64,000 nucleotides of DNA, taken from contig NZ_VUNH01000004.1 of assembly GCF_009695745.1 (NCBI RefSeq), positions 62,001 through 126,000 on the forward strand, read 5' to 3'. The position numbers were made by a program, and so were the translations under genes. The notes beneath the pieces are model-generated. The model ran no database searches. It had not been told where the DNA came from and was given only the letters and a program-made list of their open reading frames with translations. Position 1 is the stretch's first letter; each line of letters begins with the position of its first letter. This document shows, one piece after another, positions 1 to 64,000 of this stretch. The stretch is from Pyramidobacter porci (GTDB lineage: Bacteria; Synergistota; Synergistia; Synergistales; Dethiosulfovibrionaceae).

Positions 1-234
1 TGCACCATCACCGCCGCCAACACTCCCGGCACGATCGTCAACGAGATCGTCTGCGGCCGCGGCAAGCGCCCCGACAACCACGCCGCGCACATCCGCATCG
101 GCCATCCCTGGGGCATCATGGACGCCTACGCCGATCTGAAAGACAACCCCGACGGCACTCATACCGTGCTGAGCGGCAATCTCGACCGCACGGCGCGCCG
201 CATCATGGAAGGCTGGGTCTACGTCCGCGACTGA
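1..234 (+). CDS. PrpF-family isomerase, C-terminal 77 residues
   Basis: The open frame runs from the first base of the window to a TGA at 232-234, so only the C-terminal end is present. The visible protein contains TAANTPGTIVNEIV, RIGHPWGIM and RTARRIMEGWVYV. These match the end of the PrpF family (2-methylaconitate / 3-methylitaconate isomerases), where this part closes the second diaminopimelate-epimerase-like domain. Such enzymes move a double bond in methylated tricarboxylates or dicarboxylates. It lies on the same strand as citDEF downstream, but a perfect terminator hairpin separates it from them. The substrate cannot be deduced from a C-terminal fragment. Confidence 0.75.
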   Translation, partial: CTITAANTPGTIVNEIVCGRGKRPDNHAAHIRIGHPWGIMDAYADLKDNPDGTHTVLSGNLDRTARRIMEGWVYVRD

Positions 235-241
235 AGAGTTT

Positions 242-274
242 TTCGGCACGAAGTTCTCTTCGTGCCGAATTTTA
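242..274 (+). terminator. Rho-independent terminator after the PrpF-family gene
   Basis: A perfect 12-bp stem (242-253 with 258-269, TTCGGCACGAAG/CTTCGTGCCGAA) with a 4-base loop is followed by TTTTA. It starts 8 bases after the stop codon. Confidence 0.85.
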
Positions 275-343
275 TATGAGCAAAGACGACGCCGCTCCTT
301 TTATAACAGGATCGTTTACTTCGCCGGGAAAGGGGACTAGAAT

Positions 344-922
344 ATGAACGCTGTGATCGCCGCCATGCTTGAACGGCGCAGTATCCGCTCCTATCAGGAA
401 CGCCAGATCGCGCCGGAGGAGCTGAGGCAGATTCTCGAAGCGGCGCTTTACGCGCCCACGGGCAAGAATTCGCAGAACACGCGCTTTTTCGTCATCCAGA
501 AACCGGAGACGCTGGCGGCGCTCAACCAGGTTATTCAGCGGCAGCTGGCGGCGCGGCAGCCGGTCGACGGCAGCGTGATGAAGTCGGCCGTCCTGCGGGC
601 GCGAACGCCCGGCTATCATTTTATCCACCGCGCCCCCACGCTGATCAGCGCCGTGGCCCCGCAAAGGGGTGAAAACAGCATGGCCGAATGCGCCGCGGCC
701 GCCGAAAACATGCTCCTGGCCGCTTCGGCGCTGGGACTGGCAGGCTGCTGGAGCAATCAGCCGCACTGGCTCACGGGCGCGCCCGAAGTGCGCGCCTTTT
801 TCGAGGCGCTGGGGCTCCGCGACGAGGAGGACATTTTCGCCAGCGTCTCCGTCGGCTACCCGGCCGTGAAAGTTCCGGCGCCGCTGCCCCGCAAAGAAGG
901 GCGAGTCGTCTGCGATCTGTAA
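344..922 (+). CDS. Nitroreductase family FMN-dependent oxidoreductase
   Basis: A 192-residue protein of the usual size for a single-domain nitroreductase. The N-terminal ERRSIRSYQ and the segment LYAPTGKNSQNTRFFV are the family FMN-phosphate and flavin-binding signatures. AAAENMLLAASALGLAGCW is the conserved central helix that precedes the second flavin contact. The family uses NAD(P)H to reduce nitroaromatics, quinones or other electron-poor compounds in the cytoplasm; the substrate here is unknown. A purine-rich GGGAAAGGGG precedes the ATG. The gene lies 53 bases upstream of citD on the same strand with no terminator between them, so it may be cotranscribed with the lyase. Confidence 0.85.
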   Translation: MNAVIAAMLERRSIRSYQERQIAPEELRQILEAALYAPTGKNSQNTRFFVIQKPETLAALNQVIQRQLAARQPVDGSVMKSAVLRARTPGYHFIHRAPTLISAVAPQRGENSMAECAAAAENMLLAASALGLAGCWSNQPHWLTGAPEVRAFFEALGLRDEEDIFASVSVGYPAVKVPAPLPRKEGRVVCDL

Positions 923-975
923 CGGATGGGCGTCGTTTTTCGAAGCAGAACCGATTTCCCAAGGAGGGCAACAGC

Positions 976-1242
976 ATGAAAACTGCAAGCGCGGGCACGT
1001 TGGAATCCATGGACTGTCTGGTCACGGTCAGCGAAGGCGGCCGCGGTTCCGGCCTCGCCGTCGAACTTGAAGGGAGCGGCGTCAGCCGCTTCCGCTCCGC
1101 CATGGAAAAGACCGTCAGGGACACGCTCGAAACGCTGGGCGCCAACGACCTGACGGTGAACGTGAACGACCGCGGCGCGCTCGACGTGGTGCTGGAAGCG
1201 CGCGTCGAGACGGCCGTGAAGCGCCTGAGAGGTGAGAGATAA
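976..1242 (+). CDS. citD: Citrate/citramalate lyase acyl carrier protein (gamma subunit)
   Basis: An 88-residue acyl carrier subunit. The motif AGTLESMD near the N-terminus contains Ser11, which aligns with the serine of Klebsiella CitD that carries the phosphoribosyl-dephospho-CoA prosthetic group. NDRGALDVVLEARV is the family C-terminal signature. The ATG at 976 is chosen because AAGGAGG stands 8 bases before it and the protein then has the normal length; the reading frame is open further upstream. The stop overlaps the citE start (TAATG), indicating translational coupling. The genes that make and attach the prosthetic group (citC, citX, citG) are not in the window. Confidence 0.9.
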   Translation: MKTASAGTLESMDCLVTVSEGGRGSGLAVELEGSGVSRFRSAMEKTVRDTLETLGANDLTVNVNDRGALDVVLEARVETAVKRLRGER

Positions 1243-2114
1243 TGCGCCGCACGATGCTCTATCTGCCCGGCAACAATCCCAATATGCTGGTGCGCGGTCA
1301 TCTCTTCGGCTCCGACGGCATCGTCATGGACATGGAGGACGCCGTGGCGCTCTCTGAAAAGGACGCGGCCCGCATCATGATTTCCAAATTTCTCCAGCGC
1401 GGCGACTTCGGCAGCGTGGAAGTGACGGTGCGCATCAACGGCGCCGACACGGAGTTCTGGAAGAAAGACCTCGAGGCCGTCGTTCCCTGCAAACGCCTCG
1501 ACGGCGTCCGCCTGCCCAAGGCCGACAGCCCGCAGGTCATCAGGGACGTGGACGAAGAGCTGAGCCGCCTCGAGGACAAATACGGCATCGCGCAGGGGCA
1601 CATCAAGCTGTTCTGCATCCTCGAAACGGCTTACGGGATCTGGCATGCCTACGACGTCGCCACGGCTTCCAGGCGCGTGACCGCCATCCTGCCCGGCGGC
1701 GAAGATCTGGTCGCCGATCTGAAGACGAGCCGCACGCCCGAAGGCACCGAGCTGGAGTGGTCGCGCCGCATGATCGTCATCGCCGCCCGCGCCGCCGGCG
1801 TGGACGCCATCGACCTGATGTTTCCCCGCGTCACCGACGGCGAAGGTCTGCGCCGCGACGCCCAGTTTTCCAAGGATCTGGGCTTCGACGGCAAGAGCGT
1901 CATCCATCCCAACCAGATCCCCGTCATCCACGAGATCTTCACGCCCTCGGAAAAGGAGATCGAGAAGGCGCAGCGCATCATCGCCGCGGCCGAGGACGCC
2001 CGCGCGCGCGGCCTCGGCACGGTGTCCGTTGACGGGCGGATGGTCGACGTTCCCGTGGTCAAGCGCGCCCGTTACATTCTCGTCAAGGCCGGCCTGGAAA
2101 AGGAGGACGAATAG
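1242..2114 (+). CDS. citE: Citrate/citramalate lyase beta subunit (citryl-CoA lyase type)
   Basis: A 290-residue TIM-barrel lyase of the HpcH/HpaI-CitE family. MRRTMLYLPGNNPNML is the typical N-terminus. MDMEDAVALSEKD holds an acidic metal-binding position, and ILPGGEDLVADL and GFDGKSVIHPNQI are conserved CitE segments. In the complex it cleaves the acyl-thioester bound to CitD into acetyl-CitD and an oxoacid: oxaloacetate from citrate, pyruvate from citramalate. The gene sits between citD (1-base overlap) and citF (2-base gap). The sequence alone does not separate citrate lyase from citramalate lyase, which share this architecture. Confidence 0.9.
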   Translation: MRRTMLYLPGNNPNMLVRGHLFGSDGIVMDMEDAVALSEKDAARIMISKFLQRGDFGSVEVTVRINGADTEFWKKDLEAVVPCKRLDGVRLPKADSPQVIRDVDEELSRLEDKYGIAQGHIKLFCILETAYGIWHAYDVATASRRVTAILPGGEDLVADLKTSRTPEGTELEWSRRMIVIAARAAGVDAIDLMFPRVTDGEGLRRDAQFSKDLGFDGKSVIHPNQIPVIHEIFTPSEKEIEKAQRIIAAAEDARARGLGTVSVDGRMVDVPVVKRARYILVKAGLEKEDE

Positions 2115-2116
2115 CC

Positions 2117-3667
2117 ATGCCTCTCAACGCACTGGGACGGGACATCCCCGCCTTTATCGAAGGATACGGAAAAGTCAAACCCTATCGCGGCGCTTTCGTC
2201 CTTCAGCCGTCGGGCAATGTCGTCGGCCCGCGTCTGCGCGTCACCAACGCCGACCGCACCGACAAGGTGCTGCCCGGTCTCAAAGCCGCCATCGCCGCGT
2301 CCGGCCTGAAAAGCGGCATGACCATCTCCTTCCACCATCATCTGCGCGACGGCGACTCCGTGGTCAATCAGGTGATCGACGCCTGCGCGGAAATGGGCAT
2401 CCGCGACCTGACCATCTTTCCCACGGCGCTTTTCGGCGTGCACAGGCATCTGATCGACCATATCACATCAGGCGTCATCGCCCACATCTGGGGATCCGTC
2501 AACGGCCCCATCGGCCAGCTCATCTCCGCGGGCGGACTCGGGGCGCCCGCAGTGCTGCGCAGCCACGGCGGCCGCCCGCGCGCCATCATGTGCGGCGACG
2601 TGCATATCGACGTGGCTTTCATGGCCGCGCCGTCGTGCGACCGTTACGGCAACATGAACGGCGTGCAGGGCCCCTCGGCCTGCGGGTCCTTGGGCTACGC
2701 CTTCACCGACTGTCAGTACGCCGACTGCGTCGTCGCCGTCACCGACAACCTCGTGCCCTATCCCAACGCGCCGATCTCGATCAACCAGACCTGCGCCGAC
2801 TTCGTCGTCGCGGTCCCCAGCATCGGCGATCCCGCGGGCATCGTCTCCGGCACCACCAAGGTGACGAGAGATCCGCTGCGGCTGCTCATCGCCCGCTACG
2901 CTTCCAGACTGATCGAAGCGAGCCCGTACTTCCAATCCGGGATTTCTTTCCAGACCGGCGCCGGCGGCATCGCCCTCGCCGTGACGGCGTTCATGAAGGA
3001 GGCCATGCTCAGAAAAGGCATCAAGGGCAGTTTCGGCCTGGGCGGCATCACAAGCTATTTCGTCGATCTGCTTCGCGAGGGGCTGGTCGACAAGCTGCTC
3101 GACGTGCAGTCCTTCGACCTCGGCGCGGTCAAATCCATCGCCGAGGATCCGCGGCACGTGGAAATTTCCGCCGACATGTACGCCAATCCATGGAACCGGG
3201 GGGCCGCGGTCAACATGCTCGACGTGGTCATTCTCGGCGCCACGGAAGTGGACCGCGACTTCAACGTCAACGTCAACACGGAAGCCGACGGCGCGCTGCT
3301 GCACGGCATCGGCGGCCATCAGGACACGGCGGCCGGCGCCAAGCTGACGATCATCGCCCAGCCGCTGCTGCGCGGCCGCATCCCCTGCGTCACCGACACA
3401 GTCTACTCGGTGACGACGCCCGGCGAATGCGTCGACGCCGTCGTCACGGAATACGGCATCACCGTCAATCCTCGCCGCGCCGACCTGGTCGAGGCGTGCC
3501 GGGGGATCCGGGACGCGCCGGTAATCTCCATGGACGAATTGGCCGACAAGGCCAGGCGGATGTCCGGCCCCATGGATCCCGTCGAGACCACCGACCGGAT
3601 CGTCGGCGTCATCGAATGGCGCGACGGCACGGTCATCGACGTGGTGCGTCAGCTGAAGAAAAAATAA
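2117..3667 (+). CDS. citF: Citrate/citramalate lyase alpha subunit (CoA-transferase)
   Basis: A 516-residue alpha subunit of normal length for CitF, which transfers the acyl-carrier thioester from acetate to the incoming tri- or dicarboxylate. Recognisable segments are MTISFHHHLRDGD, GGLGAPAVLRSHGGRPRA, TDCQYADCVVAVTDNLVPYP and GIGGHQDTAAGAKLTII. The gene starts 2 bases after citE ends, and a strong terminator follows 18 bases after the stop. So the transcript ends with citF and carries no accessory maturation genes. Its neighbour upstream (a PrpF-type isomerase) hints at methylated C5/C6 acid metabolism, which is inference. Confidence 0.9.
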   Translation: MPLNALGRDIPAFIEGYGKVKPYRGAFVLQPSGNVVGPRLRVTNADRTDKVLPGLKAAIAASGLKSGMTISFHHHLRDGDSVVNQVIDACAEMGIRDLTIFPTALFGVHRHLIDHITSGVIAHIWGSVNGPIGQLISAGGLGAPAVLRSHGGRPRAIMCGDVHIDVAFMAAPSCDRYGNMNGVQGPSACGSLGYAFTDCQYADCVVAVTDNLVPYPNAPISINQTCADFVVAVPSIGDPAGIVSGTTKVTRDPLRLLIARYASRLIEASPYFQSGISFQTGAGGIALAVTAFMKEAMLRKGIKGSFGLGGITSYFVDLLREGLVDKLLDVQSFDLGAVKSIAEDPRHVEISADMYANPWNRGAAVNMLDVVILGATEVDRDFNVNVNTEADGALLHGIGGHQDTAAGAKLTIIAQPLLRGRIPCVTDTVYSVTTPGECVDAVVTEYGITVNPRRADLVEACRGIRDAPVISMDELADKARRMSGPMDPVETTDRIVGVIEWRDGTVIDVVRQLKKK

Positions 3668-3684
3668 AATCGCATACAAAAAAT

Positions 3685-3721
3685 GGAGGCGGTCGAGTTT
3701 CTCGGCCGACTCCGCTTTTTG
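3685..3721 (+). terminator. Terminator of the citDEF operon
   Basis: A GC-rich hairpin (3685-3713; inner stem CGGTCGAG/CTCGGCCG with one G-T pair, outer GGAG/CTCC) followed by GCTTTTTG. It lies just after the citF stop. Confidence 0.8.
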
Positions 3722-3812
3722 TCTGGGCACGACGTTTTTCCGCCGGCGCGATTTTTGCTCGCGTCGTTGCGCTGCGGCATTTCAGCGTTCTTGAAAAGTA
3801 TCTTCGCCCTGA

Positions 3813-3840
3813 TTGACAAAGCTTTGCTATAAGGTATAAT
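3813..3840 (+). promoter_or_regulatory. Sigma-70 promoter of the nhaC operon
   Basis: TTGACA at 3813-3818 and TATAAT at 3835-3840, both consensus, with a 16-bp spacer. They sit in a locally AT-rich stretch 115 bases upstream of the nhaC start. A 7-bp hairpin (3905-3921, GGGAACC/GGTTCCC) lies in the predicted leader. Confidence 0.8.
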
Positions 3841-3955
3841 TCTATTGTCATAAGCTTTTCATTGTATACAAATTGAAACTTATTCGGCAACAAAAGGATG
3901 TTTAGGGAACCGCCGGTTCCCTTGGCATAAAACACTCGATCGGGAGGGATTTTCC

Positions 3956-5437
3956 ATGTCCAGCGCGGAGAAGAAAGTGCGAGAGAAAAGAAAACCGACC
4001 ACGTTCGAAGCGGTTTCGACCGTCGTGTTCCTGCTGCTGACGTTCGGCGCCGGCGCTTTGTGGGGGCTGAACTACGTGCCGCTGATGGTCGTGGTCGCCG
4101 CCTATTCGGCGCTGATCAGCTGGCGGTGCGGCTACACCTGGGACGAGATGGAATCGGCCGTGGGCAAGCGCATCGGCCGTTCGGTCCCGGTGATCATGAT
4201 TCTGCTGGCGATCGGCTTCATGCTGGGCGGGCTGATGTTTTCCGGCACGCTGCCGATGCTGATCTATTACGGGCTGCAGGTGGTGTCGCCGCGCTGGATT
4301 GCGCTCTGCGCCTTTTTGCTCTGCTGCGTGTTCTCGACCGTGACCGGCACCTCGAACGGTTCGGCGTCCACGGCGGGGCTCGCGATGATGGGGCTGGCCA
4401 TGGCGATGCCGGACGTGAATCTGGGGCTGGTGGCGGGAGCCTGCTACGCCGGTTCGCAGTTCGGCGACAAGCTGTCGCCCCTTTCCGACACGACGGTCCT
4501 GGCCTCGCTGACGACTGACAACGACATTTTCGATCACATCATCAACATGTCCAAAACGGTCGTTCCCGCGGCGCTGATCGCCATCGGCATTTACGTTTAC
4601 ATCGGCATGAACTCCCCCGAGACTCCCGCGGTGGTCAGCAAGGATTCGGCGGCGCTGCTCGCGTCGCTGAGCGCCATGTTCAAGTTCCACTGGGTGCTGC
4701 TGATCCCGGTCGCGTTCCTGCTTTGGGGCTCGTTCACAAAGAAACCCACCACGCTGGTGCTCTTCGGCGCCGGTTTCATCGCCGTCGTCATCGGCGTGCT
4801 CTACCAGGGGTTCTCCGCCAAGGACGCCATCAACGTGCTGTACGGCGGCTTCAACTCCAAAATGGTGCTGGCGGCGCACCCCGACTTCGACGTCGCAACC
4901 ATGAGCAAGGCGGCCAAAACGCTGCTCGAGCGCGGCGGCATCGCCGACATGAACAAGACCTTCGTCGCCACCTGGCTGTGCTTCTACTTCGCGGCCATCG
5001 CCGAGCAGTGCGGCTGTCTCGACGTGCTGCTGGACTCGCTGATGGGCTTCGTCAAGAGCACGGGCAGCCTGATCCTCACCACGGGAATCTCGATGGTGGT
5101 GCTGACGGCCGTCGGCGGTTCTTCCACGGTCTCGCTGCTGATCGGCGGCAGCATGTTCAAATCGAAATACGAAGAGATGGGCGTCAACACGCTGAACCTG
5201 TCCCGCACGCTGGAAGACTTCGGCACGGGCACTTCGGGGTTCTTCCCCTGGACTTCGTCGGGGATTCTTTACGCCAGCGTGCTCTTCTCGTCAAGCACGA
5301 CGTTCCTGCGCTACTCCTTCTTCAGCTGGATCGTCTGGCTCCTCGCCATTTTCTACGGTTTCACCGGCCTGTGCCTGCGCACTTCCCCCACCCGCAAGCA
5401 GCTTGAAAAAGCCGCCCGGCGCGCCGCCGCGCAGTAA
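3956..5437 (+). CDS. nhaC: NhaC-family Na+/H+ antiporter
   Basis: A 493-residue multi-pass inner-membrane protein. The stretch YAGSQFGDKLSPLSDTT (about residues 162-178) is the hallmark of NhaC antiporters, and a glycine/serine-rich GTSNGSASTAG precedes it. About ten to twelve hydrophobic helices alternate with short loops. The family exchanges sodium for protons, or in some members couples malate/lactate exchange. The ATG at 3956 follows GGGAGGG. A consensus promoter lies upstream, and a PHP-phosphatase gene begins 12 bases after the stop, so this is the first gene of a three-gene operon. The link between antiporter and the two enzymes is not obvious; the pair may import or export the enzyme substrate. 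Confidence 0.85.
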   Translation: MSSAEKKVREKRKPTTFEAVSTVVFLLLTFGAGALWGLNYVPLMVVVAAYSALISWRCGYTWDEMESAVGKRIGRSVPVIMILLAIGFMLGGLMFSGTLPMLIYYGLQVVSPRWIALCAFLLCCVFSTVTGTSNGSASTAGLAMMGLAMAMPDVNLGLVAGACYAGSQFGDKLSPLSDTTVLASLTTDNDIFDHIINMSKTVVPAALIAIGIYVYIGMNSPETPAVVSKDSAALLASLSAMFKFHWVLLIPVAFLLWGSFTKKPTTLVLFGAGFIAVVIGVLYQGFSAKDAINVLYGGFNSKMVLAAHPDFDVATMSKAAKTLLERGGIADMNKTFVATWLCFYFAAIAEQCGCLDVLLDSLMGFVKSTGSLILTTGISMVVLTAVGGSSTVSLLIGGSMFKSKYEEMGVNTLNLSRTLEDFGTGTSGFFPWTSSGILYASVLFSSSTTFLRYSFFSWIVWLLAIFYGFTGLCLRTSPTRKQLEKAARRAAAQ

Positions 5438-5449
5438 AGGCGCGTGAAA

Positions 5450-6262
5450 ATGTACTGCGACGTTCACATTCACACGGAAGCTTCGAGCGATTCAAAGACG
5501 ACGATCGAAGACCAGCTCGACCGCGCCGTCAAACTGGGGATGAAGTACGTCTGCATCACCGACCACCAGGATTACGACTATCCTCAATGGCACAGCATCT
5601 ACCAGCTGAACGAAAACGGCGACGTGGGCGCCTACGTCGAAAAACTGCTGGAAACGCGCGAGGCCTACCAAGGGCGCATCGAGATGCTCCTGGGCATCGA
5701 GTTCGGCCTGCAGCCCCACCTGGCGGAAAAACACAACAAAGTCTACGCCGGTTATCCGTTCGACATGGTGATCGGCTCGACGCACATTTTCGAGGGGCGC
5801 GACACGGAGGACCAGACGCTTTACGAGGGGCGCAGCAAGGAGGCTTCGATCCGCGCCTACTTCGAAACCGAGCTGGAAAACCTGTCCGTCACCGACGGCT
5901 ACGACACCGTTGGTCATCTGGATTACGTGCTGCGCGACATTCCCGGCAAAAACGAGGGCTTCGCTTACGCGCAGTACGCCGACCTGATCGACGCCATGCT
6001 GCTCACGGCGATCAAAAAGAACAAAGCCGTCGAGCTGAACACCAAATCGCTCGTCGTGGGCATGCGCGACTCCAGCCCCGGACGCGAGGTGTTCAAGCGC
6101 TACCGCGAGCTGGGCGGCGAGCTGGTCACGCTCGGTTCCGACGCGCACTTCCCGGAGCGGATCGGCGCGTGCTTCGACATCGCCGGCGACATTCTCAAGG
6201 ACGCGGGCTTCAAATATTACTGCGTGTTCAAGAATCACCAGCCCGAATTCCTGCCGCTGTGA
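5450..6262 (+). CDS. PHP-domain phosphoesterase, histidinol-phosphatase (HisJ/HisK) type
   Basis: A 270-residue PHP (polymerase and histidinol phosphatase) protein. Metal ligands are visible in DVHIHTEASSDS, ITDHQDYDYPQ, GSTHIF, TVGHLDYV and GSDAHFPERIG, spaced as in the HisK-type histidinol-phosphatase family. YEGRSKEASIRAYFE also matches that family. The ATG at 5450 is preferred over a GTG at 5444 because the AAAGG at 5436-5440 has better spacing to it. It is followed 13 bases later by an aminotransferase. In histidine synthesis an aminotransferase (HisC) and this phosphatase act in successive steps, so the pair could be a HisC/HolPase-like module. No other his gene is near. Confidence 0.75.
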   Translation: MYCDVHIHTEASSDSKTTIEDQLDRAVKLGMKYVCITDHQDYDYPQWHSIYQLNENGDVGAYVEKLLETREAYQGRIEMLLGIEFGLQPHLAEKHNKVYAGYPFDMVIGSTHIFEGRDTEDQTLYEGRSKEASIRAYFETELENLSVTDGYDTVGHLDYVLRDIPGKNEGFAYAQYADLIDAMLLTAIKKNKAVELNTKSLVVGMRDSSPGREVFKRYRELGGELVTLGSDAHFPERIGACFDIAGDILKDAGFKYYCVFKNHQPEFLPL

Positions 6263-6275
6263 CGGAGGAATCTCC

Positions 6276-7403
6276 ATGGACATCAAGCCGTTTAAAGTCG
6301 AAGAGTGGATCAACGCTCACGAACAGACCGCCAAATACAACATCTCCAGTACCGGCGTGGTCAATCTCACGCTGGAGGGCCTGTTGGAACTGACGGGAAC
6401 CGATCGGGAAGCGTTTCTCGAGGAGCTCTGCTCGCGCCGCCTGTCCTACGGCCACATCGGCGGTTCGCCGGAACTGCTGCAGGGCGTCTGCGGCCTGTAC
6501 CGCACGCTGAAGCCCGCGGACGTGGTCCCCACGCACGGCGCCGCGGGCGCGAACCACCACGTCTTCTACACGCTCATCGAACCGGGCGACCGCGTGGTCA
6601 GCATCGTGCCGACCTATCAGCAGCTCTATTCGATCCCCGAAGGCTATGGCGCCGACGTAAAGTGGCTCAAGCTCCGCAAGGAAGACGGCTTCCAGCCCGA
6701 TCTCGACGAGCTGGAACGTCTGGCCGCCTCCGGGACGAAAATGATCTGCATCATCAACCCCAACAATCCCTGCGGCTCCGTCATCTCCAACGAAGCGCTG
6801 CGCCGCGTCGTCGGCATTGCCCGCGCCGCGGGGGCCTGGCTGCTCTGCGACGAATCCTACCGGCACCTGACGCAGAACGGCGAATGGATCGACTCGGCGG
6901 CCGACCTGTACGAAAAGGGCATTTCCACCAGCAGCACCTCGAAAGTGTTCTCCATGCCGGGGCTGCGCATGGGCTGGATCGCCTGCCGCGACCGCGATTT
7001 CGTCGTCTCCTGCCTGTCGCACCGCGACTACAACCTCGTCAGCTGCGGCAACCTCGACGATACCATCGCCGCGCTGGCGCTGAAACACGCCGGCACGCTG
7101 ATCGAACGCGGACAGCGCGTGATCCGCGACAATCTGCAGATCGTCGAGGGCTGGGTGCAAAGCGAGCCGCACATCTCCTGGGTGAAGCCGCAGGGCGGCT
7201 CGATCACGCTGCTCTACTACGATTTCGACATGAACTCGTACGACTTCTGCCAGCAACTCTTCGACCGGACCGGCGTGTTCGTGTCGCCCGGCGACTGCTT
7301 CGAAATGCCCGGCTGCTTCCGCCTCGGCTACGCCGGCAACACCGCCGAGTACCTCAAAGCCGCCCTGGACGGCATCAGCCAGTTCATGAAGACGCTGGAA
7401 TAG
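6276..7403 (+). CDS. PLP-dependent class I/II aminotransferase
   Basis: A 375-residue fold-type I aminotransferase. NPNNPCG (161-167) is the PLP-contact loop, DESY (192-195) holds the aspartate that pairs with the pyridine nitrogen, SSTSKVFSMPGLRMGW carries Lys223 as the Schiff-base lysine, and CFRLGYAG near the C-terminus contains the substrate-carboxylate arginine. It is the last gene of the nhaC-PHP-aminotransferase group, with GGAGG before its ATG. The substrate is unknown; a HisC-like role fits the neighbouring PHP phosphatase but is inference. The IS3 element starts 51 bases after its stop and does not cut it. Confidence 0.8.
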   Translation: MDIKPFKVEEWINAHEQTAKYNISSTGVVNLTLEGLLELTGTDREAFLEELCSRRLSYGHIGGSPELLQGVCGLYRTLKPADVVPTHGAAGANHHVFYTLIEPGDRVVSIVPTYQQLYSIPEGYGADVKWLKLRKEDGFQPDLDELERLAASGTKMICIINPNNPCGSVISNEALRRVVGIARAAGAWLLCDESYRHLTQNGEWIDSAADLYEKGISTSSTSKVFSMPGLRMGWIACRDRDFVVSCLSHRDYNLVSCGNLDDTIAALALKHAGTLIERGQRVIRDNLQIVEGWVQSEPHISWVKPQGGSITLLYYDFDMNSYDFCQQLFDRTGVFVSPGDCFEMPGCFRLGYAGNTAEYLKAALDGISQFMKTLE

Positions 7404-7483
7404 AGTAAGACAGCTCCATAAAAAAATTCCCCTGAAAACGGATTCATCCTGGACTGTACCCCGTTTAAAGGCCAGAGAATAAA

Positions 7484-7525
7484 AAGACCTCCTGTTGTAG
7501 AATGAACTCAACAACAGGAGGTCTT
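7484..7525 (+). promoter_or_regulatory. Hairpin sequestering the orfA ribosome-binding site
   Basis: A perfect 15-bp inverted repeat (7484-7498 with 7511-7525, AAGACCTCCTGTTGT and its complement) with a 12-base loop. The right arm contains AGGAGG (7516-7521), the Shine-Dalgarno site of the orfA ATG at 7529. A transcript entering from outside the element would fold and hide the site. Confidence 0.7.
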
Positions 7526-7528
7526 GCT

Positions 7529-7831
7529 ATGGCAAGGAATTACACCCAAGTAGAACATTTATCAGCCGAAATTTTTCGTCGCAAAAGTTCCGGAGAGACG
7601 AACAGGCAAATAGCAGAATCCTATCACCTTTCGCTGCAGCAGCTGAAAGGGCTGATCAAACGTCAGAACCGAAAGGGCCGGCTGATTGAACAAGGTTACA
7701 TCCTGCGCAGGAAGGGCAGACCTTTGCGAAAGGATGCCGATGAATTGACCGCTCTTAGAAACGAGTGTATCGAATTACGTATGCGTACCGAGGTACTGCG
7801 AAATTTTCTATCCGAAGCTGGAAGGCGGTGA
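7529..7831 (+). CDS. IS3-family transposase OrfA (helix-turn-helix)
   Basis: A 100-residue OrfA protein. ETNRQIAESYHLSLQQLKGLIKRQ forms the DNA-binding helix-turn-helix, and ELTALRNECIELRMRTEVLRNF is the leucine-zipper region used for multimerisation. The ATG at 7529 is chosen because AGGAGG lies 7 bases upstream; an in-frame ATG at 7502 lies in the hairpin loop and has no such site. Near its end the heptamer A-AAT-TTT (7801-7807) stands in the correct phase for a -1 ribosomal frameshift into orfB. Confidence 0.85.
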   Translation: MARNYTQVEHLSAEIFRRKSSGETNRQIAESYHLSLQQLKGLIKRQNRKGRLIEQGYILRRKGRPLRKDADELTALRNECIELRMRTEVLRNFLSEAGRR

Positions 7832-8679
7832 GGCTCAAATATCGTGTCATAGAACGTCTGAGAGAGAAATATCCTATTACGGCAATGTGTTCCATTTTGG
7901 AGGTCTCGCGCAGCGGGTATTACGCATGGAGAAAGCAAAAGCATAAAACGGATAAGGACAGCTGGCTTATGCAACAGATAACTGCCTGCCAGCGTAAAAA
8001 CAATTACACATATGGATGCCGCCGCGTTCAGGCATGGATCGAACAGAACAGCCATGTTCATGTTAATCTCAAGGCAGTTCCGCGTGTTATGCGGAAGATG
8101 GACGCGCTTGCACGGATTCGCCGCCGACGGGCTTATACCAGCTCCAAAGAGACAGCTCACCGCTACGAAAACATTCTTCGGCGTCAGTTTATCCAAACAT
8201 TTCCCAATCGCTGCTGGGCAGCAGACATCGCTTATATCCCAACAAAACATGGCATGGCGTACATGTGCGCTGTCATCGACCTTTGCGGAAAGATGGTGCT
8301 GAACTGCCGGCTTGGAACAGATATGACATCGACACTGGTCATTGACACCATAACCCAGGCATTAAAACAGGAAAAGGCCACTGACGGACTCGTCCTCCAC
8401 AGTGACCAAGGGTCGCAATACACGTCAGGAGCATATTGCAACCTGAGTGAAGAATGTCATTTCCGGCCGTCGATGTCCAGTAAAGGCTGCCCATATGACA
8501 ATTCAGCGATGGAGAACTTCTTCGGAACACTGAAAAGCGAGTGCCTGAACCGCATTAAATTCACGGACATGGCTCAACTGGAGAACGTTATTTGGGAGTA
8601 CGTACAGTTCTACAACTACGAACGGATCAACATGAAAAATGGCCTTACTCCGTTTGAAATTCGGAGCAAAGCCAAGTAA
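7765..8679 (+). CDS. IS3-family transposase OrfB, DDE catalytic domain
   Basis: The frame is open from 7765 and is probably entered by a -1 frameshift from orfA at 7801-7807, giving a fused OrfAB transposase. The catalytic triad is visible: D in WAADIAYIPT, D in LVLHSDQGSQYTS, and E in SAMENFFGTLKSE. The N-terminal RYRVIERLREKYPITAMC-like start and RRVQAW segment are usual for the HTH_21/rve arrangement. No inactivating mutation is seen, so the element may still be mobile. Confidence 0.85.
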   Translation: MYRITYAYRGTAKFSIRSWKAVRLKYRVIERLREKYPITAMCSILEVSRSGYYAWRKQKHKTDKDSWLMQQITACQRKNNYTYGCRRVQAWIEQNSHVHVNLKAVPRVMRKMDALARIRRRRAYTSSKETAHRYENILRRQFIQTFPNRCWAADIAYIPTKHGMAYMCAVIDLCGKMVLNCRLGTDMTSTLVIDTITQALKQEKATDGLVLHSDQGSQYTSGAYCNLSEECHFRPSMSSKGCPYDNSAMENFFGTLKSECLNRIKFTDMAQLENVIWEYVQFYNYERINMKNGLTPFEIRSKAK

Positions 8680-8814
8680 TTCGAAGCTTTTCTACGACAG
8701 GTGCTTTTTTCTTTGTCTATTTACTGGGGAACAGGCCAAAGGCACCGCTGTCCGGCGGGGAGCTTTTCAGTCAAAGAGAACTTTCAAAGATCTGGAGACG
8801 CGGGCGAGCGGTCT

Positions 8815-10041
8815 CTACGCGTCGGCGTTGAAAACGTTCCAGTCCACCTTGCCGAATTTGGCACAGGCCGCCATCGTGCCGACCATGTCGCCGGTGACGT
8901 TGCCGGTCGTATGGGGAATGTCGATCACGGGCCAGATCGCCGCCAGGATGGGAACGAGGCCAAGCGGCAGCCCCAGCGACTCGAAGAACACGGCGGACAT
9001 GACGATCCCCGCGCCCTTGACGCCGGCGGCGCCGACCGCCAGCATGAGCCCCAGCAGAATGGTCTGCACGAGACGGAGCGGCGTGATCTCCACGCCGAAG
9101 ATGTCGAAGGCGAAGACGGCGATCACGCCGAAAGCGGCGGCCATGCCGTTCATGTTCATCGTGTTGCCCAGCGGCAGCGAGAACCCGTAAACGCTCTCGT
9201 CGAGGCCGAGTTTTTCCTCGGCGATGTTCATCTCCATCGGCAGCGTCGCGGCGCTGGAGGTCGTCGTGGCGGCCACGAGCATGGCCGGAGCCACGTGCTT
9301 GAAGAAGCGCAGAGCGGGAACGTTCCAGATCTTCAGCGCCAGCGGATACACGACGAACATGCCCGCCAGGACCGCCGCATAATCGGCGACGAAGAACTTG
9401 GCGATCGCCGTCATCATCTTGCCGCCGATCGTGCCCGCCACGCAGGCGACCAGCGCGCCGATGCCGTAGGGGGCGAAAACCATGACGAACTCGGTGATTT
9501 TGATCATCACATCGGCCATGTTGCGGAAGAAGGCGATCGCCGCGGGAACCCTGTCTTTCAGGTGCAGCAGCGCCACGCCCGTGATCAGCGCGAAGAAAAT
9601 CACCTGGATCATGTTCATGTTGGCCATAGACGCCACGGGATTCTCGGGAATCCAGTTGAGGATCGTGTCGATCGCCGAATACTTGCCGACCGTCACTTCC
9701 TTGACCACGGAGCCGAGCACACCCTCCGCTCCCCTGCCGGGGCGGAGCGCAAGCGCCACGCCGGTGCCCACGGCGGCGAAAACGAGAGAGGACAAAAGGT
9801 AAAAGGCGACGATGAAACCGCCGATCTTTTTCAGGCTGCCGGGGCTCTCCATGCTGGTCACACCGGCGACCAGAGTGAAGAACACCAGCGGCACGATCAG
9901 CATCTTGAGCAGGCGCAGGAACAGGTCGCCGACGGGCTTGATCACCGTCACGGCAGGCCCCCAGTAAACGCCGGCGGCGATACCGACGCACATCATGACG
10001 ACGATCTTGCGGGACATGGACAGCTTGGACCAAAAGTTCAT
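8815..10041 (-). CDS. Dicarboxylate/amino acid:cation symporter (DAACS family)
   Basis: A 408-residue inner-membrane symporter of the GltP/SstT/DctA family. The serine-rich hairpin TTTSSAATLPMEMN, the segment NTMNMNGMAAAFG and the C-terminal GNVTGDMVGT define the family and its sodium and substrate site. The ATG at 10041 follows AGAAGGAGGG with 5 bases between; the frame extends 19 codons further without a site. In the C-terminal binding segment, His377 stands where acidic-substrate members have the arginine that binds the substrate side-chain carboxylate, so the substrate may not be glutamate or aspartate. It is the third gene after an aminotransferase and an RraA-like gene. Confidence 0.85.
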   Translation of the reverse strand: MNFWSKLSMSRKIVVMMCVGIAAGVYWGPAVTVIKPVGDLFLRLLKMLIVPLVFFTLVAGVTSMESPGSLKKIGGFIVAFYLLSSLVFAAVGTGVALALRPGRGAEGVLGSVVKEVTVGKYSAIDTILNWIPENPVASMANMNMIQVIFFALITGVALLHLKDRVPAAIAFFRNMADVMIKITEFVMVFAPYGIGALVACVAGTIGGKMMTAIAKFFVADYAAVLAGMFVVYPLALKIWNVPALRFFKHVAPAMLVAATTTSSAATLPMEMNIAEEKLGLDESVYGFSLPLGNTMNMNGMAAAFGVIAVFAFDIFGVEITPLRLVQTILLGLMLAVGAAGVKGAGIVMSAVFFESLGLPLGLVPILAAIWPVIDIPHTTGNVTGDMVGTMAACAKFGKVDWNVFNADA

Positions 10042-10117
10042 AGTAACCCTCCTTCTGCAATCTGCGATAAAACCGTTCCGTTCGTCCGGACGCGACATTT
10101 CTTTATACGGCCAAGAG

Positions 10118-10792
10118 TTATTCGACCGTGCAGCCCAGCTCCTCGAGCTTGGCGTCCACCCAGGGACGCGGGTATTCGCCCCTGAGAATGCCCGCCATGA
10201 TCGCCGCTTCCTTCTCGACCACCGCGCGGGCGGCTTTGGCGAGATCCTCGGCTTCGCCGGGACGGATCACCAGCACGCTGTCGGCGTCGCCCACCACGAT
10301 GTCGCCGGGGTTGACGATCACGCCGCCCAGGGAAATTGGATAGTTGATCTCGCCGGGGCCGTTTTTGTACGGCCCGTTGGGAGTGACGCCGCGCGCGTAA
10401 ACGGGCAGGTCCATCCCGGCGATGGCGCCGGCGTCGCGCACCGCGCCGTCCACGACCACGCCGGCCACGCCGCGGACTTTGCAGTACGTCAGCATCAGCT
10501 CGCCTAAAATAGAACGCTCCGTGCAGCCGCCGGCGTCGATCATGAACACGTCGCCGGGCTTTGCCATGTCCATGGCCTTGTGGAACATCAGGTTGTCGCC
10601 TTCGGCGACTTTGACCGTAAAAGCCGTGCCCAGCAGCGGCGCCGCGTTCAGCGGACGGATCGCCGCGTCGACGGCGGCCATGCGGTTCATGCAGTCGTCG
10701 ATGTTCGCCACGGGAACGCTGCGAAACAGTTCCACCAGTTCCCGGGACGGACGGGGAAAATCGGCGCGGATCCGACAGCCAATCGTGCTCAT
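10118..10792 (-). CDS. RraA-like / HMG aldolase family protein
   Basis: A 224-residue protein of the RraA-like superfamily, which includes 4-hydroxy-4-methyl-2-oxoglutarate/oxaloacetate aldolases and the RNase E regulator RraA. GTAFTVKVAEGDN, GDVFMIDAGG, ERSILGELM, and the central GVVVDGAVRD with its Arg-Asp pair are the conserved elements; the RD pair binds substrate and metal in the aldolases. Its ATG lies 1 base after the aminotransferase stop, so they are translationally coupled, and the symporter follows 76 bases downstream. An aldolase acting on the oxoacid made by the aminotransferase would make a coherent amino-acid degradation unit; that is inference. Confidence 0.75.
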   Translation of the reverse strand: MSTIGCRIRADFPRPSRELVELFRSVPVANIDDCMNRMAAVDAAIRPLNAAPLLGTAFTVKVAEGDNLMFHKAMDMAKPGDVFMIDAGGCTERSILGELMLTYCKVRGVAGVVVDGAVRDAGAIAGMDLPVYARGVTPNGPYKNGPGEINYPISLGGVIVNPGDIVVGDADSVLVIRPGEAEDLAKAARAVVEKEAAIMAGILRGEYPRPWVDAKLEELGCTVE

Positions 10793-10793
10793 G

Positions 10794-11981
10794 TTATTTT
10801 CTCAGTCCTTTCATCATTCTCGCGACGTTCGCCACGGCACGGCGCAGCTGCGCGTCGTCGGTCGCAAAGGAAAAACGCATCCAGCAGCCCTTTTCTTCCC
10901 CATAAGAAACGCCGGGCACGCCCACCACCTTGGCGTTGTTCAGGATATACTCGCCGCCCTGGTTCGAATCCATGCCGGGCAGATCGAATTTCGTCCAAGC
11001 GTAAAAAGCCCCCTCGGGCATCTCGCAGTGCACGCCGGGAACGGCGTTCAGACCGCCGACGAAAAAGTCGCGGCGCTCCTGATATGCGCGGCGCATCGCT
11101 TCGATCTCCTCGCCGCATTCGAAGGCCACCGCCGCGGCTTTCTGGATGAAGCCGCTCGTGCAGGAAATCGTGTGCTGAAACAGCTTCGCCGCCACCTTGA
11201 CGATCTCGGGAGAGGCCGCCATGTAGCCGATGCGCCACCCCGTCATGGCGACGCATTTGGAAAAGCCGTTGACCGTGACGACGCGCGGCGCAATGTCGGC
11301 GTAGGAGGCCGGGCTGACGTTTTCGTTTCCGTCGAAGAGGATCTTCTCGTACATCTCGTCGGACAGCAAGACGACGTCGGGGTGGCGGAGCACGAAGCCG
11401 CGCAGGATTTCCGCCTCGGGGCGCGTCAGCACCCGGCCGGTGGGATTGTTGGGATAGTTGACGATGAGCAGGCGCGTTTTGCTCGTGACTTTCTCTTCCA
11501 GAGTCTCTTCGGTTATGCGGTAGCCTTCGTCGGGATCGAGGGGAACCGCCACGGAAACGGCCGCGGCCGCCTGCGCGATGGCCGGATACGACACCCAGCC
11601 CGGCGTCAGGTACATCACTTCGTCGCCGGGATTCACCAGCGCGCGCACGGCGGCATAAATGGCGTACTTGCCGCCCGGCGTGACGATCACGCTGTCGGCG
11701 TCATAGCCGGCGCAGCCGTTCTCGGCGCGGAGCTTGGCAGCGATCTTTTCGCGCAGCTCCGGCAAGCCGTTGCCCACGGTGTAGTGCGTATAGCCGGCGT
11801 TGATCTGACGGAACAGTTCGTCGCAGATCTTCCTGGGCGTGTCGAAATCCGGTTCGCCTCCGGCCAGGTCCACGATCTCCGCATCCACAGCTTTCAGCCT
11901 TTTCGCTTTGGCCATGGTCACCATCGACGCCGACGGAACGATCGCAGCGATCTCTCGGTTCAAATTCAAAGACACGGTCAA
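10794..11981 (-). CDS. Aspartate/aromatic-type aminotransferase (class I)
   Basis: A 395-residue PLP aminotransferase of the AspC/PatA group. GGEPDFDTP near residue 41, NYPNNPTGRV (about 175-184), LSDEMYEKI, and NGFSKCVAMTGWRIGY with Lys242 as the PLP lysine are all visible. The start has a good AAGGAGG upstream. It begins an operon with the RraA-like protein and the DAACS symporter. A LysR gene starts 137 bases away in the opposite direction and probably regulates it. The substrate amino acid is not evident from sequence. Confidence 0.85.
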   Translation of the reverse strand: MTVSLNLNREIAAIVPSASMVTMAKAKRLKAVDAEIVDLAGGEPDFDTPRKICDELFRQINAGYTHYTVGNGLPELREKIAAKLRAENGCAGYDADSVIVTPGGKYAIYAAVRALVNPGDEVMYLTPGWVSYPAIAQAAAAVSVAVPLDPDEGYRITEETLEEKVTSKTRLLIVNYPNNPTGRVLTRPEAEILRGFVLRHPDVVLLSDEMYEKILFDGNENVSPASYADIAPRVVTVNGFSKCVAMTGWRIGYMAASPEIVKVAAKLFQHTISCTSGFIQKAAAVAFECGEEIEAMRRAYQERRDFFVGGLNAVPGVHCEMPEGAFYAWTKFDLPGMDSNQGGEYILNNAKVVGVPGVSYGEEKGCWMRFSFATDDAQLRRAVANVARMMKGLRK

Positions 11982-12118
11982 TTCCTCCTTCTCTATATGA
12001 TTCCCATGTTTCTTTTTATTTTTTTACATGGTATCATTGGCTAATTACAGTGTCCAACGAATAATTTTAATATTTAACATCAACAAAATCACTATTTATC
12101 CCCCGGTGAGGCAGGAGA

Positions 12119-13003
12119 ATGGACTCTTTCGATATCGAGCTTTTCCGCGCCATCATCAGCAGCCGCAGCATCACTCAGGCGTCGCAGGCGCTGATGCTCT
12201 CCCAGTCCGCCATCAGCCAGAGACTCTTGCGCCTCGAACGGGAGCTGGGCATCAAACTGATCGAACGGCAGAAGGGAATCCGCCGCGTCGAAATCACGGA
12301 ACAGGGCACGCGCTTTCTCGAACTGGCGGAAAAATGGGAAAACAGCTATCAGGAAATCCTCCGCTTAAAGGACACGGAACCGGAGCAGTCGCTGGTCATC
12401 GCCAGTCCGGACAGTTTGATCAATTTCGTGCTGGGACCTTTCTTGAAGCGGCTTCCGGGCCTCGGCTATTTTCCGCGCCTGCGCACTCAGCAGTCGCTGG
12501 AGATATACGACCTCGTCGACAACAAGGAAGCCGACGTCGGCTTCGTATTTCGCGACGCCCGTTACGCCAATATCGTCACCCGCTCCGTCCTGCGCGAACC
12601 CATCTCCATGATCTGCCGTCCCGGCAGCCCCTGGAACGAACGCGCCGTTCATCCGCAGCAGCTTCGCAAGCAGGACGAGATTTATCTCGCCTGGAGCCCC
12701 GCCATCCAGCAGTGGCACGATTACTGGTGGAACCCGTCGACCCATCCCGTCGTCCACGTCGACACGCCGGCGGCGCTGCTGAATTATCTGGCTCCGAGGA
12801 CATGGGCCATGTGCCCGGAATCCGTCGTCGCGGCCTATCGAGACAATCGGGAAATCGAGATCCACGCCTTTGCCGAAAAGCCCCCGGACCGCGAATGCTT
12901 CCTCATCCTCCACAAATCGCCCGGCAGCGGGCGGACGAAGATGATCGCACGCTTCGAACGGCATCTCGACACGTTCCTCCGCACGCTTCCGTATCACGTA
13001 TGA
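12119..13003 (+). CDS. LysR-family transcriptional regulator
   Basis: A 294-residue LysR-type regulator. The N-terminal winged helix includes FRAIISSRSITQASQALMLSQSAISQRLLRLERELG, and the C-terminal part is the periplasmic-binding-protein-like effector domain. It is divergent from the aminotransferase-rraA-symporter operon, with an AT-rich 137-base shared promoter region (11982-12118). The usual LysR arrangement makes it the likely activator of that operon, responding to its substrate or product. A long perfect hairpin follows its stop. Confidence 0.85.
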   Translation: MDSFDIELFRAIISSRSITQASQALMLSQSAISQRLLRLERELGIKLIERQKGIRRVEITEQGTRFLELAEKWENSYQEILRLKDTEPEQSLVIASPDSLINFVLGPFLKRLPGLGYFPRLRTQQSLEIYDLVDNKEADVGFVFRDARYANIVTRSVLREPISMICRPGSPWNERAVHPQQLRKQDEIYLAWSPAIQQWHDYWWNPSTHPVVHVDTPAALLNYLAPRTWAMCPESVVAAYRDNREIEIHAFAEKPPDRECFLILHKSPGSGRTKMIARFERHLDTFLRTLPYHV

Positions 13004-13052
13004 GCCCGCTTCAACCGCCCAAACCGAGCGCGCGTTTCCAGGACGGGCAAGA

Positions 13053-13098
13053 AACGTCAAGCCCCCGGATCGATGGAACGATCCGGGGGCTTGACGTT
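13053..13098. terminator. 20-bp perfect hairpin between convergent genes
   Basis: Arms 13053-13072 and 13079-13098 are perfectly complementary with a 6-base loop (ATGGAA). It lies between the LysR stop and the stop of the minus-strand Pro-rich gene. No long T-run follows on the plus strand; on the minus strand the stem is followed by TTTCTT. It probably ends transcription from both sides. Confidence 0.65.
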
Positions 13099-13115
13099 AT
13101 ACGGTTCTGTAGCTG

Positions 13116-13613
13116 CTAGTCGCTGCCGGCGGCGATGGCGAAGAGGAACGGGAACAGGAAAAGAAAGTCGTCCCGGTCGCGGCGATGCCGCCAATACCGC
13201 GGAGGCGGAGGCGGCGGACGGTGCCAGGCCGGCGGCGGTGGCGGCATTCTCCGTCCCCAGTCGGGCGGCGGCGGCCCGGGGCGCCAATCACGACGGGGCG
13301 GGGGCGGCGGGGCGGGACGGAAGCCGGGGTAAAAGGGCGGGGGCGGGGCAGGACGCCAGTCACGCCGGGGAGGAGGAGCCGGGCGAAAACCGGGGCCGCC
13401 GGGGCCAGGGTGGAAAGGCGGCGGCCCGGGGCGCCAGTCGCGCCGAGGCGGAGGCGGGGCCGGGCGAAAGCCGGGGCCGCCGGGGCCGTGTCCGAAGGAC
13501 GGCGGCCCGCCGTGGAACTCCGGCCCTGGGCGCGCGCAAGCCGCGGTGGCCAGCGTCAGAGCGGCCAGCGCCGACAGCGCCAGAACCGCGTATTTCCTGT
13601 CAGTGAGTCTCAT
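13116..13613 (-). CDS. Exported proline/glycine-rich repeat protein
   Basis: A 165-residue protein starting MRLTDRKYAVLAL, with a Sec signal peptide (LALSALAALTLATAACA, possibly a lipobox around Cys). The body is low-complexity: repeats of RRDWRPGPPPP, GFRPAPPPP and GPGGPGF. The C-terminus is hydrophobic (DDFLFLFPFLFAIAAG) and could insert in a membrane. The ATG at 13613 follows AAGGAGG by 7 bases; the frame extends 34 codons further without a site. Tryptophan-containing Pro-rich repeats in an exported protein suggest a cell-envelope structural role. No family is recognised. Confidence 0.7.
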   Translation of the reverse strand: MRLTDRKYAVLALSALAALTLATAACARPGPEFHGGPPSFGHGPGGPGFRPAPPPPRRDWRPGPPPFHPGPGGPGFRPAPPPRRDWRPAPPPPFYPGFRPAPPPPPRRDWRPGPPPPDWGRRMPPPPPAWHRPPPPPPRYWRHRRDRDDFLFLFPFLFAIAAGSD

Positions 13614-13701
13614 GTGAATACCTCCTTCAAAGGATTTTTCTCTGCAGAGCGTGTATGGGAAAGCGGCGCGCTTGAGATCGCACCGCGGATCTTCGCGCCT
13701 T

Positions 13702-13762
13702 ATACCATTCCTCAATTAAAAAGCCGAACACAAGGTTAATGCTTTTTATCAAGAAATAGTAT
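13702..13762 (+). repeat. Short copy of a structured interspersed repeat (internally deleted)
   Basis: A 61-bp copy consisting of little more than the two ends of the repeat seen in full at 50396-50555. The left end ATACCATTCCTCAATTAAAA resembles the reverse complement of the right end TTTTTATCAAGAAATAGTAT. The core between GAACACAAGG and GTTAATGC is missing. Its last base touches the stop codon of the adjacent permease gene. Confidence 0.7.
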
Positions 13763-14985
13763 CATTCGTATTTCAGCGCGTCGATGGGATCGAGCAGCGA
13801 GGCCTTGGCCGCGGGGTAATAGCCGAAGCCGATGCCGACCGCCGCGGAAAAGACGAAAGCCAGCGCGATGGAACCGAGCGTGAACACCGGCGGGGCCTGC
13901 GTGACCGAAGCCAGAGCATAGCCCGCACCGATGCCCAGGCAGATGCCGAGGACCCCGCCGATCACCGACAGCGTCACCGATTCGATCAGAAACTGCAGGC
14001 GGATGTTGATGCTCTTGGCGCCGACGGCCATGCGGATGCCGATCTCGCGCGTGCGCTCCGTGACCGAGACGAGCATGATGTTCATGATGCCGATGCCGCC
14101 GACGACGAGCGAGATAACGGCGATGGAGGCCAGCAGCATGGAAGTGACGCTGGTGGTCTTGCGGCGCGCTTCGAGCATCTGCGAGAGACTGCGCACCGCA
14201 AAGTCGTCGGTTTCGCCGCCGCGGATCTTGTGGCGCTCGCGCATCAGCATCGTGATCTCGCTGGTGATGTACGAAAGCGATTCCATGGATACGCCCTTGA
14301 CCTGAATGTTGCCGACGCGGCCGGGCGTGTTGTCCCATTTGACAAGACGGCTCTGCGCCGTCTTCAGCGGCACGAGGACCATGTCGTCCTGGTCCATGAA
14401 GCCGCCGGTGGATTGTCCTTTCGCGGCGAACACGCCGACGATGGTAAAGGGCACTTTGGCAATGCGGACCGATTTGCCGAGCGGATCTTCGTGAGCGAAG
14501 AGCTTCTGCGCCACGGTGCTGCCGATCACGGCCACCTTGTTGCCCATGCGCTGATCCGACTCGCTGAGGTTGCGTCCTGCGGCGATCGCGTAGCCGTTCA
14601 CGTCGGCATACGACGGCGTGCTGCCGTAGACCGACGTGGACCAGTTCGTGTTGCCGTAGATGACCTGCACGCTGGTGTTCACGGTAGGCGCCACGGCTTC
14701 GACGCCGGAGACGTTGGCGGCGATCGCCTCGGCGTCGCTCTCGGTCAGGTACTTGGCCGTGTCGCCGGTGGATTGGGCGTTGCGTTCGCGCATGACGGTC
14801 ACGGAATTGGTGCCGAACGAGGCGATCTCTTCGTCGATCACCTTGTTGGCGCCCGCGCCCACGGCGAACGCCGCGATCACGGCGCCGACGCCGATGATGA
14901 TGCCCAGCGTGGTCAGGAACGAACGGGTTTTGTTGCGCCGCAGGGCGCGCAGCGCGGTGCGGACGATTTCCACAAAAGAGATCAT
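13762..14985 (-). CDS. MacB-type ABC transporter permease (FtsX family)
   Basis: A 407-residue permease with the MacB topology: an N-terminal membrane helix (LTTLGIIIGVGAVIAAFAVG), a large extracytoplasmic MacB_PCD domain (about residues 45-265), and three C-terminal helices of the FtsX domain. GIGIMNIMLVSVTERTREIGIRMAVGAK is the conserved coupling segment. It works with the ATPase just upstream (14-base gap), the MacA-like adaptor and TolC-like channel to move peptides, lipopeptides or antibiotics across the envelope. Unlike enterobacterial MacB, ATPase and permease are separate proteins here. Confidence 0.9.
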   Translation of the reverse strand: MISFVEIVRTALRALRRNKTRSFLTTLGIIIGVGAVIAAFAVGAGANKVIDEEIASFGTNSVTVMRERNAQSTGDTAKYLTESDAEAIAANVSGVEAVAPTVNTSVQVIYGNTNWSTSVYGSTPSYADVNGYAIAAGRNLSESDQRMGNKVAVIGSTVAQKLFAHEDPLGKSVRIAKVPFTIVGVFAAKGQSTGGFMDQDDMVLVPLKTAQSRLVKWDNTPGRVGNIQVKGVSMESLSYITSEITMLMRERHKIRGGETDDFAVRSLSQMLEARRKTTSVTSMLLASIAVISLVVGGIGIMNIMLVSVTERTREIGIRMAVGAKSINIRLQFLIESVTLSVIGGVLGICLGIGAGYALASVTQAPPVFTLGSIALAFVFSAAVGIGFGYYPAAKASLLDPIDALKYE

Positions 14986-14999
14986 TTTCGCTTCTCCCC

Positions 15000-15698
15000 T
15001 TACGTGCGCTGACGTTCGTTGATCTTGTCCTCGAGGATCGTGCCGTCGCGAAAGAGCAGTTCGCGCCCGGCGAAGGCCGCCACGTCGGGTTCGTGGGTAA
15101 CGAGGATGATGGTGATGCCCTCTTCGCGGTTGAGCTGCTGGAACAGGCGCATGATCTCGTCGCTGGTCTTGGAATCGAGGTTGCCCGTGGGCTCGTCGGC
15201 CATCAGGATGGGGGCGTGGTTGACGATGCCGCGGGCGATGGCGACGCGCTGCTGCTGGCCGCCGGAAAGCTGGCTCGGTTCGTGATAGAGCCGTTCGCCC
15301 AGCCCCATGCGCACCAGGGCTTCCTTGGCGCGCTCGCGGCGCTCCTTGGCATGCACGCCGGCGTAGAGCATGGGCAGCTCGACGTTTTCGACGGCGCTGG
15401 TGCGCTGCAGCAGGTTGAAGCCTTGGAACACGAAGCCGATGGTGCTGTTGCGGATCGCCGCCAGCTGGTCGGATTTCAGCTTCGACACGTCGCGGCCGCC
15501 GAGAAAATATTGACCGGACGTGGGCTTGTCGAGACAGCCGAGGATGTTCATGGTCGTCGACTTGCCCGATCCCGACGGCCCCATCATGGCCACGAACTCG
15601 CCTTTCTCCACGACGAGATCGATGCCGTGAAGGATCTCCACCTGCTCGCCGCCGAGGCGGAAGCTTTTTTTGACGTTTTTCAGCTCGACGAGCGGCAT
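15000..15698 (-). CDS. MacB/LolD-type ABC transporter ATPase
   Basis: A 232-residue nucleotide-binding protein. Walker A is GPSGSGKST (about 40-48), the signature is LSGGQQQRVAIARG, Walker B is ILMADEPTGNLD, and the switch histidine lies in ILVTHEPD. LDKPTSGQYFLGGRDVSKL is typical of the MacB/LolD/FtsE subgroup. The gene begins 1 base after the adaptor stop, so translation is coupled, and it precedes the permease by 14 bases. It provides ATP hydrolysis for the tripartite exporter. Confidence 0.92.
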   Translation of the reverse strand: MPLVELKNVKKSFRLGGEQVEILHGIDLVVEKGEFVAMMGPSGSGKSTTMNILGCLDKPTSGQYFLGGRDVSKLKSDQLAAIRNSTIGFVFQGFNLLQRTSAVENVELPMLYAGVHAKERRERAKEALVRMGLGERLYHEPSQLSGGQQQRVAIARGIVNHAPILMADEPTGNLDSKTSDEIMRLFQQLNREEGITIILVTHEPDVAAFAGRELLFRDGTILEDKINERQRT

Positions 15699-15699
15699 T

Positions 15700-16875
15700 T
15701 TATTTCGTCTTCTTTTCCGACTGAAGGTTGAAGCCGACCAGCACCCTCGTGCCTTCCTCGAGGCCGGAGAGGATCTCGGTGCGGTCGCCGTCGCTGATGC
15801 CCTTTTCCACTTCGACCTTGACGGGCTTTTTGTCGATCAGCACGTACACGCCGGGCGTCTCCACCGCGGCCACGGTGCCGCGGCGCGAGGGCGGCCCCAT
15901 GGTCACCGCGGTGTTGGCGACGGGACGGAAGCGCAGCGCCGCGTTGGGCACGAGCAGAACGTCCTTCTTTTCCGTGACGACCAGCGAGACGTTGGCGGTC
16001 ATGCCGGGCATCAGCTTTTCTTCGTCGTTGGCGACCTTGACGATCACCGTGTAGCTGACGACGTTGTCGCTGGTGCTGGGCGAGATGCGCACCTGCGTGA
16101 CCTTGCCGGAGAACGTGGCGTCGGCGTAGGCGTCGACGGTGAACTCGGCGTCCTGACCGACCTTGACGCTGCCGATGTCGGCCTCGTCGACGTTGACTTC
16201 GACCTGCATCTGCTTGAGGTCGCGGGCGATCTCGGCGATGCTGGGCGTCTGATAGCTGGCAGCCACGGTCTGCCCTTTCTCCACGTTCTTGGCGACGACG
16301 ACGCCGTCGACGGGCGAATAGATTTTCGTGTAGCCGAGGCTGATCTCGGCCTTGCGCAGAGTGGCCTCGTACTGGGACACTTTGGCCTGCGCGGCCATCA
16401 CGTCGGCGTTGGCGGTCGACTGGGAAGCTACGTCGGCGTCGAGTTCGCTGCGGGCGATCAGGTCCTTTTTGATCAACTCGCGGGTACGCTTCAGGTCGCG
16501 GCTGGCCTTGAGCAGCGTGGCCCGTGCCTTGGCCAGATCCGCTTTGGCGGAGAGGACGTTGGCCTTGGCCATGTCGACTTCGGCCTGCTGAGTGCGGTTG
16601 TCCATCACGGCGATGAGCTGTCCCTGCGTGACTTTGTCGTTGTAGTCCACGTAGATGTCGTTGATGGTGCCGCTGATCTGCGTGCCCACGTCGACGGTCT
16701 CCTCGGCGCTCAGGGTGCCGGTCGCCTGGATGACGCTGCGCAGCGAGCCGCGCTCGGCGAGGGCCGTGCGGTAGCTTACGTCGGCGCTGGCGGCGCGCCG
16801 TTCGCTGTACCAATACACGCCTCCGCAGCTGAGCGCGGCAATGATAAGAAGCGTAACGATCCTTTTCAGTTTCAT
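15700..16875 (-). CDS. MacA-like periplasmic adaptor (membrane fusion protein)
   Basis: A 391-residue adaptor with one N-terminal membrane helix (IVTLLIIAALSCGGVYW), then a lipoyl/barrel-sandwich half (GTLSAEETVDVGTQISGTI), a long alpha-helical hairpin (about residues 95-165), the second lipoyl half (KIYSPVDGVVVAKNVEKG) and beta-barrel and proximal domains. The ATG at 16875 follows GGGGAGG and overlaps the tolC-like stop by 4 bases (ATGA); the open frame upstream is out of the real gene. It links the inner-membrane pump to the outer-membrane channel. Confidence 0.9.
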   Translation of the reverse strand: MKLKRIVTLLIIAALSCGGVYWYSERRAASADVSYRTALAERGSLRSVIQATGTLSAEETVDVGTQISGTINDIYVDYNDKVTQGQLIAVMDNRTQQAEVDMAKANVLSAKADLAKARATLLKASRDLKRTRELIKKDLIARSELDADVASQSTANADVMAAQAKVSQYEATLRKAEISLGYTKIYSPVDGVVVAKNVEKGQTVAASYQTPSIAEIARDLKQMQVEVNVDEADIGSVKVGQDAEFTVDAYADATFSGKVTQVRISPSTSDNVVSYTVIVKVANDEEKLMPGMTANVSLVVTEKKDVLLVPNAALRFRPVANTAVTMGPPSRRGTVAAVETPGVYVLIDKKPVKVEVEKGISDGDRTEILSGLEEGTRVLVGFNLQSEKKTK

Positions 16876-18143
16876 GATCCTGAAACCTCCCCCATGGCTT
16901 TCTCGAGGCTGAGCCGCGCCTCTTTGTGATCGTAAAGGCTCGCGATCAGCGTCGTCTGCGATTGCGCGTAGGCGTCGACGGCGTCGGAAATTTCCAGGCT
17001 GTCGCCCACGCCGGCCCGATAGCGGCCCAGCGCCAAGTCGAGATTTTCGCGGGCCTGCCGTTCCGCGGCGCGGGCGGCGGTGATGGAAGCGGCGCTTTCC
17101 TGAAGGCTCTGCCAGGCCTGGCGCACGTCGAGCACGACGTCCTGAGCCAGTTTGTCGCGGTTGGCCTGCGCTACTTTCAGGTCGGCTTTGGCGCCGGCCA
17201 CGCGCGCTTTCGTCTCGCCGCCGTCGCCGATCGGGATCGACAGGCTGAGCTTGGCGCTCCACTGGTCATCGTCGTAAAACCCCGAGCCGCCGAAGCTGTA
17301 ACCGGCGCTGGCGGTCAGGTCGGGGGCGTTCGTCAGTTTCGCCGACGTCACGTCGGTCTTCGCCTTATCCACCAGCAGGTCCTGAGCGGCCAGGTCGGCG
17401 CGGTTCGCCGCCGCGCGCTTCAGCGCGTCGCTGAGGGCGATGTCCCATTGTTCGTAATCCAGTTCGTCCGCGACGCCGTCGATCTCCAGTTCCGGCGTTC
17501 CCATCGCCGAGGCGAGCTGGGCCTTGTACTGCTCCGCCGCGGACTCGGCTTTGATCAGCGAGAGTTTGGCGTTGGCCAGGTCGGTCTCCGCCTTGGTAAC
17601 TTCGATTTTGGCCTTGGTGCCTGCCGAATAGTAGGATTTGGCCCAATCGAGGCGTTTCTGGTAGTTTTTCGCCTGTTCGTTTTGCACCGCCGTGTCGCGC
17701 ACGGCCTTGTTCAGGCTGTAATAGGCGTCGCGCACGTCGGCGACCACGCTCTCGCGGGTGCGCTTCAGCGTTTCCTGGGCGGCTTTTTCGTTGAGCGCGG
17801 CGCTTTTCACGGAAGCGTTCGTCTTGCCCCAGTCGTACACCGTCTGCGAGAGTGAGACGCCGGTGTTCCAGTCGCCGTCGCTGCCGCCGCTGTTCACGCC
17901 CTTGGTGGCACCGCTGCGCGCGTAAGAGCCTGTCGCGTTGGCTTTCAAGCGGCCGCCGGTCGCCGAAAGCGAGGCGGCGGCGTGGCGCGATTCCACCGTT
18001 CCCGCGGCGGCCGTCAGACTGGGATGAGAAGCCAGCGCTTTTTCGACGCACTGCGCCAGCGTCAGTTTTTCGCCGGCCATGGCGGGGGCGCCGAGCAGGA
18101 GCAGGCAGCCGCCCAAAGCCAGAGCGCCGATTTTTTTCCTCAT
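16872..18143 (-). CDS. TolC-like outer-membrane efflux channel
   Basis: A 423-residue outer-membrane factor with a signal peptide (KIGALALGGCLLLLGAPAMA) and two tandem TolC-type halves rich in alanine and heptad coiled coil. LTLAQCVEKALASHPSL opens the first half, and AQSQTTLIASLYDHKEARLSLEKAMGE closes the second. The ATG at 18143 is preferred to an in-frame GTG at 18152 because GAGG lies 8 bases before it. It is the first gene of the tolC-macA-ATPase-permease operon. A Sec-exported channel of this type requires an outer membrane. Confidence 0.88.
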   Translation of the reverse strand: MRKKIGALALGGCLLLLGAPAMAGEKLTLAQCVEKALASHPSLTAAAGTVESRHAAASLSATGGRLKANATGSYARSGATKGVNSGGSDGDWNTGVSLSQTVYDWGKTNASVKSAALNEKAAQETLKRTRESVVADVRDAYYSLNKAVRDTAVQNEQAKNYQKRLDWAKSYYSAGTKAKIEVTKAETDLANAKLSLIKAESAAEQYKAQLASAMGTPELEIDGVADELDYEQWDIALSDALKRAAANRADLAAQDLLVDKAKTDVTSAKLTNAPDLTASAGYSFGGSGFYDDDQWSAKLSLSIPIGDGGETKARVAGAKADLKVAQANRDKLAQDVVLDVRQAWQSLQESAASITAARAAERQARENLDLALGRYRAGVGDSLEISDAVDAYAQSQTTLIASLYDHKEARLSLEKAMGEVSGS

Positions 18144-18311
18144 GTGAGTCACCTCGCCGAATGATCTGTCCGTTCCGAATTCGTTGGCTTCAGTTTAACG
18201 TTGTCCTCCCCGTTCGGCATTGTCGAAAATACCAGTTCCGGCCCCGGTGAATTCCCCACTTCAAGCGGAACGGCTATAATAATGAACAGATGAAAAGGCA
18301 GGTGACGCGCA

Positions 18312-21300
18312 GTGCAAAACGATTTCGAACGGGAAAGGCTTTTTTCGCTCTGCCGCGGGATGGACGGCGACGAGAGGCACGCCTTCCGCATTCTGGCGGC
18401 GGCGTTCGGTCCCGTCGCGAAAACGACGTATGAGATGATGCTCCGCTCGCAGGGGGCGCGCAGGATTTCGCCGTCGCTTCCCAATTTCGACGCGGCGGCG
18501 CTGCCGCGCTGGGAGCGGCTCGGGATCGTCGGGCGCGAACGGGGAGCCGAGGGCAAAGGCTGGCTGGTCGTTCTGCCCATCCGCGAACTGGTCGCACGCG
18601 AAACGGTGCGCGAAAAAACTTTCGCGCTGTACTGCGAGGCCGTGGAGAGCACGCTGCGCCTGTCCCGGCTGCGCGCCGGCTCCAGCGGCGGCTGCCGAGT
18701 GTTCAAAGAGCTCTGGCACGCCGTATACTTTCTGCGCAAATATTTTTATCTGGGCGACTCCGAAAGTTTCATCCGCCTGGTGACGCCCGGCTTCGCCGGA
18801 GGAAAAGCCACCGAAGAGCAATGTCTCAGCGTTTTTGCCGCCACGGTGCTGAACAATCCCTTCGACGACGAGATGTTCAGCGCCCTGCCGGAGGTCATGC
18901 GCCCCTTTTTCCTTGAAACGCTGCGTCTGACGAAGAGCGGCCCGGAACTGCGCGCTTTTGTGACCGCCGAAGAGGAAAAACTCTGCCGGTCCGGCGACTT
19001 TCCGGAGCTGGCGGCCGCGCTGGCCGATCAGTACTGCCATGCCGGCCTCTTCGCGAAGGCAATGGAGCTGGCACCCATGCTCGGAGACGCCGGCCGCGAC
19101 CGACTGCAGGCGGTCGATGCCCTGGTGCGCGGCGATCTCGAAGCGGCGCGCAAAAACTACGCGCGCCTGGCGCGGCGTCCCAAACGCCGCGCCGGCGAGG
19201 CTTCGCCGCCCGTCAACCTGTGGGATCCGTTTTATATTCCGCTGCTGGCGGCGCTGCGCGAAGCGCCCGACAAGATCTCCAGCGCGGCGCATAAAGAAAG
19301 CAACCGCACCGAATGGGCGCGCGGCGGGGTCCTCTACGACGCGCTCGGCCTCCTTGCCAAAGGCAGTTCCGCCAACCAGGCGGCGCTGTTCGCCGGCCAT
19401 GACCTGGTCAAGACGCTCGGCAAGGCCGTTCGCTCCATGCTATGCGCTCCGCCCGGGCAGGACGAAAAAGCGCTCGACGAGCGGCTGACGAGACTGATGG
19501 ACGCCTACTGCCTCGGCGCGGCCGACCTGTGCCATCTGCTGCTGGCGGCGCGCTGGATCGCTCCCGGGCTGGCCCAAAAGTGGCAGCCCTTTTACCGCAT
19601 CGCGGCGTTTCATCTGAACAGTCTCGGGATGTCTTTCGTCGCCAGCGAGCTGGAATCCGCCGGCGAAGCGCTGTCAGGCCGGCAGGACAACGGCTGGCAC
19701 CCGCTTCGCGACCTGTTCAGCCCGCTCCCGCCGTGGGAATGCGCCCTCGACGCGCTGGAAACGCTCGCCGACGGTGGCTCTTCCCGCGGCGGGGAAAAAG
19801 GCGAGCGCCGTCTCCTCTGGCTCGTCGAGCTCGCCAGGCCGGAGTGGCGGAAGGAGGACGAACCGATCGTCGCCGTGCGCCCGCTCGAACAAACGCTGCA
19901 GGCCGCAGGGAAGTGGAGCAAGGGGCGCGAAGTCGCCCTCAGCTCCATCGCCAACGGGCTGGAACGCATTCCCGGCCTGAGCGAGCAGGAACGCCGCGTC
20001 GCCGACGCCGTGTACGATCGCGGCTCTTACGGCAAGTCAGAGCTGTGGCTGGACGGGACGCAGGCGCTGCACATCCTCGCCGGGCTGCCCAACCTCGTCC
20101 GCGCCGACGACCTTTCGCCGCTCGAAGTCGTCGCCGGCGAACCGCAGCTGGAAGTGACCAGCGTCCCGTCCGGCTGCCGCATCCTTATGACGCCCGCCAA
20201 TCCGCGGGGACGCGAGTACGTGGTCAGCGAAGAGTCGCCGTCGCGGCTGCGCGTCACCCATTTTACCCAGATGCACCGCAACATCTTCGCCATTCTCGGC
20301 GGCGGGGGCGCGGTCGTTCCCGAGGAGGCGCGTGCCCGCACGCTGAAGATTCTTTCCCGGTTGGCCGCGAACGTGACCGTACAGTCCGAACTGGACGGCG
20401 CGCCGCCGAGCGTTCCCGTTGAAGAAGCCGACGCGCGCCTGCACGTGCAGCTTTCGCCCTGCGGCGACGGCCTGAACGCGGAGATCGTCGTGCGCCCCTC
20501 CGGCGGCGAGGGCATTTCCTGCCGTCCCGGCGGCGGCGTGCCGTCGCTGTTCGGCCTGAAAAGGGACGACGCGGGGAACGAGCGGCGCGTGCAGGTCAGG
20601 CGTAACCTCGCCGTCGAAGCGCGGAAGATGAAGGAACTCTTCGCCGTCTGCCCGGCGCTGGCCGAAAACGGCGATCCCGACGACGGACGCGCGCGGATCG
20701 ACGCTCCCGACGCGTGTCTCGAACTGCTCTTGCAGCTGCAAAAAATCCCCGACGTGGTCGTCGAATGGCCGCGCGGCGGCGCCATGACCGTGCGCCGCGA
20801 GCTGGACGGAAGCGCCATGCTCGGCGCGATTCAGAGCAGCGGCACCGATTGGTTCGCGCTCTCCGGCACCGCCGCCGTCGACCGCGAATTGACGCTGTCG
20901 CTGTGCCAGCTCATGGAGCTGCTGCGGCAGAGACGGGGCCGCTTCGTCCCCGTCGGCGAGGGCCAGTTCGTGGCGCTGACGCGGGAGTTCCAGCGCCGCC
21001 TCGAAGCGCTCGACGCCATGACCGACGCCAAGGGGCAGGAACTGCGCGTGCCGCCGCTGGCTGCGGCGGCCGTGGCGGAGCTGTTCGACGAGGGCGCTCT
21101 GGCCGCCGACAAAAGATGGCGCGAGCTGTGCGAGCGTTTCGCTGAAGCGCAGCGGCTTGCGCCCGAAACGCCGCGCACGCTGCGCGTGCAGCTGCGTCCC
21201 TACCAGCTGGAAGGTTTCCGCTGGCTGGCGCGCCTCGCCCACTGGGGGGCGGGCGCCTGTCTGGCCGACGACATGGGGCTGGGCAAGACCGTGCAGACGC

Positions 21301-22571
21301 TGGCGCTGCTGCTGCACCGCGCGGAGGGAGGCCCGGCGCTCGTGGCCGCGCCCACGTCGGTCTGCGGCAACTGGACCGAGGAGGCGGCTCGCTTCGCCCC
21401 GACGTTGAACGTCATCGACTACCGCAGCGCCGGACGCGAAAAGGTTCTCGCCGCGCTCAAGCCTTTCGACGTCGTGCTGACGTCCTACGGCCTGCTGCAG
21501 AGCGACGCGGAGTCGTTCGCGCAGAAACGGTGGCACACCGTCGTGCTCGACGAAGCGCAGGCGGTCAAGAACATGTCCACCAAACGTTCCGCCGCCGTCA
21601 TGGGCCTGCACGGCGACTTCCGCATGATCATGACCGGCACGCCGATCGAAAACCGCCTCAGCGAGTTGTGGAATCTGTTCCGCTTCCTCAACCCCGGCCT
21701 GCTCGGCTCGCTGGAGCGCTTCAACCGGCGCTTCGCTTCTCCCATCGCCGCGGGCGACGACAGCGCGCGAGGCCGCCTGCGCCGGGCGATCGCGCCGTTT
21801 CTGCTGCGCCGCGTCAAGGAGCAGGTGCTCGACGACCTGCCCGAACGCACCGAAGTGACGCGCCGCATCGAGCTGAGCCCGCAGGAGCGCGCGTTCTACG
21901 AAGCGCTGCGCCAGTCCGCCGTCGAGACCATCAACGCGGCCGGGAACTCTCCGGAAGAAGACAAGCGCTTCGCCGTCTTCGCCCAGCTGATGAAACTCCG
22001 CCGCTGCTGCTGCGCCGTCAGCCTCGTCTCGGACGGCGTCGGCGCGGCGATTCCCTCGTCCAAACTGGAAGCGCTGCTCGAACTCGTGGACGAGCTGCGC
22101 GAAAGCGGGCACCGCGCCCTTGTTTTCAGCCAGTTCACCGACCACCTGCGCCTGATCGAACAGGCGCTCGCGGAGCGGGGCGTGCCCTGCCTCTATCTGG
22201 ACGGTTCCACGCCGCCGGGCAAACGCGCCGAATTGGTCAGCTCGTTCCAGTCGGGGCGCGGCGACTGCTTTTTGATCAGCCTGCGCGCCGGCGGCACGGG
22301 GCTGAATCTGACCGGCGCCGATTTCGTCGTCCACATGGATCCGTGGTGGAACCCCGCCGTCGAGGACCAGGCCTCGGACCGCGCCTACCGCATCGGCCAG
22401 ACGCGCCCGGTCGCCGTCTACCGCTTCGTGGCTGCCCACACCGTGGAGGAGAAGATCGTCGAGCTGCACCGCAGCAAACGCCGCCTCGCCGACAGTCTGC
22501 TTGCGGGGGCCGAAGCGCCGCGTTCGCTCGATCTCGAGGCGCTGGCGTCGCTGATCCGGGAAGAAGCGTGA
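18312..22571 (+). CDS. Giant SNF2-family helicase-like ATPase
   Basis: A 1419-residue protein from a GTG start (AGGCAGG upstream). The C-terminal ~460 residues are a full SNF2 motor: LRPYQLEGFRWLA (Q-like motif, from about 961), DDMGLGKTVQT (Walker A), VLDEAQAVKN (DEAQ box, about 1080), MTGTPIENRLSELW, LVFSQFTDHL, and the motif VI region DRAYRIGQTRPVAVYRF. Such proteins translocate on DNA and remodel protein-DNA complexes, sometimes alongside RNA polymerase or in defence islands. The ~950-residue N-terminal part has no motif I recognise. A TATAAT box lies at 18275-18280. The gene is followed by a degenerate cobU and a UDG gene. Confidence 0.85.
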   Translation: MQNDFERERLFSLCRGMDGDERHAFRILAAAFGPVAKTTYEMMLRSQGARRISPSLPNFDAAALPRWERLGIVGRERGAEGKGWLVVLPIRELVARETVREKTFALYCEAVESTLRLSRLRAGSSGGCRVFKELWHAVYFLRKYFYLGDSESFIRLVTPGFAGGKATEEQCLSVFAATVLNNPFDDEMFSALPEVMRPFFLETLRLTKSGPELRAFVTAEEEKLCRSGDFPELAAALADQYCHAGLFAKAMELAPMLGDAGRDRLQAVDALVRGDLEAARKNYARLARRPKRRAGEASPPVNLWDPFYIPLLAALREAPDKISSAAHKESNRTEWARGGVLYDALGLLAKGSSANQAALFAGHDLVKTLGKAVRSMLCAPPGQDEKALDERLTRLMDAYCLGAADLCHLLLAARWIAPGLAQKWQPFYRIAAFHLNSLGMSFVASELESAGEALSGRQDNGWHPLRDLFSPLPPWECALDALETLADGGSSRGGEKGERRLLWLVELARPEWRKEDEPIVAVRPLEQTLQAAGKWSKGREVALSSIANGLERIPGLSEQERRVADAVYDRGSYGKSELWLDGTQALHILAGLPNLVRADDLSPLEVVAGEPQLEVTSVPSGCRILMTPANPRGREYVVSEESPSRLRVTHFTQMHRNIFAILGGGGAVVPEEARARTLKILSRLAANVTVQSELDGAPPSVPVEEADARLHVQLSPCGDGLNAEIVVRPSGGEGISCRPGGGVPSLFGLKRDDAGNERRVQVRRNLAVEARKMKELFAVCPALAENGDPDDGRARIDAPDACLELLLQLQKIPDVVVEWPRGGAMTVRRELDGSAMLGAIQSSGTDWFALSGTAAVDRELTLSLCQLMELLRQRRGRFVPVGEGQFVALTREFQRRLEALDAMTDAKGQELRVPPLAAAAVAELFDEGALAADKRWRELCERFAEAQRLAPETPRTLRVQLRPYQLEGFRWLARLAHWGAGACLADDMGLGKTVQTLALLLHRAEGGPALVAAPTSVCGNWTEEAARFAPTLNVIDYRSAGREKVLAALKPFDVVLTSYGLLQSDAESFAQKRWHTVVLDEAQAVKNMSTKRSAAVMGLHGDFRMIMTGTPIENRLSELWNLFRFLNPGLLGSLERFNRRFASPIAAGDDSARGRLRRAIAPFLLRRVKEQVLDDLPERTEVTRRIELSPQERAFYEALRQSAVETINAAGNSPEEDKRFAVFAQLMKLRRCCCAVSLVSDGVGAAIPSSKLEALLELVDELRESGHRALVFSQFTDHLRLIEQALAERGVPCLYLDGSTPPGKRAELVSSFQSGRGDCFLISLRAGGTGLNLTGADFVVHMDPWWNPAVEDQASDRAYRIGQTRPVAVYRFVAAHTVEEKIVELHRSKRRLADSLLAGAEAPRSLDLEALASLIREEA

Positions 22572-22627
22572 AGAAGCGGCGCGTCCGCAGTGCCGGCAAA
22601 ATTTTTCGATTGAAGGAGGCGTTACGC

Positions 22628-23167
22628 ATGAACAGCGAATGGAAGTCGCCTTCGGGCGTCCAGGTCCGCATGGTCACCGGAGGCTGGCGCAGCGGCGCCA
22701 GCGCCTTCGCGCTGAAGCTGGCGCAGGACTGGGAACGGAAAACGATCGTTTCCGCCCAGACCTCCACAGAAGAGGACGTGCTGGAGCACATCGCGCTCTA
22801 TCAGAAAGGGCTCGACGACGGCTGCGAAACCATCGTCGAGGGCGTCGATCTCGCCGGCGCGCTCGATAAAGTCAGAGGCGGCGTGTGCATCGTCGACGAC
22901 CTCGGCGTCTGGGTGAGCAACCTGACAAGCGGAGGCTCCCGCTTTGCCGGCGAGACCTGCCCCGAAATCGAAGCGTTCGTCAGAAAACTGCGCCTGCCGC
23001 CCTGCGAAGTGATCGTCGTCACCCGCGAGCTGGGCATGGGGCTTTCTTCCGAGCGGATCGCCGAGCGTCGTTACCGCGACGTCGTCGGCCGTCTCAACCA
23101 GCGCGTCGCCGCCCTGGCCGCTTCGGTCTACCTGTGCGTCAGCGGCCTGCCGCTCAAGCTCAAATAA
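22628..23167 (+). CDS. CobU-like protein with degenerate active site
   Basis: A 179-residue protein of the bifunctional adenosylcobinamide kinase/guanylyltransferase (CobU) family. CIVDDLGVWVSNL, VIVVTRELGMGL, ERRYRDVVGRLNQRVAALA and the C-terminal GLPLKLK match CobU in order. The P-loop reads GGWRSGAS (18-25), with Ala24 where the ATP-binding lysine should be, and Tyr58 stands where CobU has the histidine that becomes guanylylated. So the ordinary kinase and transfer chemistry is probably lost. The ATG is preceded by GGAGG. No other cobalamin gene is in the window. Confidence 0.75.
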   Translation: MNSEWKSPSGVQVRMVTGGWRSGASAFALKLAQDWERKTIVSAQTSTEEDVLEHIALYQKGLDDGCETIVEGVDLAGALDKVRGGVCIVDDLGVWVSNLTSGGSRFAGETCPEIEAFVRKLRLPPCEVIVVTRELGMGLSSERIAERRYRDVVGRLNQRVAALAASVYLCVSGLPLKLK

Positions 23168-23211
23168 TTCGTGTATAATACCCTCGAGAACTTTTCCGGG
23201 GAGGAATCCGC

Positions 23212-23811
23212 ATGTCCGCACTCAGCGCGCTCCATCAGCGCGTCTGCCAATGTCGCAACTGTCCGCTGGGACAGGCCGACGGCGTCCGCGAGGACGGCTC
23301 CGCCTTTTATCACGTGCCCGGCGAAGGGCCCGAAAACGCCCGCCTGATGATCGTCGGCGAAGCGCCCGGCGCCGAAGAGGAGCGCACCGGCCGCCCCTTC
23401 GTCGGCCGTTCCGGCCGTCTGCTCACCGAGATCCTCGCCGCGGCGGGCTTGGAGCGCGAAGAGATCTTCATCACCAGCGTGTGCAAATGCCGGCCGCCAA
23501 AAAACCGCACGCCGCTCAAAACCGAGATCGCCGCCTGCCTGCCGTGGCTCGCCGCCCAGTTCGAGGCGATCCGTCCGCGCCTGGTGCTTGCCGTCGGCAA
23601 CGTGCCCTCGCAGACTCTGCTCGGCGTCAAGACCGGCATCAACGGGCTGCGCGGCCGCTTTCATCAATTCACGTGGAACGGCCGAACCATGACGCTGCGT
23701 CCGCTGTTCCACCCCGCCTACCTGCTGCGCAACCCGCGCCGCGTCGAGGGCTCGCCGTGGGACAAAATGCTCCGCGACCTCGTCGAAGCGCGCCGGTTCC
23801 TCGCCGGGTAA
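23212..23811 (+). CDS. Family 4 uracil-DNA glycosylase (iron-sulfur)
   Basis: A 199-residue UDG. Motif A is GEAPGAEEERTGRPFVGRSGRLL (about residues 45-67) and motif B is HPAYLLRNP (about 164-172). Four cysteines suited to the [4Fe-4S] cluster are seen in CQCRNC near the N-terminus, in SVCKC and in AACLPW. The enzyme removes uracil from DNA at the start of base excision repair. An AGGAGG-like GGGGAGG precedes the ATG. A strong terminator follows 57 bases after its stop. Length and motif order are normal. Confidence 0.92.
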   Translation: MSALSALHQRVCQCRNCPLGQADGVREDGSAFYHVPGEGPENARLMIVGEAPGAEEERTGRPFVGRSGRLLTEILAAAGLEREEIFITSVCKCRPPKNRTPLKTEIAACLPWLAAQFEAIRPRLVLAVGNVPSQTLLGVKTGINGLRGRFHQFTWNGRTMTLRPLFHPAYLLRNPRRVEGSPWDKMLRDLVEARRFLAG

Positions 23812-23868
23812 GGCTGAACGCGCCGTCCGACGGAAGCCGCCGCAAAAACGCGAAAGAAAACGAAAAAG

Positions 23869-23907
23869 GTCTCGTCTGGAATGCGAATCTCAGACGAGAC
23901 TTTTTTT
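23869..23907 (+). terminator. Terminator after the UDG gene
   Basis: Stem GTCTCGTCTG (23869-23878) pairs with CAGACGAGAC (23891-23900), followed directly by seven T. Confidence 0.9.
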
Positions 23908-24057
23908 ATCCTGGAGATCTGCCGCCGCGAGCGGCGTCCTTCTTGTTTTTCTTCGCGCCGTGCCGCGGCGTTTCCCGCGTCCTCCCGCGCCATTGCCGTT
24001 TGGCGGACTTTCGTGTAGAATTATATTATAGATTTCAGTTATAAAGGAGTGCTTTCT

Positions 24058-24930
24058 ATGGAGCTCTTTCATTTACGGTACTTTATGACTGTCGCTAAAT
24101 ACGAAAATTTTTCGAAGGCCGCCGAAGAACTGTACATCTCCCAGCCGTCGATCAGCAAGGCCGTGCTCTCGCTGGAGAAGGAGCTCGGCGTTTCGCTGTT
24201 TCTGCGCAAAGGCAAGCGCGTGCAGCTCAACGACACGGGGCTGGCGCTGAAGCGCAAGCTCGAGCCCGTGATGAGCATCCTCGACAACCTCTCCAAGGAA
24301 CTCAGGGTCGTGGCTGGACATTCGCGTTCGACCATCGTCTTCAACGTGCTGGCCGGCTCGCCGCTGCTGCCCGACATCCTCCTCAAGTTCAAGGCCATGC
24401 ATCCCTTCATCGACTTCCAGATCATCCAGAACGCCCGCACCACCAAGTGCGACCTCTGCATGCGCACGGCCCTGCCCGACGCGGCGCCGGAGAACAGCCG
24501 CGTAGTCATGAACGAGGAAATTCTGCTGGCCGTCCCCATGCAGTCCCATCTGGCGCTGAAAGAATCGGTGCGGCTCAAGGACCTGCGCAACGAGAACTTC
24601 GTCATGCTCGGCAAGCGCAGCCCGATGCGCGAGATCGCCGACCGCTTTTTCTCGCTGTGCGGCTTCGTCCCGCACGTGGGCTTCGAAAGCGACAATCCCG
24701 GCACGATCCGCGGCCTCGTCAGCGCCGGCCTGGGCATCTCGTTCTGGCCGGAAGCCACGTGGGGGCATCTGGCCACCGACAAGGCGCGGCTGGTGCACAT
24801 CTCCGACCCGCTGTGCAACCGCAACATCTGCATCACCTGCGACGAACGCGGCAAACTCAACGACCAGACGCGAATGTTCCTCGACTTCGTCGTCGACTAC
24901 TTCCACGGTCTTCTGAAAAAAACTCGTTAA
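24058..24930 (+). CDS. LysR-family transcriptional regulator
   Basis: A 290-residue LysR-type regulator. MELFHLRYFMTVAKYENFSKAAEELYISQPSISKA contains the winged-helix recognition helix, followed by a linker helix and the effector-binding domain. AAAGGAG at 24042-24048 gives good spacing to the ATG at 24058; a GTG at 24049 would overlap it. No operon is attached on either side: a parS site and a terminator follow, and a terminator precedes. Its target is therefore not evident. The recognition region differs from the other LysR proteins in the window. Confidence 0.85.
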   Translation: MELFHLRYFMTVAKYENFSKAAEELYISQPSISKAVLSLEKELGVSLFLRKGKRVQLNDTGLALKRKLEPVMSILDNLSKELRVVAGHSRSTIVFNVLAGSPLLPDILLKFKAMHPFIDFQIIQNARTTKCDLCMRTALPDAAPENSRVVMNEEILLAVPMQSHLALKESVRLKDLRNENFVMLGKRSPMREIADRFFSLCGFVPHVGFESDNPGTIRGLVSAGLGISFWPEATWGHLATDKARLVHISDPLCNRNICITCDERGKLNDQTRMFLDFVVDYFHGLLKKTR

Positions 24931-24956
24931 AAAGCCACGCCGTAGCCGCCGGGCAA

Positions 24957-24972
24957 TGTTCCACGTGGAACA
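24957..24972. other. parS centromere site (ParB binding), copy 1
   Basis: The perfect 16-bp palindrome TGTTCCACGTGGAACA, matching the bacterial chromosomal parS consensus (TGTTNCACGTGNAACA). It is intergenic, between a LysR stop and a terminator. Confidence 0.85.
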
Positions 24973-24975
24973 ACG

Positions 24976-25025
24976 AAAGAGGGCGGAAGCCGATGACCCA
25001 GATTCCATCGGCTTCCGCCCTCTTT
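24976..25025. terminator. Bidirectional terminator hairpin
   Basis: A perfect 20-bp stem (24976-24995 with 25006-25025) with a 10-base loop, beginning with AAAG and ending with CTTT, so it can end transcription from the LysR gene and from the convergent gene at 25053. Confidence 0.8.
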
Positions 25026-25052
25026 GCGTCGTTCAGGGGCAAAATGCCCGCA

Positions 25053-26018
25053 TTACAGCGTCAGGCAGACGGGGCGGGCGGCCTGGGGCAGCACGTCCCA
25101 GATCACTTCGCGGCGGTCGGGCACGGCCCTCAGATCTTCGAGCGCGAGCGTCCAGATCTCCATCGGGTTGACGGGGCGGATCAGCTCGTCGCCCAGCGCC
25201 TTCAGCCGCGCCAGAGAAGCCTCGGCCCCGGCGCGAGAGCGGCTGACGAAGATCAGCCAGTTGACGCTGTCCTGTTCGTGCACGTCGCAGTCGAGATAGC
25301 CCGGGATCGCCAGCCGCCGCAGCTCCCAGAGCAGAAGATGAAAGCGCCCGAGCGCGTCGAGCTGTTCTTCCGCCGTCGCCGCGGCCGAGAAGTAAAAGCG
25401 GTCGGTGTTGACGAGCCGGTGCTCGTCGCCCGCATGTCCTTTAAAGTCAAGATAATTCTCGAAATCGTAGTTGACGATCAGCGCCAGATCGACGCCTAAT
25501 TCCTCGCCCGGCAGCGCGCGCCACGCCGCCCAAGCGGCGGGATCGGGAATCTCCGGCCGGCGCCGATGGTGCGGCACGGCGGGATGAAGCTCGAGCATAG
25601 CCTTGAAGCGCGGTTCGTCGGGATAAAGCCAGCGCAGTTTTCCGCCCTCGAGACGCCACACTTCTTCGCGCCGCAGCGCCGGCCGCACGGACCAATCGGG
25701 ACGGACGACGTAGCGCTTCAGCCCCCAGCGCTGCACGTTCGTGCGCTCCAGTTCCAGCCACAGTTCCGTGGCCAGCAGGCAGCGTCCGGCGTCTTCCGGC
25801 TGGCCGCCGGGACGCTCGTCGAGAAACATCTCCGCCGCGGCCCGGCGGAACGATTCCGCGCCGGATTCCGTCAGCGCGTAGACTCCGCCGCGCTCCGTCA
25901 GCAGCCCCCGCTCGGTCAGTTCGTCCAGCCCCGCCGCGTCTTCTCCGGCGCGTTCCAGCAGTTCGCGGTTCCAGCAAGGGTGATCCTGACTGAAACGAGT
26001 CAGCAGCGATTCGTGCAT
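25053..26018 (-). CDS. Conserved-looking hypothetical protein with N-terminal winged helix
   Basis: A 321-residue soluble protein I do not recognise. Residues 25-75 (LERAGEDAAGLDELTERGLLTERGGVYALTESGAESFRR) look like a winged helix-turn-helix. The middle part is rich in Trp, Arg and acidic residues (KRYVVRPDWSVRP, EEVWRLEGGKLRWLYPDEPRF). The C-terminal third holds VDLALIVNYDFENYLDFKGHAGDEHRLVNTDRFYF and CDVHEQDSVNWLIFVSR. GGGAGAGG precedes the ATG. It follows the EamA transporter gene by 18 bases and is probably cotranscribed. A regulator or sensor of the transported compound is possible, but nothing proves it. Confidence 0.75.
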   Translation of the reverse strand: MHESLLTRFSQDHPCWNRELLERAGEDAAGLDELTERGLLTERGGVYALTESGAESFRRAAAEMFLDERPGGQPEDAGRCLLATELWLELERTNVQRWGLKRYVVRPDWSVRPALRREEVWRLEGGKLRWLYPDEPRFKAMLELHPAVPHHRRRPEIPDPAAWAAWRALPGEELGVDLALIVNYDFENYLDFKGHAGDEHRLVNTDRFYFSAAATAEEQLDALGRFHLLLWELRRLAIPGYLDCDVHEQDSVNWLIFVSRSRAGAEASLARLKALGDELIRPVNPMEIWTLALEDLRAVPDRREVIWDVLPQAARPVCLTL

Positions 26019-26036
26019 TTCATCCTCTCCCTTTCG

Positions 26037-26918
26037 TCAACTTTTATGAAGAGCGTCCCAGCCCGCCAGCGCCATACAGGCAAATTCCAGCGCCATGCCG
26101 GCCGCCTGCACGGCTGTTGCCGTCTCGCCGAGAAAAAACACTCCCAGCAGCCCCGCCGTAAGCGGCTCCACCAGCCCGATCGTGTAGGACTGTCCCACGG
26201 TGATGCGGGTCAACGCCAACGCGAAGAAGAAATGAGGCACCGCCGTGGGGAAAAATCCCAGCGCCAGCGCGCTTGCCATGCCGCGTGCCGTCGCCAGCCA
26301 GCTCATGTCGTGTCCCCACAGCAGCGGCAGCATCAGCGCCGCCCCCCACAACAGCGCCGCGCCGTTGCTCTCCAACGGGCCAAGACCGCGCCGCGCCAGC
26401 AGCTTCAAATTCAACCCCAACAGCGCGTAGCCCAGACCGCCGAGAAGCCCCCACAGCAGCCCCGCCAACTGAAAAGAAGCGCCCGCCGAGCCGGGCGCGG
26501 CCGCCAGACAGCTGCCGGCAACGCCCAGCAGCGCCGCAAACCACCAGAGCCGCGACGGAACCTCGCCGAGGAAACAGCCGAGAACGCCGGCCATGACCAG
26601 CGACGATCCGATCACCAGCATCGTGCTCAGCGCCACGCCGAGCACGTCCATGGACATGAAAAACCCTGTCTGATTCATCGCCATACAGATTCCGGCCAGA
26701 AATGCCGCGCGCGCTGCCGAGAGAACGCCGCGACGGCGAACGACCAACGCCGCCGCGCAGAGCATGACGCCGCCGAAAAACAGCCGCGTCCACGCCAGCG
26801 CCAGCGGTTGACCGAGGGCCGCCGCCGGCGCGAAACGCGAAATCGTGCCGCTGCCGCCCCAGAACAGCCCCGCGGCCAGCATCGCCCCAATTCCCAAGAC
26901 GCTTGAAGAAGATTTCAT
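26037..26918 (-). CDS. EamA/DMT-superfamily permease
   Basis: A 293-residue membrane protein with ten predicted helices in two EamA repeats. GLFWGGSGTISRFAP starts the first repeat and GLVEPLTAGLLGVFFLGE is the family signature near the end of the second. Such carriers usually export amino acids or small metabolites. GGGAGTG precedes the ATG. The gene forms a two-gene unit with the winged-helix hypothetical gene downstream. A decayed relative of its C-terminal half lies 300 bases upstream (27222-27450), suggesting an old duplication. Confidence 0.85.
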   Translation of the reverse strand: MKSSSSVLGIGAMLAAGLFWGGSGTISRFAPAAALGQPLALAWTRLFFGGVMLCAAALVVRRRGVLSAARAAFLAGICMAMNQTGFFMSMDVLGVALSTMLVIGSSLVMAGVLGCFLGEVPSRLWWFAALLGVAGSCLAAAPGSAGASFQLAGLLWGLLGGLGYALLGLNLKLLARRGLGPLESNGAALLWGAALMLPLLWGHDMSWLATARGMASALALGFFPTAVPHFFFALALTRITVGQSYTIGLVEPLTAGLLGVFFLGETATAVQAAGMALEFACMALAGWDALHKS

Positions 26919-27221
26919 CCCCGCACTCCCTTTGTCGGTCGTTCAGCCGTTCTGCCGATCATTCTTCCGCCGCGATAAAACACGCGCCGCCGTTCGCTCT
27001 TTTTTATACCATACTGCAACGCTCCACGTCCATTCCGCTTTATCGGCTTCAGAATATTGCCGTCTTCCGAAGATTTCCTTCAGGGGCAACGCCCTTGCCG
27101 CGTCACTCCCCGCCGTCGATTATTTGGGAAATTTTACTGACCATGCCGTGCTTGAAGCGTAGCGAGTCCTTTCGGGACCGGCAGCACATCGCATCCTGGC
27201 CGGTCAAAGCTATGCGGAGGA

Positions 27222-27450
27222 ACTGTCAGAGCACGCCGTCGCCTGCGTTCCGGCAACGCACTCGCCCAGCAGCGCGATCCCCAGCACCCCAGCCACGAGC
27301 GCTTCGATCAAACCGATGGTATAAACCTGACCGACACCTATGCGCGACAGCGCCGCAGAAAAAGGCGGCAGGGAACGGCATAAGAGCAATATGAGCAGCG
27401 GCGCGTCGCCGTTACACGGCGCCGCGCCGCTGCTCTCGAACGTATCCGGG
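27222..27450 (-). pseudogene. Decayed EamA-type permease fragment
   Basis: Read on the minus strand, codons give SRIGVGQVYTIGLIEALVAG and VLGIALLGECVAGTQA, which align with TRITVGQSYTIGLVEPLTAG and LLGVFFLGETATAVQA of the intact permease at 26037. Upstream of this, pieces such as SSGAAPCNGDAPLLILL match the intact gene only with internal deletions. No start codon or full-length frame remains. The 26919-27221 interval before it contains no gene I can support. Confidence 0.7.
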
Positions 27451-27483
27451 CATGATCGGTCATACTCTTCATCGTTCTATTGT

Positions 27484-28302
27484 TCAGTGATAGCCCAAAG
27501 CGGCTGATATGCTGCCGGCTGCTGCGATAAGCTTCTTCAGCACATCCTGGGCTTTGCTCTGGATATCCGTGCCGATTATCTTGAGCAGGACAGCACTCAT
27601 GGCGGCCACAGTACGTCCTTGATAATCACGGATCGGCACTGCGATGCAGTAGAGTCCGCTGATGTACTCTTCGTCGTCGAGACTGTATCCCCGTTTGCGG
27701 ATATTCGCCAGCTCTTCACAGAGCAAATCAAGATTGGTAATTGTATTCGCCGTATAGCGGCGAAGTTTGATATTGTCATGAGGAGTACTGCGTGACGCTG
27801 CCTCGTCGGAACTCCTGAAAACGTCCCGAATTTCCTTTTCATCCATGCAGGACAAAAGCATTTTGCCAAGCCCCGTGCAGTAGGCAGGCATATAGACGCC
27901 CAGAGGCAATGTGGCACGGATTGTAGACTGGCTTTCTATCTTCTCGATATAAACCACGGAGTACGATTCCATCACAGCAAGATTGATGCCTACCTGAGTT
28001 TCTTCGGCCAACGCCTTCATGAAGGGCATAGCGATACGCCCAAGTCCAAGGGACCTCACGACGCTGTGCCCGATGTCAAAAAACTTTAGGCTGTTGGAGT
28101 ACTTGAAGTTTTCTCTATTTTGATTCACATATCCAAGAACGCGAAGTGTTGCCAAGAGACGGTGCACGGTGCTTCGATCAAGCGAAAGCTGTGCGCTGAG
28201 CTCCGCAATGCCAAGTTCCTGATGCTCTTTCAGCGCTTCAATTATAGAAAACGCACGCTCTATAGACTGGACCAAGCCAGTTCGCTCTGAATGCGATTTC
28301 AT
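27484..28302 (-). CDS. IclR-family transcriptional regulator
   Basis: A 272-residue IclR regulator. The N-terminal winged helix spans about 10-75 (RAFSIIEALKEHQELGIAELSAQLSLDRSTVHRLLATLRVLGYV), followed by the GAF-like effector domain with RATLPLGVYMPAYCTGLGKMLLS and GYSLDDEEYISGLYCIAVPI, the family signature. IclR proteins usually control catabolic operons for organic acids and aromatics. It opens the less GC-rich island and is divergent from the panE-panB-TRAP genes, although 2 kb of IS debris now lies between them. It is the likely regulator of that cluster. AAAGGAGAG precedes its ATG. Confidence 0.9.
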   Translation of the reverse strand: MKSHSERTGLVQSIERAFSIIEALKEHQELGIAELSAQLSLDRSTVHRLLATLRVLGYVNQNRENFKYSNSLKFFDIGHSVVRSLGLGRIAMPFMKALAEETQVGINLAVMESYSVVYIEKIESQSTIRATLPLGVYMPAYCTGLGKMLLSCMDEKEIRDVFRSSDEAASRSTPHDNIKLRRYTANTITNLDLLCEELANIRKRGYSLDDEEYISGLYCIAVPIRDYQGRTVAAMSAVLLKIIGTDIQSKAQDVLKKLIAAAGSISAALGYH

Positions 28303-29000
28303 GGATTTCTCTCCTTTTACTTAATGTTTCTATATCTAGAACAGAAGTAACTGATTCTTACAGCCCGCTAATTTAAAAACAAATCAGATAGTTATCAACA
28401 GGAACCAGAGTTTATCGCTGCCCGCAGAGAAAAAATTCGAATTCCTCTGAACCTGCAAATCCAGAAGTATAGGGGGGGGGGTCTTGCCCCATAACATTCG
28501 CAACGATGAGAGTCATCATAACCACATTATTTAAACAATATTATACAGAATTTAACCGTATAATCAACAATTTTTCCTGTGACATACTCCCGACGTCTAA
28601 ACATCGTAGGAGCTGAGAGAGGCATGGACAGCGCGTTCCCATGGAATCTGCAGTCCTTGAGTACCCAATTATGCGAAAACAGACGTTCTCTTCATTCAGC
28701 GCAGAAGTCCATAGCCGTGTCTGCTTACAGCCACGCTGTTCTCAGCAGTTCCTGCGTGCCCATTCCCCGACAGGTAAATTTTTATCCCTGAGTTTCTGTA
28801 ACCGCAGACGTAGTAAAGCTGAATACCTATGGAGAATAACCCAACGGTGACGCTGTTTCTCTCTATGTCTGCTGTGCCCTTGTTTTTTGGCAATGGTCAG
28901 CCCAGATCGTTCTCGCATCAGCTTCAAAAGCAACTGGTAATATATCTGCAAATAATCTCTGACGGCGCCCGCCGGCGATTATCTGGCAAAGACTCCGGCT
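28303..29000. other. Non-coding stretch with a G10 tract
   Basis: About 700 bases, AT-rich in places, with no coding sequence I can support; the small frames present have no ribosome site and no family resemblance. It contains a run of ten G at 28472-28481. It probably includes the IclR promoter and decayed mobile-element DNA. Confidence 0.5.
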
Positions 29001-29123
29001 TCAGAGAATTTCTTTTATCTGATCGAATGACACCTTATGGATGTGCAGCTCATTACCGAAAACCTTGATCGCCTTTTTCGATTTCCCCTGCGCATATTGT
29101 TCTATGACGAGAGCAACAAAATT
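29001..29123 (-). pseudogene. C-terminal fragment of a transposase
   Basis: A minus-strand frame of 40 codons ending in a stop at 29001 reads NFVALVIEQYAQGKSKKAIK then VFGNELHIHKVSFDQIKEIL. The FVALVI...SFDQIKEIL layout resembles the tail of large DDE transposases such as the IS1634/IS4 group. It is cut at its N-terminal side by the IS5-type remnant that begins at 29133. Confidence 0.45.
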
Positions 29124-29213
29124 TATCACATATTAGGTCTTGTTTAAAAAACACCATACTGCCCCAAAAGTCTGAAGCATTTAAACTTCAACCATGGAAT
29201 CAGAAGGCATGAA

Positions 29214-29866
29214 TTGACTGACAACGAATGGGATCGAATCAGAGATATCCTGTTGCTAGAGCACCTCAAATCAGGCCAACGCAGATGTCCGGTAAAACAC
29301 GGTAATCGCAAGGTGATGAACGGCATTCTGTGGATCGCCGAAAACGGCGTGCCGCGGAGAGAACTTCCTGAACGCTATAGACCATGGCAGGCAGTTTATG
29401 CACGCTTCAGGCTGTGGAAACGACGGGAAATTCGAGGCGGTCTCCAGCGCCTTGCTACCAATTCTTGACTAAAATATTGAATACGGAGCGCCCCGGGGGA
29501 GTTCAGTCACATGGAACTCCTCCGGGGCGCTCTGCGTACTCTGTCAATGCGCTCCATTCTATTAAGTGAATATGATCGCCAATGCAGACATGGGGAACAG
29601 CGTCATCAGCGACAAAGCTTACGGTTCACAAGCTCTCAGGGAGGCATGTATGCCATTCCCTCCCACAGCGCGGCGCAAGCCGTGCTCTGCAGATAACCAC
29701 GTTCCCAAGGGACAGCGCTTGCCCAAATGCTCCAATGCTCCTTTCGGAAAATCAATTCTGCAGAATTTTTACCCGCTATGACAAACGTGACGCTTCGTTC
29801 TCTGCCTTTCTTCTCATTGCCTCCATCACTATTTTGTTGAAGGAGCACAGATTACCTAGTTTTTAA
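29214..29866 (+). pseudogene. Broken IS5-family transposase
   Basis: The first part (29214-29468) reads LTDNEWDRIRDILL and NGILWIAENGVPRRELPERY, the N-terminal DUF4096-type domain of IS5-family transposases, then stops. The second part (from 29566) reads NSVISDKAYGSQALREAC, the segment with the second catalytic aspartate, and in another frame YDKRDASFSAFLLIAS, the usual C-terminus. The middle, with the first catalytic aspartate, is missing. In its place is a strong palindrome (29485-29532). Confidence 0.75.
29485..29532. repeat. Palindromic insertion inside the IS5 remnant
   Basis: Arms 29485-29504 and 29514-29532 (GGAGCGCCCCGGGGGAGTTC against GAACTCCTCCGGGGCGCTC) pair almost perfectly around a 9-base loop. 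It is much more GC-rich than the surrounding remnant. Confidence 0.6.
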
Positions 29867-30130
29867 ACAAAACCTAGTATCATTCGACATATTTAATTTC
29901 ATCAACATCGGATTTGCGCACGCTAAAGAAAACAAGAGCAGAGCGAGACGCTCCACTTTAAGAGTGACTAGTGAAAAAAATTCTTTTTTGCTGTTCATGA
30001 AAAAATCTCTTTTCAGTTGATGGTGTTTTTAGCATAGCAGCGACCTTGTTTCCCATGAATTTATTTTTTGTTTTTTTATAAACTGCAAGGCCTCACTTAT
30101 GCGATCTAAGATTCATTTGAAAAATAATGA

Positions 30131-30158
30131 TTGACAGACGGCGTTTTTATATTATAAT
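30131..30158 (+). promoter_or_regulatory. Sigma-70 promoter of the panE-panB-TRAP cluster
   Basis: TTGACA at 30131-30136 and TATAAT at 30153-30158 with a 16-bp spacer, about 195 bases before the panE start. The surrounding 29879-30351 interval is AT-rich and contains no gene I can support. Confidence 0.75.
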
Positions 30159-30351
30159 TATTCTACAAGCCGAAAAAACAATATGCTATTTCGCAATACG
30201 AAACAAACTATTATTTATGATGTGTTTTCCCAGAAAAATAAATTTATATATGAGATAAATTATGGCATAGAGAGGAGGCGTAATCTATAAACAGCGCGAC
30301 CAAGACAGTTAAAAAACCGTTAAAAACTGATTGAAAGGAGGAAATCAACTC

Positions 30352-31254
30352 GTGAAAATTGCTGTGGTTGGAGCCGGCGCGATGGGAAGCCTCTTCGGTG
30401 GATATCTTTCTCAAAAAAACGACGTCTATCTTGTGGATATCTGGGCAGAGCATGTGCAGGCCATAAACGAAAACGGGCTGAAAATTGAGGAGCAGGATGG
30501 GCAGATTCGAATCTTCCATCCTAAAGCGACGACAGATGCAAAAACTGTAGGAGTCGTAGAGCTTGCTGTTGTATTTGTAAAGTCTATCCAGACCATTGAG
30601 GCTATGGAAGAAAACATTTCACTGATCGGTCCAGACACTATGGTTCTCTCTCTTCAAAATGGTCATGGGAATGATGCGGATATCCGCAAGTTTGTGGACA
30701 AGAAAAATATCATTCTAGGAACGACAGCCCATGGCTGCACGATGAAAGAGCCGGGATTTGTTTACCATGCCGGCGTCGGTCAGAATCACATTGGTCCCGT
30801 GAGCAGTGATCGAAATGCGGCGGAGATAGTAGCTGCTGTCCTGAATGAATGTGATCTCATTACGGACGTCTCTGATGACGTAATGAAACTTGTGTGGAAC
30901 AAACTCTTTGTGAATGTCGGCATCAACGCAATTACAGCTCTTATAGACAGAACAAATGCCTGTATTGCCGACAGCCCCTGTGCCAATGCAGTGTCGAAGG
31001 CACTAGTTTATGAAGCTGTCGCGACAGCCAATGCCGGCGGTGCTAATTTTGACGCTGCCGCAGTTTTTGCAAATGTAGTGGAAGTCGCCCGCAAAACAGG
31101 CCTGAACCGCTCATCCATGCTTCAGGATGTGTCTAAGAAGCGTAAAACTGAGATTGATAAAATCAACGGCGCCATTGTGAAAGAAGCAGAAGCTCATGGC
31201 GTGGACGTGCCGGCCAATCGTCTGATCGTAAATTTAATCCACGCAAAAGAATAG
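30352..31254 (+). CDS. panE: Ketopantoate reductase family (2-dehydropantoate 2-reductase)
   Basis: A 300-residue NADP-dependent reductase starting MKIAVVGAGAMGSLFGG (Rossmann GxGxxG). LSLQNGHGN holds the family asparagine near 103, VWNKLFVNVGINA contains the catalytic lysine (Lys184), and RSSMLQDVSKKRKTEIDKINGAIV is the C-terminal substrate signature. The GTG at 30352 lies 9 bases after AAAGGAGG. The enzyme interconverts ketopantoate and D-pantoate. It heads a cluster with panB, a TRAP transporter and an amidohydrolase, but no panC or panD. That context makes a catabolic or salvage direction as plausible as biosynthesis. Lower GC than the flanking chromosome. Confidence 0.8.
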   Translation: MKIAVVGAGAMGSLFGGYLSQKNDVYLVDIWAEHVQAINENGLKIEEQDGQIRIFHPKATTDAKTVGVVELAVVFVKSIQTIEAMEENISLIGPDTMVLSLQNGHGNDADIRKFVDKKNIILGTTAHGCTMKEPGFVYHAGVGQNHIGPVSSDRNAAEIVAAVLNECDLITDVSDDVMKLVWNKLFVNVGINAITALIDRTNACIADSPCANAVSKALVYEAVATANAGGANFDAAAVFANVVEVARKTGLNRSSMLQDVSKKRKTEIDKINGAIVKEAEAHGVDVPANRLIVNLIHAKE

Positions 31255-31365
31255 GCGAATTTCCCGAGAATAAAGAATGCGGTTTTAAAGATGACAACTT
31301 GTCGGACAAAAACAGCAAAATGGCGATAAAAACTTGGCATATTCTTAAATAGGGGGCGTCTTGTG

Positions 31366-32202
31366 ATGGCAAAGCAGAAAATGACGGTTATGGATTTTCA
31401 GAAGTACAAAGATGAAGGCAGAAAGTTCTCCTATGTGACGGCTTATGATTATACGACTGCATCTATCGTGGACGACAGCGATGTGGAGGTTATTCTTGTC
31501 GGCGACTCTCTGGGCATGATCATGCTTGGCTACAAGGGAACGACGGCAGTAACCATGGACGACATGATCCATCATATCCGTCCAGTAGTACAGGGAGCTC
31601 CTCACACCTTTGTCATTGGCGATATGCCTTTCGGTTCCTATCAGGTTTCCTGTGAGCAAGCGATGACCAACGCCATCCGCATGATCAAGGAAACAGGCTG
31701 CGACTGCGTCAAACTTGAGGGCGGCATCAACATGGCCGACAAGATCGCAGCAATCGTGAATGCTGGTATTCCCGTGATGGGGCATATAGGTCTGACACCT
31801 CAGACCGCAACTTCGCTCGGAGGATTCAAAGTCCAGGGCGGTACGCCTGAAAGCGCCCGCAAACTTATTGAAGATGCCAAGACCATCGAAAAAGCCGGCG
31901 TATTCTCCATCGTCCTTGAGTGCGTGCCCAGTTGTGTCGCAAGGGCCATGTCCAAAGAAGTCCGTGTTCCCATTCTCGGTATTGGTGCTGGCCCCGATGT
32001 GGACTGTCAGGTGTTGGTGACACAGGATCTTCTTGGCATGTACGGTGATTTCAAGCCCAAGTTCGTCAAGCAGTTTGCTCAGATTCGCAAGGCCATGGTG
32101 GATGGGCTTAATGCGTTCCACGAGGAGACTCTGAACGGATCATTCCCATCGCCCGAGTTCAGTTTCAACAAGCAAGTCGATATCCCGCCGGCCAAGGAAT
32201 AA
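31366..32202 (+). CDS. panB: 3-methyl-2-oxobutanoate hydroxymethyltransferase
   Basis: A 278-residue TIM barrel of normal PanB length. Conserved elements are ILVGDSLGM (about 43-51, metal-binding Asp and Ser), IGDMPFGSY, VKLEGG (Lys116), GHIGLTPQTA, and VLECVPS with the catalytic glutamate. All key residues are retained, so it should be active. It transfers a hydroxymethyl group from methylene-tetrahydrofolate to 2-oxoisovalerate, reversibly. The ATG at 31366 follows AGGGGG by 9 bases; the GTG one codon earlier is less likely. It lies 111 bases after panE. Confidence 0.88.
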   Translation: MAKQKMTVMDFQKYKDEGRKFSYVTAYDYTTASIVDDSDVEVILVGDSLGMIMLGYKGTTAVTMDDMIHHIRPVVQGAPHTFVIGDMPFGSYQVSCEQAMTNAIRMIKETGCDCVKLEGGINMADKIAAIVNAGIPVMGHIGLTPQTATSLGGFKVQGGTPESARKLIEDAKTIEKAGVFSIVLECVPSCVARAMSKEVRVPILGIGAGPDVDCQVLVTQDLLGMYGDFKPKFVKQFAQIRKAMVDGLNAFHEETLNGSFPSPEFSFNKQVDIPPAKE

Positions 32203-32335
32203 GCAAGAGAAGTTATGAAATAAAGTCAGCCCTTCCGCAGCACCGCGCGCCTCCCTGAGGGTATTTTGACAAGGACATACAAGTGCGCCCGCTGCGCCAT
32301 TTCATCCCACGAAATTTCAAGGAGGCTTTCTTGAC

Positions 32336-33301
32336 ATGAAGAAGTTATATGCTGCTCTTGCGGTTTTAGCGCTGCTCTGCGCGTCAGCTTCAGCCACTGA
32401 GGTCCTCAAGGCCTCTCATTCCGTAGCTCCGTCCCATCCGTATCACCTTGGACTCGTCAAGTATGCCGAGTTGGTGACGGAACGTACCAATGGTGCTGTG
32501 ACAATTGATATCTTCCATTCCGCCCAGCTTGGCAACGAGCGAGATAACATCGAAGGCCTTCAGATGGGAACACTAGACATCTGCGTTACCTCCACGGGCC
32601 CTATGGGCGGATTTGAACCCCGCTTCTTTATGTTTGACCTGCCCTTCCTGTTCCGCGACCGAGAGCATGTTTACAAGGTCCTCGACGGCACTGTGGGACA
32701 AGAACTCCTAAAGAAACTCAGTGATGTAGGTATTGTCGGTGCCGCCTACTGGGAGAATGGATTCCGTCAGGTCACCAACTCCAAGCGTCCCATCAACTCC
32801 ATCAACGATATCAAGGGACTTAAGCTCCGTACTATGGAGAATCAGGTTCACATAGATGCCTTTCGCGCTCTTGGCGTCGATCCTACCCCCATGGCCTGGA
32901 GTGAGGTCTTCACAGCGCTGCAGCAGGGGGTTATCGACGGTCAGGAAAATCCTGTGCCTATCATCTACGTTCAGAAACTGATCGAGGCCGGTCAGAAGTA
33001 CTTAGCAATAACTAACCACGTTTATTCACCTTCGCTGTTCCTGATCAGCGCTATCACTCTGGAGCGCTTTGATGCAAAGACCCGCGCTGTCCTTGTAGAT
33101 ACAGCAAAAGAAGTGGCCTTCTACGAGCGCGGCCTGATCAAGCAAATGGATGAAGAGCAGATTGGACTTCTTCAGAAGCAGGGTATGGTAGTCACCTATC
33201 CTGATCAGGCTGAATTTAAGGCCGCCTGCCAGCCTATTTACACAAAGTACGAAGAGCGCTTTGATAAAAAACTTATCGACAATATCATCAATACCAAATA
33301 A
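32336..33301 (+). CDS. TRAP transporter solute-binding protein (DctP family)
   Basis: A 321-residue periplasmic binding protein with a cleavable signal peptide (KKLYAALAVLALLCASASA). Segments typical of DctP are NERDNIEGLQMGTLDICVTSTGP, FMFDLPFLFRDREHVYKV, GLKLRTMENQVHIDAFRALG, with the conserved arginine that binds the substrate carboxylate, and VFTALQQGVIDGQENP. It delivers a carboxylate to the DctQM permease encoded next. AAGGAGG precedes the ATG. Its position directly after panE and panB suggests a pantoate-like or branched hydroxy/oxo acid substrate, which is inference. Confidence 0.92.
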   Translation: MKKLYAALAVLALLCASASATEVLKASHSVAPSHPYHLGLVKYAELVTERTNGAVTIDIFHSAQLGNERDNIEGLQMGTLDICVTSTGPMGGFEPRFFMFDLPFLFRDREHVYKVLDGTVGQELLKKLSDVGIVGAAYWENGFRQVTNSKRPINSINDIKGLKLRTMENQVHIDAFRALGVDPTPMAWSEVFTALQQGVIDGQENPVPIIYVQKLIEAGQKYLAITNHVYSPSLFLISAITLERFDAKTRAVLVDTAKEVAFYERGLIKQMDEEQIGLLQKQGMVVTYPDQAEFKAACQPIYTKYEERFDKKLIDNIINTK

Positions 33302-33389
33302 CACAAACAGGAGGGGCGATTTTCTATCTTGAACGCAAAAGGACAGGCCGTGCCCTGAAAAGCGCGGCCTGTTCGGGAAAGGAGGACCT

Positions 33390-33890
33390 ATGCAACTGAC
33401 TGGACTGATACATAGAACAAGCGACTTCTTGAACAGCCTCGTAGAGAAGACTATCTGTATTCTGCTCGCAGGTATGACGGCGGTGACCTTTGCGCAGGTA
33501 GTATGCAGACTTATACAGGGCTCTTTGCCGTGGTCCGAGGAATTATCGCGTTACATGATGGTTTATCTGACTTTTCTTGGGCTGAGTGTGGGCGTTAAGC
33601 GAGGTGTTCTTATTAATATAGAAGCTTTCATGAACCTCCTCCCCTCAAAAATCCAGAATGCAGGCGCTCTTCTTGTGACCCTGTTGAACATGGCTTTTTT
33701 TTACGTACTCCTCCGTTACGGCGTCAAAATTGTCCTGTTCACGCTGCGTCAGACTTCCCCAGCCATGGGCGTCAAAATGGGCTACATTTACGCGTCTATC
33801 GCCATTGGAGCTGTTTTAATGATGCTTCACTCCGTCGATAACTTACTTCAGAAATTCTCAAATAAAGCGACGGTGAACTCTCATGACTAA
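33390..33890 (+). CDS. TRAP transporter small permease (DctQ family)
   Basis: A 166-residue protein with four membrane helices, as expected for DctQ. LPWSEELSRYMMVYLTFLGLSVGVKRGVLI is the family segment with the conserved W-EE-R pattern. AAAGGAGG precedes the ATG. Its end overlaps the start of the large permease gene by 8 bases, so they are translated together. It associates with DctM in the inner membrane. Confidence 0.92.
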   Translation: MQLTGLIHRTSDFLNSLVEKTICILLAGMTAVTFAQVVCRLIQGSLPWSEELSRYMMVYLTFLGLSVGVKRGVLINIEAFMNLLPSKIQNAGALLVTLLNMAFFYVLLRYGVKIVLFTLRQTSPAMGVKMGYIYASIAIGAVLMMLHSVDNLLQKFSNKATVNSHD

Positions 33891-35169
33891 CGAAGTCACA
33901 CTGGTGCTCTTCGGCTCTCTGCTACTATTCTTCTTTTTGAAGGTCCCTATTGGGTTTGCTATAGGCCTTTCGTCGGTGTTGACGTTGACGCTGTGCACCC
34001 GTATTCCCCTTCAAGTGGTACCTCAGCGCCTTTTTACGGCGACAGATTCCTTTCCCTTCATGGCAGTTCCATTTTTTATCCTGTCAGGAAGTCTCATGGA
34101 GCAGGGAGGCATATCGAGGCGGCTCATTGCTCTTGCGAGTTCATTTCTCGGTGCCTGCCACGGCGGGCTCGGTATGGTGTCGATCGTTGCATGCATGTTT
34201 TTTGCAGCCATCTCCGGATCCTCAGCGGCAACGACGGCAGCTATCGGCAGCATTATGATTCCCGCCATGGTCAGTCATGGTTATGATGTGGGTTTTGCTT
34301 CGGCAATCAACGCAGCTTCAGGGACCATTGGCATCATCATCCCGCCAAGCATACCCTTTGTCACTTATGCTGTGCTCACCGGCTCTTCTGTAGCAAGCAT
34401 GTTTTTGGGCGGCATGGTGCCAGGACTTCTGATGGGACTGTCATTGATAGCTTTAACCTACGGCATCTCATACAAGCGCAGCTACAAGGACGAGCAGAAG
34501 GCGACATGGCATGCTAGATGGGTGGCCTTTAAGAACTCTATTCTGGCGCTGTTTATGCCGATTATCGTCATCGGCGGTATTTATTCGGGATTTTTTACGC
34601 CCACAGAGGCAGCCGTAGTCGCCGTGGTCTACGCTTTAGCGGTAGGAGTTCTGGTCTATCGTGAGCTGACTTTCAAAACTATTATGAAAGTTTTCACAGA
34701 ATCAGCGGTAAGTACGGCGGGCATTTTATTCCTCATCGCCGCTGCATCGCTTTTCGGCTGGATACTTACCAACAACCGTATCCCTGACGCCATAGCGCAA
34801 TGGCTGATGTCCACCTCAAAAAATCCCATCATCATCCTGATGCTGATCAACCTTCTTCTTCTGAGCGTGGGAACATTTCTTGACACCGTAGCAGCACTCA
34901 TTATTCTGGTGCCGATTCTCTTCCCCATTTCCGCACAGCTGGGCATCGCCCCTGTTCATTTTGGGCTCATCATCTGCGTCAACCTAGCTATCGGTCAAGT
35001 GACGCCACCTTTCGGTATCTGCCTTTTCGTCGCTTGCGGAGTGGCGGACATCAAGCTTGAACGCATAGTAAAAAGCGTGCTTCCCTTCATCCTGATGCTT
35101 ATTCTGGATGTGATTCTGGTTACCTATCTACCCTGCCTCAGTACCTGGCTTCCGAGTGCGTTGATGTAA
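33883..35169 (+). CDS. TRAP transporter large permease (DctM family)
   Basis: A 428-residue permease with about twelve helices. FFILSGSLMEQGGISRRLI, AAISGSSAATTAAIGSIMIP, ASGTIGIIIPPSIPFVTYAV and GQVTPPFGICLFVACGV are the hallmark DctM motifs. It forms the sodium-coupled translocation path for the acid captured by the DctP protein at 32336. It is normal in length and shows no damage. It ends the panE-panB-dctPQM run; a GltS-type gene follows after 150 bases. Confidence 0.93.
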   Translation: MTNEVTLVLFGSLLLFFFLKVPIGFAIGLSSVLTLTLCTRIPLQVVPQRLFTATDSFPFMAVPFFILSGSLMEQGGISRRLIALASSFLGACHGGLGMVSIVACMFFAAISGSSAATTAAIGSIMIPAMVSHGYDVGFASAINAASGTIGIIIPPSIPFVTYAVLTGSSVASMFLGGMVPGLLMGLSLIALTYGISYKRSYKDEQKATWHARWVAFKNSILALFMPIIVIGGIYSGFFTPTEAAVVAVVYALAVGVLVYRELTFKTIMKVFTESAVSTAGILFLIAAASLFGWILTNNRIPDAIAQWLMSTSKNPIIILMLINLLLLSVGTFLDTVAALIILVPILFPISAQLGIAPVHFGLIICVNLAIGQVTPPFGICLFVACGVADIKLERIVKSVLPFILMLILDVILVTYLPCLSTWLPSALM

Positions 35170-35319
35170 AGATATCAACTTAACGAGCATATAGATAAAA
35201 CCAAGTTTTCTCGAAAAATACTTATACTCGTAGTATCCCAATTATAAAATAAGAAATGACATTGTTTTCTTACAATGAAAAACAACACGAAAACTACTGC
35301 ACAAAAGGGGGAAAAAAGC

Positions 35320-36756
35320 ATGACAGCATTGGCGTGGATCGGTGTTATGTTTATCATTGCGGTAATTCTGAGAGCGAAAATAAACTTTCTCGGAAGATCT
35401 CTGGTACCTGCTTGTGTCATTGCCGGAGTCATCGGTTTTATTCTGATGAATACCTGCGGGCTTGGAGGCAGCAAAGCCGGAGATTACGGCTATATTTCAG
35501 GGCAGCTTTACACCTTCCTGTTCATCAATATGGGCGTTACTCTTGCTGCGAAAAAACTTGATACCCCTCAAAAAGAGAAGATCAAAAATCTGAAAGAGCT
35601 ACGCGCGCGCATGGGTGACAGCATGTTCTCGGGTATCTTCGGTATGGGATCCTACTGGGCGCTGGCCTATTCATTCCAAGCCTTGATCGGTTTTGGTATT
35701 TTGTGTCTCATCGGCAAGTACTGGGACATGGATCCCACCTATGGCCTGCTTATCTCCTTCGCGTTCGCTCAGGGCCCCGGGCAGGCCGTTACCTATGGCG
35801 CCCAGATGGAAGCGGCCGGATGGAGTCATGCGATTCAGGTGGGCATCACCTTTGCATCCGTTGGCTTCCTGGTCGCCTTTATCCTCGGCGTCCCTTATGC
35901 CAAAAAGGGTATCAAGATGGGCATCGCCAGTTCCAAGATCCGTCTGAGCCCCGATGTGGCCTTTGGCTTCTATGAACCTGAAAAGCAGGAGCCCTACGGT
36001 AAAATCACAACCTTTGGCGGCAACCTCGATGTGCTGACGTTCCATATCGCCCTTGTAGGGGTAGCATGGATCTTGGGTACCTATCTAGGCAGGCTCTGGG
36101 GCCTGTTCCCAGGATACTTCGGTCAACTCTTTTCAATGCTCCTGTTCTTCAACGGTATGCTCTGCGGCTATGGCCTGCGCTGGATCATAGGTAGACTTGG
36201 GGCCAGCAAATATCTTGACCGCGGCACTCAGCTCCGCATCGGCGGAGCATGCACCGATATCATGGTAACAGCGGCTTTCATGGCTATTGACATGGAAATC
36301 GTTGGCAAATGGATGGTTCCTATCACCATCATCTGCGTAGTTGTATCCGGAGTTACCTGGGTTACTATTAAATACTTCGGCGCCCGCTTTGGAGGCAGCA
36401 ATGACTTTGAGCGCATTCTCGGCGAATGGGGAACGGCAACAGGAACAAATGCTACGGGGCTGTCATTGGTCCGCATCGTCGATCCAGAAGCTGAGACCAC
36501 CACTGCAGCGGAGTTGGGGCCTGCAAACATCGTGAACGTTCCGGCTTCCTACTTTGTCATGCCCGCCATTCTGGCTTTTGCAGCCAAAACGATGACTCAG
36601 ATATCCATGATTCTGTGCCTTGTGACCGTTCTCGTGGGTTACTTGATCTTCATGCGCGTCGTTGGCGTATGGGGTAAAAAAACCTTCGATATGAACAAGG
36701 GAGAGAAGTATAAAGACGGTAAACTTATCATGAAGGATGGCAAGCCAGTAAACTAA
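35320..36756 (+). CDS. GltS-type sodium/glutamate symporter family protein
   Basis: A 478-residue membrane protein. FAQGPGQAVTYGAQMEAAG and the later EWGTATGTNATGLSLVRIVDP (about 372-392) are the paired GltS-family signature segments around the substrate site. About twelve helices are present. The ATG at 35320 is chosen since AAAGGGGGAAA lies just before it; an upstream ATG at 35275 has no such site. It is somewhat longer than E. coli GltS (401 residues), with extra loops and a C-terminal hydrophilic tail. Its substrate may be another amino acid or acid related to the island pathway. Confidence 0.8.
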   Translation: MTALAWIGVMFIIAVILRAKINFLGRSLVPACVIAGVIGFILMNTCGLGGSKAGDYGYISGQLYTFLFINMGVTLAAKKLDTPQKEKIKNLKELRARMGDSMFSGIFGMGSYWALAYSFQALIGFGILCLIGKYWDMDPTYGLLISFAFAQGPGQAVTYGAQMEAAGWSHAIQVGITFASVGFLVAFILGVPYAKKGIKMGIASSKIRLSPDVAFGFYEPEKQEPYGKITTFGGNLDVLTFHIALVGVAWILGTYLGRLWGLFPGYFGQLFSMLLFFNGMLCGYGLRWIIGRLGASKYLDRGTQLRIGGACTDIMVTAAFMAIDMEIVGKWMVPITIICVVVSGVTWVTIKYFGARFGGSNDFERILGEWGTATGTNATGLSLVRIVDPEAETTTAAELGPANIVNVPASYFVMPAILAFAAKTMTQISMILCLVTVLVGYLIFMRVVGVWGKKTFDMNKGEKYKDGKLIMKDGKPVN

Positions 36757-36866
36757 ATAGTATTTAAAATATAACTCATGATTAGAATATGGTGGGCAAC
36801 AAAGAACACAGAGACTGTGAATTTCGACGCCTTCCATGTTAAAACGCTCTTGCAAAGGAGGAAAAA

Positions 36867-38528
36867 ATGAGCTCTGATCATTCGTATCTTGACATTGCCT
36901 TTAGAAATGGAAACGTTATTACGGTAAATGCCAACGACGACGAGGCTCAGGCCGTAGGCATCAAGGGCAATAAGATCGCGTTTGTAGGGTCTAACGAAGC
37001 ACTGCATGAACTGCTCGACTTGCACACAAAGGTCTACGACCTAGACGGACGTACGCTGATGCCAGGAATCAACGACAGCCATTTTCATCCTATCCTGAAC
37101 GGTATGCTGGGAACAGAACTGGACTCTGCCATACTCGATACCACACCTAAGCACTGCTCATCTCTTGCAGAAATGCTAGAACTGATACGACAAACAGCGA
37201 AGATCAAAAAACCCGGACAATGGATCTCAATGATGGGATATGAACCGCTTCTTTTCCCCGAAGGAAGACACCCCACCCTTGAAGAGCTTGATGCAGCTGC
37301 GCCAAATAACCCTGTTCACTGCATGCACGGCGGCGGGCATATCTGCATGTACAATTCAAAAGCTTTGGAATATCTGGGCGTTTATAGTCCCTCTGACGCC
37401 GTAAAATATCCTGCTGATGAGGTAGAAGTTTGCGCCGGAAAATTGACGGGAATGGTCCGCGGTCATACGCACTTTTGGCTTTGGGGACAGGTAGACTACA
37501 CAGAAGAACAGCAGAAACGCGCCGCCATGAAATCCCACAAACAGCTCCTTGAAGCAGGCATCACCTCGGTAGGCGATATGGGTGAATGTGGTAAATCTTC
37601 ATATCATATTATGCAGAAGCTCTGTCGTGACGGAGAGTTCAAGGTTCGCGTCTATATGGCGCTCCACAGTATTTTTGGCAAATCTTACTCCTTAGCTGAC
37701 AACCAGCATTGGCTGGATCTTGGTTTCATGACTGGGCTAGGCGATGAACACTTCCGCGTGGGACCATGCAAATTCATGATTGATGGCGGTTCAGGCGGTC
37801 CATCCTGTGCCACCCGTGAGCCCTACAGCCACGATCCCTCCATGGTTCGCGAGCGAGGCTGGGAACGCGATGAGACAGCGCGCTATATCAAGACCATTAA
37901 CGACGCCGAATGCCAAGTCACAGCCCACGCCATTGGAGACTTGGCTATCGAATTCATGGTGGAGGGTTACGAGAAGGTCTTCGCCGAGAATCCGGAAAAG
38001 GTTCGTCATCTGCGCCATCGCATCGAGCATTGTACCATCGTGGATCAGGATCTGATTGACCGCATGGCACGCATGAACATTTGCCCTTCAGTAAATGCCG
38101 GGCTTGTGGCCATGCTGGGAGAAAACTTTACAAAATTCTATGGCCAGCGCAACAGATACCTTGGCGCGCTGAAAAGTATGCTCAAGGCCGGCATAAAATG
38201 CTCCCTTCACAGTGACGCACCTTCAGGGCCAGTGGGACTCAAGTGCATTGATGGATGTGTAAACCGTTACGACAAAATCAAAAATGTGCAGTGTGACCGG
38301 ACCCAGGCCGTGACCGTTCTTGAGGCTATCCGCTGCGCCACACTGAACGGCGCCTACGGATCCTTCGAAGAAAAAATCAAGGGCAGCATTGAGGTTGGCA
38401 AGCTTGCCGACATGATAGTCCTTTCCGATAATATCTTAAAGATCGATCCCATGAATATCGCTGATCTCAATGTAGATTTAACGATGATTGACGGCATTGT
38501 GGAGTATGAAAGACGGAAAGAAGGATGA
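36867..38528 (+). CDS. YtcJ-type metal-dependent amidohydrolase
   Basis: A 553-residue amidohydrolase of the YtcJ/LAF3 group. LMPGINDSHFHPILNG has the HxH metal motif, ECQVTAHAIGDLAIEF and LRHRIEHC provide further histidines, and KCSLHSDAPSGPVG contains the catalytic His-Ser-Asp. The C-terminal KGSIEVGKLADMIVLSDN completes the composite beta-domain. These enzymes hydrolyse amide or ester bonds in the cytoplasm, with many unknown substrates. CAAAGGAGG precedes the ATG. Hydrolysis of an imported N-acyl compound, such as a pantothenate-like amide, would fit the neighbouring transporter and PanE/PanB enzymes; this is inference. Confidence 0.85.
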   Translation: MSSDHSYLDIAFRNGNVITVNANDDEAQAVGIKGNKIAFVGSNEALHELLDLHTKVYDLDGRTLMPGINDSHFHPILNGMLGTELDSAILDTTPKHCSSLAEMLELIRQTAKIKKPGQWISMMGYEPLLFPEGRHPTLEELDAAAPNNPVHCMHGGGHICMYNSKALEYLGVYSPSDAVKYPADEVEVCAGKLTGMVRGHTHFWLWGQVDYTEEQQKRAAMKSHKQLLEAGITSVGDMGECGKSSYHIMQKLCRDGEFKVRVYMALHSIFGKSYSLADNQHWLDLGFMTGLGDEHFRVGPCKFMIDGGSGGPSCATREPYSHDPSMVRERGWERDETARYIKTINDAECQVTAHAIGDLAIEFMVEGYEKVFAENPEKVRHLRHRIEHCTIVDQDLIDRMARMNICPSVNAGLVAMLGENFTKFYGQRNRYLGALKSMLKAGIKCSLHSDAPSGPVGLKCIDGCVNRYDKIKNVQCDRTQAVTVLEAIRCATLNGAYGSFEEKIKGSIEVGKLADMIVLSDNILKIDPMNIADLNVDLTMIDGIVEYERRKEG

Positions 38529-38532
38529 TTCA

Positions 38533-38547
38533 GTTTACTTTGAACTA
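38533..38547 (+). repeat. Left end fragment of the interspersed repeat, cut by IS5
   Basis: GTTTACTTTGAACTA just left of the IS5-family element. Joined to the sequence right of the IS (AAAGGCCGAACGCAAAGGG) it restores a left end like that of the copy at 50396. Confidence 0.55.
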
Positions 38548-39367
38548 GAGCGTGTTCACACTGATAGCCAATTACCCAACAGTAATCTATAATGTGCATA
38601 TGAAAATTACGCAAGGACAATATGAGCGAATTGAAAAATACTTGCCCCGTCAGCGCGGGAATGTGAGCATGAGCAATCTCCAACTGATCAATGCGATACT
38701 GTATGTCACGGAAAACGGCTGTAAATGGAGGGCATTGCCGAAATCCTATGGAAACTGGCATACGATTTATGTACGCATGAACAGGTGGAGCAAAAACGGC
38801 GTTTTACAGCGCCTGTTCGAAGCGTTGCAAATGGAGAACATTATTCGCATAAAAGTCGAGGCGATCTGCCTGGACAGCACATCGGCAAAGGTTCATCCCG
38901 ACGGGACAGGCGCTTTGAAAAAAGAGGGAAACAGACCATTGGAAGATCGAGAGGCGGGCTCACAACGAAGATTCATATGGTCACCGCAACTGACAGATCG
39001 GCTGTCAGCTTCGCGCTCTCCGGAGGAGAAGCCCATGACTCGCCGGAAGGCATCGCACTGCTTGACAAGATCATAAGAGCTCCAGAGCAAAAATACATCC
39101 TGATGGACAGAGCTTACGAGGGAGAGAGTATGCGGAAGAAAGCGAAGGAGAAGGGGTATTCTCCGGCTGTTCCTCCCAAATCGAACCGCAAAGATCCATG
39201 GGAGTATGATAAGGAGAGATATAAGCAGCGCAATGAGATAGAGCGATATTTCCTGCGTCTTAAGCGATTTCGGAAAATATTTGCCCGTTACGATAAGCTT
39301 GACGTGCTGTTCTGTGGATTCATCTACTTTGCTATGATTGGAGATGCAATTTAGTGTGAACACGCTC
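38548..39367 (+). mobile_element. IS5-family (IS427-like) insertion sequence, intact
   Basis: An 820-bp element with perfect 15-bp inverted ends (GAGCGTGTTCACACT at 38548-38562 and its complement at 39353-39367) and TA on both sides (38546-38547, 39368-39369), the usual target duplication for the group. It encodes one transposase in two frames. It landed in the left end of a repeat copy, 20 bases after the amidohydrolase stop. Confidence 0.88.
38600..39354 (+). CDS. IS5-family transposase, expressed by -1 frameshift
   Basis: The first frame (from ATG 38600) encodes the DUF4096-type N-terminal domain (QYERIEKYLPRQRG, WRALPKSYGNWHTIYVRMNRW) and the first catalytic aspartate (ICLDSTSAKVHP). The second frame, in -1 phase, encodes GRSRGGLTTKIHMV, the second aspartate in ILMDRAYEGES and the glutamate in QRNEIERYFLRLKRFRKI. 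The frames must be joined near the A6 tract at 38918-38923 (TTGAAAAAAGAGGG). Frame joining by ribosomal slippage is known for IS427-group elements. The stop lies inside the right inverted repeat. Confidence 0.85.
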
Positions 39368-39512
39368 TAAAAGGCCGAACGCAAAGGGCTGCGGGGGAGA
39401 TTCACAAAGCGAGCCGCGCAGACCGCGCAGCAGTCGAGATAGTTCTGAGCGACTGAATTCCCCCCGCAGTGCCCGGCAAACTATGTTAATGCTTTTTATC
39501 AAAAAATAGTAT
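39368..39512 (+). repeat. Structured interspersed repeat, main part of copy 2
   Basis: Closely matches the copy at 50396-50555 (AAAGGCCGAACGCAAAGGG at the left, GTTAATGCTTTTTATCAAAA at the right). The core folds back: GGGCTGCGGGGGA pairs with TTCCCCCCGCAGTGCCC. Base changes relative to the other copy occur on both strands of the stem (G-C here, A-T there), preserving pairing. Confidence 0.75.
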
Positions 39513-39513
39513 T

Positions 39514-39557
39514 ACAAAAGAGGCACGGCGACCCGTTTCAACGGTTGCCGTGCCTCT
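39514..39557 (-). terminator. Terminator of the trimeric autotransporter gene
   Basis: On the minus strand, AGAGGCACGGCAACC pairs with GGTCGCCGTGCCTCT (39519-39557) and is followed by TTTTG. It lies 47 bases after the adhesin stop. Confidence 0.75.
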
Positions 39558-39603
39558 TGCGTTGCCGATTCCGTTTCTTTTCCGCCGTGGCGGCGGATTT
39601 CGT

Positions 39604-42600
39604 TTACTTGAGCTTGCCCGAAGCGCGCAGCAGACGCTCCAGCTTTTCCACCCGGTCTTTCATCTCCGCCTGCTCGCGGGCCTGCGAAGCCTTCAGTTCG
39701 GCGATCTCACGGGCCTGAGAGGCCACCTGGGCCTGCAGCTCGGCGTTCTCCTTCTGCATCACGTAGACGCTGCTGATCGGGCCCTTGCGGTAGCGTTCGG
39801 GGATCTGATCCTTGTCTTCTTTCCTGCCGATCTTCCAGGTCAGTCCGGCGTTGGCCATCGAGTCGCCGTGGTGGGTGACGGACACTCCGGCGTGGACCAT
39901 GAAGTCTTCTTTCAGGTAGTGCGCGAAGCCGAGGGCCAGCGCGTACTCGCCTCTGTACGCTCCGAAGCCGGCCATGATCTGGCTGGGTTCGACGGGGTCG
40001 TACTGCATGGGTTTCAGGCCGGCGAGGGCGGAGCCGAGCGCTCCGGTGGTCTTGATTTCGCCTCTCAGTTCGCCCATCTGGTTGTAGACGTCGCCGAATC
40101 TGTTGTAGATGTTGTTGAACTGTGTGTCTACGGCGCTGAGGGCGTCGCCGACGTTGTGGTAGGTGCCGCCGCGGATGATGTAGGTGGGTGCGGAGACGGA
40201 ACCGTCGACGTTGACCGTGGAGCCGCCGCCGAAGTGGTTGGATACGCTCGACGACACACCCCACAGCTGGGAGCCGTTGACGGCGTCGGCGCTGGTCTGG
40301 CTGACTTCGCCCTTGGCGACGTTGGCGATCTTTTTGTTTCCGGCGTTGATGCCGGCCTTGGTGACCGAGGGGCCGTTTTCAATGACGAGGCCGTTGTCGG
40401 TGATCGAGGTGCCGCCGGCCGTAAAGGTGTTCGCCGTGACGCTGTTGAAGTTCACGTCGGCTTTCGTGGCGATCGTGACGTTTTTGTCGGTGCGGGCGAT
40501 GGTGATGTTGTCGCCGCTGGTGAACGTTACCGTGTCGTTGGGATTGACGGCGACTGCCGGCTGCGTGCCGGGCTTGGTATCGAGATTCCAAGAGCCGCCG
40601 CCGGCACCGAGCAGGGCTTTGAGCTGGGCGACGTTGACGGCGTCGGTGTCGTTGACGCCGGCCGCGACGCCGGTGATCTGGCGGGTGACCGGCGTTCCTC
40701 CCGTGATTGTCACCGCGCCGACGGAAACGGCCGCGGCGGTGGATTTCCAGACGCCGGTCGTATCGTTGGCGTGGTCTGCCCCAGGGGTGGGATCGTAGCC
40801 GACGACGCCTTTGTCGACAGAGGCCTCTGAGCCGCTGCCGAGGGCCACGCCGCCCTCTACGGTCGAATTGGCGTTGTAACCGAGAACCACGACATTCTTC
40901 TTGTCCATCACTGATAAACCGGCCGCCCCCGTACCCGGTTTGTCAGCGGAGCCAAGAACGATACTGCCGCTCGCTCCGTTCAGCTGCCGGTAGTCGCCCA
41001 GCAGCAGAGCGCCGTCGGTGTCTGTTACCTCATTCCCCGAGCCGATGACGGTGACGTTATTGATATTCTTGCCGGTGTTTCCGAAACCGTCGATCATGTT
41101 CAGCTTGCTTTCCTTGCCGTCTTCGCCGGTCAGGGTATTCCCTATGCCGACCAGCTTGGAATGCGTCGCATAATCAGCGACGTTGCCGCCGCCGATGGCA
41201 AGGACCGCGCCGCCGCTGGAGGAAACATATTCGCCCAGCTTCTTTGCCAGTGCTTCCGTATTCCCGGTTTGAGCTATTCCGGCGATTTCCATCAGATCGA
41301 AAGCGTTTCCATTTTTGTCTTTCAGGTCGCCGTAGGAATTTTTGATGATGTTCCCCGCGCCGAAAATGAGGGACGCATTCGCGCGGTCGGTAACATTGAC
41401 GGTACCGACGATGCTGTTTGCCACGCCGTCATACTGCTCACCGCTTTTCGCGTTGATCGTGTTCATCGTGCCGAAAATGCTGGCAGTCGCTCCCTGCGGC
41501 TCATTGTTCACGTTGATGGAAGACCCCAGTCCGGCAACGATCGATGCGGTTCCCTTCGCTCCATCGTTATTATAATTCGGCGCAAAACTACTCAACTGTC
41601 CATTTCGATCATTTACGCTGTAATAATGAGTCTTGGCCGCTTCTACGCTGGCTGCCTGCACCGCCTTCAGCTGCGCCACATTGACCGCATCAGTGTCATT
41701 CGTACCGGCTGCGAGATTGGTGATCTGGCGGGTGAACTCCTTCGTCTTGTCGCCGATGGAAAGGGCGCCCAATTTGGATTGCCACGCCTTATCCTCGTTT
41801 GTGGATTTCCTCCCGGTAGACGGGTCATACCCGAATTCGCCGCGACTGGTATCCGCCACACTGAAAGCGCCAAGCGCCACGCCGTGGTTGACCCTGGCGT
41901 GAGAATCATAGCCCATGGCGATCGACGTCTCTTTTTCCGCACTGCTCTTCGAGCCGATTGCGATAGTCCAATCAGCTGCGGCCTGGCTCTCGTTACCGAC
42001 GGCCAAAGCTTCTTCGCCCTTGACGGTCAGATCGTTGCCCAAAGCGACGCCTCTCTGTCCGCCGCCATCGTCCATACCGACAATAGTATTTCCATGACCG
42101 ACAGACGTTCCCAAACTATCGGATACGGAACTGGTGCCTACCACGACGCTCCCGCCGTTCACCGTGTTGGTCAGGCCGACGGCCACGTTCTGGTCGCTGC
42201 CGCTGGAGTTCTTGGTGTAGATCCACTTTGTCGGATCGGACGGATCTTTTTCCGCCGTATAGCCGACCAGGTTCCCCACACCGATGACCGTATTCTGTTC
42301 ACCAAAGACTTTTGTCAGCTTATGGTCGTAATTATTATAATCCGTGCCGAATACGGCATTATGAACGCCCTCCACCTCTACGTTCTGACCGGCGACGATG
42401 CTGTTGTTTCTTCCGTTTTTATCCCCTGTCAGTTTGTTGTTATTTCCGAGAACGGTACTGTTTATCCCTTTCGAAGAAGAGGAAATACCGAGCACGATGC
42501 TGTCTTCCGCCTCGGCGCCGTCATTGTCATAGTTGCTGCCGGCTCCCGTTTTCGTGGAGTTGGCGCTGTAATAATGCACTTTCGCGGCATCGGCGGCGGA

Positions 42601-44058
42601 TTTCACCGCTTTCAGCTGGCGCAGGTTGACCGCGTCGGTCTCTTCCGTTGCGTCGCCGACGTTGATGATCTGCCGCAGTTTGTCCGCCGTGCCTACGGAA
42701 ACGGCGCCGGCGGTCTTGCCGTTCAGATCGAAGTCGCTGAATGCGCCCTTTGTGGCGGTGGTAAAAGCGCCCCTGTCCGCCAGTGATCCGCTGCCGAGCG
42801 CCACGCCGCCTTCTTTTTGCACGTCGGCGTTATGGCCGATCAGCACGGCGTCGGAGACCGTGATTTCTTTTTCCGCGTCGGCGGAACCGAGGACAATATT
42901 GTTCATAATCTTTGCGCCGGATGTTCCGGTTAGCTTGTGATTATCGCCGATAACCACGTTGGACTTGCCGTGAGTCACAGTGTTATTGGAGCCGATCACG
43001 GACACGTGCTCGACGTTGGCGGCGGTATTTTTGTAGCCGTCGAGCAGGTTGTACTTGCTGACCGCGCCGCTTGTTCCGGTCAGTTTGTTGCCGACGCCCA
43101 TCATCTGGGACGACTGGGCATACTCCGCGGCATTGGCGCCGCCGATAGCAAGGACAGCGCCGCCGGCACTTTTTGCCACCCCGTCCATCAATGCCTTTTG
43201 CATGGCGGTGACCGAATCAAAATGCTTACTGTAAGCAGATGCGTCGAAGCTCGCACTAGATTCTTTCACGCTGTTCCCCGCGCCGATCACAATGGCCCCA
43301 TTGCTGTTGGTCACCTTATTGGCAGCGCCGTTGATCACGTTGGCCACGCCGCTGCTGGAGGAACCGTTCATCGATTCATTCGAATTCAGCGTGCCGACAA
43401 CTGTGGCAAAGGCATTTTTAGCTGTATTGCTGTAATCAGATAGGCCACCTGCTTCATATTGACTGCTTTGTACATTGTAACTGCCAAGGGTCGTGGCGAA
43501 ACCGCCGCCGGTATAGGAATTCGTGCCCAACGTGGTAGAGGCCACGCCGAACTGGCGCAGCTTATCCGCCGTCGTGTCGCCGATCGCGATATTCTTCGTC
43601 TCCAGCGTGTGCGCGCCGATCTGGATGGAGCCGGTGCGGGCATAGGTGTTTGTACCAACGGCAATGCCTTCCGGCAAATTCTTTTTGGCATCATTGTTGG
43701 AATGAATATTCATTCGTCCAAAAAAATCAGGACCAGTTACGGTCTCCCCAAAGGAAAGCATGGCTTCCTGCGTGCCACCGCCGATGAAGACTTTGGCGTT
43801 TTTGCCCACGGCGATGTTCGTCCCGTCGTTGGCGGGGCTGATGTCGTAAGCAATCGGCTGGGCACCGTTGGAAACGATGTCGTCCGCGTCCTCCGCTTTC
43901 GACGGCACGGCCTTCATCAGCATCAATCCCAGCGCCACGGCGGCCAGCGCGCCGCCTTTCAGGACGGGCGACGGGCGTTTTTCGGCGAGGGGCGTCCCTC
44001 TCCCCCCGCAAATGTCCGGTACCAGAGCGGAAGCGCAGACCTTGGTACGTTTTTCCAT
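39604..44058 (-). CDS. Trimeric autotransporter adhesin (YadA/Hia-like) with C-terminal coiled-coil extension
   Basis: A 1484-residue surface adhesin. An extended N-terminal signal region ends near KAVPSKA. The head consists of many beta-roll repeats ([33 protein letters not shown]). Neck motifs [33 protein letters not shown] and [11 protein letters not shown] separate modules. A short coiled-coil stalk leads to the YadA anchor (about residues 1330-1412), which trimerises into a 12-strand barrel. Unusually, about 75 residues follow the barrel, ending in a heptad coiled coil ([20 protein letters not shown]...). The ATG at 44058 is chosen because GAGGAGG lies 9 bases upstream; an ATG at 44067 abuts it. 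Confidence 0.9.
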
Positions 44059-44097
44059 CAACAACATCCTCCTCGAGAGTTTATTTCGAAAACATCA

Positions 44098-44124
44098 CCC
44101 GGCGGGCTTGGAAAGCCCGCCGGG
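44098..44124. terminator. GC-rich hairpin in the adhesin leader
   Basis: Perfect 12-bp stem CCCGGCGGGCTT/AAGCCCGCCGGG with a 3-base loop, followed on the plus strand by AAATTTTTTG. It lies between the adhesin promoter (44164-44191) and its ribosome site, so on the minus strand it may act as a leader attenuator or mRNA 5-prime stabiliser. Confidence 0.55.
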
Positions 44125-44163
44125 AAATTTTTTGTCTCAAAGAATTTCAGACGAATACGGTTG

Positions 44164-44191
44164 ATTTTATCATGGATTTTCCACGAATCAA
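44164..44191 (-). promoter_or_regulatory. Promoter of the trimeric autotransporter gene
   Basis: On the minus strand TTGATT (44191-44186), a 16-base spacer and TAAAAT (44169-44164). It lies about 105 bases before the adhesin start. Confidence 0.6.
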
Positions 44192-44312
44192 CAGGTTTCC
44201 TGACGGTCGCCTCCGTTTTTTTGCTTTCATTCTCCGCCGCGCGGCCGACGCCGGCCGGCGGCAAAAGCCCGGCTCTTTTCGTTTCCGCGCCAAAGGCGGC
44301 GCGGAAGACCTT

Positions 44313-45224
44313 TCAGGACAAGCTCTTTTTCACTCCGTCTCCGGCGCTTCGCGCCCGGCGCCTGCCCAGCACGAGGAGCGCGGACGACAGCAGGATCAGC
44401 GCCATGCCGGCGGCGAGGCGCGGCGTCATCGGCTCGCCGTAGACGGCCAGGCCGACGGCGATGCTGGTCAGCGGCTCGAAGGTGCTGAGCAGCGACGCTT
44501 TCACCTCGCCGCAGAGAAACAGCCCCTTCTGGAAAAAGGCCAGCGCCAGCACGGTCGCCAGCAGTCCCAGCCCGGCCTCGGCCGCCCAGGCGGCCGCGCC
44601 CTGGCTCCAGGCCAGGCCGCCCGTCAGGGCCGCGAACGCGCCGATCATGAGCGCCGAGAACAGGGAGATCCAGAACGTGATCACGAATATCTCGACCTCA
44701 CGCAGATGGCTGCGTCCCAGCGCGATGATGTAGCCCGCGTAGAGCAGGCCGGACGCGGCGGCGAGCGCCATGCCGAAGCCGTCGGCGTTCCGCCCGGGGC
44801 GGTAGAGCAGAAAAATTCCCGCCGCGCACAGCGCCGCGCAGAGCACCTGGCGGGGCGTGAAGCTGGCGCGGAAGAACAGGCCCATCAGGCACATCACCGC
44901 GACGGGATAGGTGAAGTGCAGCGTCGTCGCCAGCCCGGAGCCGATGAAGCCGTAAGACAGGTAAAGCAGCACCGGCGTGAGGGCGTAAAAGACCGACAGA
45001 AAGGCGAGTTCGCCCATTTGCCGGCGGCCGACGCGCAGCGACACGTCTTTGTATTCGAGGTACGCGAAAGCCATGACGCTGCCCGTGAGAAAACGGCCGA
45101 ACGCCGCCGTAAAGGCGTTGGCGCCGCTTGCGTAGGCGATCTTGGCAAGCAGCGGCATCAGGCCGAAGAGCACGGCCGAGGCGATCACGTACAGCGCTCC
45201 GGCGCGTTCGCTGTTTTCTTTCAC
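44313..45224 (-). CDS. EamA/DMT-superfamily permease
   Basis: A 303-residue ten-helix carrier with two EamA repeats. LYVIASAVLFGLMPLLAKIAYASGAN opens the first, and LLSTFEPLTSIAVGLAVYGEPMT is the family signature in the second. A GTG at 45224 is preferred because GAGGGAG lies 10 bases before it; the frame also allows an ATG at 45245 without a site. It probably exports a metabolite or amino acid. It is only distantly similar to the EamA protein at 26037. A parS site lies 150 bases upstream of its start. Confidence 0.82.
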   Translation of the reverse strand: MKENSERAGALYVIASAVLFGLMPLLAKIAYASGANAFTAAFGRFLTGSVMAFAYLEYKDVSLRVGRRQMGELAFLSVFYALTPVLLYLSYGFIGSGLATTLHFTYPVAVMCLMGLFFRASFTPRQVLCAALCAAGIFLLYRPGRNADGFGMALAAASGLLYAGYIIALGRSHLREVEIFVITFWISLFSALMIGAFAALTGGLAWSQGAAAWAAEAGLGLLATVLALAFFQKGLFLCGEVKASLLSTFEPLTSIAVGLAVYGEPMTPRLAAGMALILLSSALLVLGRRRARSAGDGVKKSLS

Positions 45225-45375
45225 TGGACTGTCACTCCCTCGCATCTTTTCGGCAGATCTCTGCCGGCGCGGCGATCCCGCCCGCGATTCGCCTACTGTA
45301 ACGCAGAGCGGAGGCAAAATCAACCTTTTTCAAGTTTGCCGACGCCGCGGGGCCTCGCCGTTTTCCGCCAAGGAA

Positions 45376-45391
45376 TGTTCCACGTGGAACA
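45376..45391. other. parS centromere site (ParB binding), copy 2
   Basis: TGTTCCACGTGGAACA, identical to the sites at 24957 and 50313, here inside a longer palindrome (45372-45395, GGAATGTTCCAC and its complement). The 45225-45443 interval has no gene I can support. Confidence 0.87.
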
Positions 45392-45443
45392 TTCCCTCCG
45401 TCGATCCGCGCCGAGCGTTCCGCCGGAGTTTTTTGAGGGGCAC

Positions 45444-45489
45444 GCAAAAAACGGATGGGATCCGGCCGTAACGATCGGATCCCATCCGT
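45444..45489 (-). terminator. Minus-strand terminator
   Basis: Perfect 14-bp stem ACGGATGGGATCCG (45451-45464) and its complement (45476-45489). On the minus strand it is followed by TTTTTTG. It lies 23 bases after the stop of the minus-strand frame at 45512. Confidence 0.75.
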
Positions 45490-45511
45490 CGGCGAAGCGA
45501 AAAGAAAAAGT

Positions 45512-45797
45512 TTACCGCCCGATCAGGGCGCGCAGGCGTTCCGTGCACGCCGGCGCGGGGGCCCGGCGTCCGTACAAAGAGGAATGGATGCCGTGCGCGA
45601 CCACGTATTGGAGCTCGTCGTGCTCCTCTTCGTGTTTGAGCCCTTCGCCTGGAACCGGCGCACGACGATGCAGTCGCCTTTTTTCAGGAGCCGGGCCGGC
45701 ATAAAACGGTTTCGCGCTTCGCGCCTCCTCCAGGCGGCCTCGGGTCTTGATTTTCGACCGGCGCGTGATATATTTATGGTTAGTTAAAACTAATTAA
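45512..45797 (-). pseudogene. Start-less minus-strand frame before a terminator
   Basis: A minus-strand frame of about 95 codons ends at 45512 and includes EGLKHEEEHDELQYVVAHGI and HSSLYGRRAPAPACTERLRA. Codon third positions are strongly G/C, as in real genes here, and a good terminator follows the stop. No ATG, GTG or TTG start is present before an upstream in-frame stop near 45798, and the frame runs into the promoter of the gene at 45829. It could be the tail of a decayed gene or chance. No family is recognised. Confidence 0.3.
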
Positions 45798-45798
45798 C
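45747..45798 (+). promoter_or_regulatory. Promoter with DtxR/MntR-like operator
   Basis: TTGATT at 45747-45752, 16-bp spacer and TATATT at 45769-45774. Directly downstream lies the inverted repeat TTAGTT-AA-AACTAA within GTTAGTTAAAACTAATTAAC (45779-45798), similar to the TTAG...CTAA operators of DtxR/MntR-type metal regulators. Its position over the start site would block transcription. Confidence 0.55.
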
Positions 45799-45828
45799 GC
45801 ACGAAAAAACGAAACGGAGGCGATCGGC

Positions 45829-46461
45829 ACGAAAAACTACGAAGAACTTTCCCGCCGTCATTTCAACAGACAAGCCGCCGTCTACGACGAAAACACCGGC
45901 GTGTACTATTCCGGCCCGGCCAGGGTCAGCGGCGCCGACGCGCTGGCGTATCTTCGGGACGTGCGGTACAAGTCGCTGCTCGACGTCGGCTGCGGCACGG
46001 GATTTCTTCTCGACGGGCTGGCCCGGCGGCGGCACGCCGTTTACAAGGGGCTTGACATCTCGGAAGGGATGATCGAAATCGCGCGCGGAAAAAAAATCCC
46101 CGGCGCGGAATTCGTTCTGGGAAGCGCCGACAAACTGCCCTGGGCGGACGGCGCTTTCGACGTCGTCACGTGCATCCAGAGCTTTCACCATTATCCCTAC
46201 GCCGACGAAGCCGTGCGGGAGGTTTATCGCGTTTTGAGGCCGGGAGGGCTGTATCTGCTCTCCGACACGGGCGTCGGCGGTCTGGGGGCGTGGCTCGACA
46301 ACCACATCGTTTTCCCGCTGCTGCGAAGCGGCGACTGCCGCACCGAAAACCGGCACGCCATCGCGGCGCGCATGGAGCGTCACGGCTTCGCGGTAATCAG
46401 AAACGAACGGCTGCGCGGGCTGATCTACACCGTCGTCGGCCGCAAGCCGAAAGCGGATTGA
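45829..46461 (+). CDS. SAM-dependent methyltransferase with apparent ACG start
   Basis: A class I methyltransferase of about 210 residues. LLDVGCGTGFLLDGL is motif I, VYKGLDISEGMIEIAR the ribose-binding acidic loop, FDVVTCIQSFHHYP and LRPGGLYLLSDTG the later motifs. The typical N-terminal segment KNYEELSRRHFNRQAAVYDE is encoded in frame upstream of any ATG or GTG. The only codon well placed after ACGGAGG (45814-45820) is ACG at 45829, so either initiation is at ACG or the ATG has been lost. A GTG at 45901 would remove this conserved part. It is followed by a second methyltransferase and a ZIP transporter, downstream of a metal-regulator-like operator. Confidence 0.75.
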   Translation, partial: TKNYEELSRRHFNRQAAVYDENTGVYYSGPARVSGADALAYLRDVRYKSLLDVGCGTGFLLDGLARRRHAVYKGLDISEGMIEIARGKKIPGAEFVLGSADKLPWADGAFDVVTCIQSFHHYPYADEAVREVYRVLRPGGLYLLSDTGVGGLGAWLDNHIVFPLLRSGDCRTENRHAIAARMERHGFAVIRNERLRGLIYTVVGRKPKAD

Positions 46462-46484
46462 CAGGAAGGGGGCGTGTTTGTATC

Positions 46485-47276
46485 ATGAAAGCCGATTATA
46501 AAAACTGGATGCCGAAAGGGCTGATCGCGGCGCTGCTGGCCGCGTCGGCGACGGGCGGCCTGTGCTTCGCCGTCTTCGGCGCCGCCGGCTGGGGCGTGGG
46601 ACGGACGGCGCGGATCGTTTGGGCCGTCGCCGCCGGGGCGGTCTGCGCGCTCTGCGGGCTTCTCGCGGCGCAGTTCATCGGCATGTACCGCGCCTTTTCC
46701 TACGACGGCAAACGGCAGCTGGCGCGCCAGATCGTGGAGGGAACGGCGCGGTACGTCGAACTGCCGCCGGGAGGGCGCGGCTTGGACGTGGGCTGCGGCA
46801 GCGGCGCGCTGACGATCGCCTGCGCCAGGCGCAATCCGCAGGGTTCCATGCTGGGGATCGACCGCTGGGGAGGGGAATACGCCTCGTACAACAAGCCGCT
46901 TTGCGAGCGCAACGCGGCGGCCGAGGGCGCGAGCAACGTCAGCTTCGCCCGCGGCGACGCGCTGAAGCTGGACTTCCCCGACGAGAGCTTCGACGCCGTG
47001 ACCAGCAACTACGTGTATCACAACGTGCGCGGCGCCGACAAACAAAAACTGCTTTTGGAAACGCTGCGCGTGCTGAAAAAAGGAGGCGTCTTCGCCATCC
47101 ACGACCTGATGACGCCGGCACGCTACGGCGACATGCGGGAGTTCGTCCGCGAACTGAAGCGGCGGGGCTATGAAGAAGTTCAGCTGCTCGACACGACCAC
47201 GGACATGTTCATGAGTCCGGCGGAGGCCCATCGTCTGATGCTCAAGGGCTCGGCGCTGCTGACGGGGAGAAAATGA
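46485..47276 (+). CDS. Membrane-anchored SAM-dependent methyltransferase
   Basis: A 263-residue protein with two N-terminal membrane helices (LIAALLAASATGGLCFAVFG, then AVAAGAVCALCGLLAAQFIG) and a C-terminal methyltransferase domain: RGLDVGCGSGALTIACA (motif I), MLGIDRWGGEYASY, FDAVTSNYVYHNV, VLKKGGVFAIHDLM. The ATG follows GGAAGGGGGC. It starts 23 bases after the first methyltransferase and precedes the ZIP transporter by 16. The membrane anchor suggests a membrane-bound or membrane-derived substrate. Function is otherwise unknown. Confidence 0.8.
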   Translation: MKADYKNWMPKGLIAALLAASATGGLCFAVFGAAGWGVGRTARIVWAVAAGAVCALCGLLAAQFIGMYRAFSYDGKRQLARQIVEGTARYVELPPGGRGLDVGCGSGALTIACARRNPQGSMLGIDRWGGEYASYNKPLCERNAAAEGASNVSFARGDALKLDFPDESFDAVTSNYVYHNVRGADKQKLLLETLRVLKKGGVFAIHDLMTPARYGDMREFVRELKRRGYEEVQLLDTTTDMFMSPAEAHRLMLKGSALLTGRK

Positions 47277-47292
47277 CGGGAGTGAAATCATC

Positions 47293-48081
47293 GTGACAAA
47301 CGCCGTTCACGTGACCGCGGGGATCCTGATCCCGTTTCTGGGCACGAGCCTGGGCGCGGCCTGCGTTTTTTTCATGAAGGGCAGCATGAGGGAAAACGTG
47401 CAGAAAGGCCTCACCGGTTTCGCCGCCGGCGTGATGGTGGCCGCTTCCGTGTGGAGCCTGCTGATCCCGGCCATCGATCTGGCGGCGGAGTACGGCCGGG
47501 GCGCCGTCGTGCCGTCGGTCGTCGGCTTCTGGCTGGGGATCCTGTTCCTGCTGCTGCTCGACCACGCCATTCCGCACCTGCACCAGTTCAGCGAGGAGGC
47601 GGAAGGGCCGCGCAGCCGCCTGGCGCGCACGACGATGATGGTCCTGGCGGTGACGATCCACAACGTGCCCGAGGGCATGGCCGTCGGCGTCGTTTACGCC
47701 GGGCTGCTGGCGGGTACGGCGAACATCACGCCGATGAGCGCGCTGGCGCTGGCCGTCGGCATCGCCATCCAAAACTTTCCGGAAGGGGCGATCATCTCCA
47801 TGCCGCTCCACGCCGAGGGGCAGAGCAAATGGAAAGCGTTCGCGGGCGGCGTGCTCTCCGGCGCCGTCGAGCCGCTGGGCGCGGCCGGCACGCTGCTGGC
47901 CATCGGCCTGGTCGTTCCGGCCATGCCCTATCTGCTCAGCTTCGCCGCCGGCGCCATGCTCTACGTCGTCGTCGAGGAACTGATCCCGGAGATGTCGCAG
48001 CCTCCCCACTCCGATTGCGGCACGCTCTCGTTCGCTCTGGGGTTCAGCGTCATGATGGCGCTGGACGTGGTGTTGGGGTAA
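47293..48081 (+). CDS. ZIP-family divalent metal transporter
   Basis: A 262-residue eight-helix protein of the ZIP/ZupT family from a GTG start. The metal-site helices are recognisable: TIHNVPEGMAVGVVYAG (HNxPEG) in helix IV and GIAIQNFPEGAIISMPL (QNxPEG) in helix V, with EELIPE near the C-terminus. A histidine pair DHAIPHLHQFSEE lies in the cytoplasmic loop. It imports Zn, Fe or Mn. As third gene after the two methyltransferases, behind a DtxR/MntR-like operator, it supports metal control of this operon. Confidence 0.9.
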   Translation: MTNAVHVTAGILIPFLGTSLGAACVFFMKGSMRENVQKGLTGFAAGVMVAASVWSLLIPAIDLAAEYGRGAVVPSVVGFWLGILFLLLLDHAIPHLHQFSEEAEGPRSRLARTTMMVLAVTIHNVPEGMAVGVVYAGLLAGTANITPMSALALAVGIAIQNFPEGAIISMPLHAEGQSKWKAFAGGVLSGAVEPLGAAGTLLAIGLVVPAMPYLLSFAAGAMLYVVVEELIPEMSQPPHSDCGTLSFALGFSVMMALDVVLG

Positions 48082-48120
48082 GAACGACGGTTGAAGAACA
48101 ACTTATGATTATAAAAGAGG

Positions 48121-48167
48121 CCTCCGGAAGTTCCCGCAGAGCGCGGGATTTTCCGGAGGTTTCTTTC
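48121..48167 (+). terminator. Terminator of the methyltransferase-ZIP operon
   Basis: Stem CCTCCGGAA (48121-48129) with TTCCGGAGG (48151-48159), plus an inner CCCGC/GCGGG, followed by TTTCTTTC. Confidence 0.8.
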
Positions 48168-48206
48168 GTGCCGCGCCGGGGCGCGGACAAAACAGGTCGA
48201 TTTGCG

Positions 48207-49484
48207 TCAGCGGCGCGCGGCTTCGAAGCTCAGGTCGGGATAACCGGCGGCGCGGACAGTCACCGCGCCGCGCTCCTTGAAAAGCGGCGCGGAAAGATCG
48301 AGGCGGCCTTCACCGTCGATGATCTTCGCTCTCTTCGGGTTGACCGCCGTGCCGTCGATCGTCAGCTCGCGGACGCAGCGCAGATAGTTTTTGAAATCCT
48401 CTTCGCCGCCGGCGGGGACGAGGCGTCCGCCCTCCGCGTCCCATGCGGCGGGAAGGACGTCGGTCGAGAGCACGAATGCGGCCGTCAGCGTCTCGTACAC
48501 GCCCTTTTCGTCCGTGATTTTCATCTCGTACTCGCCGGGCTTGTTCCGCGCGGACCAAACGATGCGGCCGTCTGCGGCCGTGCCGCCGTCAAGCGCTCCG
48601 GCGTCGTACACGGGAACGTAGTTCCCGGGGAGCTCGCCCTCTACCGCAAACGCCGTGTGGCCGGCCGCGAGCGCGGCGTTTTCCGCCTTCAGACGGCAGC
48701 CGGTGAGGACGGGCAGATAAACTTGCGCGTCCACGTTGTAGACGGCCTTGTCGGTGATGTAGGTCAGACCGGTGATCGTCGTGCCGGTCAGAGTCTTGTA
48801 GTGCGCGGGGAAGGTGGGGTTGACGTCCTTGATGAACTTGGTGTAGCCCACGTTCCAGCCCAGCTCGCGCCCGCCGCGCCAGATGTTCTCCAGGCGGCGC
48901 ATGCCGTAGTCGTTCTGCGCCGTGCGGACGATCACGCCGTACAGCGTTTCTTTCTCGGGATCGGTGTCGAAGCCGTCCAGCTTCAGCTGGTAGTCGCCGC
49001 GCCGGGTCCTGGTCCTGACGCTGCCCTTCACGTTCGCGACGGCCACTTCCGGCAGCCCCTGCACCTTGCCGAACGCGGGCGCGCCGCCGGCAACGCTCAT
49101 TTCCTTGAAGAACGCGGGGGCCTGCGTCAGTTCCGTCCAGGCGTAGCTGCCACGCGAGAAAAGTTCGTCGGCCGACGCGGCGTGAACGAATCCCTTCAGC
49201 GCCGCCTCGTCAACCTTGACGGGGAACGTCACGCCTTCGATGATCAGCGTCGTGTCGTCGCCGGTGTGGTAGGTGCCGCCGACCAGATGCGCGTTTTTCG
49301 CCTTGGCGACGGTCGCCGAGGTGACCGCGTCCACAGGTACGGCGTTCTTCGCCAGTTCCGCCTTGTAAAAATCGTTGTAGGGAACGTTCATCAGCACGTA
49401 AACCGGCGCGCTTTCGGCGCTCCCCGCCCCGCACGCCGCCAGCGCCAGCGCGGCGATTGCCGCTGTCAATCCTTTGTTCATCAT
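48207..49484 (-). CDS. Tp47-like lipoprotein
   Basis: A 425-residue exported lipoprotein: signal LTAAIAALALAACG with lipobox LAAC. YVLMNVPYNDFYKAEL, AVTSATVAKAKNAHLVGGTYH and the later NDYGMRRLENIWRGG...GWNVGY resemble segments of the Treponema Tp47 lipoprotein (domain order A-B-C-D), which has weak penicillin-binding activity. AAGGAGG precedes the ATG at 49484. A near-perfect inverted repeat (49507-49525) like a DtxR/MntR operator lies just upstream, and a similar one precedes the ZIP operon. A role in metal or haem handling is therefore possible, by inference only. Confidence 0.65.
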   Translation of the reverse strand: MMNKGLTAAIAALALAACGAGSAESAPVYVLMNVPYNDFYKAELAKNAVPVDAVTSATVAKAKNAHLVGGTYHTGDDTTLIIEGVTFPVKVDEAALKGFVHAASADELFSRGSYAWTELTQAPAFFKEMSVAGGAPAFGKVQGLPEVAVANVKGSVRTRTRRGDYQLKLDGFDTDPEKETLYGVIVRTAQNDYGMRRLENIWRGGRELGWNVGYTKFIKDVNPTFPAHYKTLTGTTITGLTYITDKAVYNVDAQVYLPVLTGCRLKAENAALAAGHTAFAVEGELPGNYVPVYDAGALDGGTAADGRIVWSARNKPGEYEMKITDEKGVYETLTAAFVLSTDVLPAAWDAEGGRLVPAGGEEDFKNYLRCVRELTIDGTAVNPKRAKIIDGEGRLDLSAPLFKERGAVTVRAAGYPDLSFEAARR

Positions 49485-49506
49485 CGTTCAGCCTCCTTGA
49501 ATATTT

Positions 49507-49525
49507 TTAGTTAGATTTGTCTAAC
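49507..49525 (-). promoter_or_regulatory. DtxR/MntR-like operator before the Tp47-like gene
   Basis: TTAGTTAGATTTGTCTAAC, containing arms GTTAGA and TCTAAC around TTTG. It lies 23 bases upstream of the lipoprotein start codon, close to where its promoter must be. Confidence 0.5.
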
Positions 49526-49723
49526 ATCGCTGTCATCATAGCATTTTGCGCCGCCGCGTGTCAACGAAAATCCTCTGCCCAAACCGCCGGCAAATTTTTC
49601 TGCGGGAAACGGGCGATATTTCCCGTTCCGCCGCAGGAGACGATGTTTTTCGCACGCTTTCAGCGGTATAATAATCGCAAAAAGATTCGCGCGCTGCGCT
49701 TCAAACGACAGGAGGCTCAGACA

Positions 49724-50257
49724 ATGACGCACACGCAGTATTACGATTCGCCGCTCGGCAGAATGCTCATGGCCGCCGACGGCGCGGCGCTGACGGGGCT
49801 GTGGTTCGAGGGGCAGAAACATTTCGCCCGAACGCTGGCGGAACAGCACGCCGAGGGCGATCTGCCCGTGTTCGCCGAAACGGCGGCGTGGCTGGACATG
49901 TATTTCGCGGGACAAAACCCCGGTCCCGTTCCGCCGCTGAGCCTGCACGGCAGCGATTTCCGACTGGCCGTGTGGGACGCGCTGCTGGCTATTCCCCGCG
50001 GATCCGTGACGACTTACGGCGACATCTCCCGCCGGATCGCCGCGGAGCGCGGACTCAGCCGCATGTCGGCGCAGGCCGTCGGCGGCGCGGTCGCTCGCAA
50101 TCCGATCTCCATCATCGTGCCCTGCCACCGCGTCGTCGGCACTGGCGGCAGCCTGACCGGCTACGCCGGAGGCATCGCCAGAAAGCAGGCCCTGCTGCGC
50201 CTCGAAGGCGTTGACCTGAGCCGCTTCTTCGTCCCCAAAACGGGAACGGCGCTGTAA
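49724..50257 (+). CDS. ogt: Methylated-DNA--protein-cysteine methyltransferase
   Basis: A 177-residue Ogt/MGMT protein. IVPCHRVVG (131-139) contains the acceptor Cys134, which takes the alkyl group from O6-alkylguanine in a single-use reaction; SVTTYGDISRRI and NPISI are the flanking helix-turn-helix segments. The N-terminal domain (YYDSPLGRMLMAADG) is normal. The ATG at 49724 follows CAGGAGG; the frame is open much further upstream without a site. It is a monocistronic gene followed by a parS site and a terminator. Confidence 0.92.
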   Translation: MTHTQYYDSPLGRMLMAADGAALTGLWFEGQKHFARTLAEQHAEGDLPVFAETAAWLDMYFAGQNPGPVPPLSLHGSDFRLAVWDALLAIPRGSVTTYGDISRRIAAERGLSRMSAQAVGGAVARNPISIIVPCHRVVGTGGSLTGYAGGIARKQALLRLEGVDLSRFFVPKTGTAL

Positions 50258-50312
50258 AGAACGGTTCGTCAAAGTTTGAGAAATGCCGCCAACGGCTGAT
50301 CTTGCCGCAGGC

Positions 50313-50328
50313 TGTTCCACGTGGAACA
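50313..50328. other. parS centromere site (ParB binding), copy 3
   Basis: TGTTCCACGTGGAACA flanked by GC on each side, identical to the two other sites. It is intergenic, 55 bases after the ogt stop. Confidence 0.85.
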
Positions 50329-50352
50329 GCGAAAATCACAAAAACAAAACAC

Positions 50353-50394
50353 GCCGCGTTCCCCTGGCAAAAGGGGAACGCGGCGCGGCTTTTT
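50353..50394 (+). terminator. Terminator after ogt/parS
   Basis: Stem GCCGCGTTCCCCT (50353-50365) with AGGGGAACGCGGC (50372-50384), then GCGGCTTTTT. Confidence 0.8.
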
Positions 50395-50395
50395 G

Positions 50396-50555
50396 ATACT
50401 ACTTCTCAACAAAAAGGCCGAACACAAGGGCGCTGCGAGGGAGATTCACAAAGCGAGCTGCGCAGACCGCGCAGCGGTCGAGGTAGTCCTGAGCGACTGA
50501 ACTCCCTCGCGGCGCCTAGCAAACTATGTTAACGCTTTTTATCAGGAAACAGTAT
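50396..50555 (+). repeat. Structured interspersed repeat, full copy (160 bp)
   Basis: Left end ATACTACTTCTCAACAAAAA resembles the reverse complement of the right end CTTTTTATCAGGAAACAGTAT, giving imperfect terminal inverted repeats. The core GCGCTGCGAGGGAG pairs with CTCCCTCGCGGCGC around a loop with its own small stems (GCTGCGCAGACCGCGCAGC). Related copies lie at 13702-13762 and 39368-39512. It has no coding capacity, as expected for a MITE. Confidence 0.75.
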
Positions 50556-50634
50556 GAAAATACACCTTCGGCATGACGGAGTCCCGCCATGTCATTTGGA
50601 AGGCATCGCGCCGCCCCATATTCGCGGCCTTGCA

Positions 50635-50669
50635 AAAAGTCCCGAATCTGACGCAGATTCGGGACTTTT
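50635..50669. terminator. Bidirectional terminator
   Basis: Perfect 16-bp stem AAAAGTCCCGAATCTG/CAGATTCGGGACTTTT with a 3-base loop. It ends the minus-strand operon whose last stop is at 50694. Confidence 0.88.
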
Positions 50670-50693
50670 CATTCACATCGTAATGTTCTTTGT

Positions 50694-52010
50694 TTAGTCG
50701 GCAGCCTTCTTGGCGGCTTCGATTTCTTCGGCCGTGGCGTCGGCGTCGCGCAGATAGCGGCCGATACCGTTCTGCATGATATCGTCATAGGAAGGCATGT
50801 TGGTGATCACGATCTTGCGCTCGCCTTCGGGGCCTTTCGCCAGCATCCGCTGCGCCTCGGCGTCGTCGATCTTCAGCGCCGCGTCGGGCTTCAGCTCGCC
50901 GAGATCCTTGGGATAGCCGCTGTACTCGTTGCGGGCGTCTTCGCCCAGGTCGGAGTAGATCTCCGCCAGAGACAGATCGGTGGCCACATTGCGGCCGGTG
51001 CGCTCGTTCAGAGTGACGCCTTCGCTCTTGTAATCGACCTTCAGCAGCTTGTCCTCGAGCAGATGGCGGTACACTTCGTCCTTGCCGTTGATGATCAGTT
51101 CTTCATAGGTGACGCCGCGGGCGGAACCCTGGCTGGGGTTGGGCGTTTCGGACAGGAAAGCGATGGCGGGCGTGTAGTCGCCGAGCTCGCGGTGCGAAAA
51201 TCCGTGCAGCGGGATGGGCGAGATCTCGACGCGCATCCTGATGTTCTGCTCCTCGAGCATCAGCGCCATCTCGGAGGTCAGGTCGATGCCTTTCTGGTGC
51301 ACGCAGATGGCGTTGACCAGAGGCTTTTCGGGCGGAGCTTCGTGATGGTCGATGATCATGTCGGCGGCCTCGTCCCAGCACATGCGGTTGAAGGCGTAGG
51401 CGACCTGCTGGGTCAGCAGGCCGTGAGGATTGCCGGGATGAGCGCGGTCAAGGTTGCGGATCTCGTCGGCGGCCAGATTCTGCCCCGAAGGATAATGCAG
51501 GTACATGTCGGGGTCTGGGAACTGGTCGACGGGGTTGGAACCGCGGTTGCCGTAGCGGAAATAGCGGACCTTGCCGCTGGGCGTGGCGATGTGGAAATAG
51601 GGCACGTGACCGAGCCCGGGCTCGCAGGTGCTGAAGCCGGAGTTGTTGGAGTGAGGCACCACCATGACCTTGCCTTCGGTGACCACGGCGTTCTCGATGA
51701 AGAGAACGGCCGCCAGCAGTCCGCCGGGCTCGGTAGGATGCGTGCCGCCCATGATGATGAAATTTCCGCCGGGCTTGCCGCTGTCAAGGACGTAAACCTT
51801 GGAGTCGCCGTTGGTCCCCTTCAGGAAGGGATTGTAATCGCTCAGCATCTTCACGTCGGTGACGCCGGGGCCCTTGTAAATGGGCTCGACGTTGAACTGA
51901 TAGCGGAATTCCTTGCCGACGGTGAAGATTCCGGCGCCGAGTGCGGCCGCCAGGATCAGTCCGGTGAGGAAATTGCCGCAGCCTTTTTTCGCGGAATTGT
52001 TTTCAGACAT
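50694..52010 (-). CDS. Membrane-anchored AstE/AspA-like (M14 superfamily) deacylase
   Basis: A 438-residue protein with one N-terminal membrane helix (FLTGLILAAALGAGIFTVG) and a succinylglutamate desuccinylase/aspartoacylase-type zinc domain. GGTHPTEPGG (His91, Glu94) gives two zinc ligands, RNLDRAHPG (about 185-193) is the family NLNR-FPG-like motif, and ADMIIDHHEAPP (about 217-227) supplies the third histidine. The family cleaves N-acyl amino acids or C-terminal residues. The anchor suggests it faces the periplasm. It is the last gene of the ggt-mdcA-permease run. The exact substrate is unknown. Confidence 0.75.
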   Translation of the reverse strand: MSENNSAKKGCGNFLTGLILAAALGAGIFTVGKEFRYQFNVEPIYKGPGVTDVKMLSDYNPFLKGTNGDSKVYVLDSGKPGGNFIIMGGTHPTEPGGLLAAVLFIENAVVTEGKVMVVPHSNNSGFSTCEPGLGHVPYFHIATPSGKVRYFRYGNRGSNPVDQFPDPDMYLHYPSGQNLAADEIRNLDRAHPGNPHGLLTQQVAYAFNRMCWDEAADMIIDHHEAPPEKPLVNAICVHQKGIDLTSEMALMLEEQNIRMRVEISPIPLHGFSHRELGDYTPAIAFLSETPNPSQGSARGVTYEELIINGKDEVYRHLLEDKLLKVDYKSEGVTLNERTGRNVATDLSLAEIYSDLGEDARNEYSGYPKDLGELKPDAALKIDDAEAQRMLAKGPEGERKIVITNMPSYDDIMQNGIGRYLRDADATAEEIEAAKKAAD

Positions 52011-52034
52011 TTTTCATTCTCCCTCTTGAACCGA

Positions 52035-52199
52035 TCAGTGAAGCAGAAACAGACGCAGAAGGAAAGGAATAAGGAGGATGGCGCAGCCGATCTGTTTGGC
52101 AAGGCTCTTCTGGGTGAACAGATTATAGATGAACAGCACCGAGAAGAAAGCGACCATGACCAGATAGGCGTACTTCATGATAATGTACTGGAATGCCAT
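52035..52199 (-). CDS. 54-residue two-helix membrane protein
   Basis: A short frame starting MAFQYIIMKYAYLVMVAFFS and ending LLIPFLLRLFLLH. Two hydrophobic helices flank a short polar loop (NLFTQKSLAKQIG). GAGGAG precedes the ATG by about 9 bases. It fits tightly between the permease (18-base gap) and the deacylase gene (24 bases), so it is very likely translated. Its position next to a DctM-like permease suggests a small accessory subunit. It does not resemble DctQ, which is three times longer. Confidence 0.7.
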   Translation of the reverse strand: MAFQYIIMKYAYLVMVAFFSVLFIYNLFTQKSLAKQIGCAILLIPFLLRLFLLH

Positions 52200-52217
52200 A
52201 ATGAGAAAACTCCTCTC

Positions 52218-53582
52218 TTACTTCAGGGGAATGCCCAGACCGCGCAGGAAGACCACGATCTCGTTGGCATAGACCATGACGACAACGCTGAGGATCAACG
52301 ACAGGACGGCGGGGAGAACGCATTTCTTGAGCATCTTGCCCTGATTCCCAAGCCCTACGGCGCGGGCGGCAAACTGCGCGGAAACGGAGGTCGGCGGCAG
52401 CAGCGCGCCCACGCACATGATCAGCGTCAGGGCGGAGGTGACCCAGATCGCGTTCTTGTTCGTGAAGGCCATGATCAGAGGGATGCCGAGCACGCCGGCA
52501 CAGCCGAAGGGCATCAGCAGACCGCCGACGATGGGCGCGACGACCGCGATGGACAGATAAAGCAGCGGCCCCTTCAATCCAAGGGCGCCGAGCACCGTAG
52601 CGCCGCGGGCGCCGGTCAGACCCATGATCTGAATCATCATGCCGACGGCGGCAAAGAGCGCCATGACCTCGACGGACTCGGACATGGACTGGACGGAGAC
52701 CTTCCAGAAATTGATCTTCTTTTTGCTGCACAGCAGCGCCATGACGATGCCCATGCAGAACACCAGCGGCGTGCCGGGGTCGATCTGCGGATAATAACTC
52801 TTGACGATCATGTAACCGATCAGGAACACCAGCGGGAACTGAGGCAGGAATCCCTTCACCGCGGGATCGCCGGGGATCTTGGCGAGAACGGCTTCCTTGT
52901 CGACCTTGCTGACCGAGCGGCGGGCGATGTACAGCACCGAGAAGACGGCCAACGGCAGCGTCAAAATCAGCAGCGGGATCGCAAAACCCTCGTACGGCAT
53001 GTAGACGCCCGTGCCGATCAGCATAGCGGGCACGTTGACGGGCGGCGCCACCATGCCGAACAGCGAGCCGAGAGCGATGATCGCCGCGGCGTCATCGCGC
53101 GAGACGCCGATCTCCAAAAGAATGGGCAGCACGAGCACGCCGGTGCTGAGGACCGACGCGGGGGCCGAACCGGTGAGCATGGCCGGCAGCATGATCAGGA
53201 TCATGATCAGGATCAGCAGAAGCGTGGGCGACTTGTGGAAGCCGCCGACGATCTCGCGGGTCAGCAGATTCAAGGCGCCGTTCTCCTTGAGAATACTCAT
53301 GAAAAGCATGCCGGCCGCCACCGTCAGCATCAGGTTGAGGAACAGCATGGAACCTTCCATGAAATGCCTCAGCAGCGACGGCACGGTCTCGCTGTTGCCG
53401 ACGAAGACGCTGGCGATGGACGTGAAGTAGTCGCGTTTCAGAAGGGGATCGGTCATGCCGCCGACAACGGCCCCCGCGATCGACGCGACGACCAGCAGGA
53501 CGGCGACGGGGATCTTACGCATGAACGAACCTGCCACCAGGATCGCCAGCATGACTCCCAAAACGATTAACGAATTGGTCAT
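52218..53582 (-). CDS. DctM/GntP-like large permease
   Basis: A 454-residue inner-membrane protein with about twelve helices. SGSAPASVLSTGVLVLPILLEIG, GMVAPPVNVPAMLIGTG and the C-terminal GALLPPTSVSAQFAARAVG are repeat-related PP-containing loops as in DctM-type TRAP and ion-transporter-superfamily permeases. The ATG at 53582 follows GGAGG by 9 bases; an upstream frame has no site. No DctP or DctQ partner is adjacent; instead a 54-residue membrane protein follows. The exported small protein at 55718 might serve as a binding partner. The substrate may be a dicarboxylate or acyl amino acid. Confidence 0.75.
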   Translation of the reverse strand: MTNSLIVLGVMLAILVAGSFMRKIPVAVLLVVASIAGAVVGGMTDPLLKRDYFTSIASVFVGNSETVPSLLRHFMEGSMLFLNLMLTVAAGMLFMSILKENGALNLLTREIVGGFHKSPTLLLILIMILIMLPAMLTGSAPASVLSTGVLVLPILLEIGVSRDDAAAIIALGSLFGMVAPPVNVPAMLIGTGVYMPYEGFAIPLLILTLPLAVFSVLYIARRSVSKVDKEAVLAKIPGDPAVKGFLPQFPLVFLIGYMIVKSYYPQIDPGTPLVFCMGIVMALLCSKKKINFWKVSVQSMSESVEVMALFAAVGMMIQIMGLTGARGATVLGALGLKGPLLYLSIAVVAPIVGGLLMPFGCAGVLGIPLIMAFTNKNAIWVTSALTLIMCVGALLPPTSVSAQFAARAVGLGNQGKMLKKCVLPAVLSLILSVVVMVYANEIVVFLRGLGIPLK

Positions 53583-53718
53583 TCTCTTTCGTACCTCCAG
53601 AAAGGTAAAACTGTGACTTCGGCTTCGCTGCCCCACGGCAGCACTCTCACGCGCGGAACTTCGAATCGATCGCCGCACCCCGCCCGCGACCGCGGACGGA
53701 GCGACGGCAGACCGTTAT

Positions 53719-55449
53719 TCACCGACGGGACGAATCCTCTTTCCCGGGCAGGAACTTTGCGGGCGGATCGTAGAGCCCGCCGGACCACTCCACCAGCTCC
53801 ATGATGTCCTTGGCAGCCAGTCGGTCGCGGGTCGCCGTGGCCACGTCGATGCCAAGATCGGCGGGCGTTTTGACGATGCCGAGCTCGCGCATCCGGCGGC
53901 GCTCTTCCTCGCTGCCCTGCAGCCCCACGGGGGTCTTGCCGGCGACGCTGCGGATGGCGGCCCGGCGCTCTTCGATGTCGCGGCAGCGGTGCAGATACGC
54001 GATGCCCTGCTCGGTGACGATGTGAGTGAGGTCGTCGCCGTAGATCATGACGGGCTCGATGGGCAGGTTGGCGTTCTTCATCAGTTTCTCGGCGTCAAGA
54101 TGCTCCACGAACGCGGGGATTTCTTTGAACTGGCCGGGATTCTTCTTGTCCCTGATCCTGGCGACCGTGTTCAGAATCTGCACGACCAGGCGGCGGCCGC
54201 GGTGCAGATCGGGGCCGATGGCAGCGGCCTGGGAGCCGACTTCGGCGCCCGCCTTGAGCCATGCCGCCGTCGAGTGACGACGGCCGCGGGAATCGCAGCC
54301 CATATTGGGAGCGCCGCCGAAACCGGCGACCTTCGTCGCCGTGGCCGTGCTGCTGTTGCCGTAAGGATCGATCTGCAGCGTCGCGCCGACGAACGCATCG
54401 ATGGCGTAATGCCCGGCGACCTGCGACATGCAGCGGTTCGACCGCATCGAGCCGTCGGGGCCGATGAAGAACACGTCGGGACGGGCCGCCACGTAGCGTT
54501 CCATGCCCAGTTCGCCGCCGAAACTGTGAACCGACTTGACCCAGCCCGACTCAATGGCGGGAATCAGCGTCGGATGAGGATTGAGGATCCAGTTGGAACA
54601 GATCTTGCCCTTCAGTCCCAGCTCCTCGCCGTACGTGGGCAGCAGCAGCTCGATGGCCGCGGTGTCGTAGCCGACGCCGTGGTTCAGGTTCTGGATGCCG
54701 TATTCGGCGTAAATGCCTTTGATGGTCATCATCGCCGTCAGCACGCGGGCGTCGGTGATCTTGGCGGGATCGCGCGTGAACAGCGGCTCGATGTAGAACG
54801 GCCGGGGCGACGTGACGATGAAATCGACGAAATCGGCGGGGATGTCCACGCGCGGCAGCCGGTCCACGATTTCGTTGACCTGGACGATGACGATCCCCTG
54901 GCGGAACTTGGTGGCCTCGACGATCGTCGGCGTGTCTTCGGTGCTGAAACCGGTGTAGAGGTTGCCCTCCCGATCGGCGGCATCCGCCACGACCAGTGCC
55001 ACGCGGGGCGTCAGATCGAGGAAATAGCGGCCGTAAAGTTCAAGATAGGTGTGAATGGCCCCGAGATCCAGCTTGCCGGCGCCGAGCAGCTCGGCGATGC
55101 GGCCGGACTGAGGCCCGGAGAACGAGAAATCAAGTTTTTTGGCGATGCCCTTTTCGAACACGTCGAGGTGCTCGGGCAGCGTCAGGACCGACTGCACCAT
55201 GTGCAGATCGTGCACTTTGGCAGGATCGACGGCACACAGGCACTGGGCCAGAAAATCAGCCTGCTTCTGATTGTCGCCTTCGATGTTGACGCGGTCGAAA
55301 GGACGGATAACCGCTTCGAGCAGAGCGACGGCATCCTCCGCCGTGACGACCTTGCCGCTGCCGACGATCTTCGCCGCCGCGGCAAGACGTTCGTCGGTAT
55401 CGCGCTTGATCGTATCCCAGGTGCGGGAAGTATCGTGATTGATCATCAT
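53719..55449 (-). CDS. mdcA: Malonate decarboxylase alpha-subunit homologue (CoA/ACP transferase)
   Basis: A 576-residue protein that follows MdcA almost throughout: EGDNQKQADFLAQCL, EHLDVFEKGIAKKLDFSFSGPQS, GNLYTGFSTEDTPTIVEA, PFYIEPLFTRDPAKI, KGIYAEYGIQNLNHGVG, KICSNWILNPHPTLIPAIESGW, HSFGGELGMERY, SMRSNR and MIYGDDLTHIVTEQGIAYL. In malonate decarboxylase MdcA swaps malonate for acetate on the acyl carrier protein. The other subunits (mdcC, mdcD, mdcE) and cofactor genes are absent from both sides. So it may act alone as an acyl-CoA:carboxylate CoA-transferase. The ATG pair at 55449 follows AAGGAGA. Confidence 0.85.
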   Translation of the reverse strand: MMINHDTSRTWDTIKRDTDERLAAAAKIVGSGKVVTAEDAVALLEAVIRPFDRVNIEGDNQKQADFLAQCLCAVDPAKVHDLHMVQSVLTLPEHLDVFEKGIAKKLDFSFSGPQSGRIAELLGAGKLDLGAIHTYLELYGRYFLDLTPRVALVVADAADREGNLYTGFSTEDTPTIVEATKFRQGIVIVQVNEIVDRLPRVDIPADFVDFIVTSPRPFYIEPLFTRDPAKITDARVLTAMMTIKGIYAEYGIQNLNHGVGYDTAAIELLLPTYGEELGLKGKICSNWILNPHPTLIPAIESGWVKSVHSFGGELGMERYVAARPDVFFIGPDGSMRSNRCMSQVAGHYAIDAFVGATLQIDPYGNSSTATATKVAGFGGAPNMGCDSRGRRHSTAAWLKAGAEVGSQAAAIGPDLHRGRRLVVQILNTVARIRDKKNPGQFKEIPAFVEHLDAEKLMKNANLPIEPVMIYGDDLTHIVTEQGIAYLHRCRDIEERRAAIRSVAGKTPVGLQGSEEERRRMRELGIVKTPADLGIDVATATRDRLAAKDIMELVEWSGGLYDPPAKFLPGKEDSSRR

Positions 55450-55717
55450 CTGAAGTCTCCTTGAAATTTTTTGCAGTCCTCCGCTTCCCTTGCGTATTTC
55501 CTACACAAGAGAGAAGAATCCGCACAGTGCCGCATTCAGACAGGATGACGGGCTGCGGAATGCGCAATTTTCGGCGTCATGTCGGCAAAAAAGCCGAAAG
55601 AGGGCGGAACAGCTTTCCAACAACGCGAGTGAAATCCGCTCCCGCCCCGTTAAAACATCATGACTCACTCCCGCGAAAGAAGAATGAGTCATGACGTTCA
55701 GATCTATGCTTCTGAAA

Positions 55718-56275
55718 TTACTTGAGCATCTCCGGCATGATCTTGCGAAGATCGCCGGTCTTCTGAATCGTGTACATGGGAACGTTCTTCTCAGTGCTGA
55801 GGTTGGTAAAGTAACCGTCAGCATTGCCGTCCTCACGAACGATCATGAAGTTGGCGTCGCCGGCAAAAGTCAGGAAAGGGGCCGAATTCGGACCGCGGCG
55901 GTCGGGGCCGCCGATGTGGAGCGCCACGACATACGCGTTGTTCTTCTTGGCTTCGGCGATGAGCTCGGTGCAGCGGGCCAGTTCGGAAGGGATGTCCAGA
56001 CCGGCGGCGCCGAGCCCCTTGCCGCTGCCGCCGAGAACCACGAACAGCGTCTTGTACTTTGTCCAGTCAACGTCTTTGGCAAAAACCGCCATTTCGTAGT
56101 CGACCTGATACTTTTTCGTCATCAGCTTCACGGCGTTGGCGTCCTGGCTCTGACCAAAGGGGGTCAAAAGGACGGGCTGCTGAACCGTGGGAAGCGCCGG
56201 CTGATCGGCGAAAGCCGCCGCGCCGAAAGCGAGAAAGCTGGCGCAGAGAAGCGCCGCAAGCGTAAATTTCTTCAT
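55718..56275 (-). CDS. Small exported protein (DUF6305-like)
   Basis: A 185-residue protein with a clear signal peptide (KKFTLAALLCASFLAFGAAAFA). The mature part begins DQPALPTVQQPVLLTPFGQSQDAN and has alternating beta and alpha segments (MAVFAKDVDWTKYKTLFVVLGGSGKGLG, NAYVVALHIGGPDRRG). It resembles the exported DUF6305-type proteins seen next to transporters, although I cannot check this. The ATG at 56275 follows AAAGGAG; an open extension of 42 codons upstream has none. Its place between ggt and mdcA in a permease operon suggests a periplasmic solute- or metal-binding role. Confidence 0.7.
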   Translation of the reverse strand: MKKFTLAALLCASFLAFGAAAFADQPALPTVQQPVLLTPFGQSQDANAVKLMTKKYQVDYEMAVFAKDVDWTKYKTLFVVLGGSGKGLGAAGLDIPSELARCTELIAEAKKNNAYVVALHIGGPDRRGPNSAPFLTFAGDANFMIVREDGNADGYFTNLSTEKNVPMYTIQKTGDLRKIMPEMLK

Positions 56276-56327
56276 CGTTGCGAAAATCTCCTTTGAAGGA
56301 TAGATTTGAGCGCCAGGCAAGAAAAAC

Positions 56328-58064
56328 TTACCAGGCAAAGGTGTAGGCGTTTCTGGTGGGATCGGCGCCGACGCTCCAGAAGCCGTTCTCGCGCACGCCA
56401 AGGCCGAGAGAACCGGTATTGGTCACGGGAACCATCTTGTAGCCCATGGCCTGCAGCTCGTCGAGCACCTTGGGATCGACCTGGGTCGGGTAGTTGACCA
56501 TGTAGGAGATCTGCTTGGGATACTTGTTCAGGCTGGCCGTGTCGCCGGCGGCGTCCGTAGCGATGCGGGGAGTTTCGACGGCGGCCTGGGGACGCATGCC
56601 GAACTCGACGACGTTCAGGAAACCCTGGACCTTGGTTTGTTCCTGACGGTCGGCGTTGGGCGTGCCGAAAGCCATGTAGGGTTCGCCGTCCTTCAGAGCG
56701 ATCGAAGGCGTGATCGTCTGCACGGTACGCTTATGAGGCGCCAGCGCGTTGGGCAGATCCATGTCGGGCGAGTACTGGATGCGGCGGTCGTTCATCATGA
56801 TGCCGTGCACCATCATGCTGGAACCGAAGAAATGGTTGATGGAGTGCGTCACGGCCACGATGTTGCCCTCGGCGTCGCAGACGAACATATGCGTCGTGTC
56901 GGGGCCCTTCTTCTCGTAGTCGACGAAGTACTTCTGGTCGCCCAGCGGGATCTCGTCGACGGCCTTGTTCATGTCGATCTGCTTGGTCATTTCCTTGGCG
57001 AACTCCTTGGTCAGGAGCGCCGCGGGGAACTTGTGGAAGCGCGGATCGGCGCTGAAGCGGTTGCGGTGGTTGATGGCGATCTGCAGAACCTGAGTGAGGA
57101 CGTTGATGTAATCCTTGCTGTTGTGCCCCATGGCCTTGAGGTCATAGTTCTCGAGCATGTTGAGCGTCTCGATCAGAACGGTGCCCTGGCTGTTGGGAGG
57201 CGTGCAGTACACATCGATGCCGCGGTAGTTGGTGGTGATGGGGGTGGTCTCCTCGGCGTGGAACTCGTTGAAATCCTCGATGGAGAAATCGCCGCCGTTT
57301 TCGTTGTTCCACTTGACGATCTCTTCGGCGACAGGGCCGCGATAGAAGTAGTCGTCGGCCGCCTTGAAACCGTCGGCAAGCGTCTTGCCTTCGGCCGCCT
57401 TGGCCGCCACCTCGCCCATCGTCTTCATCAGATCGGCATAGTCCTTGTTCACGTAGACGTCGCCGGCTTTCAGCGCTTTGCCGTTGGGGAAGAACACCGC
57501 CTTGGCCTGATCGTTCATGGGGCCGGCGTTCTTCTCGATCATGTTGGCCAGGAAATCGTCGACGATGATGCCGTTTTCGGCCATGTCAACCACGGGAGCG
57601 AGGATGTCCTTCAGGGGCATCGTGCCGTACTTGGCGAGGAACGTCATCCAGCCCGACCACTCGCCGGGGATGTGCATGGAGAAAATGCCCTTGGCGGGAA
57701 TCTCGGCGTCTCTCTCGAGCTGCTCCTTGGCCTTGTTGGGAGCCCAGCCGGTGCCGTTGAAGCTGAAGACCTTCTTGTCCTTGGCGGAATAACCGATCAG
57801 CTGCAGGTCGCCGCCGAAGATATGGCACATCATGACCTCGCTGTAGCTCTGAGCCGCGGCCATGGCCAGCGCCGCGTCGAAAGCGGTGCCGCCGGCCTGC
57901 AGGATCTTCATGCCGGCCAGTGCTGCGGCGGGACTGCCCGCATGGGCGACGGCGCGGCCGCTGATCGTGGGACGAGTCTGCTTGTACATCAGATTCGCGC
58001 TCGCGCTGCCGGCCCAAACGCCCAAGCCAAGCGCAACTGCTGCCAAAACCTTCTTACTCTTCAT
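56328..58064 (-). CDS. ggt: Gamma-glutamyltransferase (periplasmic)
   Basis: A 578-residue Ntn-hydrolase with signal peptide ([19 protein letters not shown]). RAVAHAGSPAAALAGMKILQAGGTAFDAALAMA is the family N-terminus. The self-cleavage site is GPDTTHMF, with Thr390 expected to be the new N-terminal nucleophile of the small subunit. The second subunit continues with DAEGNIVAVTHSINHFFGS and TPSIALKDGEPYMAFG. Ggt removes the gamma-glutamyl group from glutathione, gamma-glutamyl peptides or poly-gamma-glutamate. TTHM replaces the commoner TTHxS. AGGAGG precedes the ATG. It heads the minus-strand run to 50694. Confidence 0.88.
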   Translation of the reverse strand: MKSKKVLAAVALGLGVWAGSASANLMYKQTRPTISGRAVAHAGSPAAALAGMKILQAGGTAFDAALAMAAAQSYSEVMMCHIFGGDLQLIGYSAKDKKVFSFNGTGWAPNKAKEQLERDAEIPAKGIFSMHIPGEWSGWMTFLAKYGTMPLKDILAPVVDMAENGIIVDDFLANMIEKNAGPMNDQAKAVFFPNGKALKAGDVYVNKDYADLMKTMGEVAAKAAEGKTLADGFKAADDYFYRGPVAEEIVKWNNENGGDFSIEDFNEFHAEETTPITTNYRGIDVYCTPPNSQGTVLIETLNMLENYDLKAMGHNSKDYINVLTQVLQIAINHRNRFSADPRFHKFPAALLTKEFAKEMTKQIDMNKAVDEIPLGDQKYFVDYEKKGPDTTHMFVCDAEGNIVAVTHSINHFFGSSMMVHGIMMNDRRIQYSPDMDLPNALAPHKRTVQTITPSIALKDGEPYMAFGTPNADRQEQTKVQGFLNVVEFGMRPQAAVETPRIATDAAGDTASLNKYPKQISYMVNYPTQVDPKVLDELQAMGYKMVPVTNTGSLGLGVRENGFWSVGADPTRNAYTFAW

Positions 58065-58681
58065 CGTACTTCCTCCTCACAAAGATGAAATACTCTCCCC
58101 TGCTCCATCCGGAGCGCCCTTGCCTAAAACTCTATATGTCAGCCCAACCAAATCACGGGGGACATCAAAAGGTTATAACAACCTGACGAAATTTTAACAC
58201 AGGCCATTCAATAAAATTGTCATTGAAGCTAACCGACATGTTGGGAACCTATTTAAAATATAGCGGCGGTTCCTTTAAGAAACGGGTATGGAGCATCTCC
58301 CTCTTTCCGAAACGGACCGTTGCGCTTCGTCACGCGCCAGCCACGAAACGGCATGACGCATCTCGCGAAATCGACGGGGCCCTCCTTCAAAAAAACAAGT
58401 TCAACCTCGTCCTTTTCTTCACATGGACAGAAACGACTCTCCGAGGAAACGCGTCGACCGCTCCTCCCTTTCATCCCCGACACGCGGTCCATTATAAGCA
58501 AACCGCACTCATGCGTCTAATACATCAATTATATATCGCTTATGCTTCAAATTTATGATCGCGGTTTTGTTTTCGCAAGAAAAGGGCCTTCGCGATCTTT
58601 GCTTGTCCGTTACAAAATTTTCACCCCGCCCTTTTCATTTGCGGAGCGTCGCCAAACAAACTTCTCGCTTGACGATGCGCA
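58065..58681. other. 617-base intergenic region, no supported gene
   Basis: Lies between the ggt start and the end of the LysR gene. The first ~150 bases (AT-rich, with TTATAAC and TTAAAAT on the minus strand) probably hold the ggt promoter. Several short overlapping frames in the rest lack ribosome sites and family resemblance. Confidence 0.5.
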
Positions 58682-59614
58682 TCACAGCATCATCGTGTTG
58701 TATGAAAAGACGTGCTCGCGCCATTCCGTGCCCATGGCGTATTCCCAGAAGAGCCTCATGCCGCCGGTGAAGGAACTGCTTTCGCGCCGCAGCATGTAGA
58801 CGTAACGCGTCACCTGCAGACGGCGCACCGGTACGATCATAATGTCATGGTTTTCGCGGTTGGCCGCCAGCAGCGAGCGCGCCACAAAACCGACGCCGGC
58901 GCCGAGCGTCACCGACGACAGCACGTCGTTGTTGCCCGACACCTGCATGACGACGTTCATCCGCTCCAATGACAGGCCGACGCGGTTCAGCGCCTGGATC
59001 AGCAGGCGCATCAAATTGCCCGAGGCGTCGCGCACGACCAGCGGCAGGCGCTTCAGTTCGCGCAGCGTAATCGGTCCTGTCAGTCCCATGCGTACCGGAG
59101 CGATCAAAACAAGCGGATCGTAAAAGAACCGCTCGAAAACGATGCCGTCGTCCTGCGGACGAGTGCCGGTCACGCCGAGATCGAACTCCCCCTCTTTGAG
59201 ACGACGCGCCAGTTCGGTGCCGCGAAACGTTTTGACCTGTATCGTAAGCGCCGGGTTCTCCTCGCGGAATTTATTGGTCAGCACAGGCAGAAGCGAGCTG
59301 CCCGGCGTCGGCGTGACGCCGATTCTGACGGGCGCTTGCGGCGCATCCGACGACAGCGTGACTGCCGACAGCATGCCCCGATAATCGGTCAGCGCCTTTC
59401 GGGCGAACCCGGCGAAGATCTCGCCGGCCGCCGTCGGACGGACGGGGTGCCGCTGCCCGGGCGTGCGTTCCAATAGTCTCTGCCCCACTTCCGCCTCCAG
59501 CGCGCTCAGCGAAGTCGTGATGCTCGGCTGGCTCAGGTGCAGCAGACGGGCGGCAGCGGCAAAAGAACCGCAGCTCAAAATCGTCGCAAAAAGGTGAAGC
59601 TGTTCGAATCGCAT
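58682..59614 (-). CDS. LysR-family transcriptional regulator
   Basis: A 310-residue LysR regulator with winged helix MRFEQLHLFATILSCGSFAAAARLLHLSQPSITTSLSALEAEVGQ and a C-terminal effector domain (VRIGVTPTPGSSLLPVL, GEFDLGVTGTRPQDDG). It is divergent from tctCBA, with a 250-base region between the two starts that contains a good tct promoter and a palindrome. It probably controls the tricarboxylate transporter genes and the linked amidohydrolase in response to the substrate. Length and motifs are normal. Confidence 0.87.
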   Translation of the reverse strand: MRFEQLHLFATILSCGSFAAAARLLHLSQPSITTSLSALEAEVGQRLLERTPGQRHPVRPTAAGEIFAGFARKALTDYRGMLSAVTLSSDAPQAPVRIGVTPTPGSSLLPVLTNKFREENPALTIQVKTFRGTELARRLKEGEFDLGVTGTRPQDDGIVFERFFYDPLVLIAPVRMGLTGPITLRELKRLPLVVRDASGNLMRLLIQALNRVGLSLERMNVVMQVSGNNDVLSSVTLGAGVGFVARSLLAANRENHDIMIVPVRRLQVTRYVYMLRRESSSFTGGMRLFWEYAMGTEWREHVFSYNTMML

Positions 59615-59778
59615 CTGTTGGCCCCTCTTCTCTTGGAAATTTCTTATTGAAAAAACTTATAACTTTTAAAATCGAGTATACACGCATGGGACGATTTTGC
59701 CAGCCTTCAGAAAAATCAAATATACAGTTTTTCAATAGGTCATTCGTGAAACGCAAAAAACGGGCGCCTCGCAAGCCT

Positions 59779-59833
59779 TTGATTTTACTGGACTGGGCTG
59801 ATATATTGAAACTGTGAACGAAATGACGTTCAC
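59779..59833 (+). promoter_or_regulatory. tctCBA promoter with downstream palindrome
   Basis: TTGATT at 59779-59784, 17-bp spacer and TATATT at 59802-59807. Seven bases on is the perfect inverted repeat GTGAACG-AAATGA-CGTTCAC (59814-59833), well placed for a repressor at the transcription start. Confidence 0.6.
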
Positions 59834-59864
59834 ACATACGAAATTATTCAACAGGGGGACAATC

Positions 59865-60839
59865 ATGATGAAAAAGAGCGTCTTAGCAAAAGTCGCGTCT
59901 GTCGCCGCGCTGTTCATCACATGCGGTGCGGCCTTCGCCGCCGGCAAATACGACAACTGGCCGGAAAAGGATATTCACATCGTCTACTACACCCGCCCCG
60001 GTTCGGGCGGCGACACGTTCCTTCGCAACATGGCCGTCGCCGTCAAGGACAAGCTGAACGGCCACAACATCGTGATCGAGAATCTCATCGATCCTTCCGG
60101 CGCCGTGCCCTGGGGGCGCGTGCAGCGAGCGCCCAAAGACGGCTACACGCTGGCCTGCCTGAGCACCACGGTGGTCACCGCCGACTTGATCGGTCATTCG
60201 CCCGTCAAATATCCCGACTTCGCCTATGTCTGCGCGCTGGGCAACGATCCTCAGTACGTCTTCACGCGTAAGGACATGCCGTTTAACACGCTGCCCGAGC
60301 TGATCGAATACGCGAAAAAGAATCCCGGCAAACTCAACTGGGGCACCGCAGCTCCCACCAGCGCCAGCACGATCTGCTCCGCCGAGATCATCCGCACGAC
60401 GGGGATCGACGTGAACCGGATCGTTTTCGACACCGGCAGCGACACGCTGGTCAACATTCTCGGCGGCTTCTGCGACGTGGGCGTCGGCGAATACGTCGAC
60501 ATGCGTCCGCAGGTCGAAGCCGGCAACCTCAAACTGATCGCGCTGCTTGCCAAGGACCGCAACAGCCTCAACGTGCCTACCACCGTCGAGAACGGTTTCA
60601 ACATCGTCTTCGAGCGTCTGCGCGGACTCGCCGCTCCCGCCGGCACCGATCCCGAACTGGTGGGGCGCATGGCCGAAGTTTTCAAGGCCGCCCTTGACGA
60701 CGAGAAGTTCAAAAAGTATCTGGCCGACGAGGCCATCGAGGGCAAGTTCGTCGATGGCGCCGCGTTCCTCGCCTCCTATGACGGCGTGGCCGCAACCATC
60801 AAGGACAACGAGGCGGCTCTGCGCGGCAAGAGAAATTAG
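59865..60839 (+). CDS. Tripartite tricarboxylate transporter solute-binding protein (TctC/Bug family)
   Basis: A 324-residue periplasmic binding protein with signal peptide (VLAKVASVAALFITCGAAFA). NWPEKDIHIVYYTRPGSGGDTFLRNMA is the typical Bug-family start, followed by IENLIDPSGAVPWGRVQRAPKDGYTL and LRGLAAPAGTDPELVGRMAEVFKAALDDEKFKKYL. It binds a carboxylate (citrate, dicarboxylate or amino acid in known members) for TctAB. The ATG at 59865 follows AGGGGG by 6 bases; a frame extension upstream lies over the operator. First gene of tctC-tctB-tctA-amidohydrolase. Confidence 0.9.
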   Translation: MMKKSVLAKVASVAALFITCGAAFAAGKYDNWPEKDIHIVYYTRPGSGGDTFLRNMAVAVKDKLNGHNIVIENLIDPSGAVPWGRVQRAPKDGYTLACLSTTVVTADLIGHSPVKYPDFAYVCALGNDPQYVFTRKDMPFNTLPELIEYAKKNPGKLNWGTAAPTSASTICSAEIIRTTGIDVNRIVFDTGSDTLVNILGGFCDVGVGEYVDMRPQVEAGNLKLIALLAKDRNSLNVPTTVENGFNIVFERLRGLAAPAGTDPELVGRMAEVFKAALDDEKFKKYLADEAIEGKFVDGAAFLASYDGVAATIKDNEAALRGKRN

Positions 60840-60963
60840 GCGCGCCAAAACGCCGGCAGATTCGCCGCCACGGCGCGGCGAATCTGCTCTTTCATATCGA
60901 AATCGGCGGTTCGCCGCGGTTTCGGGCATTGATTTTTATTTTTTCGTCCAAGGAGGAATCCCT

Positions 60964-61434
60964 TTGAGCAGTTTTCTCAGCAAGGATCGCCTGATCGGCC
61001 TCTTTTGCTTCGCCTTTGCCGGTTACGTCTGGTACGAAGCGGGGACGTTCCCCACATCCGACTTCGACGCGGTCGGTCCCACGCTGTATCCGCGTTTTCT
61101 CGCCACGGTCATCGGCCTGGCGGCGCTGATCATCTCCTTGAAGGCAAAGCCCGAAAACGCCGCCGGCGCTTCGCGCCCCAAGTACGGATCGTTCCTGTAC
61201 GTGATCCTGCTTTCCATCGCCTACGCCGCCCTGCTGAATCCGCTCGGTTTTATCCCCACGACGGTTCTGTTCCTGCTGTGTATGGTGATTTACTTCGACC
61301 CCAGCGAGATGAAGGTCCGGCTGCGCAACGCCGCGCTTTATGCGGTGCTGTTCAGCGTTTTCCTGTATCTCTTCTTCGCCAAACTGCTGGGCGTACTTTT
61401 GCCCGGCGGCGTGCTTCACGGGCTGCTCGGCTGA
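60964..61434 (+). CDS. Tripartite tricarboxylate transporter TctB family protein
   Basis: A 156-residue four-helix membrane protein with the low-conservation layout of TctB: LIGLFCFAFAGYVWYEAGTFP, then FDAVGPTLYPRFLATVIGLAALIIS, which matches the GPxxFPR-type signature, and two C-terminal helices. The TTG at 60964 is taken as start, since AAGGAGG lies 7 bases before it and no ATG is near. tctA begins 19 bases after its stop. It forms the small membrane subunit with TctA. Confidence 0.85.
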   Translation: MSSFLSKDRLIGLFCFAFAGYVWYEAGTFPTSDFDAVGPTLYPRFLATVIGLAALIISLKAKPENAAGASRPKYGSFLYVILLSIAYAALLNPLGFIPTTVLFLLCMVIYFDPSEMKVRLRNAALYAVLFSVFLYLFFAKLLGVLLPGGVLHGLLG

Positions 61435-61453
61435 TTTCAAGGAGGTTTTTCCC

Positions 61454-62944
61454 ATGTTGGCTCTTTTCGGTCAGGGTCTGATGCAGGCCGCGACGCCTCT
61501 CAACATCATGTACATCGCTTTCGGCGTCATCTGGGGCATCATCGGCGGCGCCATCCCCGGCATTTCCGCCTCGGTGGCCATGTCGCTGCTGCTGCCGCTT
61601 ACGTTCGGCATGAATCCCGCGCATTCGCTTCCCATGCTGGCGGCCGTTTACGTGGGGGCGGAGTACGGCGGCTCGATCCCCGCCATTCTGATCAAGACGC
61701 CCGGCACGGGCGCCGCGGCAGCCACGGTGCTCGACGGTTACGAGATGCAGCGCAAGGGGCTGGGCGGCAAGGCGCTGTGCATCTCTCTGTATGCCGGCGT
61801 GCTTGGCGGCCTGGTTTCCGTCGTCATCCTGGTGTTTTCCACGCTGCCGCTGGCGCGTTTCGCGCTGAAGTTCGGGCCCAGCCAGTACTTTTGGATGGCC
61901 ATGATGGGGCTTTCCATCGTCGGCGCTGTGTCCGGCAAGGATTCCATGAAGGGCATCATCTCCGCCGCGTTCGGTCTGTTTCTCGCCATCATCGGCATGG
62001 ACAAGTTCACGTCGACGCAGCGTTTCACGTTCGGCGTGTTCCGGCTTTCCGAGGGGCTTGACCTGATTCCCGTGCTGGTCGGGCTGTTCGCCTTAAGTGA
62101 GGTGTTCCGCCAGATTTTCTCCGGCGAGATTTTTGAAGTCATCAGAGATAAGATCAAGATGACCTATCCTACCAAGAAAGAACTTGCCAGCGTTACGCCC
62201 ATCGTTTTGGCCTGCGGCGCCATGGGGTCCGTGGTCGGGGCCCTGCCCGGCGCTGGAGCCACGATCGCCTCGTGGATCGGGTACTCCGAAACGAAGATGT
62301 TCTGCAAGAACAACGAGACGTTCGGCACCGGCGACATCCGCGGCGTCGCCGCTCCCGAGTCGGCCAACAATGGAGTCCCCGCCGGCGGCCTGATTCCGCT
62401 GCTGGCGCTCGGCATTCCCGGTTCGAATTCGACGGCCATCCTCATGGTGGGATTCAGCCTGGCGGGCATCTCCTGCGGCCCGATGCTGTTCATCAATCAG
62501 CCAGCCGTTCCCTATGGCCTCATGGCCAGCATGTTCGTGGCGCAGATCGTGCTGCTCTTCGTGGGGCTGATGATGCTCCGTCCCTGCGTGTACATCACCT
62601 CCATCAAGAAGATTTATCTCACCTCGGCCATCATGCTGTTCGCCTTCATCGGTGCGTTTTCCACAACCAACGACATTTACTCCGTCATTCTCGTGCTGGT
62701 CTTTGGCCTGATCGGTTTCGCCATGAAGGAACTGGGGTTCGCGCCGGCGGCCACGGTGCTCGGATTCGTTCTCGGCGAACTGGTGGAGGGCAACCTGCGC
62801 CGCACCATGCAGATGTCGCGCGGCTCGATGGACATTTTCTTCGCCGGCGGGCTGAACAAGTTCTTCATCGCCCTGACGGTCCTCGGCGTGCTGTTCCCCT
62901 ACATCTCCAAGTGGATCAGCTCCCGCCGCAAGGCCGCGGCTTAA
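61454..62944 (+). CDS. Tripartite tricarboxylate transporter permease (TctA family)
   Basis: A 496-residue permease with about twelve helices. GIIGGAIPGISASVAMSLLLPLTFGM and AVYVGAEYGGSIPAILIKTPGTGAAAATVLDGYEM are the hallmark TctA signatures, repeated as GALPGAGATIASWIGYSETK and RGVAAPESANNGVPAGGLIPLLALGIPGS. AAGGAGG precedes the ATG. Length and motif order are normal. It moves the acid presented by the TctC-type protein at 59865, driven by ion gradients. The amidohydrolase gene begins 16 bases after its stop. Confidence 0.93.
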   Translation: MLALFGQGLMQAATPLNIMYIAFGVIWGIIGGAIPGISASVAMSLLLPLTFGMNPAHSLPMLAAVYVGAEYGGSIPAILIKTPGTGAAAATVLDGYEMQRKGLGGKALCISLYAGVLGGLVSVVILVFSTLPLARFALKFGPSQYFWMAMMGLSIVGAVSGKDSMKGIISAAFGLFLAIIGMDKFTSTQRFTFGVFRLSEGLDLIPVLVGLFALSEVFRQIFSGEIFEVIRDKIKMTYPTKKELASVTPIVLACGAMGSVVGALPGAGATIASWIGYSETKMFCKNNETFGTGDIRGVAAPESANNGVPAGGLIPLLALGIPGSNSTAILMVGFSLAGISCGPMLFINQPAVPYGLMASMFVAQIVLLFVGLMMLRPCVYITSIKKIYLTSAIMLFAFIGAFSTTNDIYSVILVLVFGLIGFAMKELGFAPAATVLGFVLGELVEGNLRRTMQMSRGSMDIFFAGGLNKFFIALTVLGVLFPYISKWISSRRKAAA

Positions 62945-62960
62945 AGCGGAGGTTTTCCCG

Positions 62961-64000
62961 ATGGCAGATTTCGATTTCAGTCACGAAGCTTTTTATGACA
63001 ATCACACGCACCGTCTGTTTACGGACAGGACCTTCGTTACGGCTGAAGAATTTGCGCTCAACTACTATCACGGCGTGCGCGACGTCGAAGACGACGCGGG
63101 ACGCCCTTGCCCGTCTGCCGCGGCGCTCAGCCATATGCCGTACCAGAGCGTCGTACGGACGCTGGTTCACGCCATGTCGCGCCGTTTCGGCTGCGAGGAG
63201 TCGCTGCAAGGCGTCGTGGACTTCCGCAACAGCAACACGAAAACGCCCGAGGGACTGCGCGGCTACACGCGCATGCTCTACGCCGACCAAAAGGTCTGCG
63301 GCTGCACGCTCGACTGCGAGCTGCCCATGGGGCACCGCGACACGATGTGCTTCCCCTGCCGCGTAAACCGTCTGTTTCAGTTCGAGAATGTCTTCGCCGA
63401 ACAGCTTCAAACGGCGGATTCTTACAAAGCGCTGTTGGACCGGGTGCTGCGGAGCATTAACGACGCGATCCGACAGGGTTTTGCCGGACTCAAAGGCCAC
63501 ATCGGCGAAAAGTTCGGCGGCATGGCCGTGCGCGACATAACGGAACAGGAGGCGGAAAAAGCCTTCGCCGTCGCGAAATCCGGCCAAAAAGAAGCCGCAG
63601 ACACGGTTTATCACGCCATGTTCCCTCATATTCTCACGATCTGTCAGGATTTGAACGTGCCGCTGCACCTTCATTCCGGCAGCACGGGATTCAAAAATCG
63701 TACTGCCTTCTATCAGGTCGATCCGATCCTGATGGCGCCGTTCCTCAAGGAAAAACGTTTCTTCCGCGCAAAAATCGTTTTCCTGCACCAGAGTTTTCCC
63801 TTCACGCGCAACGCCGCCATCATGGCCTGCAACTTCCCCAACGTGTACCTCGACCTGAGCCAGACGCTGCCCTGGCAACCGCTGCTGTTCGCGCGCTGCC
63901 TCGAAGACGCGCTTTCGATCACGCCGCACGACAAGATCATGCTCGGCACGGGGCAACACTGGTACGCCGAAATGGTCTGGATCGCCGCCTTCATTGCCAA
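62961..64000 (+). CDS. TctABC-linked amidohydrolase-type protein, partial
   Basis: An open frame from ATG 62961 (GCGGAGG upstream) runs off the window after 346 codons. FYDNHTHRLF is an HxH metal motif, GLKGHIGEKFGG gives a possible bridging lysine, LNVPLHLHSGSTGF and KIVFLHQSFPF supply further histidines, and NVYLDLSQTLPW is near the end. This pattern fits the amidohydrolase-2 / TIM-barrel hydrolase family. The N-terminal half contains several Cys (CGCTLDCELPMG, CFPCRVN) that could be structural. It follows tctA by 16 bases, so it probably acts on the compound imported by TctABC. The product is unknown. Confidence 0.7.
   Translation, partial: MADFDFSHEAFYDNHTHRLFTDRTFVTAEEFALNYYHGVRDVEDDAGRPCPSAAALSHMPYQSVVRTLVHAMSRRFGCEESLQGVVDFRNSNTKTPEGLRGYTRMLYADQKVCGCTLDCELPMGHRDTMCFPCRVNRLFQFENVFAEQLQTADSYKALLDRVLRSINDAIRQGFAGLKGHIGEKFGGMAVRDITEQEAEKAFAVAKSGQKEAADTVYHAMFPHILTICQDLNVPLHLHSGSTGFKNRTAFYQVDPILMAPFLKEKRFFRAKIVFLHQSFPFTRNAAIMACNFPNVYLDLSQTLPWQPLLFARCLEDALSITPHDKIMLGTGQHWYAEMVWIAAFIA

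Follow-up and report, generated by a model that had tools for sequence, protein, structure and literature searches.

The gene at positions 53719..55449 (minus strand) of the 64,000-nucleotide stretch of Pyramidobacter porci DNA analysed here, henceforth the window, was found by profile matches and structure to encode an MdcA-type malonate transferase of 576 residues, for which no MdcC-type ACP or MdcDE partner was found. We consider it probable that this protein is a stand-alone acyl-CoA:malonate CoA-transferase, i.e. an MdcA that has become independent of the MdcC ACP. Malonate would be bound in the usual MdcA pocket and there be exchanged with the acyl group of a CoA thioester, the simplest such reaction being acetyl-CoA + malonate <-> malonyl-CoA + acetate. 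Since the malonate site is kept and the patch that grips the carrier is lost, malonate is probably loaded onto coenzyme A, and we infer that CoA serves as carrier, that the donor group is acetyl and that the acid is malonate. A stand-alone CoA-transferase had already been put forward in an earlier, sequence-only reading of the locus, and it is the best explanation of what we found, with the active site kept, the ACP dock lost and MdcC, MdcD and MdcE not found. That reading had, however, proposed dicarboxylates in general as the acids; whereas CoA transfer to a carboxylate stands, malonate is the likelier acid because all of the malonate-binding residues (8/8) are kept.

The window protein matched Pfam PF16957 with 912 bits (cut-off 25) over model positions 2–543 of 546, and the curated TIGR01110 mdcA model with 895 bits (curated cut-off 789), which places it within MdcA and agrees with the full-length match claimed earlier. 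The solved structures that matched it were MdcA 5vit and 6mpr, from the Pseudomonas/Acinetobacter system, which have the whole fold, the length and eight malonate-site residues in common with the window protein, at 59% and 56% identity in structural alignment. Likewise, the nearest PDB chain to the AlphaFold model (mean pLDDT 87.9, pTM 0.88) was 5vit, with TM 0.89/0.94. Unlike the Pseudomonas/Acinetobacter system, that of the window genome has no MdcC, MdcD or MdcE that could be found, has lost docking residues and carries a 10-residue insert in the dock. The viral contigs searched gave no relatives, and Rfam gave no matches in window positions 46000–64000.

No mdc gene lies beside the window mdcA, as the sequence-only reading had held, and none of the six Pyramidobacter genomes has other mdc genes at the MdcA locus. 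The genome-wide search for mdcC, mdcD and mdcE that had been suggested as a check was performed on the window genome (2,525,102 bases, 98.4% complete) and found none of the three. TIGR03133 gave no MdcD match above cut-off in the whole genome, a whole-genome PF01039 search for MdcD and MdcE returned a single protein, of MmdA type, and no MdcC-type ACP was found, with PF06857 giving three places above cut-off genome-wide, all of them citD by NCBIfam. The PF06857 search gave 2, 3, 3, 1 and 1 places in the five other Pyramidobacter genomes, with names assigned only to those of the window genome. The PF01039 search is able to detect the decarboxylase subunits, because both MdcD and MdcE were recovered by it in two other synergistetes (G124 and G168). 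A hidden mdc operon elsewhere in the genome was ruled out by the MdcD, PF06857 and PF01039 searches. Set against the Mdc/Mad holoenzymes, the window system is without an MdcC-type ACP, without MdcD and MdcE, and without the MdcC-docking surface (F424, E466, I490). Prosthetic-group enzymes of the MdcB and MdcG types would in any case be expected for citrate-lyase loci.

According to the Pseudomonas holoenzyme paper (PMC5534430), the MdcA–malonate structure has N59, Y134, R228, N292, F312, R341, Q345 and G381 as active-site residues, with no acidic residue able to act as a catalytic Glu, and F424, E466, I490 and R521 are the MdcA residues mutated at the MdcC interface, where F424A broke the MdcACDE complex and E466A, I490A and R521A singly did not. 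The window MdcA keeps all eight malonate-binding/oxyanion residues (P. aeruginosa MdcA numbering), none of them acidic, as does every ACP-less row of our main alignment, which held 91 rows, 81 of them ACP-linked (the Pseudomonas structure included). The dock, on the other hand, is changed in the window MdcA, with F424 replaced by V, E466 by Q, I490 by K (D in two congeners) and E422 by N in Pseudomonas numbering. By alignment and model, residues 429–445 (54115..54165, minus strand) have V429 in place of the ACP-docking Phe424 followed by a 10-residue insert, modelled by AlphaFold as a single chain with two strands at 429–433 and 441–445. In the main alignment, this insert after 424 is seen in Pyramidobacter rows only, where the dock segment has 19 residues, against 9 in 81/81 ACP-linked rows. 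An aromatic residue occupies position 424 in the 81 ACP-linked rows and the 21 of a later plasmid set (102/102 in total) but in 0/11 distinct ACP-less sequences; among the ACP-less rows of the main alignment, those of Pyramidobacter and Dialister have V there, whereas both rows of the synergistete G138 show a gap. Position 466 is acidic in 79/81 ACP-linked rows and Q or V in ACP-less ones, and at position 490 the ACP-linked rows have I, L, F or Y (81/81), where ACP-less rows have K, D or E. R521 is uninformative on docking because it is not conserved among the aligned rows. One further locus, L133, was not part of the alignments; read separately, it has the expected F at the docking position.

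To put these changes in proportion, columns were counted as conserved when 90% or more of the 81 ACP-linked rows kept the residue class (n = 371). Pyramidobacter breaks 13 of the 371, compared with a median of 3 and at most 34 for ACP-linked rows, and all three conserved MdcC contacts named in the paper fall among those 13, for which the chance would be ~3e-5 on the assumption of independent columns, as computed after F424 had been noticed. Eight columns (58, 237, 422, 424, 428, 439, 466 and 490) were broken in each of the three ACP-less groups known at that stage. As judged from these residues, the MdcC-docking patch is lost and the malonate site retained in Pyramidobacter MdcA. Such a loss informs on the partner that was lost, not on its replacement.

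Among 185 Synergistota genomes, of which 115 had a completeness of 90% or more and a contamination of 5% or less, MdcA above the Pfam cut-off was found in nine, namely the six of Pyramidobacter together with G124, G168 and G138. G124 and G168 carry mad-type operons with ACP, MdcD, MdcE and OadB-like genes. G138 (96% complete) has two MdcAs, both with dock loss, and no PF06857 match genome-wide; one shares its row with genes for an MmdA-type subunit, OadG, a biotin carrier, OadB and an amidase, while the second adjoins an amidase. We regard G138 as a less strict member, because its MdcAs scored 788.3 and 781.4 against the TIGR01110 cut-off of 789.15 and its MmdA-type subunit 874 against the mmdA cut-off of 999. 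Ahead of the row with the MmdA-type subunit (L043:4237-17593) come molybdenum-hydroxylase, DHO-dehydrogenase-like and amidohydrolase genes, an arrangement suggestive of pyrimidine or barbiturate breakdown with malonate as the end product. In the GTDB sample, which consists of the best 80 of 578 relatives and therefore undersamples ACP-less copies elsewhere, MdcC adjoins MdcA in 78 loci, and the loci without it are those of Pyramidobacter (L085, with an MdcA identical to that of Pyramidobacter genome G117) and Dialister (L116). The ACP-less mdcA of the latter, Dialister sp. UBA1703 (L116:3795-9656), lies near an amidase 64% identical to that of G138, with a TIGR00366-like permease (427 bits, below the cut-off of 576) also nearby.

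A second sample, chosen for variety and thus non-random, comprised 24 of 53 plasmid MdcA places from 23 of 48 records. With L247 set aside for a broken MdcA frame, 23 places were readable, 21 of which have MdcC, MdcD and MdcE, and the dock in all 21 of these ACP-linked rows has E422, F424, E/D466 and I/V/F/Y490. On a plasmid of Bradyrhizobium sp. CB82 (L246:3007-5944), mdcA is directly followed by a gene for malonyl-CoA decarboxylase (PF05292, 336 bits); the MdcA has dock residues QHKD with the active site kept, and the pair is a candidate two-gene CoA route for malonate. Together with the G138 row, in which MdcA accompanies a decarboxylase of the biotin Na+-pump type, it exemplifies how an ACP-less MdcA may be put to use. 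The plasmid MdcA of Rhodococcus sp. JS3073 is ACP-less as well, with dock QQQA, the active site kept and an AEC-type transporter gene following it. Also found near this gene (L256:3704-11194) were a family III CoA-transferase, an enoyl-CoA hydratase-like gene and a luciferase-like monooxygenase. Using seven MdcC and three MdcD/E queries, no such partners were found at E <= 0.01 in the stretches from Dialister (17.6 kb), Bradyrhizobium (7.6 kb) or Rhodococcus (20 kb). In every case read, the dock residues tell ACP-linked and ACP-less MdcA apart, and this split suggests both a rule for annotation and a group of natural malonate activators that depend on CoA.

With regards to origins, the ACP-less state required 5 changes on a 54-row tree built with the dock columns left out, with 4 of them forced by supported branches and 4–5 found over bootstraps. 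On an earlier 40-row tree, a single clade for all ACP-less rows was rejected (p 0.035), as was grouping of either Pyramidobacter (p 0.006) or Dialister (p 0.002) with G138, but a single origin for Pyramidobacter and Dialister was compatible with that tree (p 0.33). Branches to the Bradyrhizobium and Rhodococcus rows are long, and the placement of these rows is unsure. All of the independent pairs were concordant (n = 4), and with just four such pairs existing, the p value of a sign test cannot fall under 0.125. Several ACP-independent MdcAs appear to have arisen from holoenzyme MdcA/MadA through loss of the carrier dock.

The closest known protein to the window MdcA by sequence, among the best 80 of 578 relatives, is MadA of the biotin-dependent Na+ malonate decarboxylase, which is also near on the trees. 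Unlike the Pyramidobacter locus, mad-type operons (Phascolarctobacterium, G124, G168) have genes for an ACP, MdcD/E-like subunits and an OadB-like protein adjacent, and most have a biotin carrier. The reaction proposed for the window MdcA would be that catalysed by malonate CoA-transferase (EC 2.8.3.3), and a CoA-transfer route for malonate is found in Sporomusa malonica. EC 2.8.3.3 activity in the malonate decarboxylase of Pseudomonas ovalis is mentioned, by way of a 1981 paper, in PMC8307300. Among open-licence PMC papers, we found none that ties EC 2.8.3.3 to an ACP-free MdcA lineage. Family I CoA-transferases (SCOT, succinyl-CoA:acetate CoA-transferase, YdiF) show a likeness in fold, with TM about 0.4–0.55 at 13–16% identity; the window protein matched none of the curated models of that family above cut-off, the best being FadX with 19 bits against a cut-off of 750.

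Malonyl-CoA formed by the proposed CoA-transferase could then be decarboxylated by the methylmalonyl-CoA-decarboxylase-like enzyme of the genome, as is suggested by the gene row of G138, and the outcome would be a split, ACP-free and Na+-coupled malonate decarboxylase. Each of the six Pyramidobacter genomes has one PF01039 protein, which in the window genome is of MmdA type, with 829 bits against the mmdA cut-off of 999. Its gene is clustered with OadG-like and biotin-carrier genes, two OadB genes lie elsewhere in the genome, and methylmalonyl-CoA mutase is also present, so that a methylmalonyl-CoA decarboxylase is likely. Because of the mutase, the MmdA-type protein probably performs its usual job, malonyl-CoA would be a second substrate, and a role for malonyl-CoA alone is disfavoured.

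An alternative fate of the malonyl-CoA would be fatty acid synthesis, which is possible because no biotin carboxylase turned up in Synergistota. Specifically, biotin carboxylase (AccC) gave no match at E <= 1e-20 in 185/185 Synergistota genomes, although weaker matches of about 30–50 bits occur, and 13/14 control genomes were positive, Thermotoga maritima being the negative one. Synergistota without apparent biotin carboxylase raise the question of where their malonyl-CoA comes from. FabD (in genome G000 at C9:119775-120647) was above cut-off in five of six genomes tested, including three Pyramidobacter, and the sixth, G168, gave a partial match. MdcA is not the general source of malonyl-CoA in the phylum, since 176/185 genomes are without MdcA above cut-off. 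If true, ACP-free MdcAs would provide malonyl-CoA without biotin, bicarbonate or ATP. That MdcA feeds fatty acid synthesis, bypassing acetyl-CoA carboxylase, and that ACP-free MdcA is more broadly a recurrent form readable from four dock residues, is a speculative proposal which we hold to be rather doubtful.

The window mdcA is part of a same-direction row kept in 6/6 Pyramidobacter genomes, here on the minus strand. The row begins with a gene for a gamma-glutamyltransferase (GGT) family protein (56328..58064; PF01019 372 bits, g_glut_trans 316, below the NCBIfam cut-off of 358) and continues with a DUF6305 protein as upstream neighbour of MdcA (55718..56275; PF19823 133 bits, start codon by eye), MdcA itself, a DctM/CitMHS-type permease (TRAP-like large subunit) next downstream (52218..53588; PF06808 43.7 bits) and a hydrolase-like protein (50694..52010; M14, AstE/AspA-like by eye, no Pfam family above cut-off). 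A promoter-like site upstream of the GGT gene (58491..58519, minus strand) had 10/12 matches, in a scan giving 5 sites compared with 2.4 expected. A terminator-like hairpin after the M14-like gene (50350..50387, minus strand; 16 pairs, T tail) was the longest stem among 9 terminator-like sites, with 10.2 expected. Such a row could instead suggest that MdcA is a CoA-transferase for another short dicarboxylate, released by the GGT or the M14-like hydrolase and imported by the permease, and with this would agree, besides the conservation of all five genes, the resemblance of the fold to 4-hydroxybutyrate and succinyl-CoA:acetate CoA-transferases and the pattern of identity in the two most distant congeners, where no gene of the row is conserved as well as those for the permease (93–94% identical) and MdcA (89%), the other three having 69–80%. 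We nonetheless find this alternative unlikely, since all malonate-site residues named in the paper are kept and relatives of the hydrolase, permease and GGT co-occur in other Synergistota, most of them without MdcA.

Relatives of the M14-like hydrolase were found in 70/185 Synergistota genomes at E <= 1e-30, with six matches in the window genome. In 23 of the 24 hydrolase loci read outside the genus, from 64 such genomes, a related permease adjoins the hydrolase, and 11 of the 24 gave a GGT match over 400 residues. This hydrolase–permease module, often with GGT, is thus widespread in Synergistota (window 50694-53588, loci L216-L239). The permease family has older partners than MdcA, as it stands beside the hydrolase in 23/24 loci and MdcA occurs in 9/185 genomes, and since the module exists apart from MdcA, a tie between that family and MdcA is disfavoured. 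The earlier suggestion that the CoA-transferase serves the neighbouring permease is therefore left uncertain, as the joint high conservation of permease and MdcA in the two congeners favours such a tie, but the pairing of permease with hydrolase in the other loci does not.

A different way to account for the missing MdcC would be that MdcA borrows the citrate-lyase ACP (CitD), acting as an ACP transferase in trans. The genome does have three PF06857 ACPs, one of them in the window at 976-1242, and CitF and MdcA have a common fold (1xr4 and 2hj0 in the structure search). All three ACPs are CitD, however, and each of the three citD genes adjoins a CitE-like gene (CitE by eye); moreover, the dock is also lost in G138, whose genome gave no PF06857 match, and the MdcC-docking residues are gone in the window MdcA, making such borrowing, in our estimate, distinctly improbable. 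The citD gene in the window belongs to a citDEF citrate-lyase-like locus (976-3667, plus strand; citE by eye). When the CitF of the window was compared with MdcA for a CitF-like dock, the alignment was weak.

That the window mdcA would be a functionless relic of a lost mad operon, as might be thought from its nearest relatives outside the genus (72–76% identity, best 80 of 578) being found in the mad-type operons of Phascolarctobacterium and kin, is very hard to credit, because the gene is intact and under purifying selection, with full length in 6/6 Pyramidobacter genomes and dN/dS values of 0.065, 0.069 and 0.137 against three congeners, by which gene decay was ruled out. The curated mdcA model labels the window protein 'malonate decarboxylase subunit alpha', and the Bradyrhizobium MdcA record carries the same name, in both cases implying a pathway that is absent.
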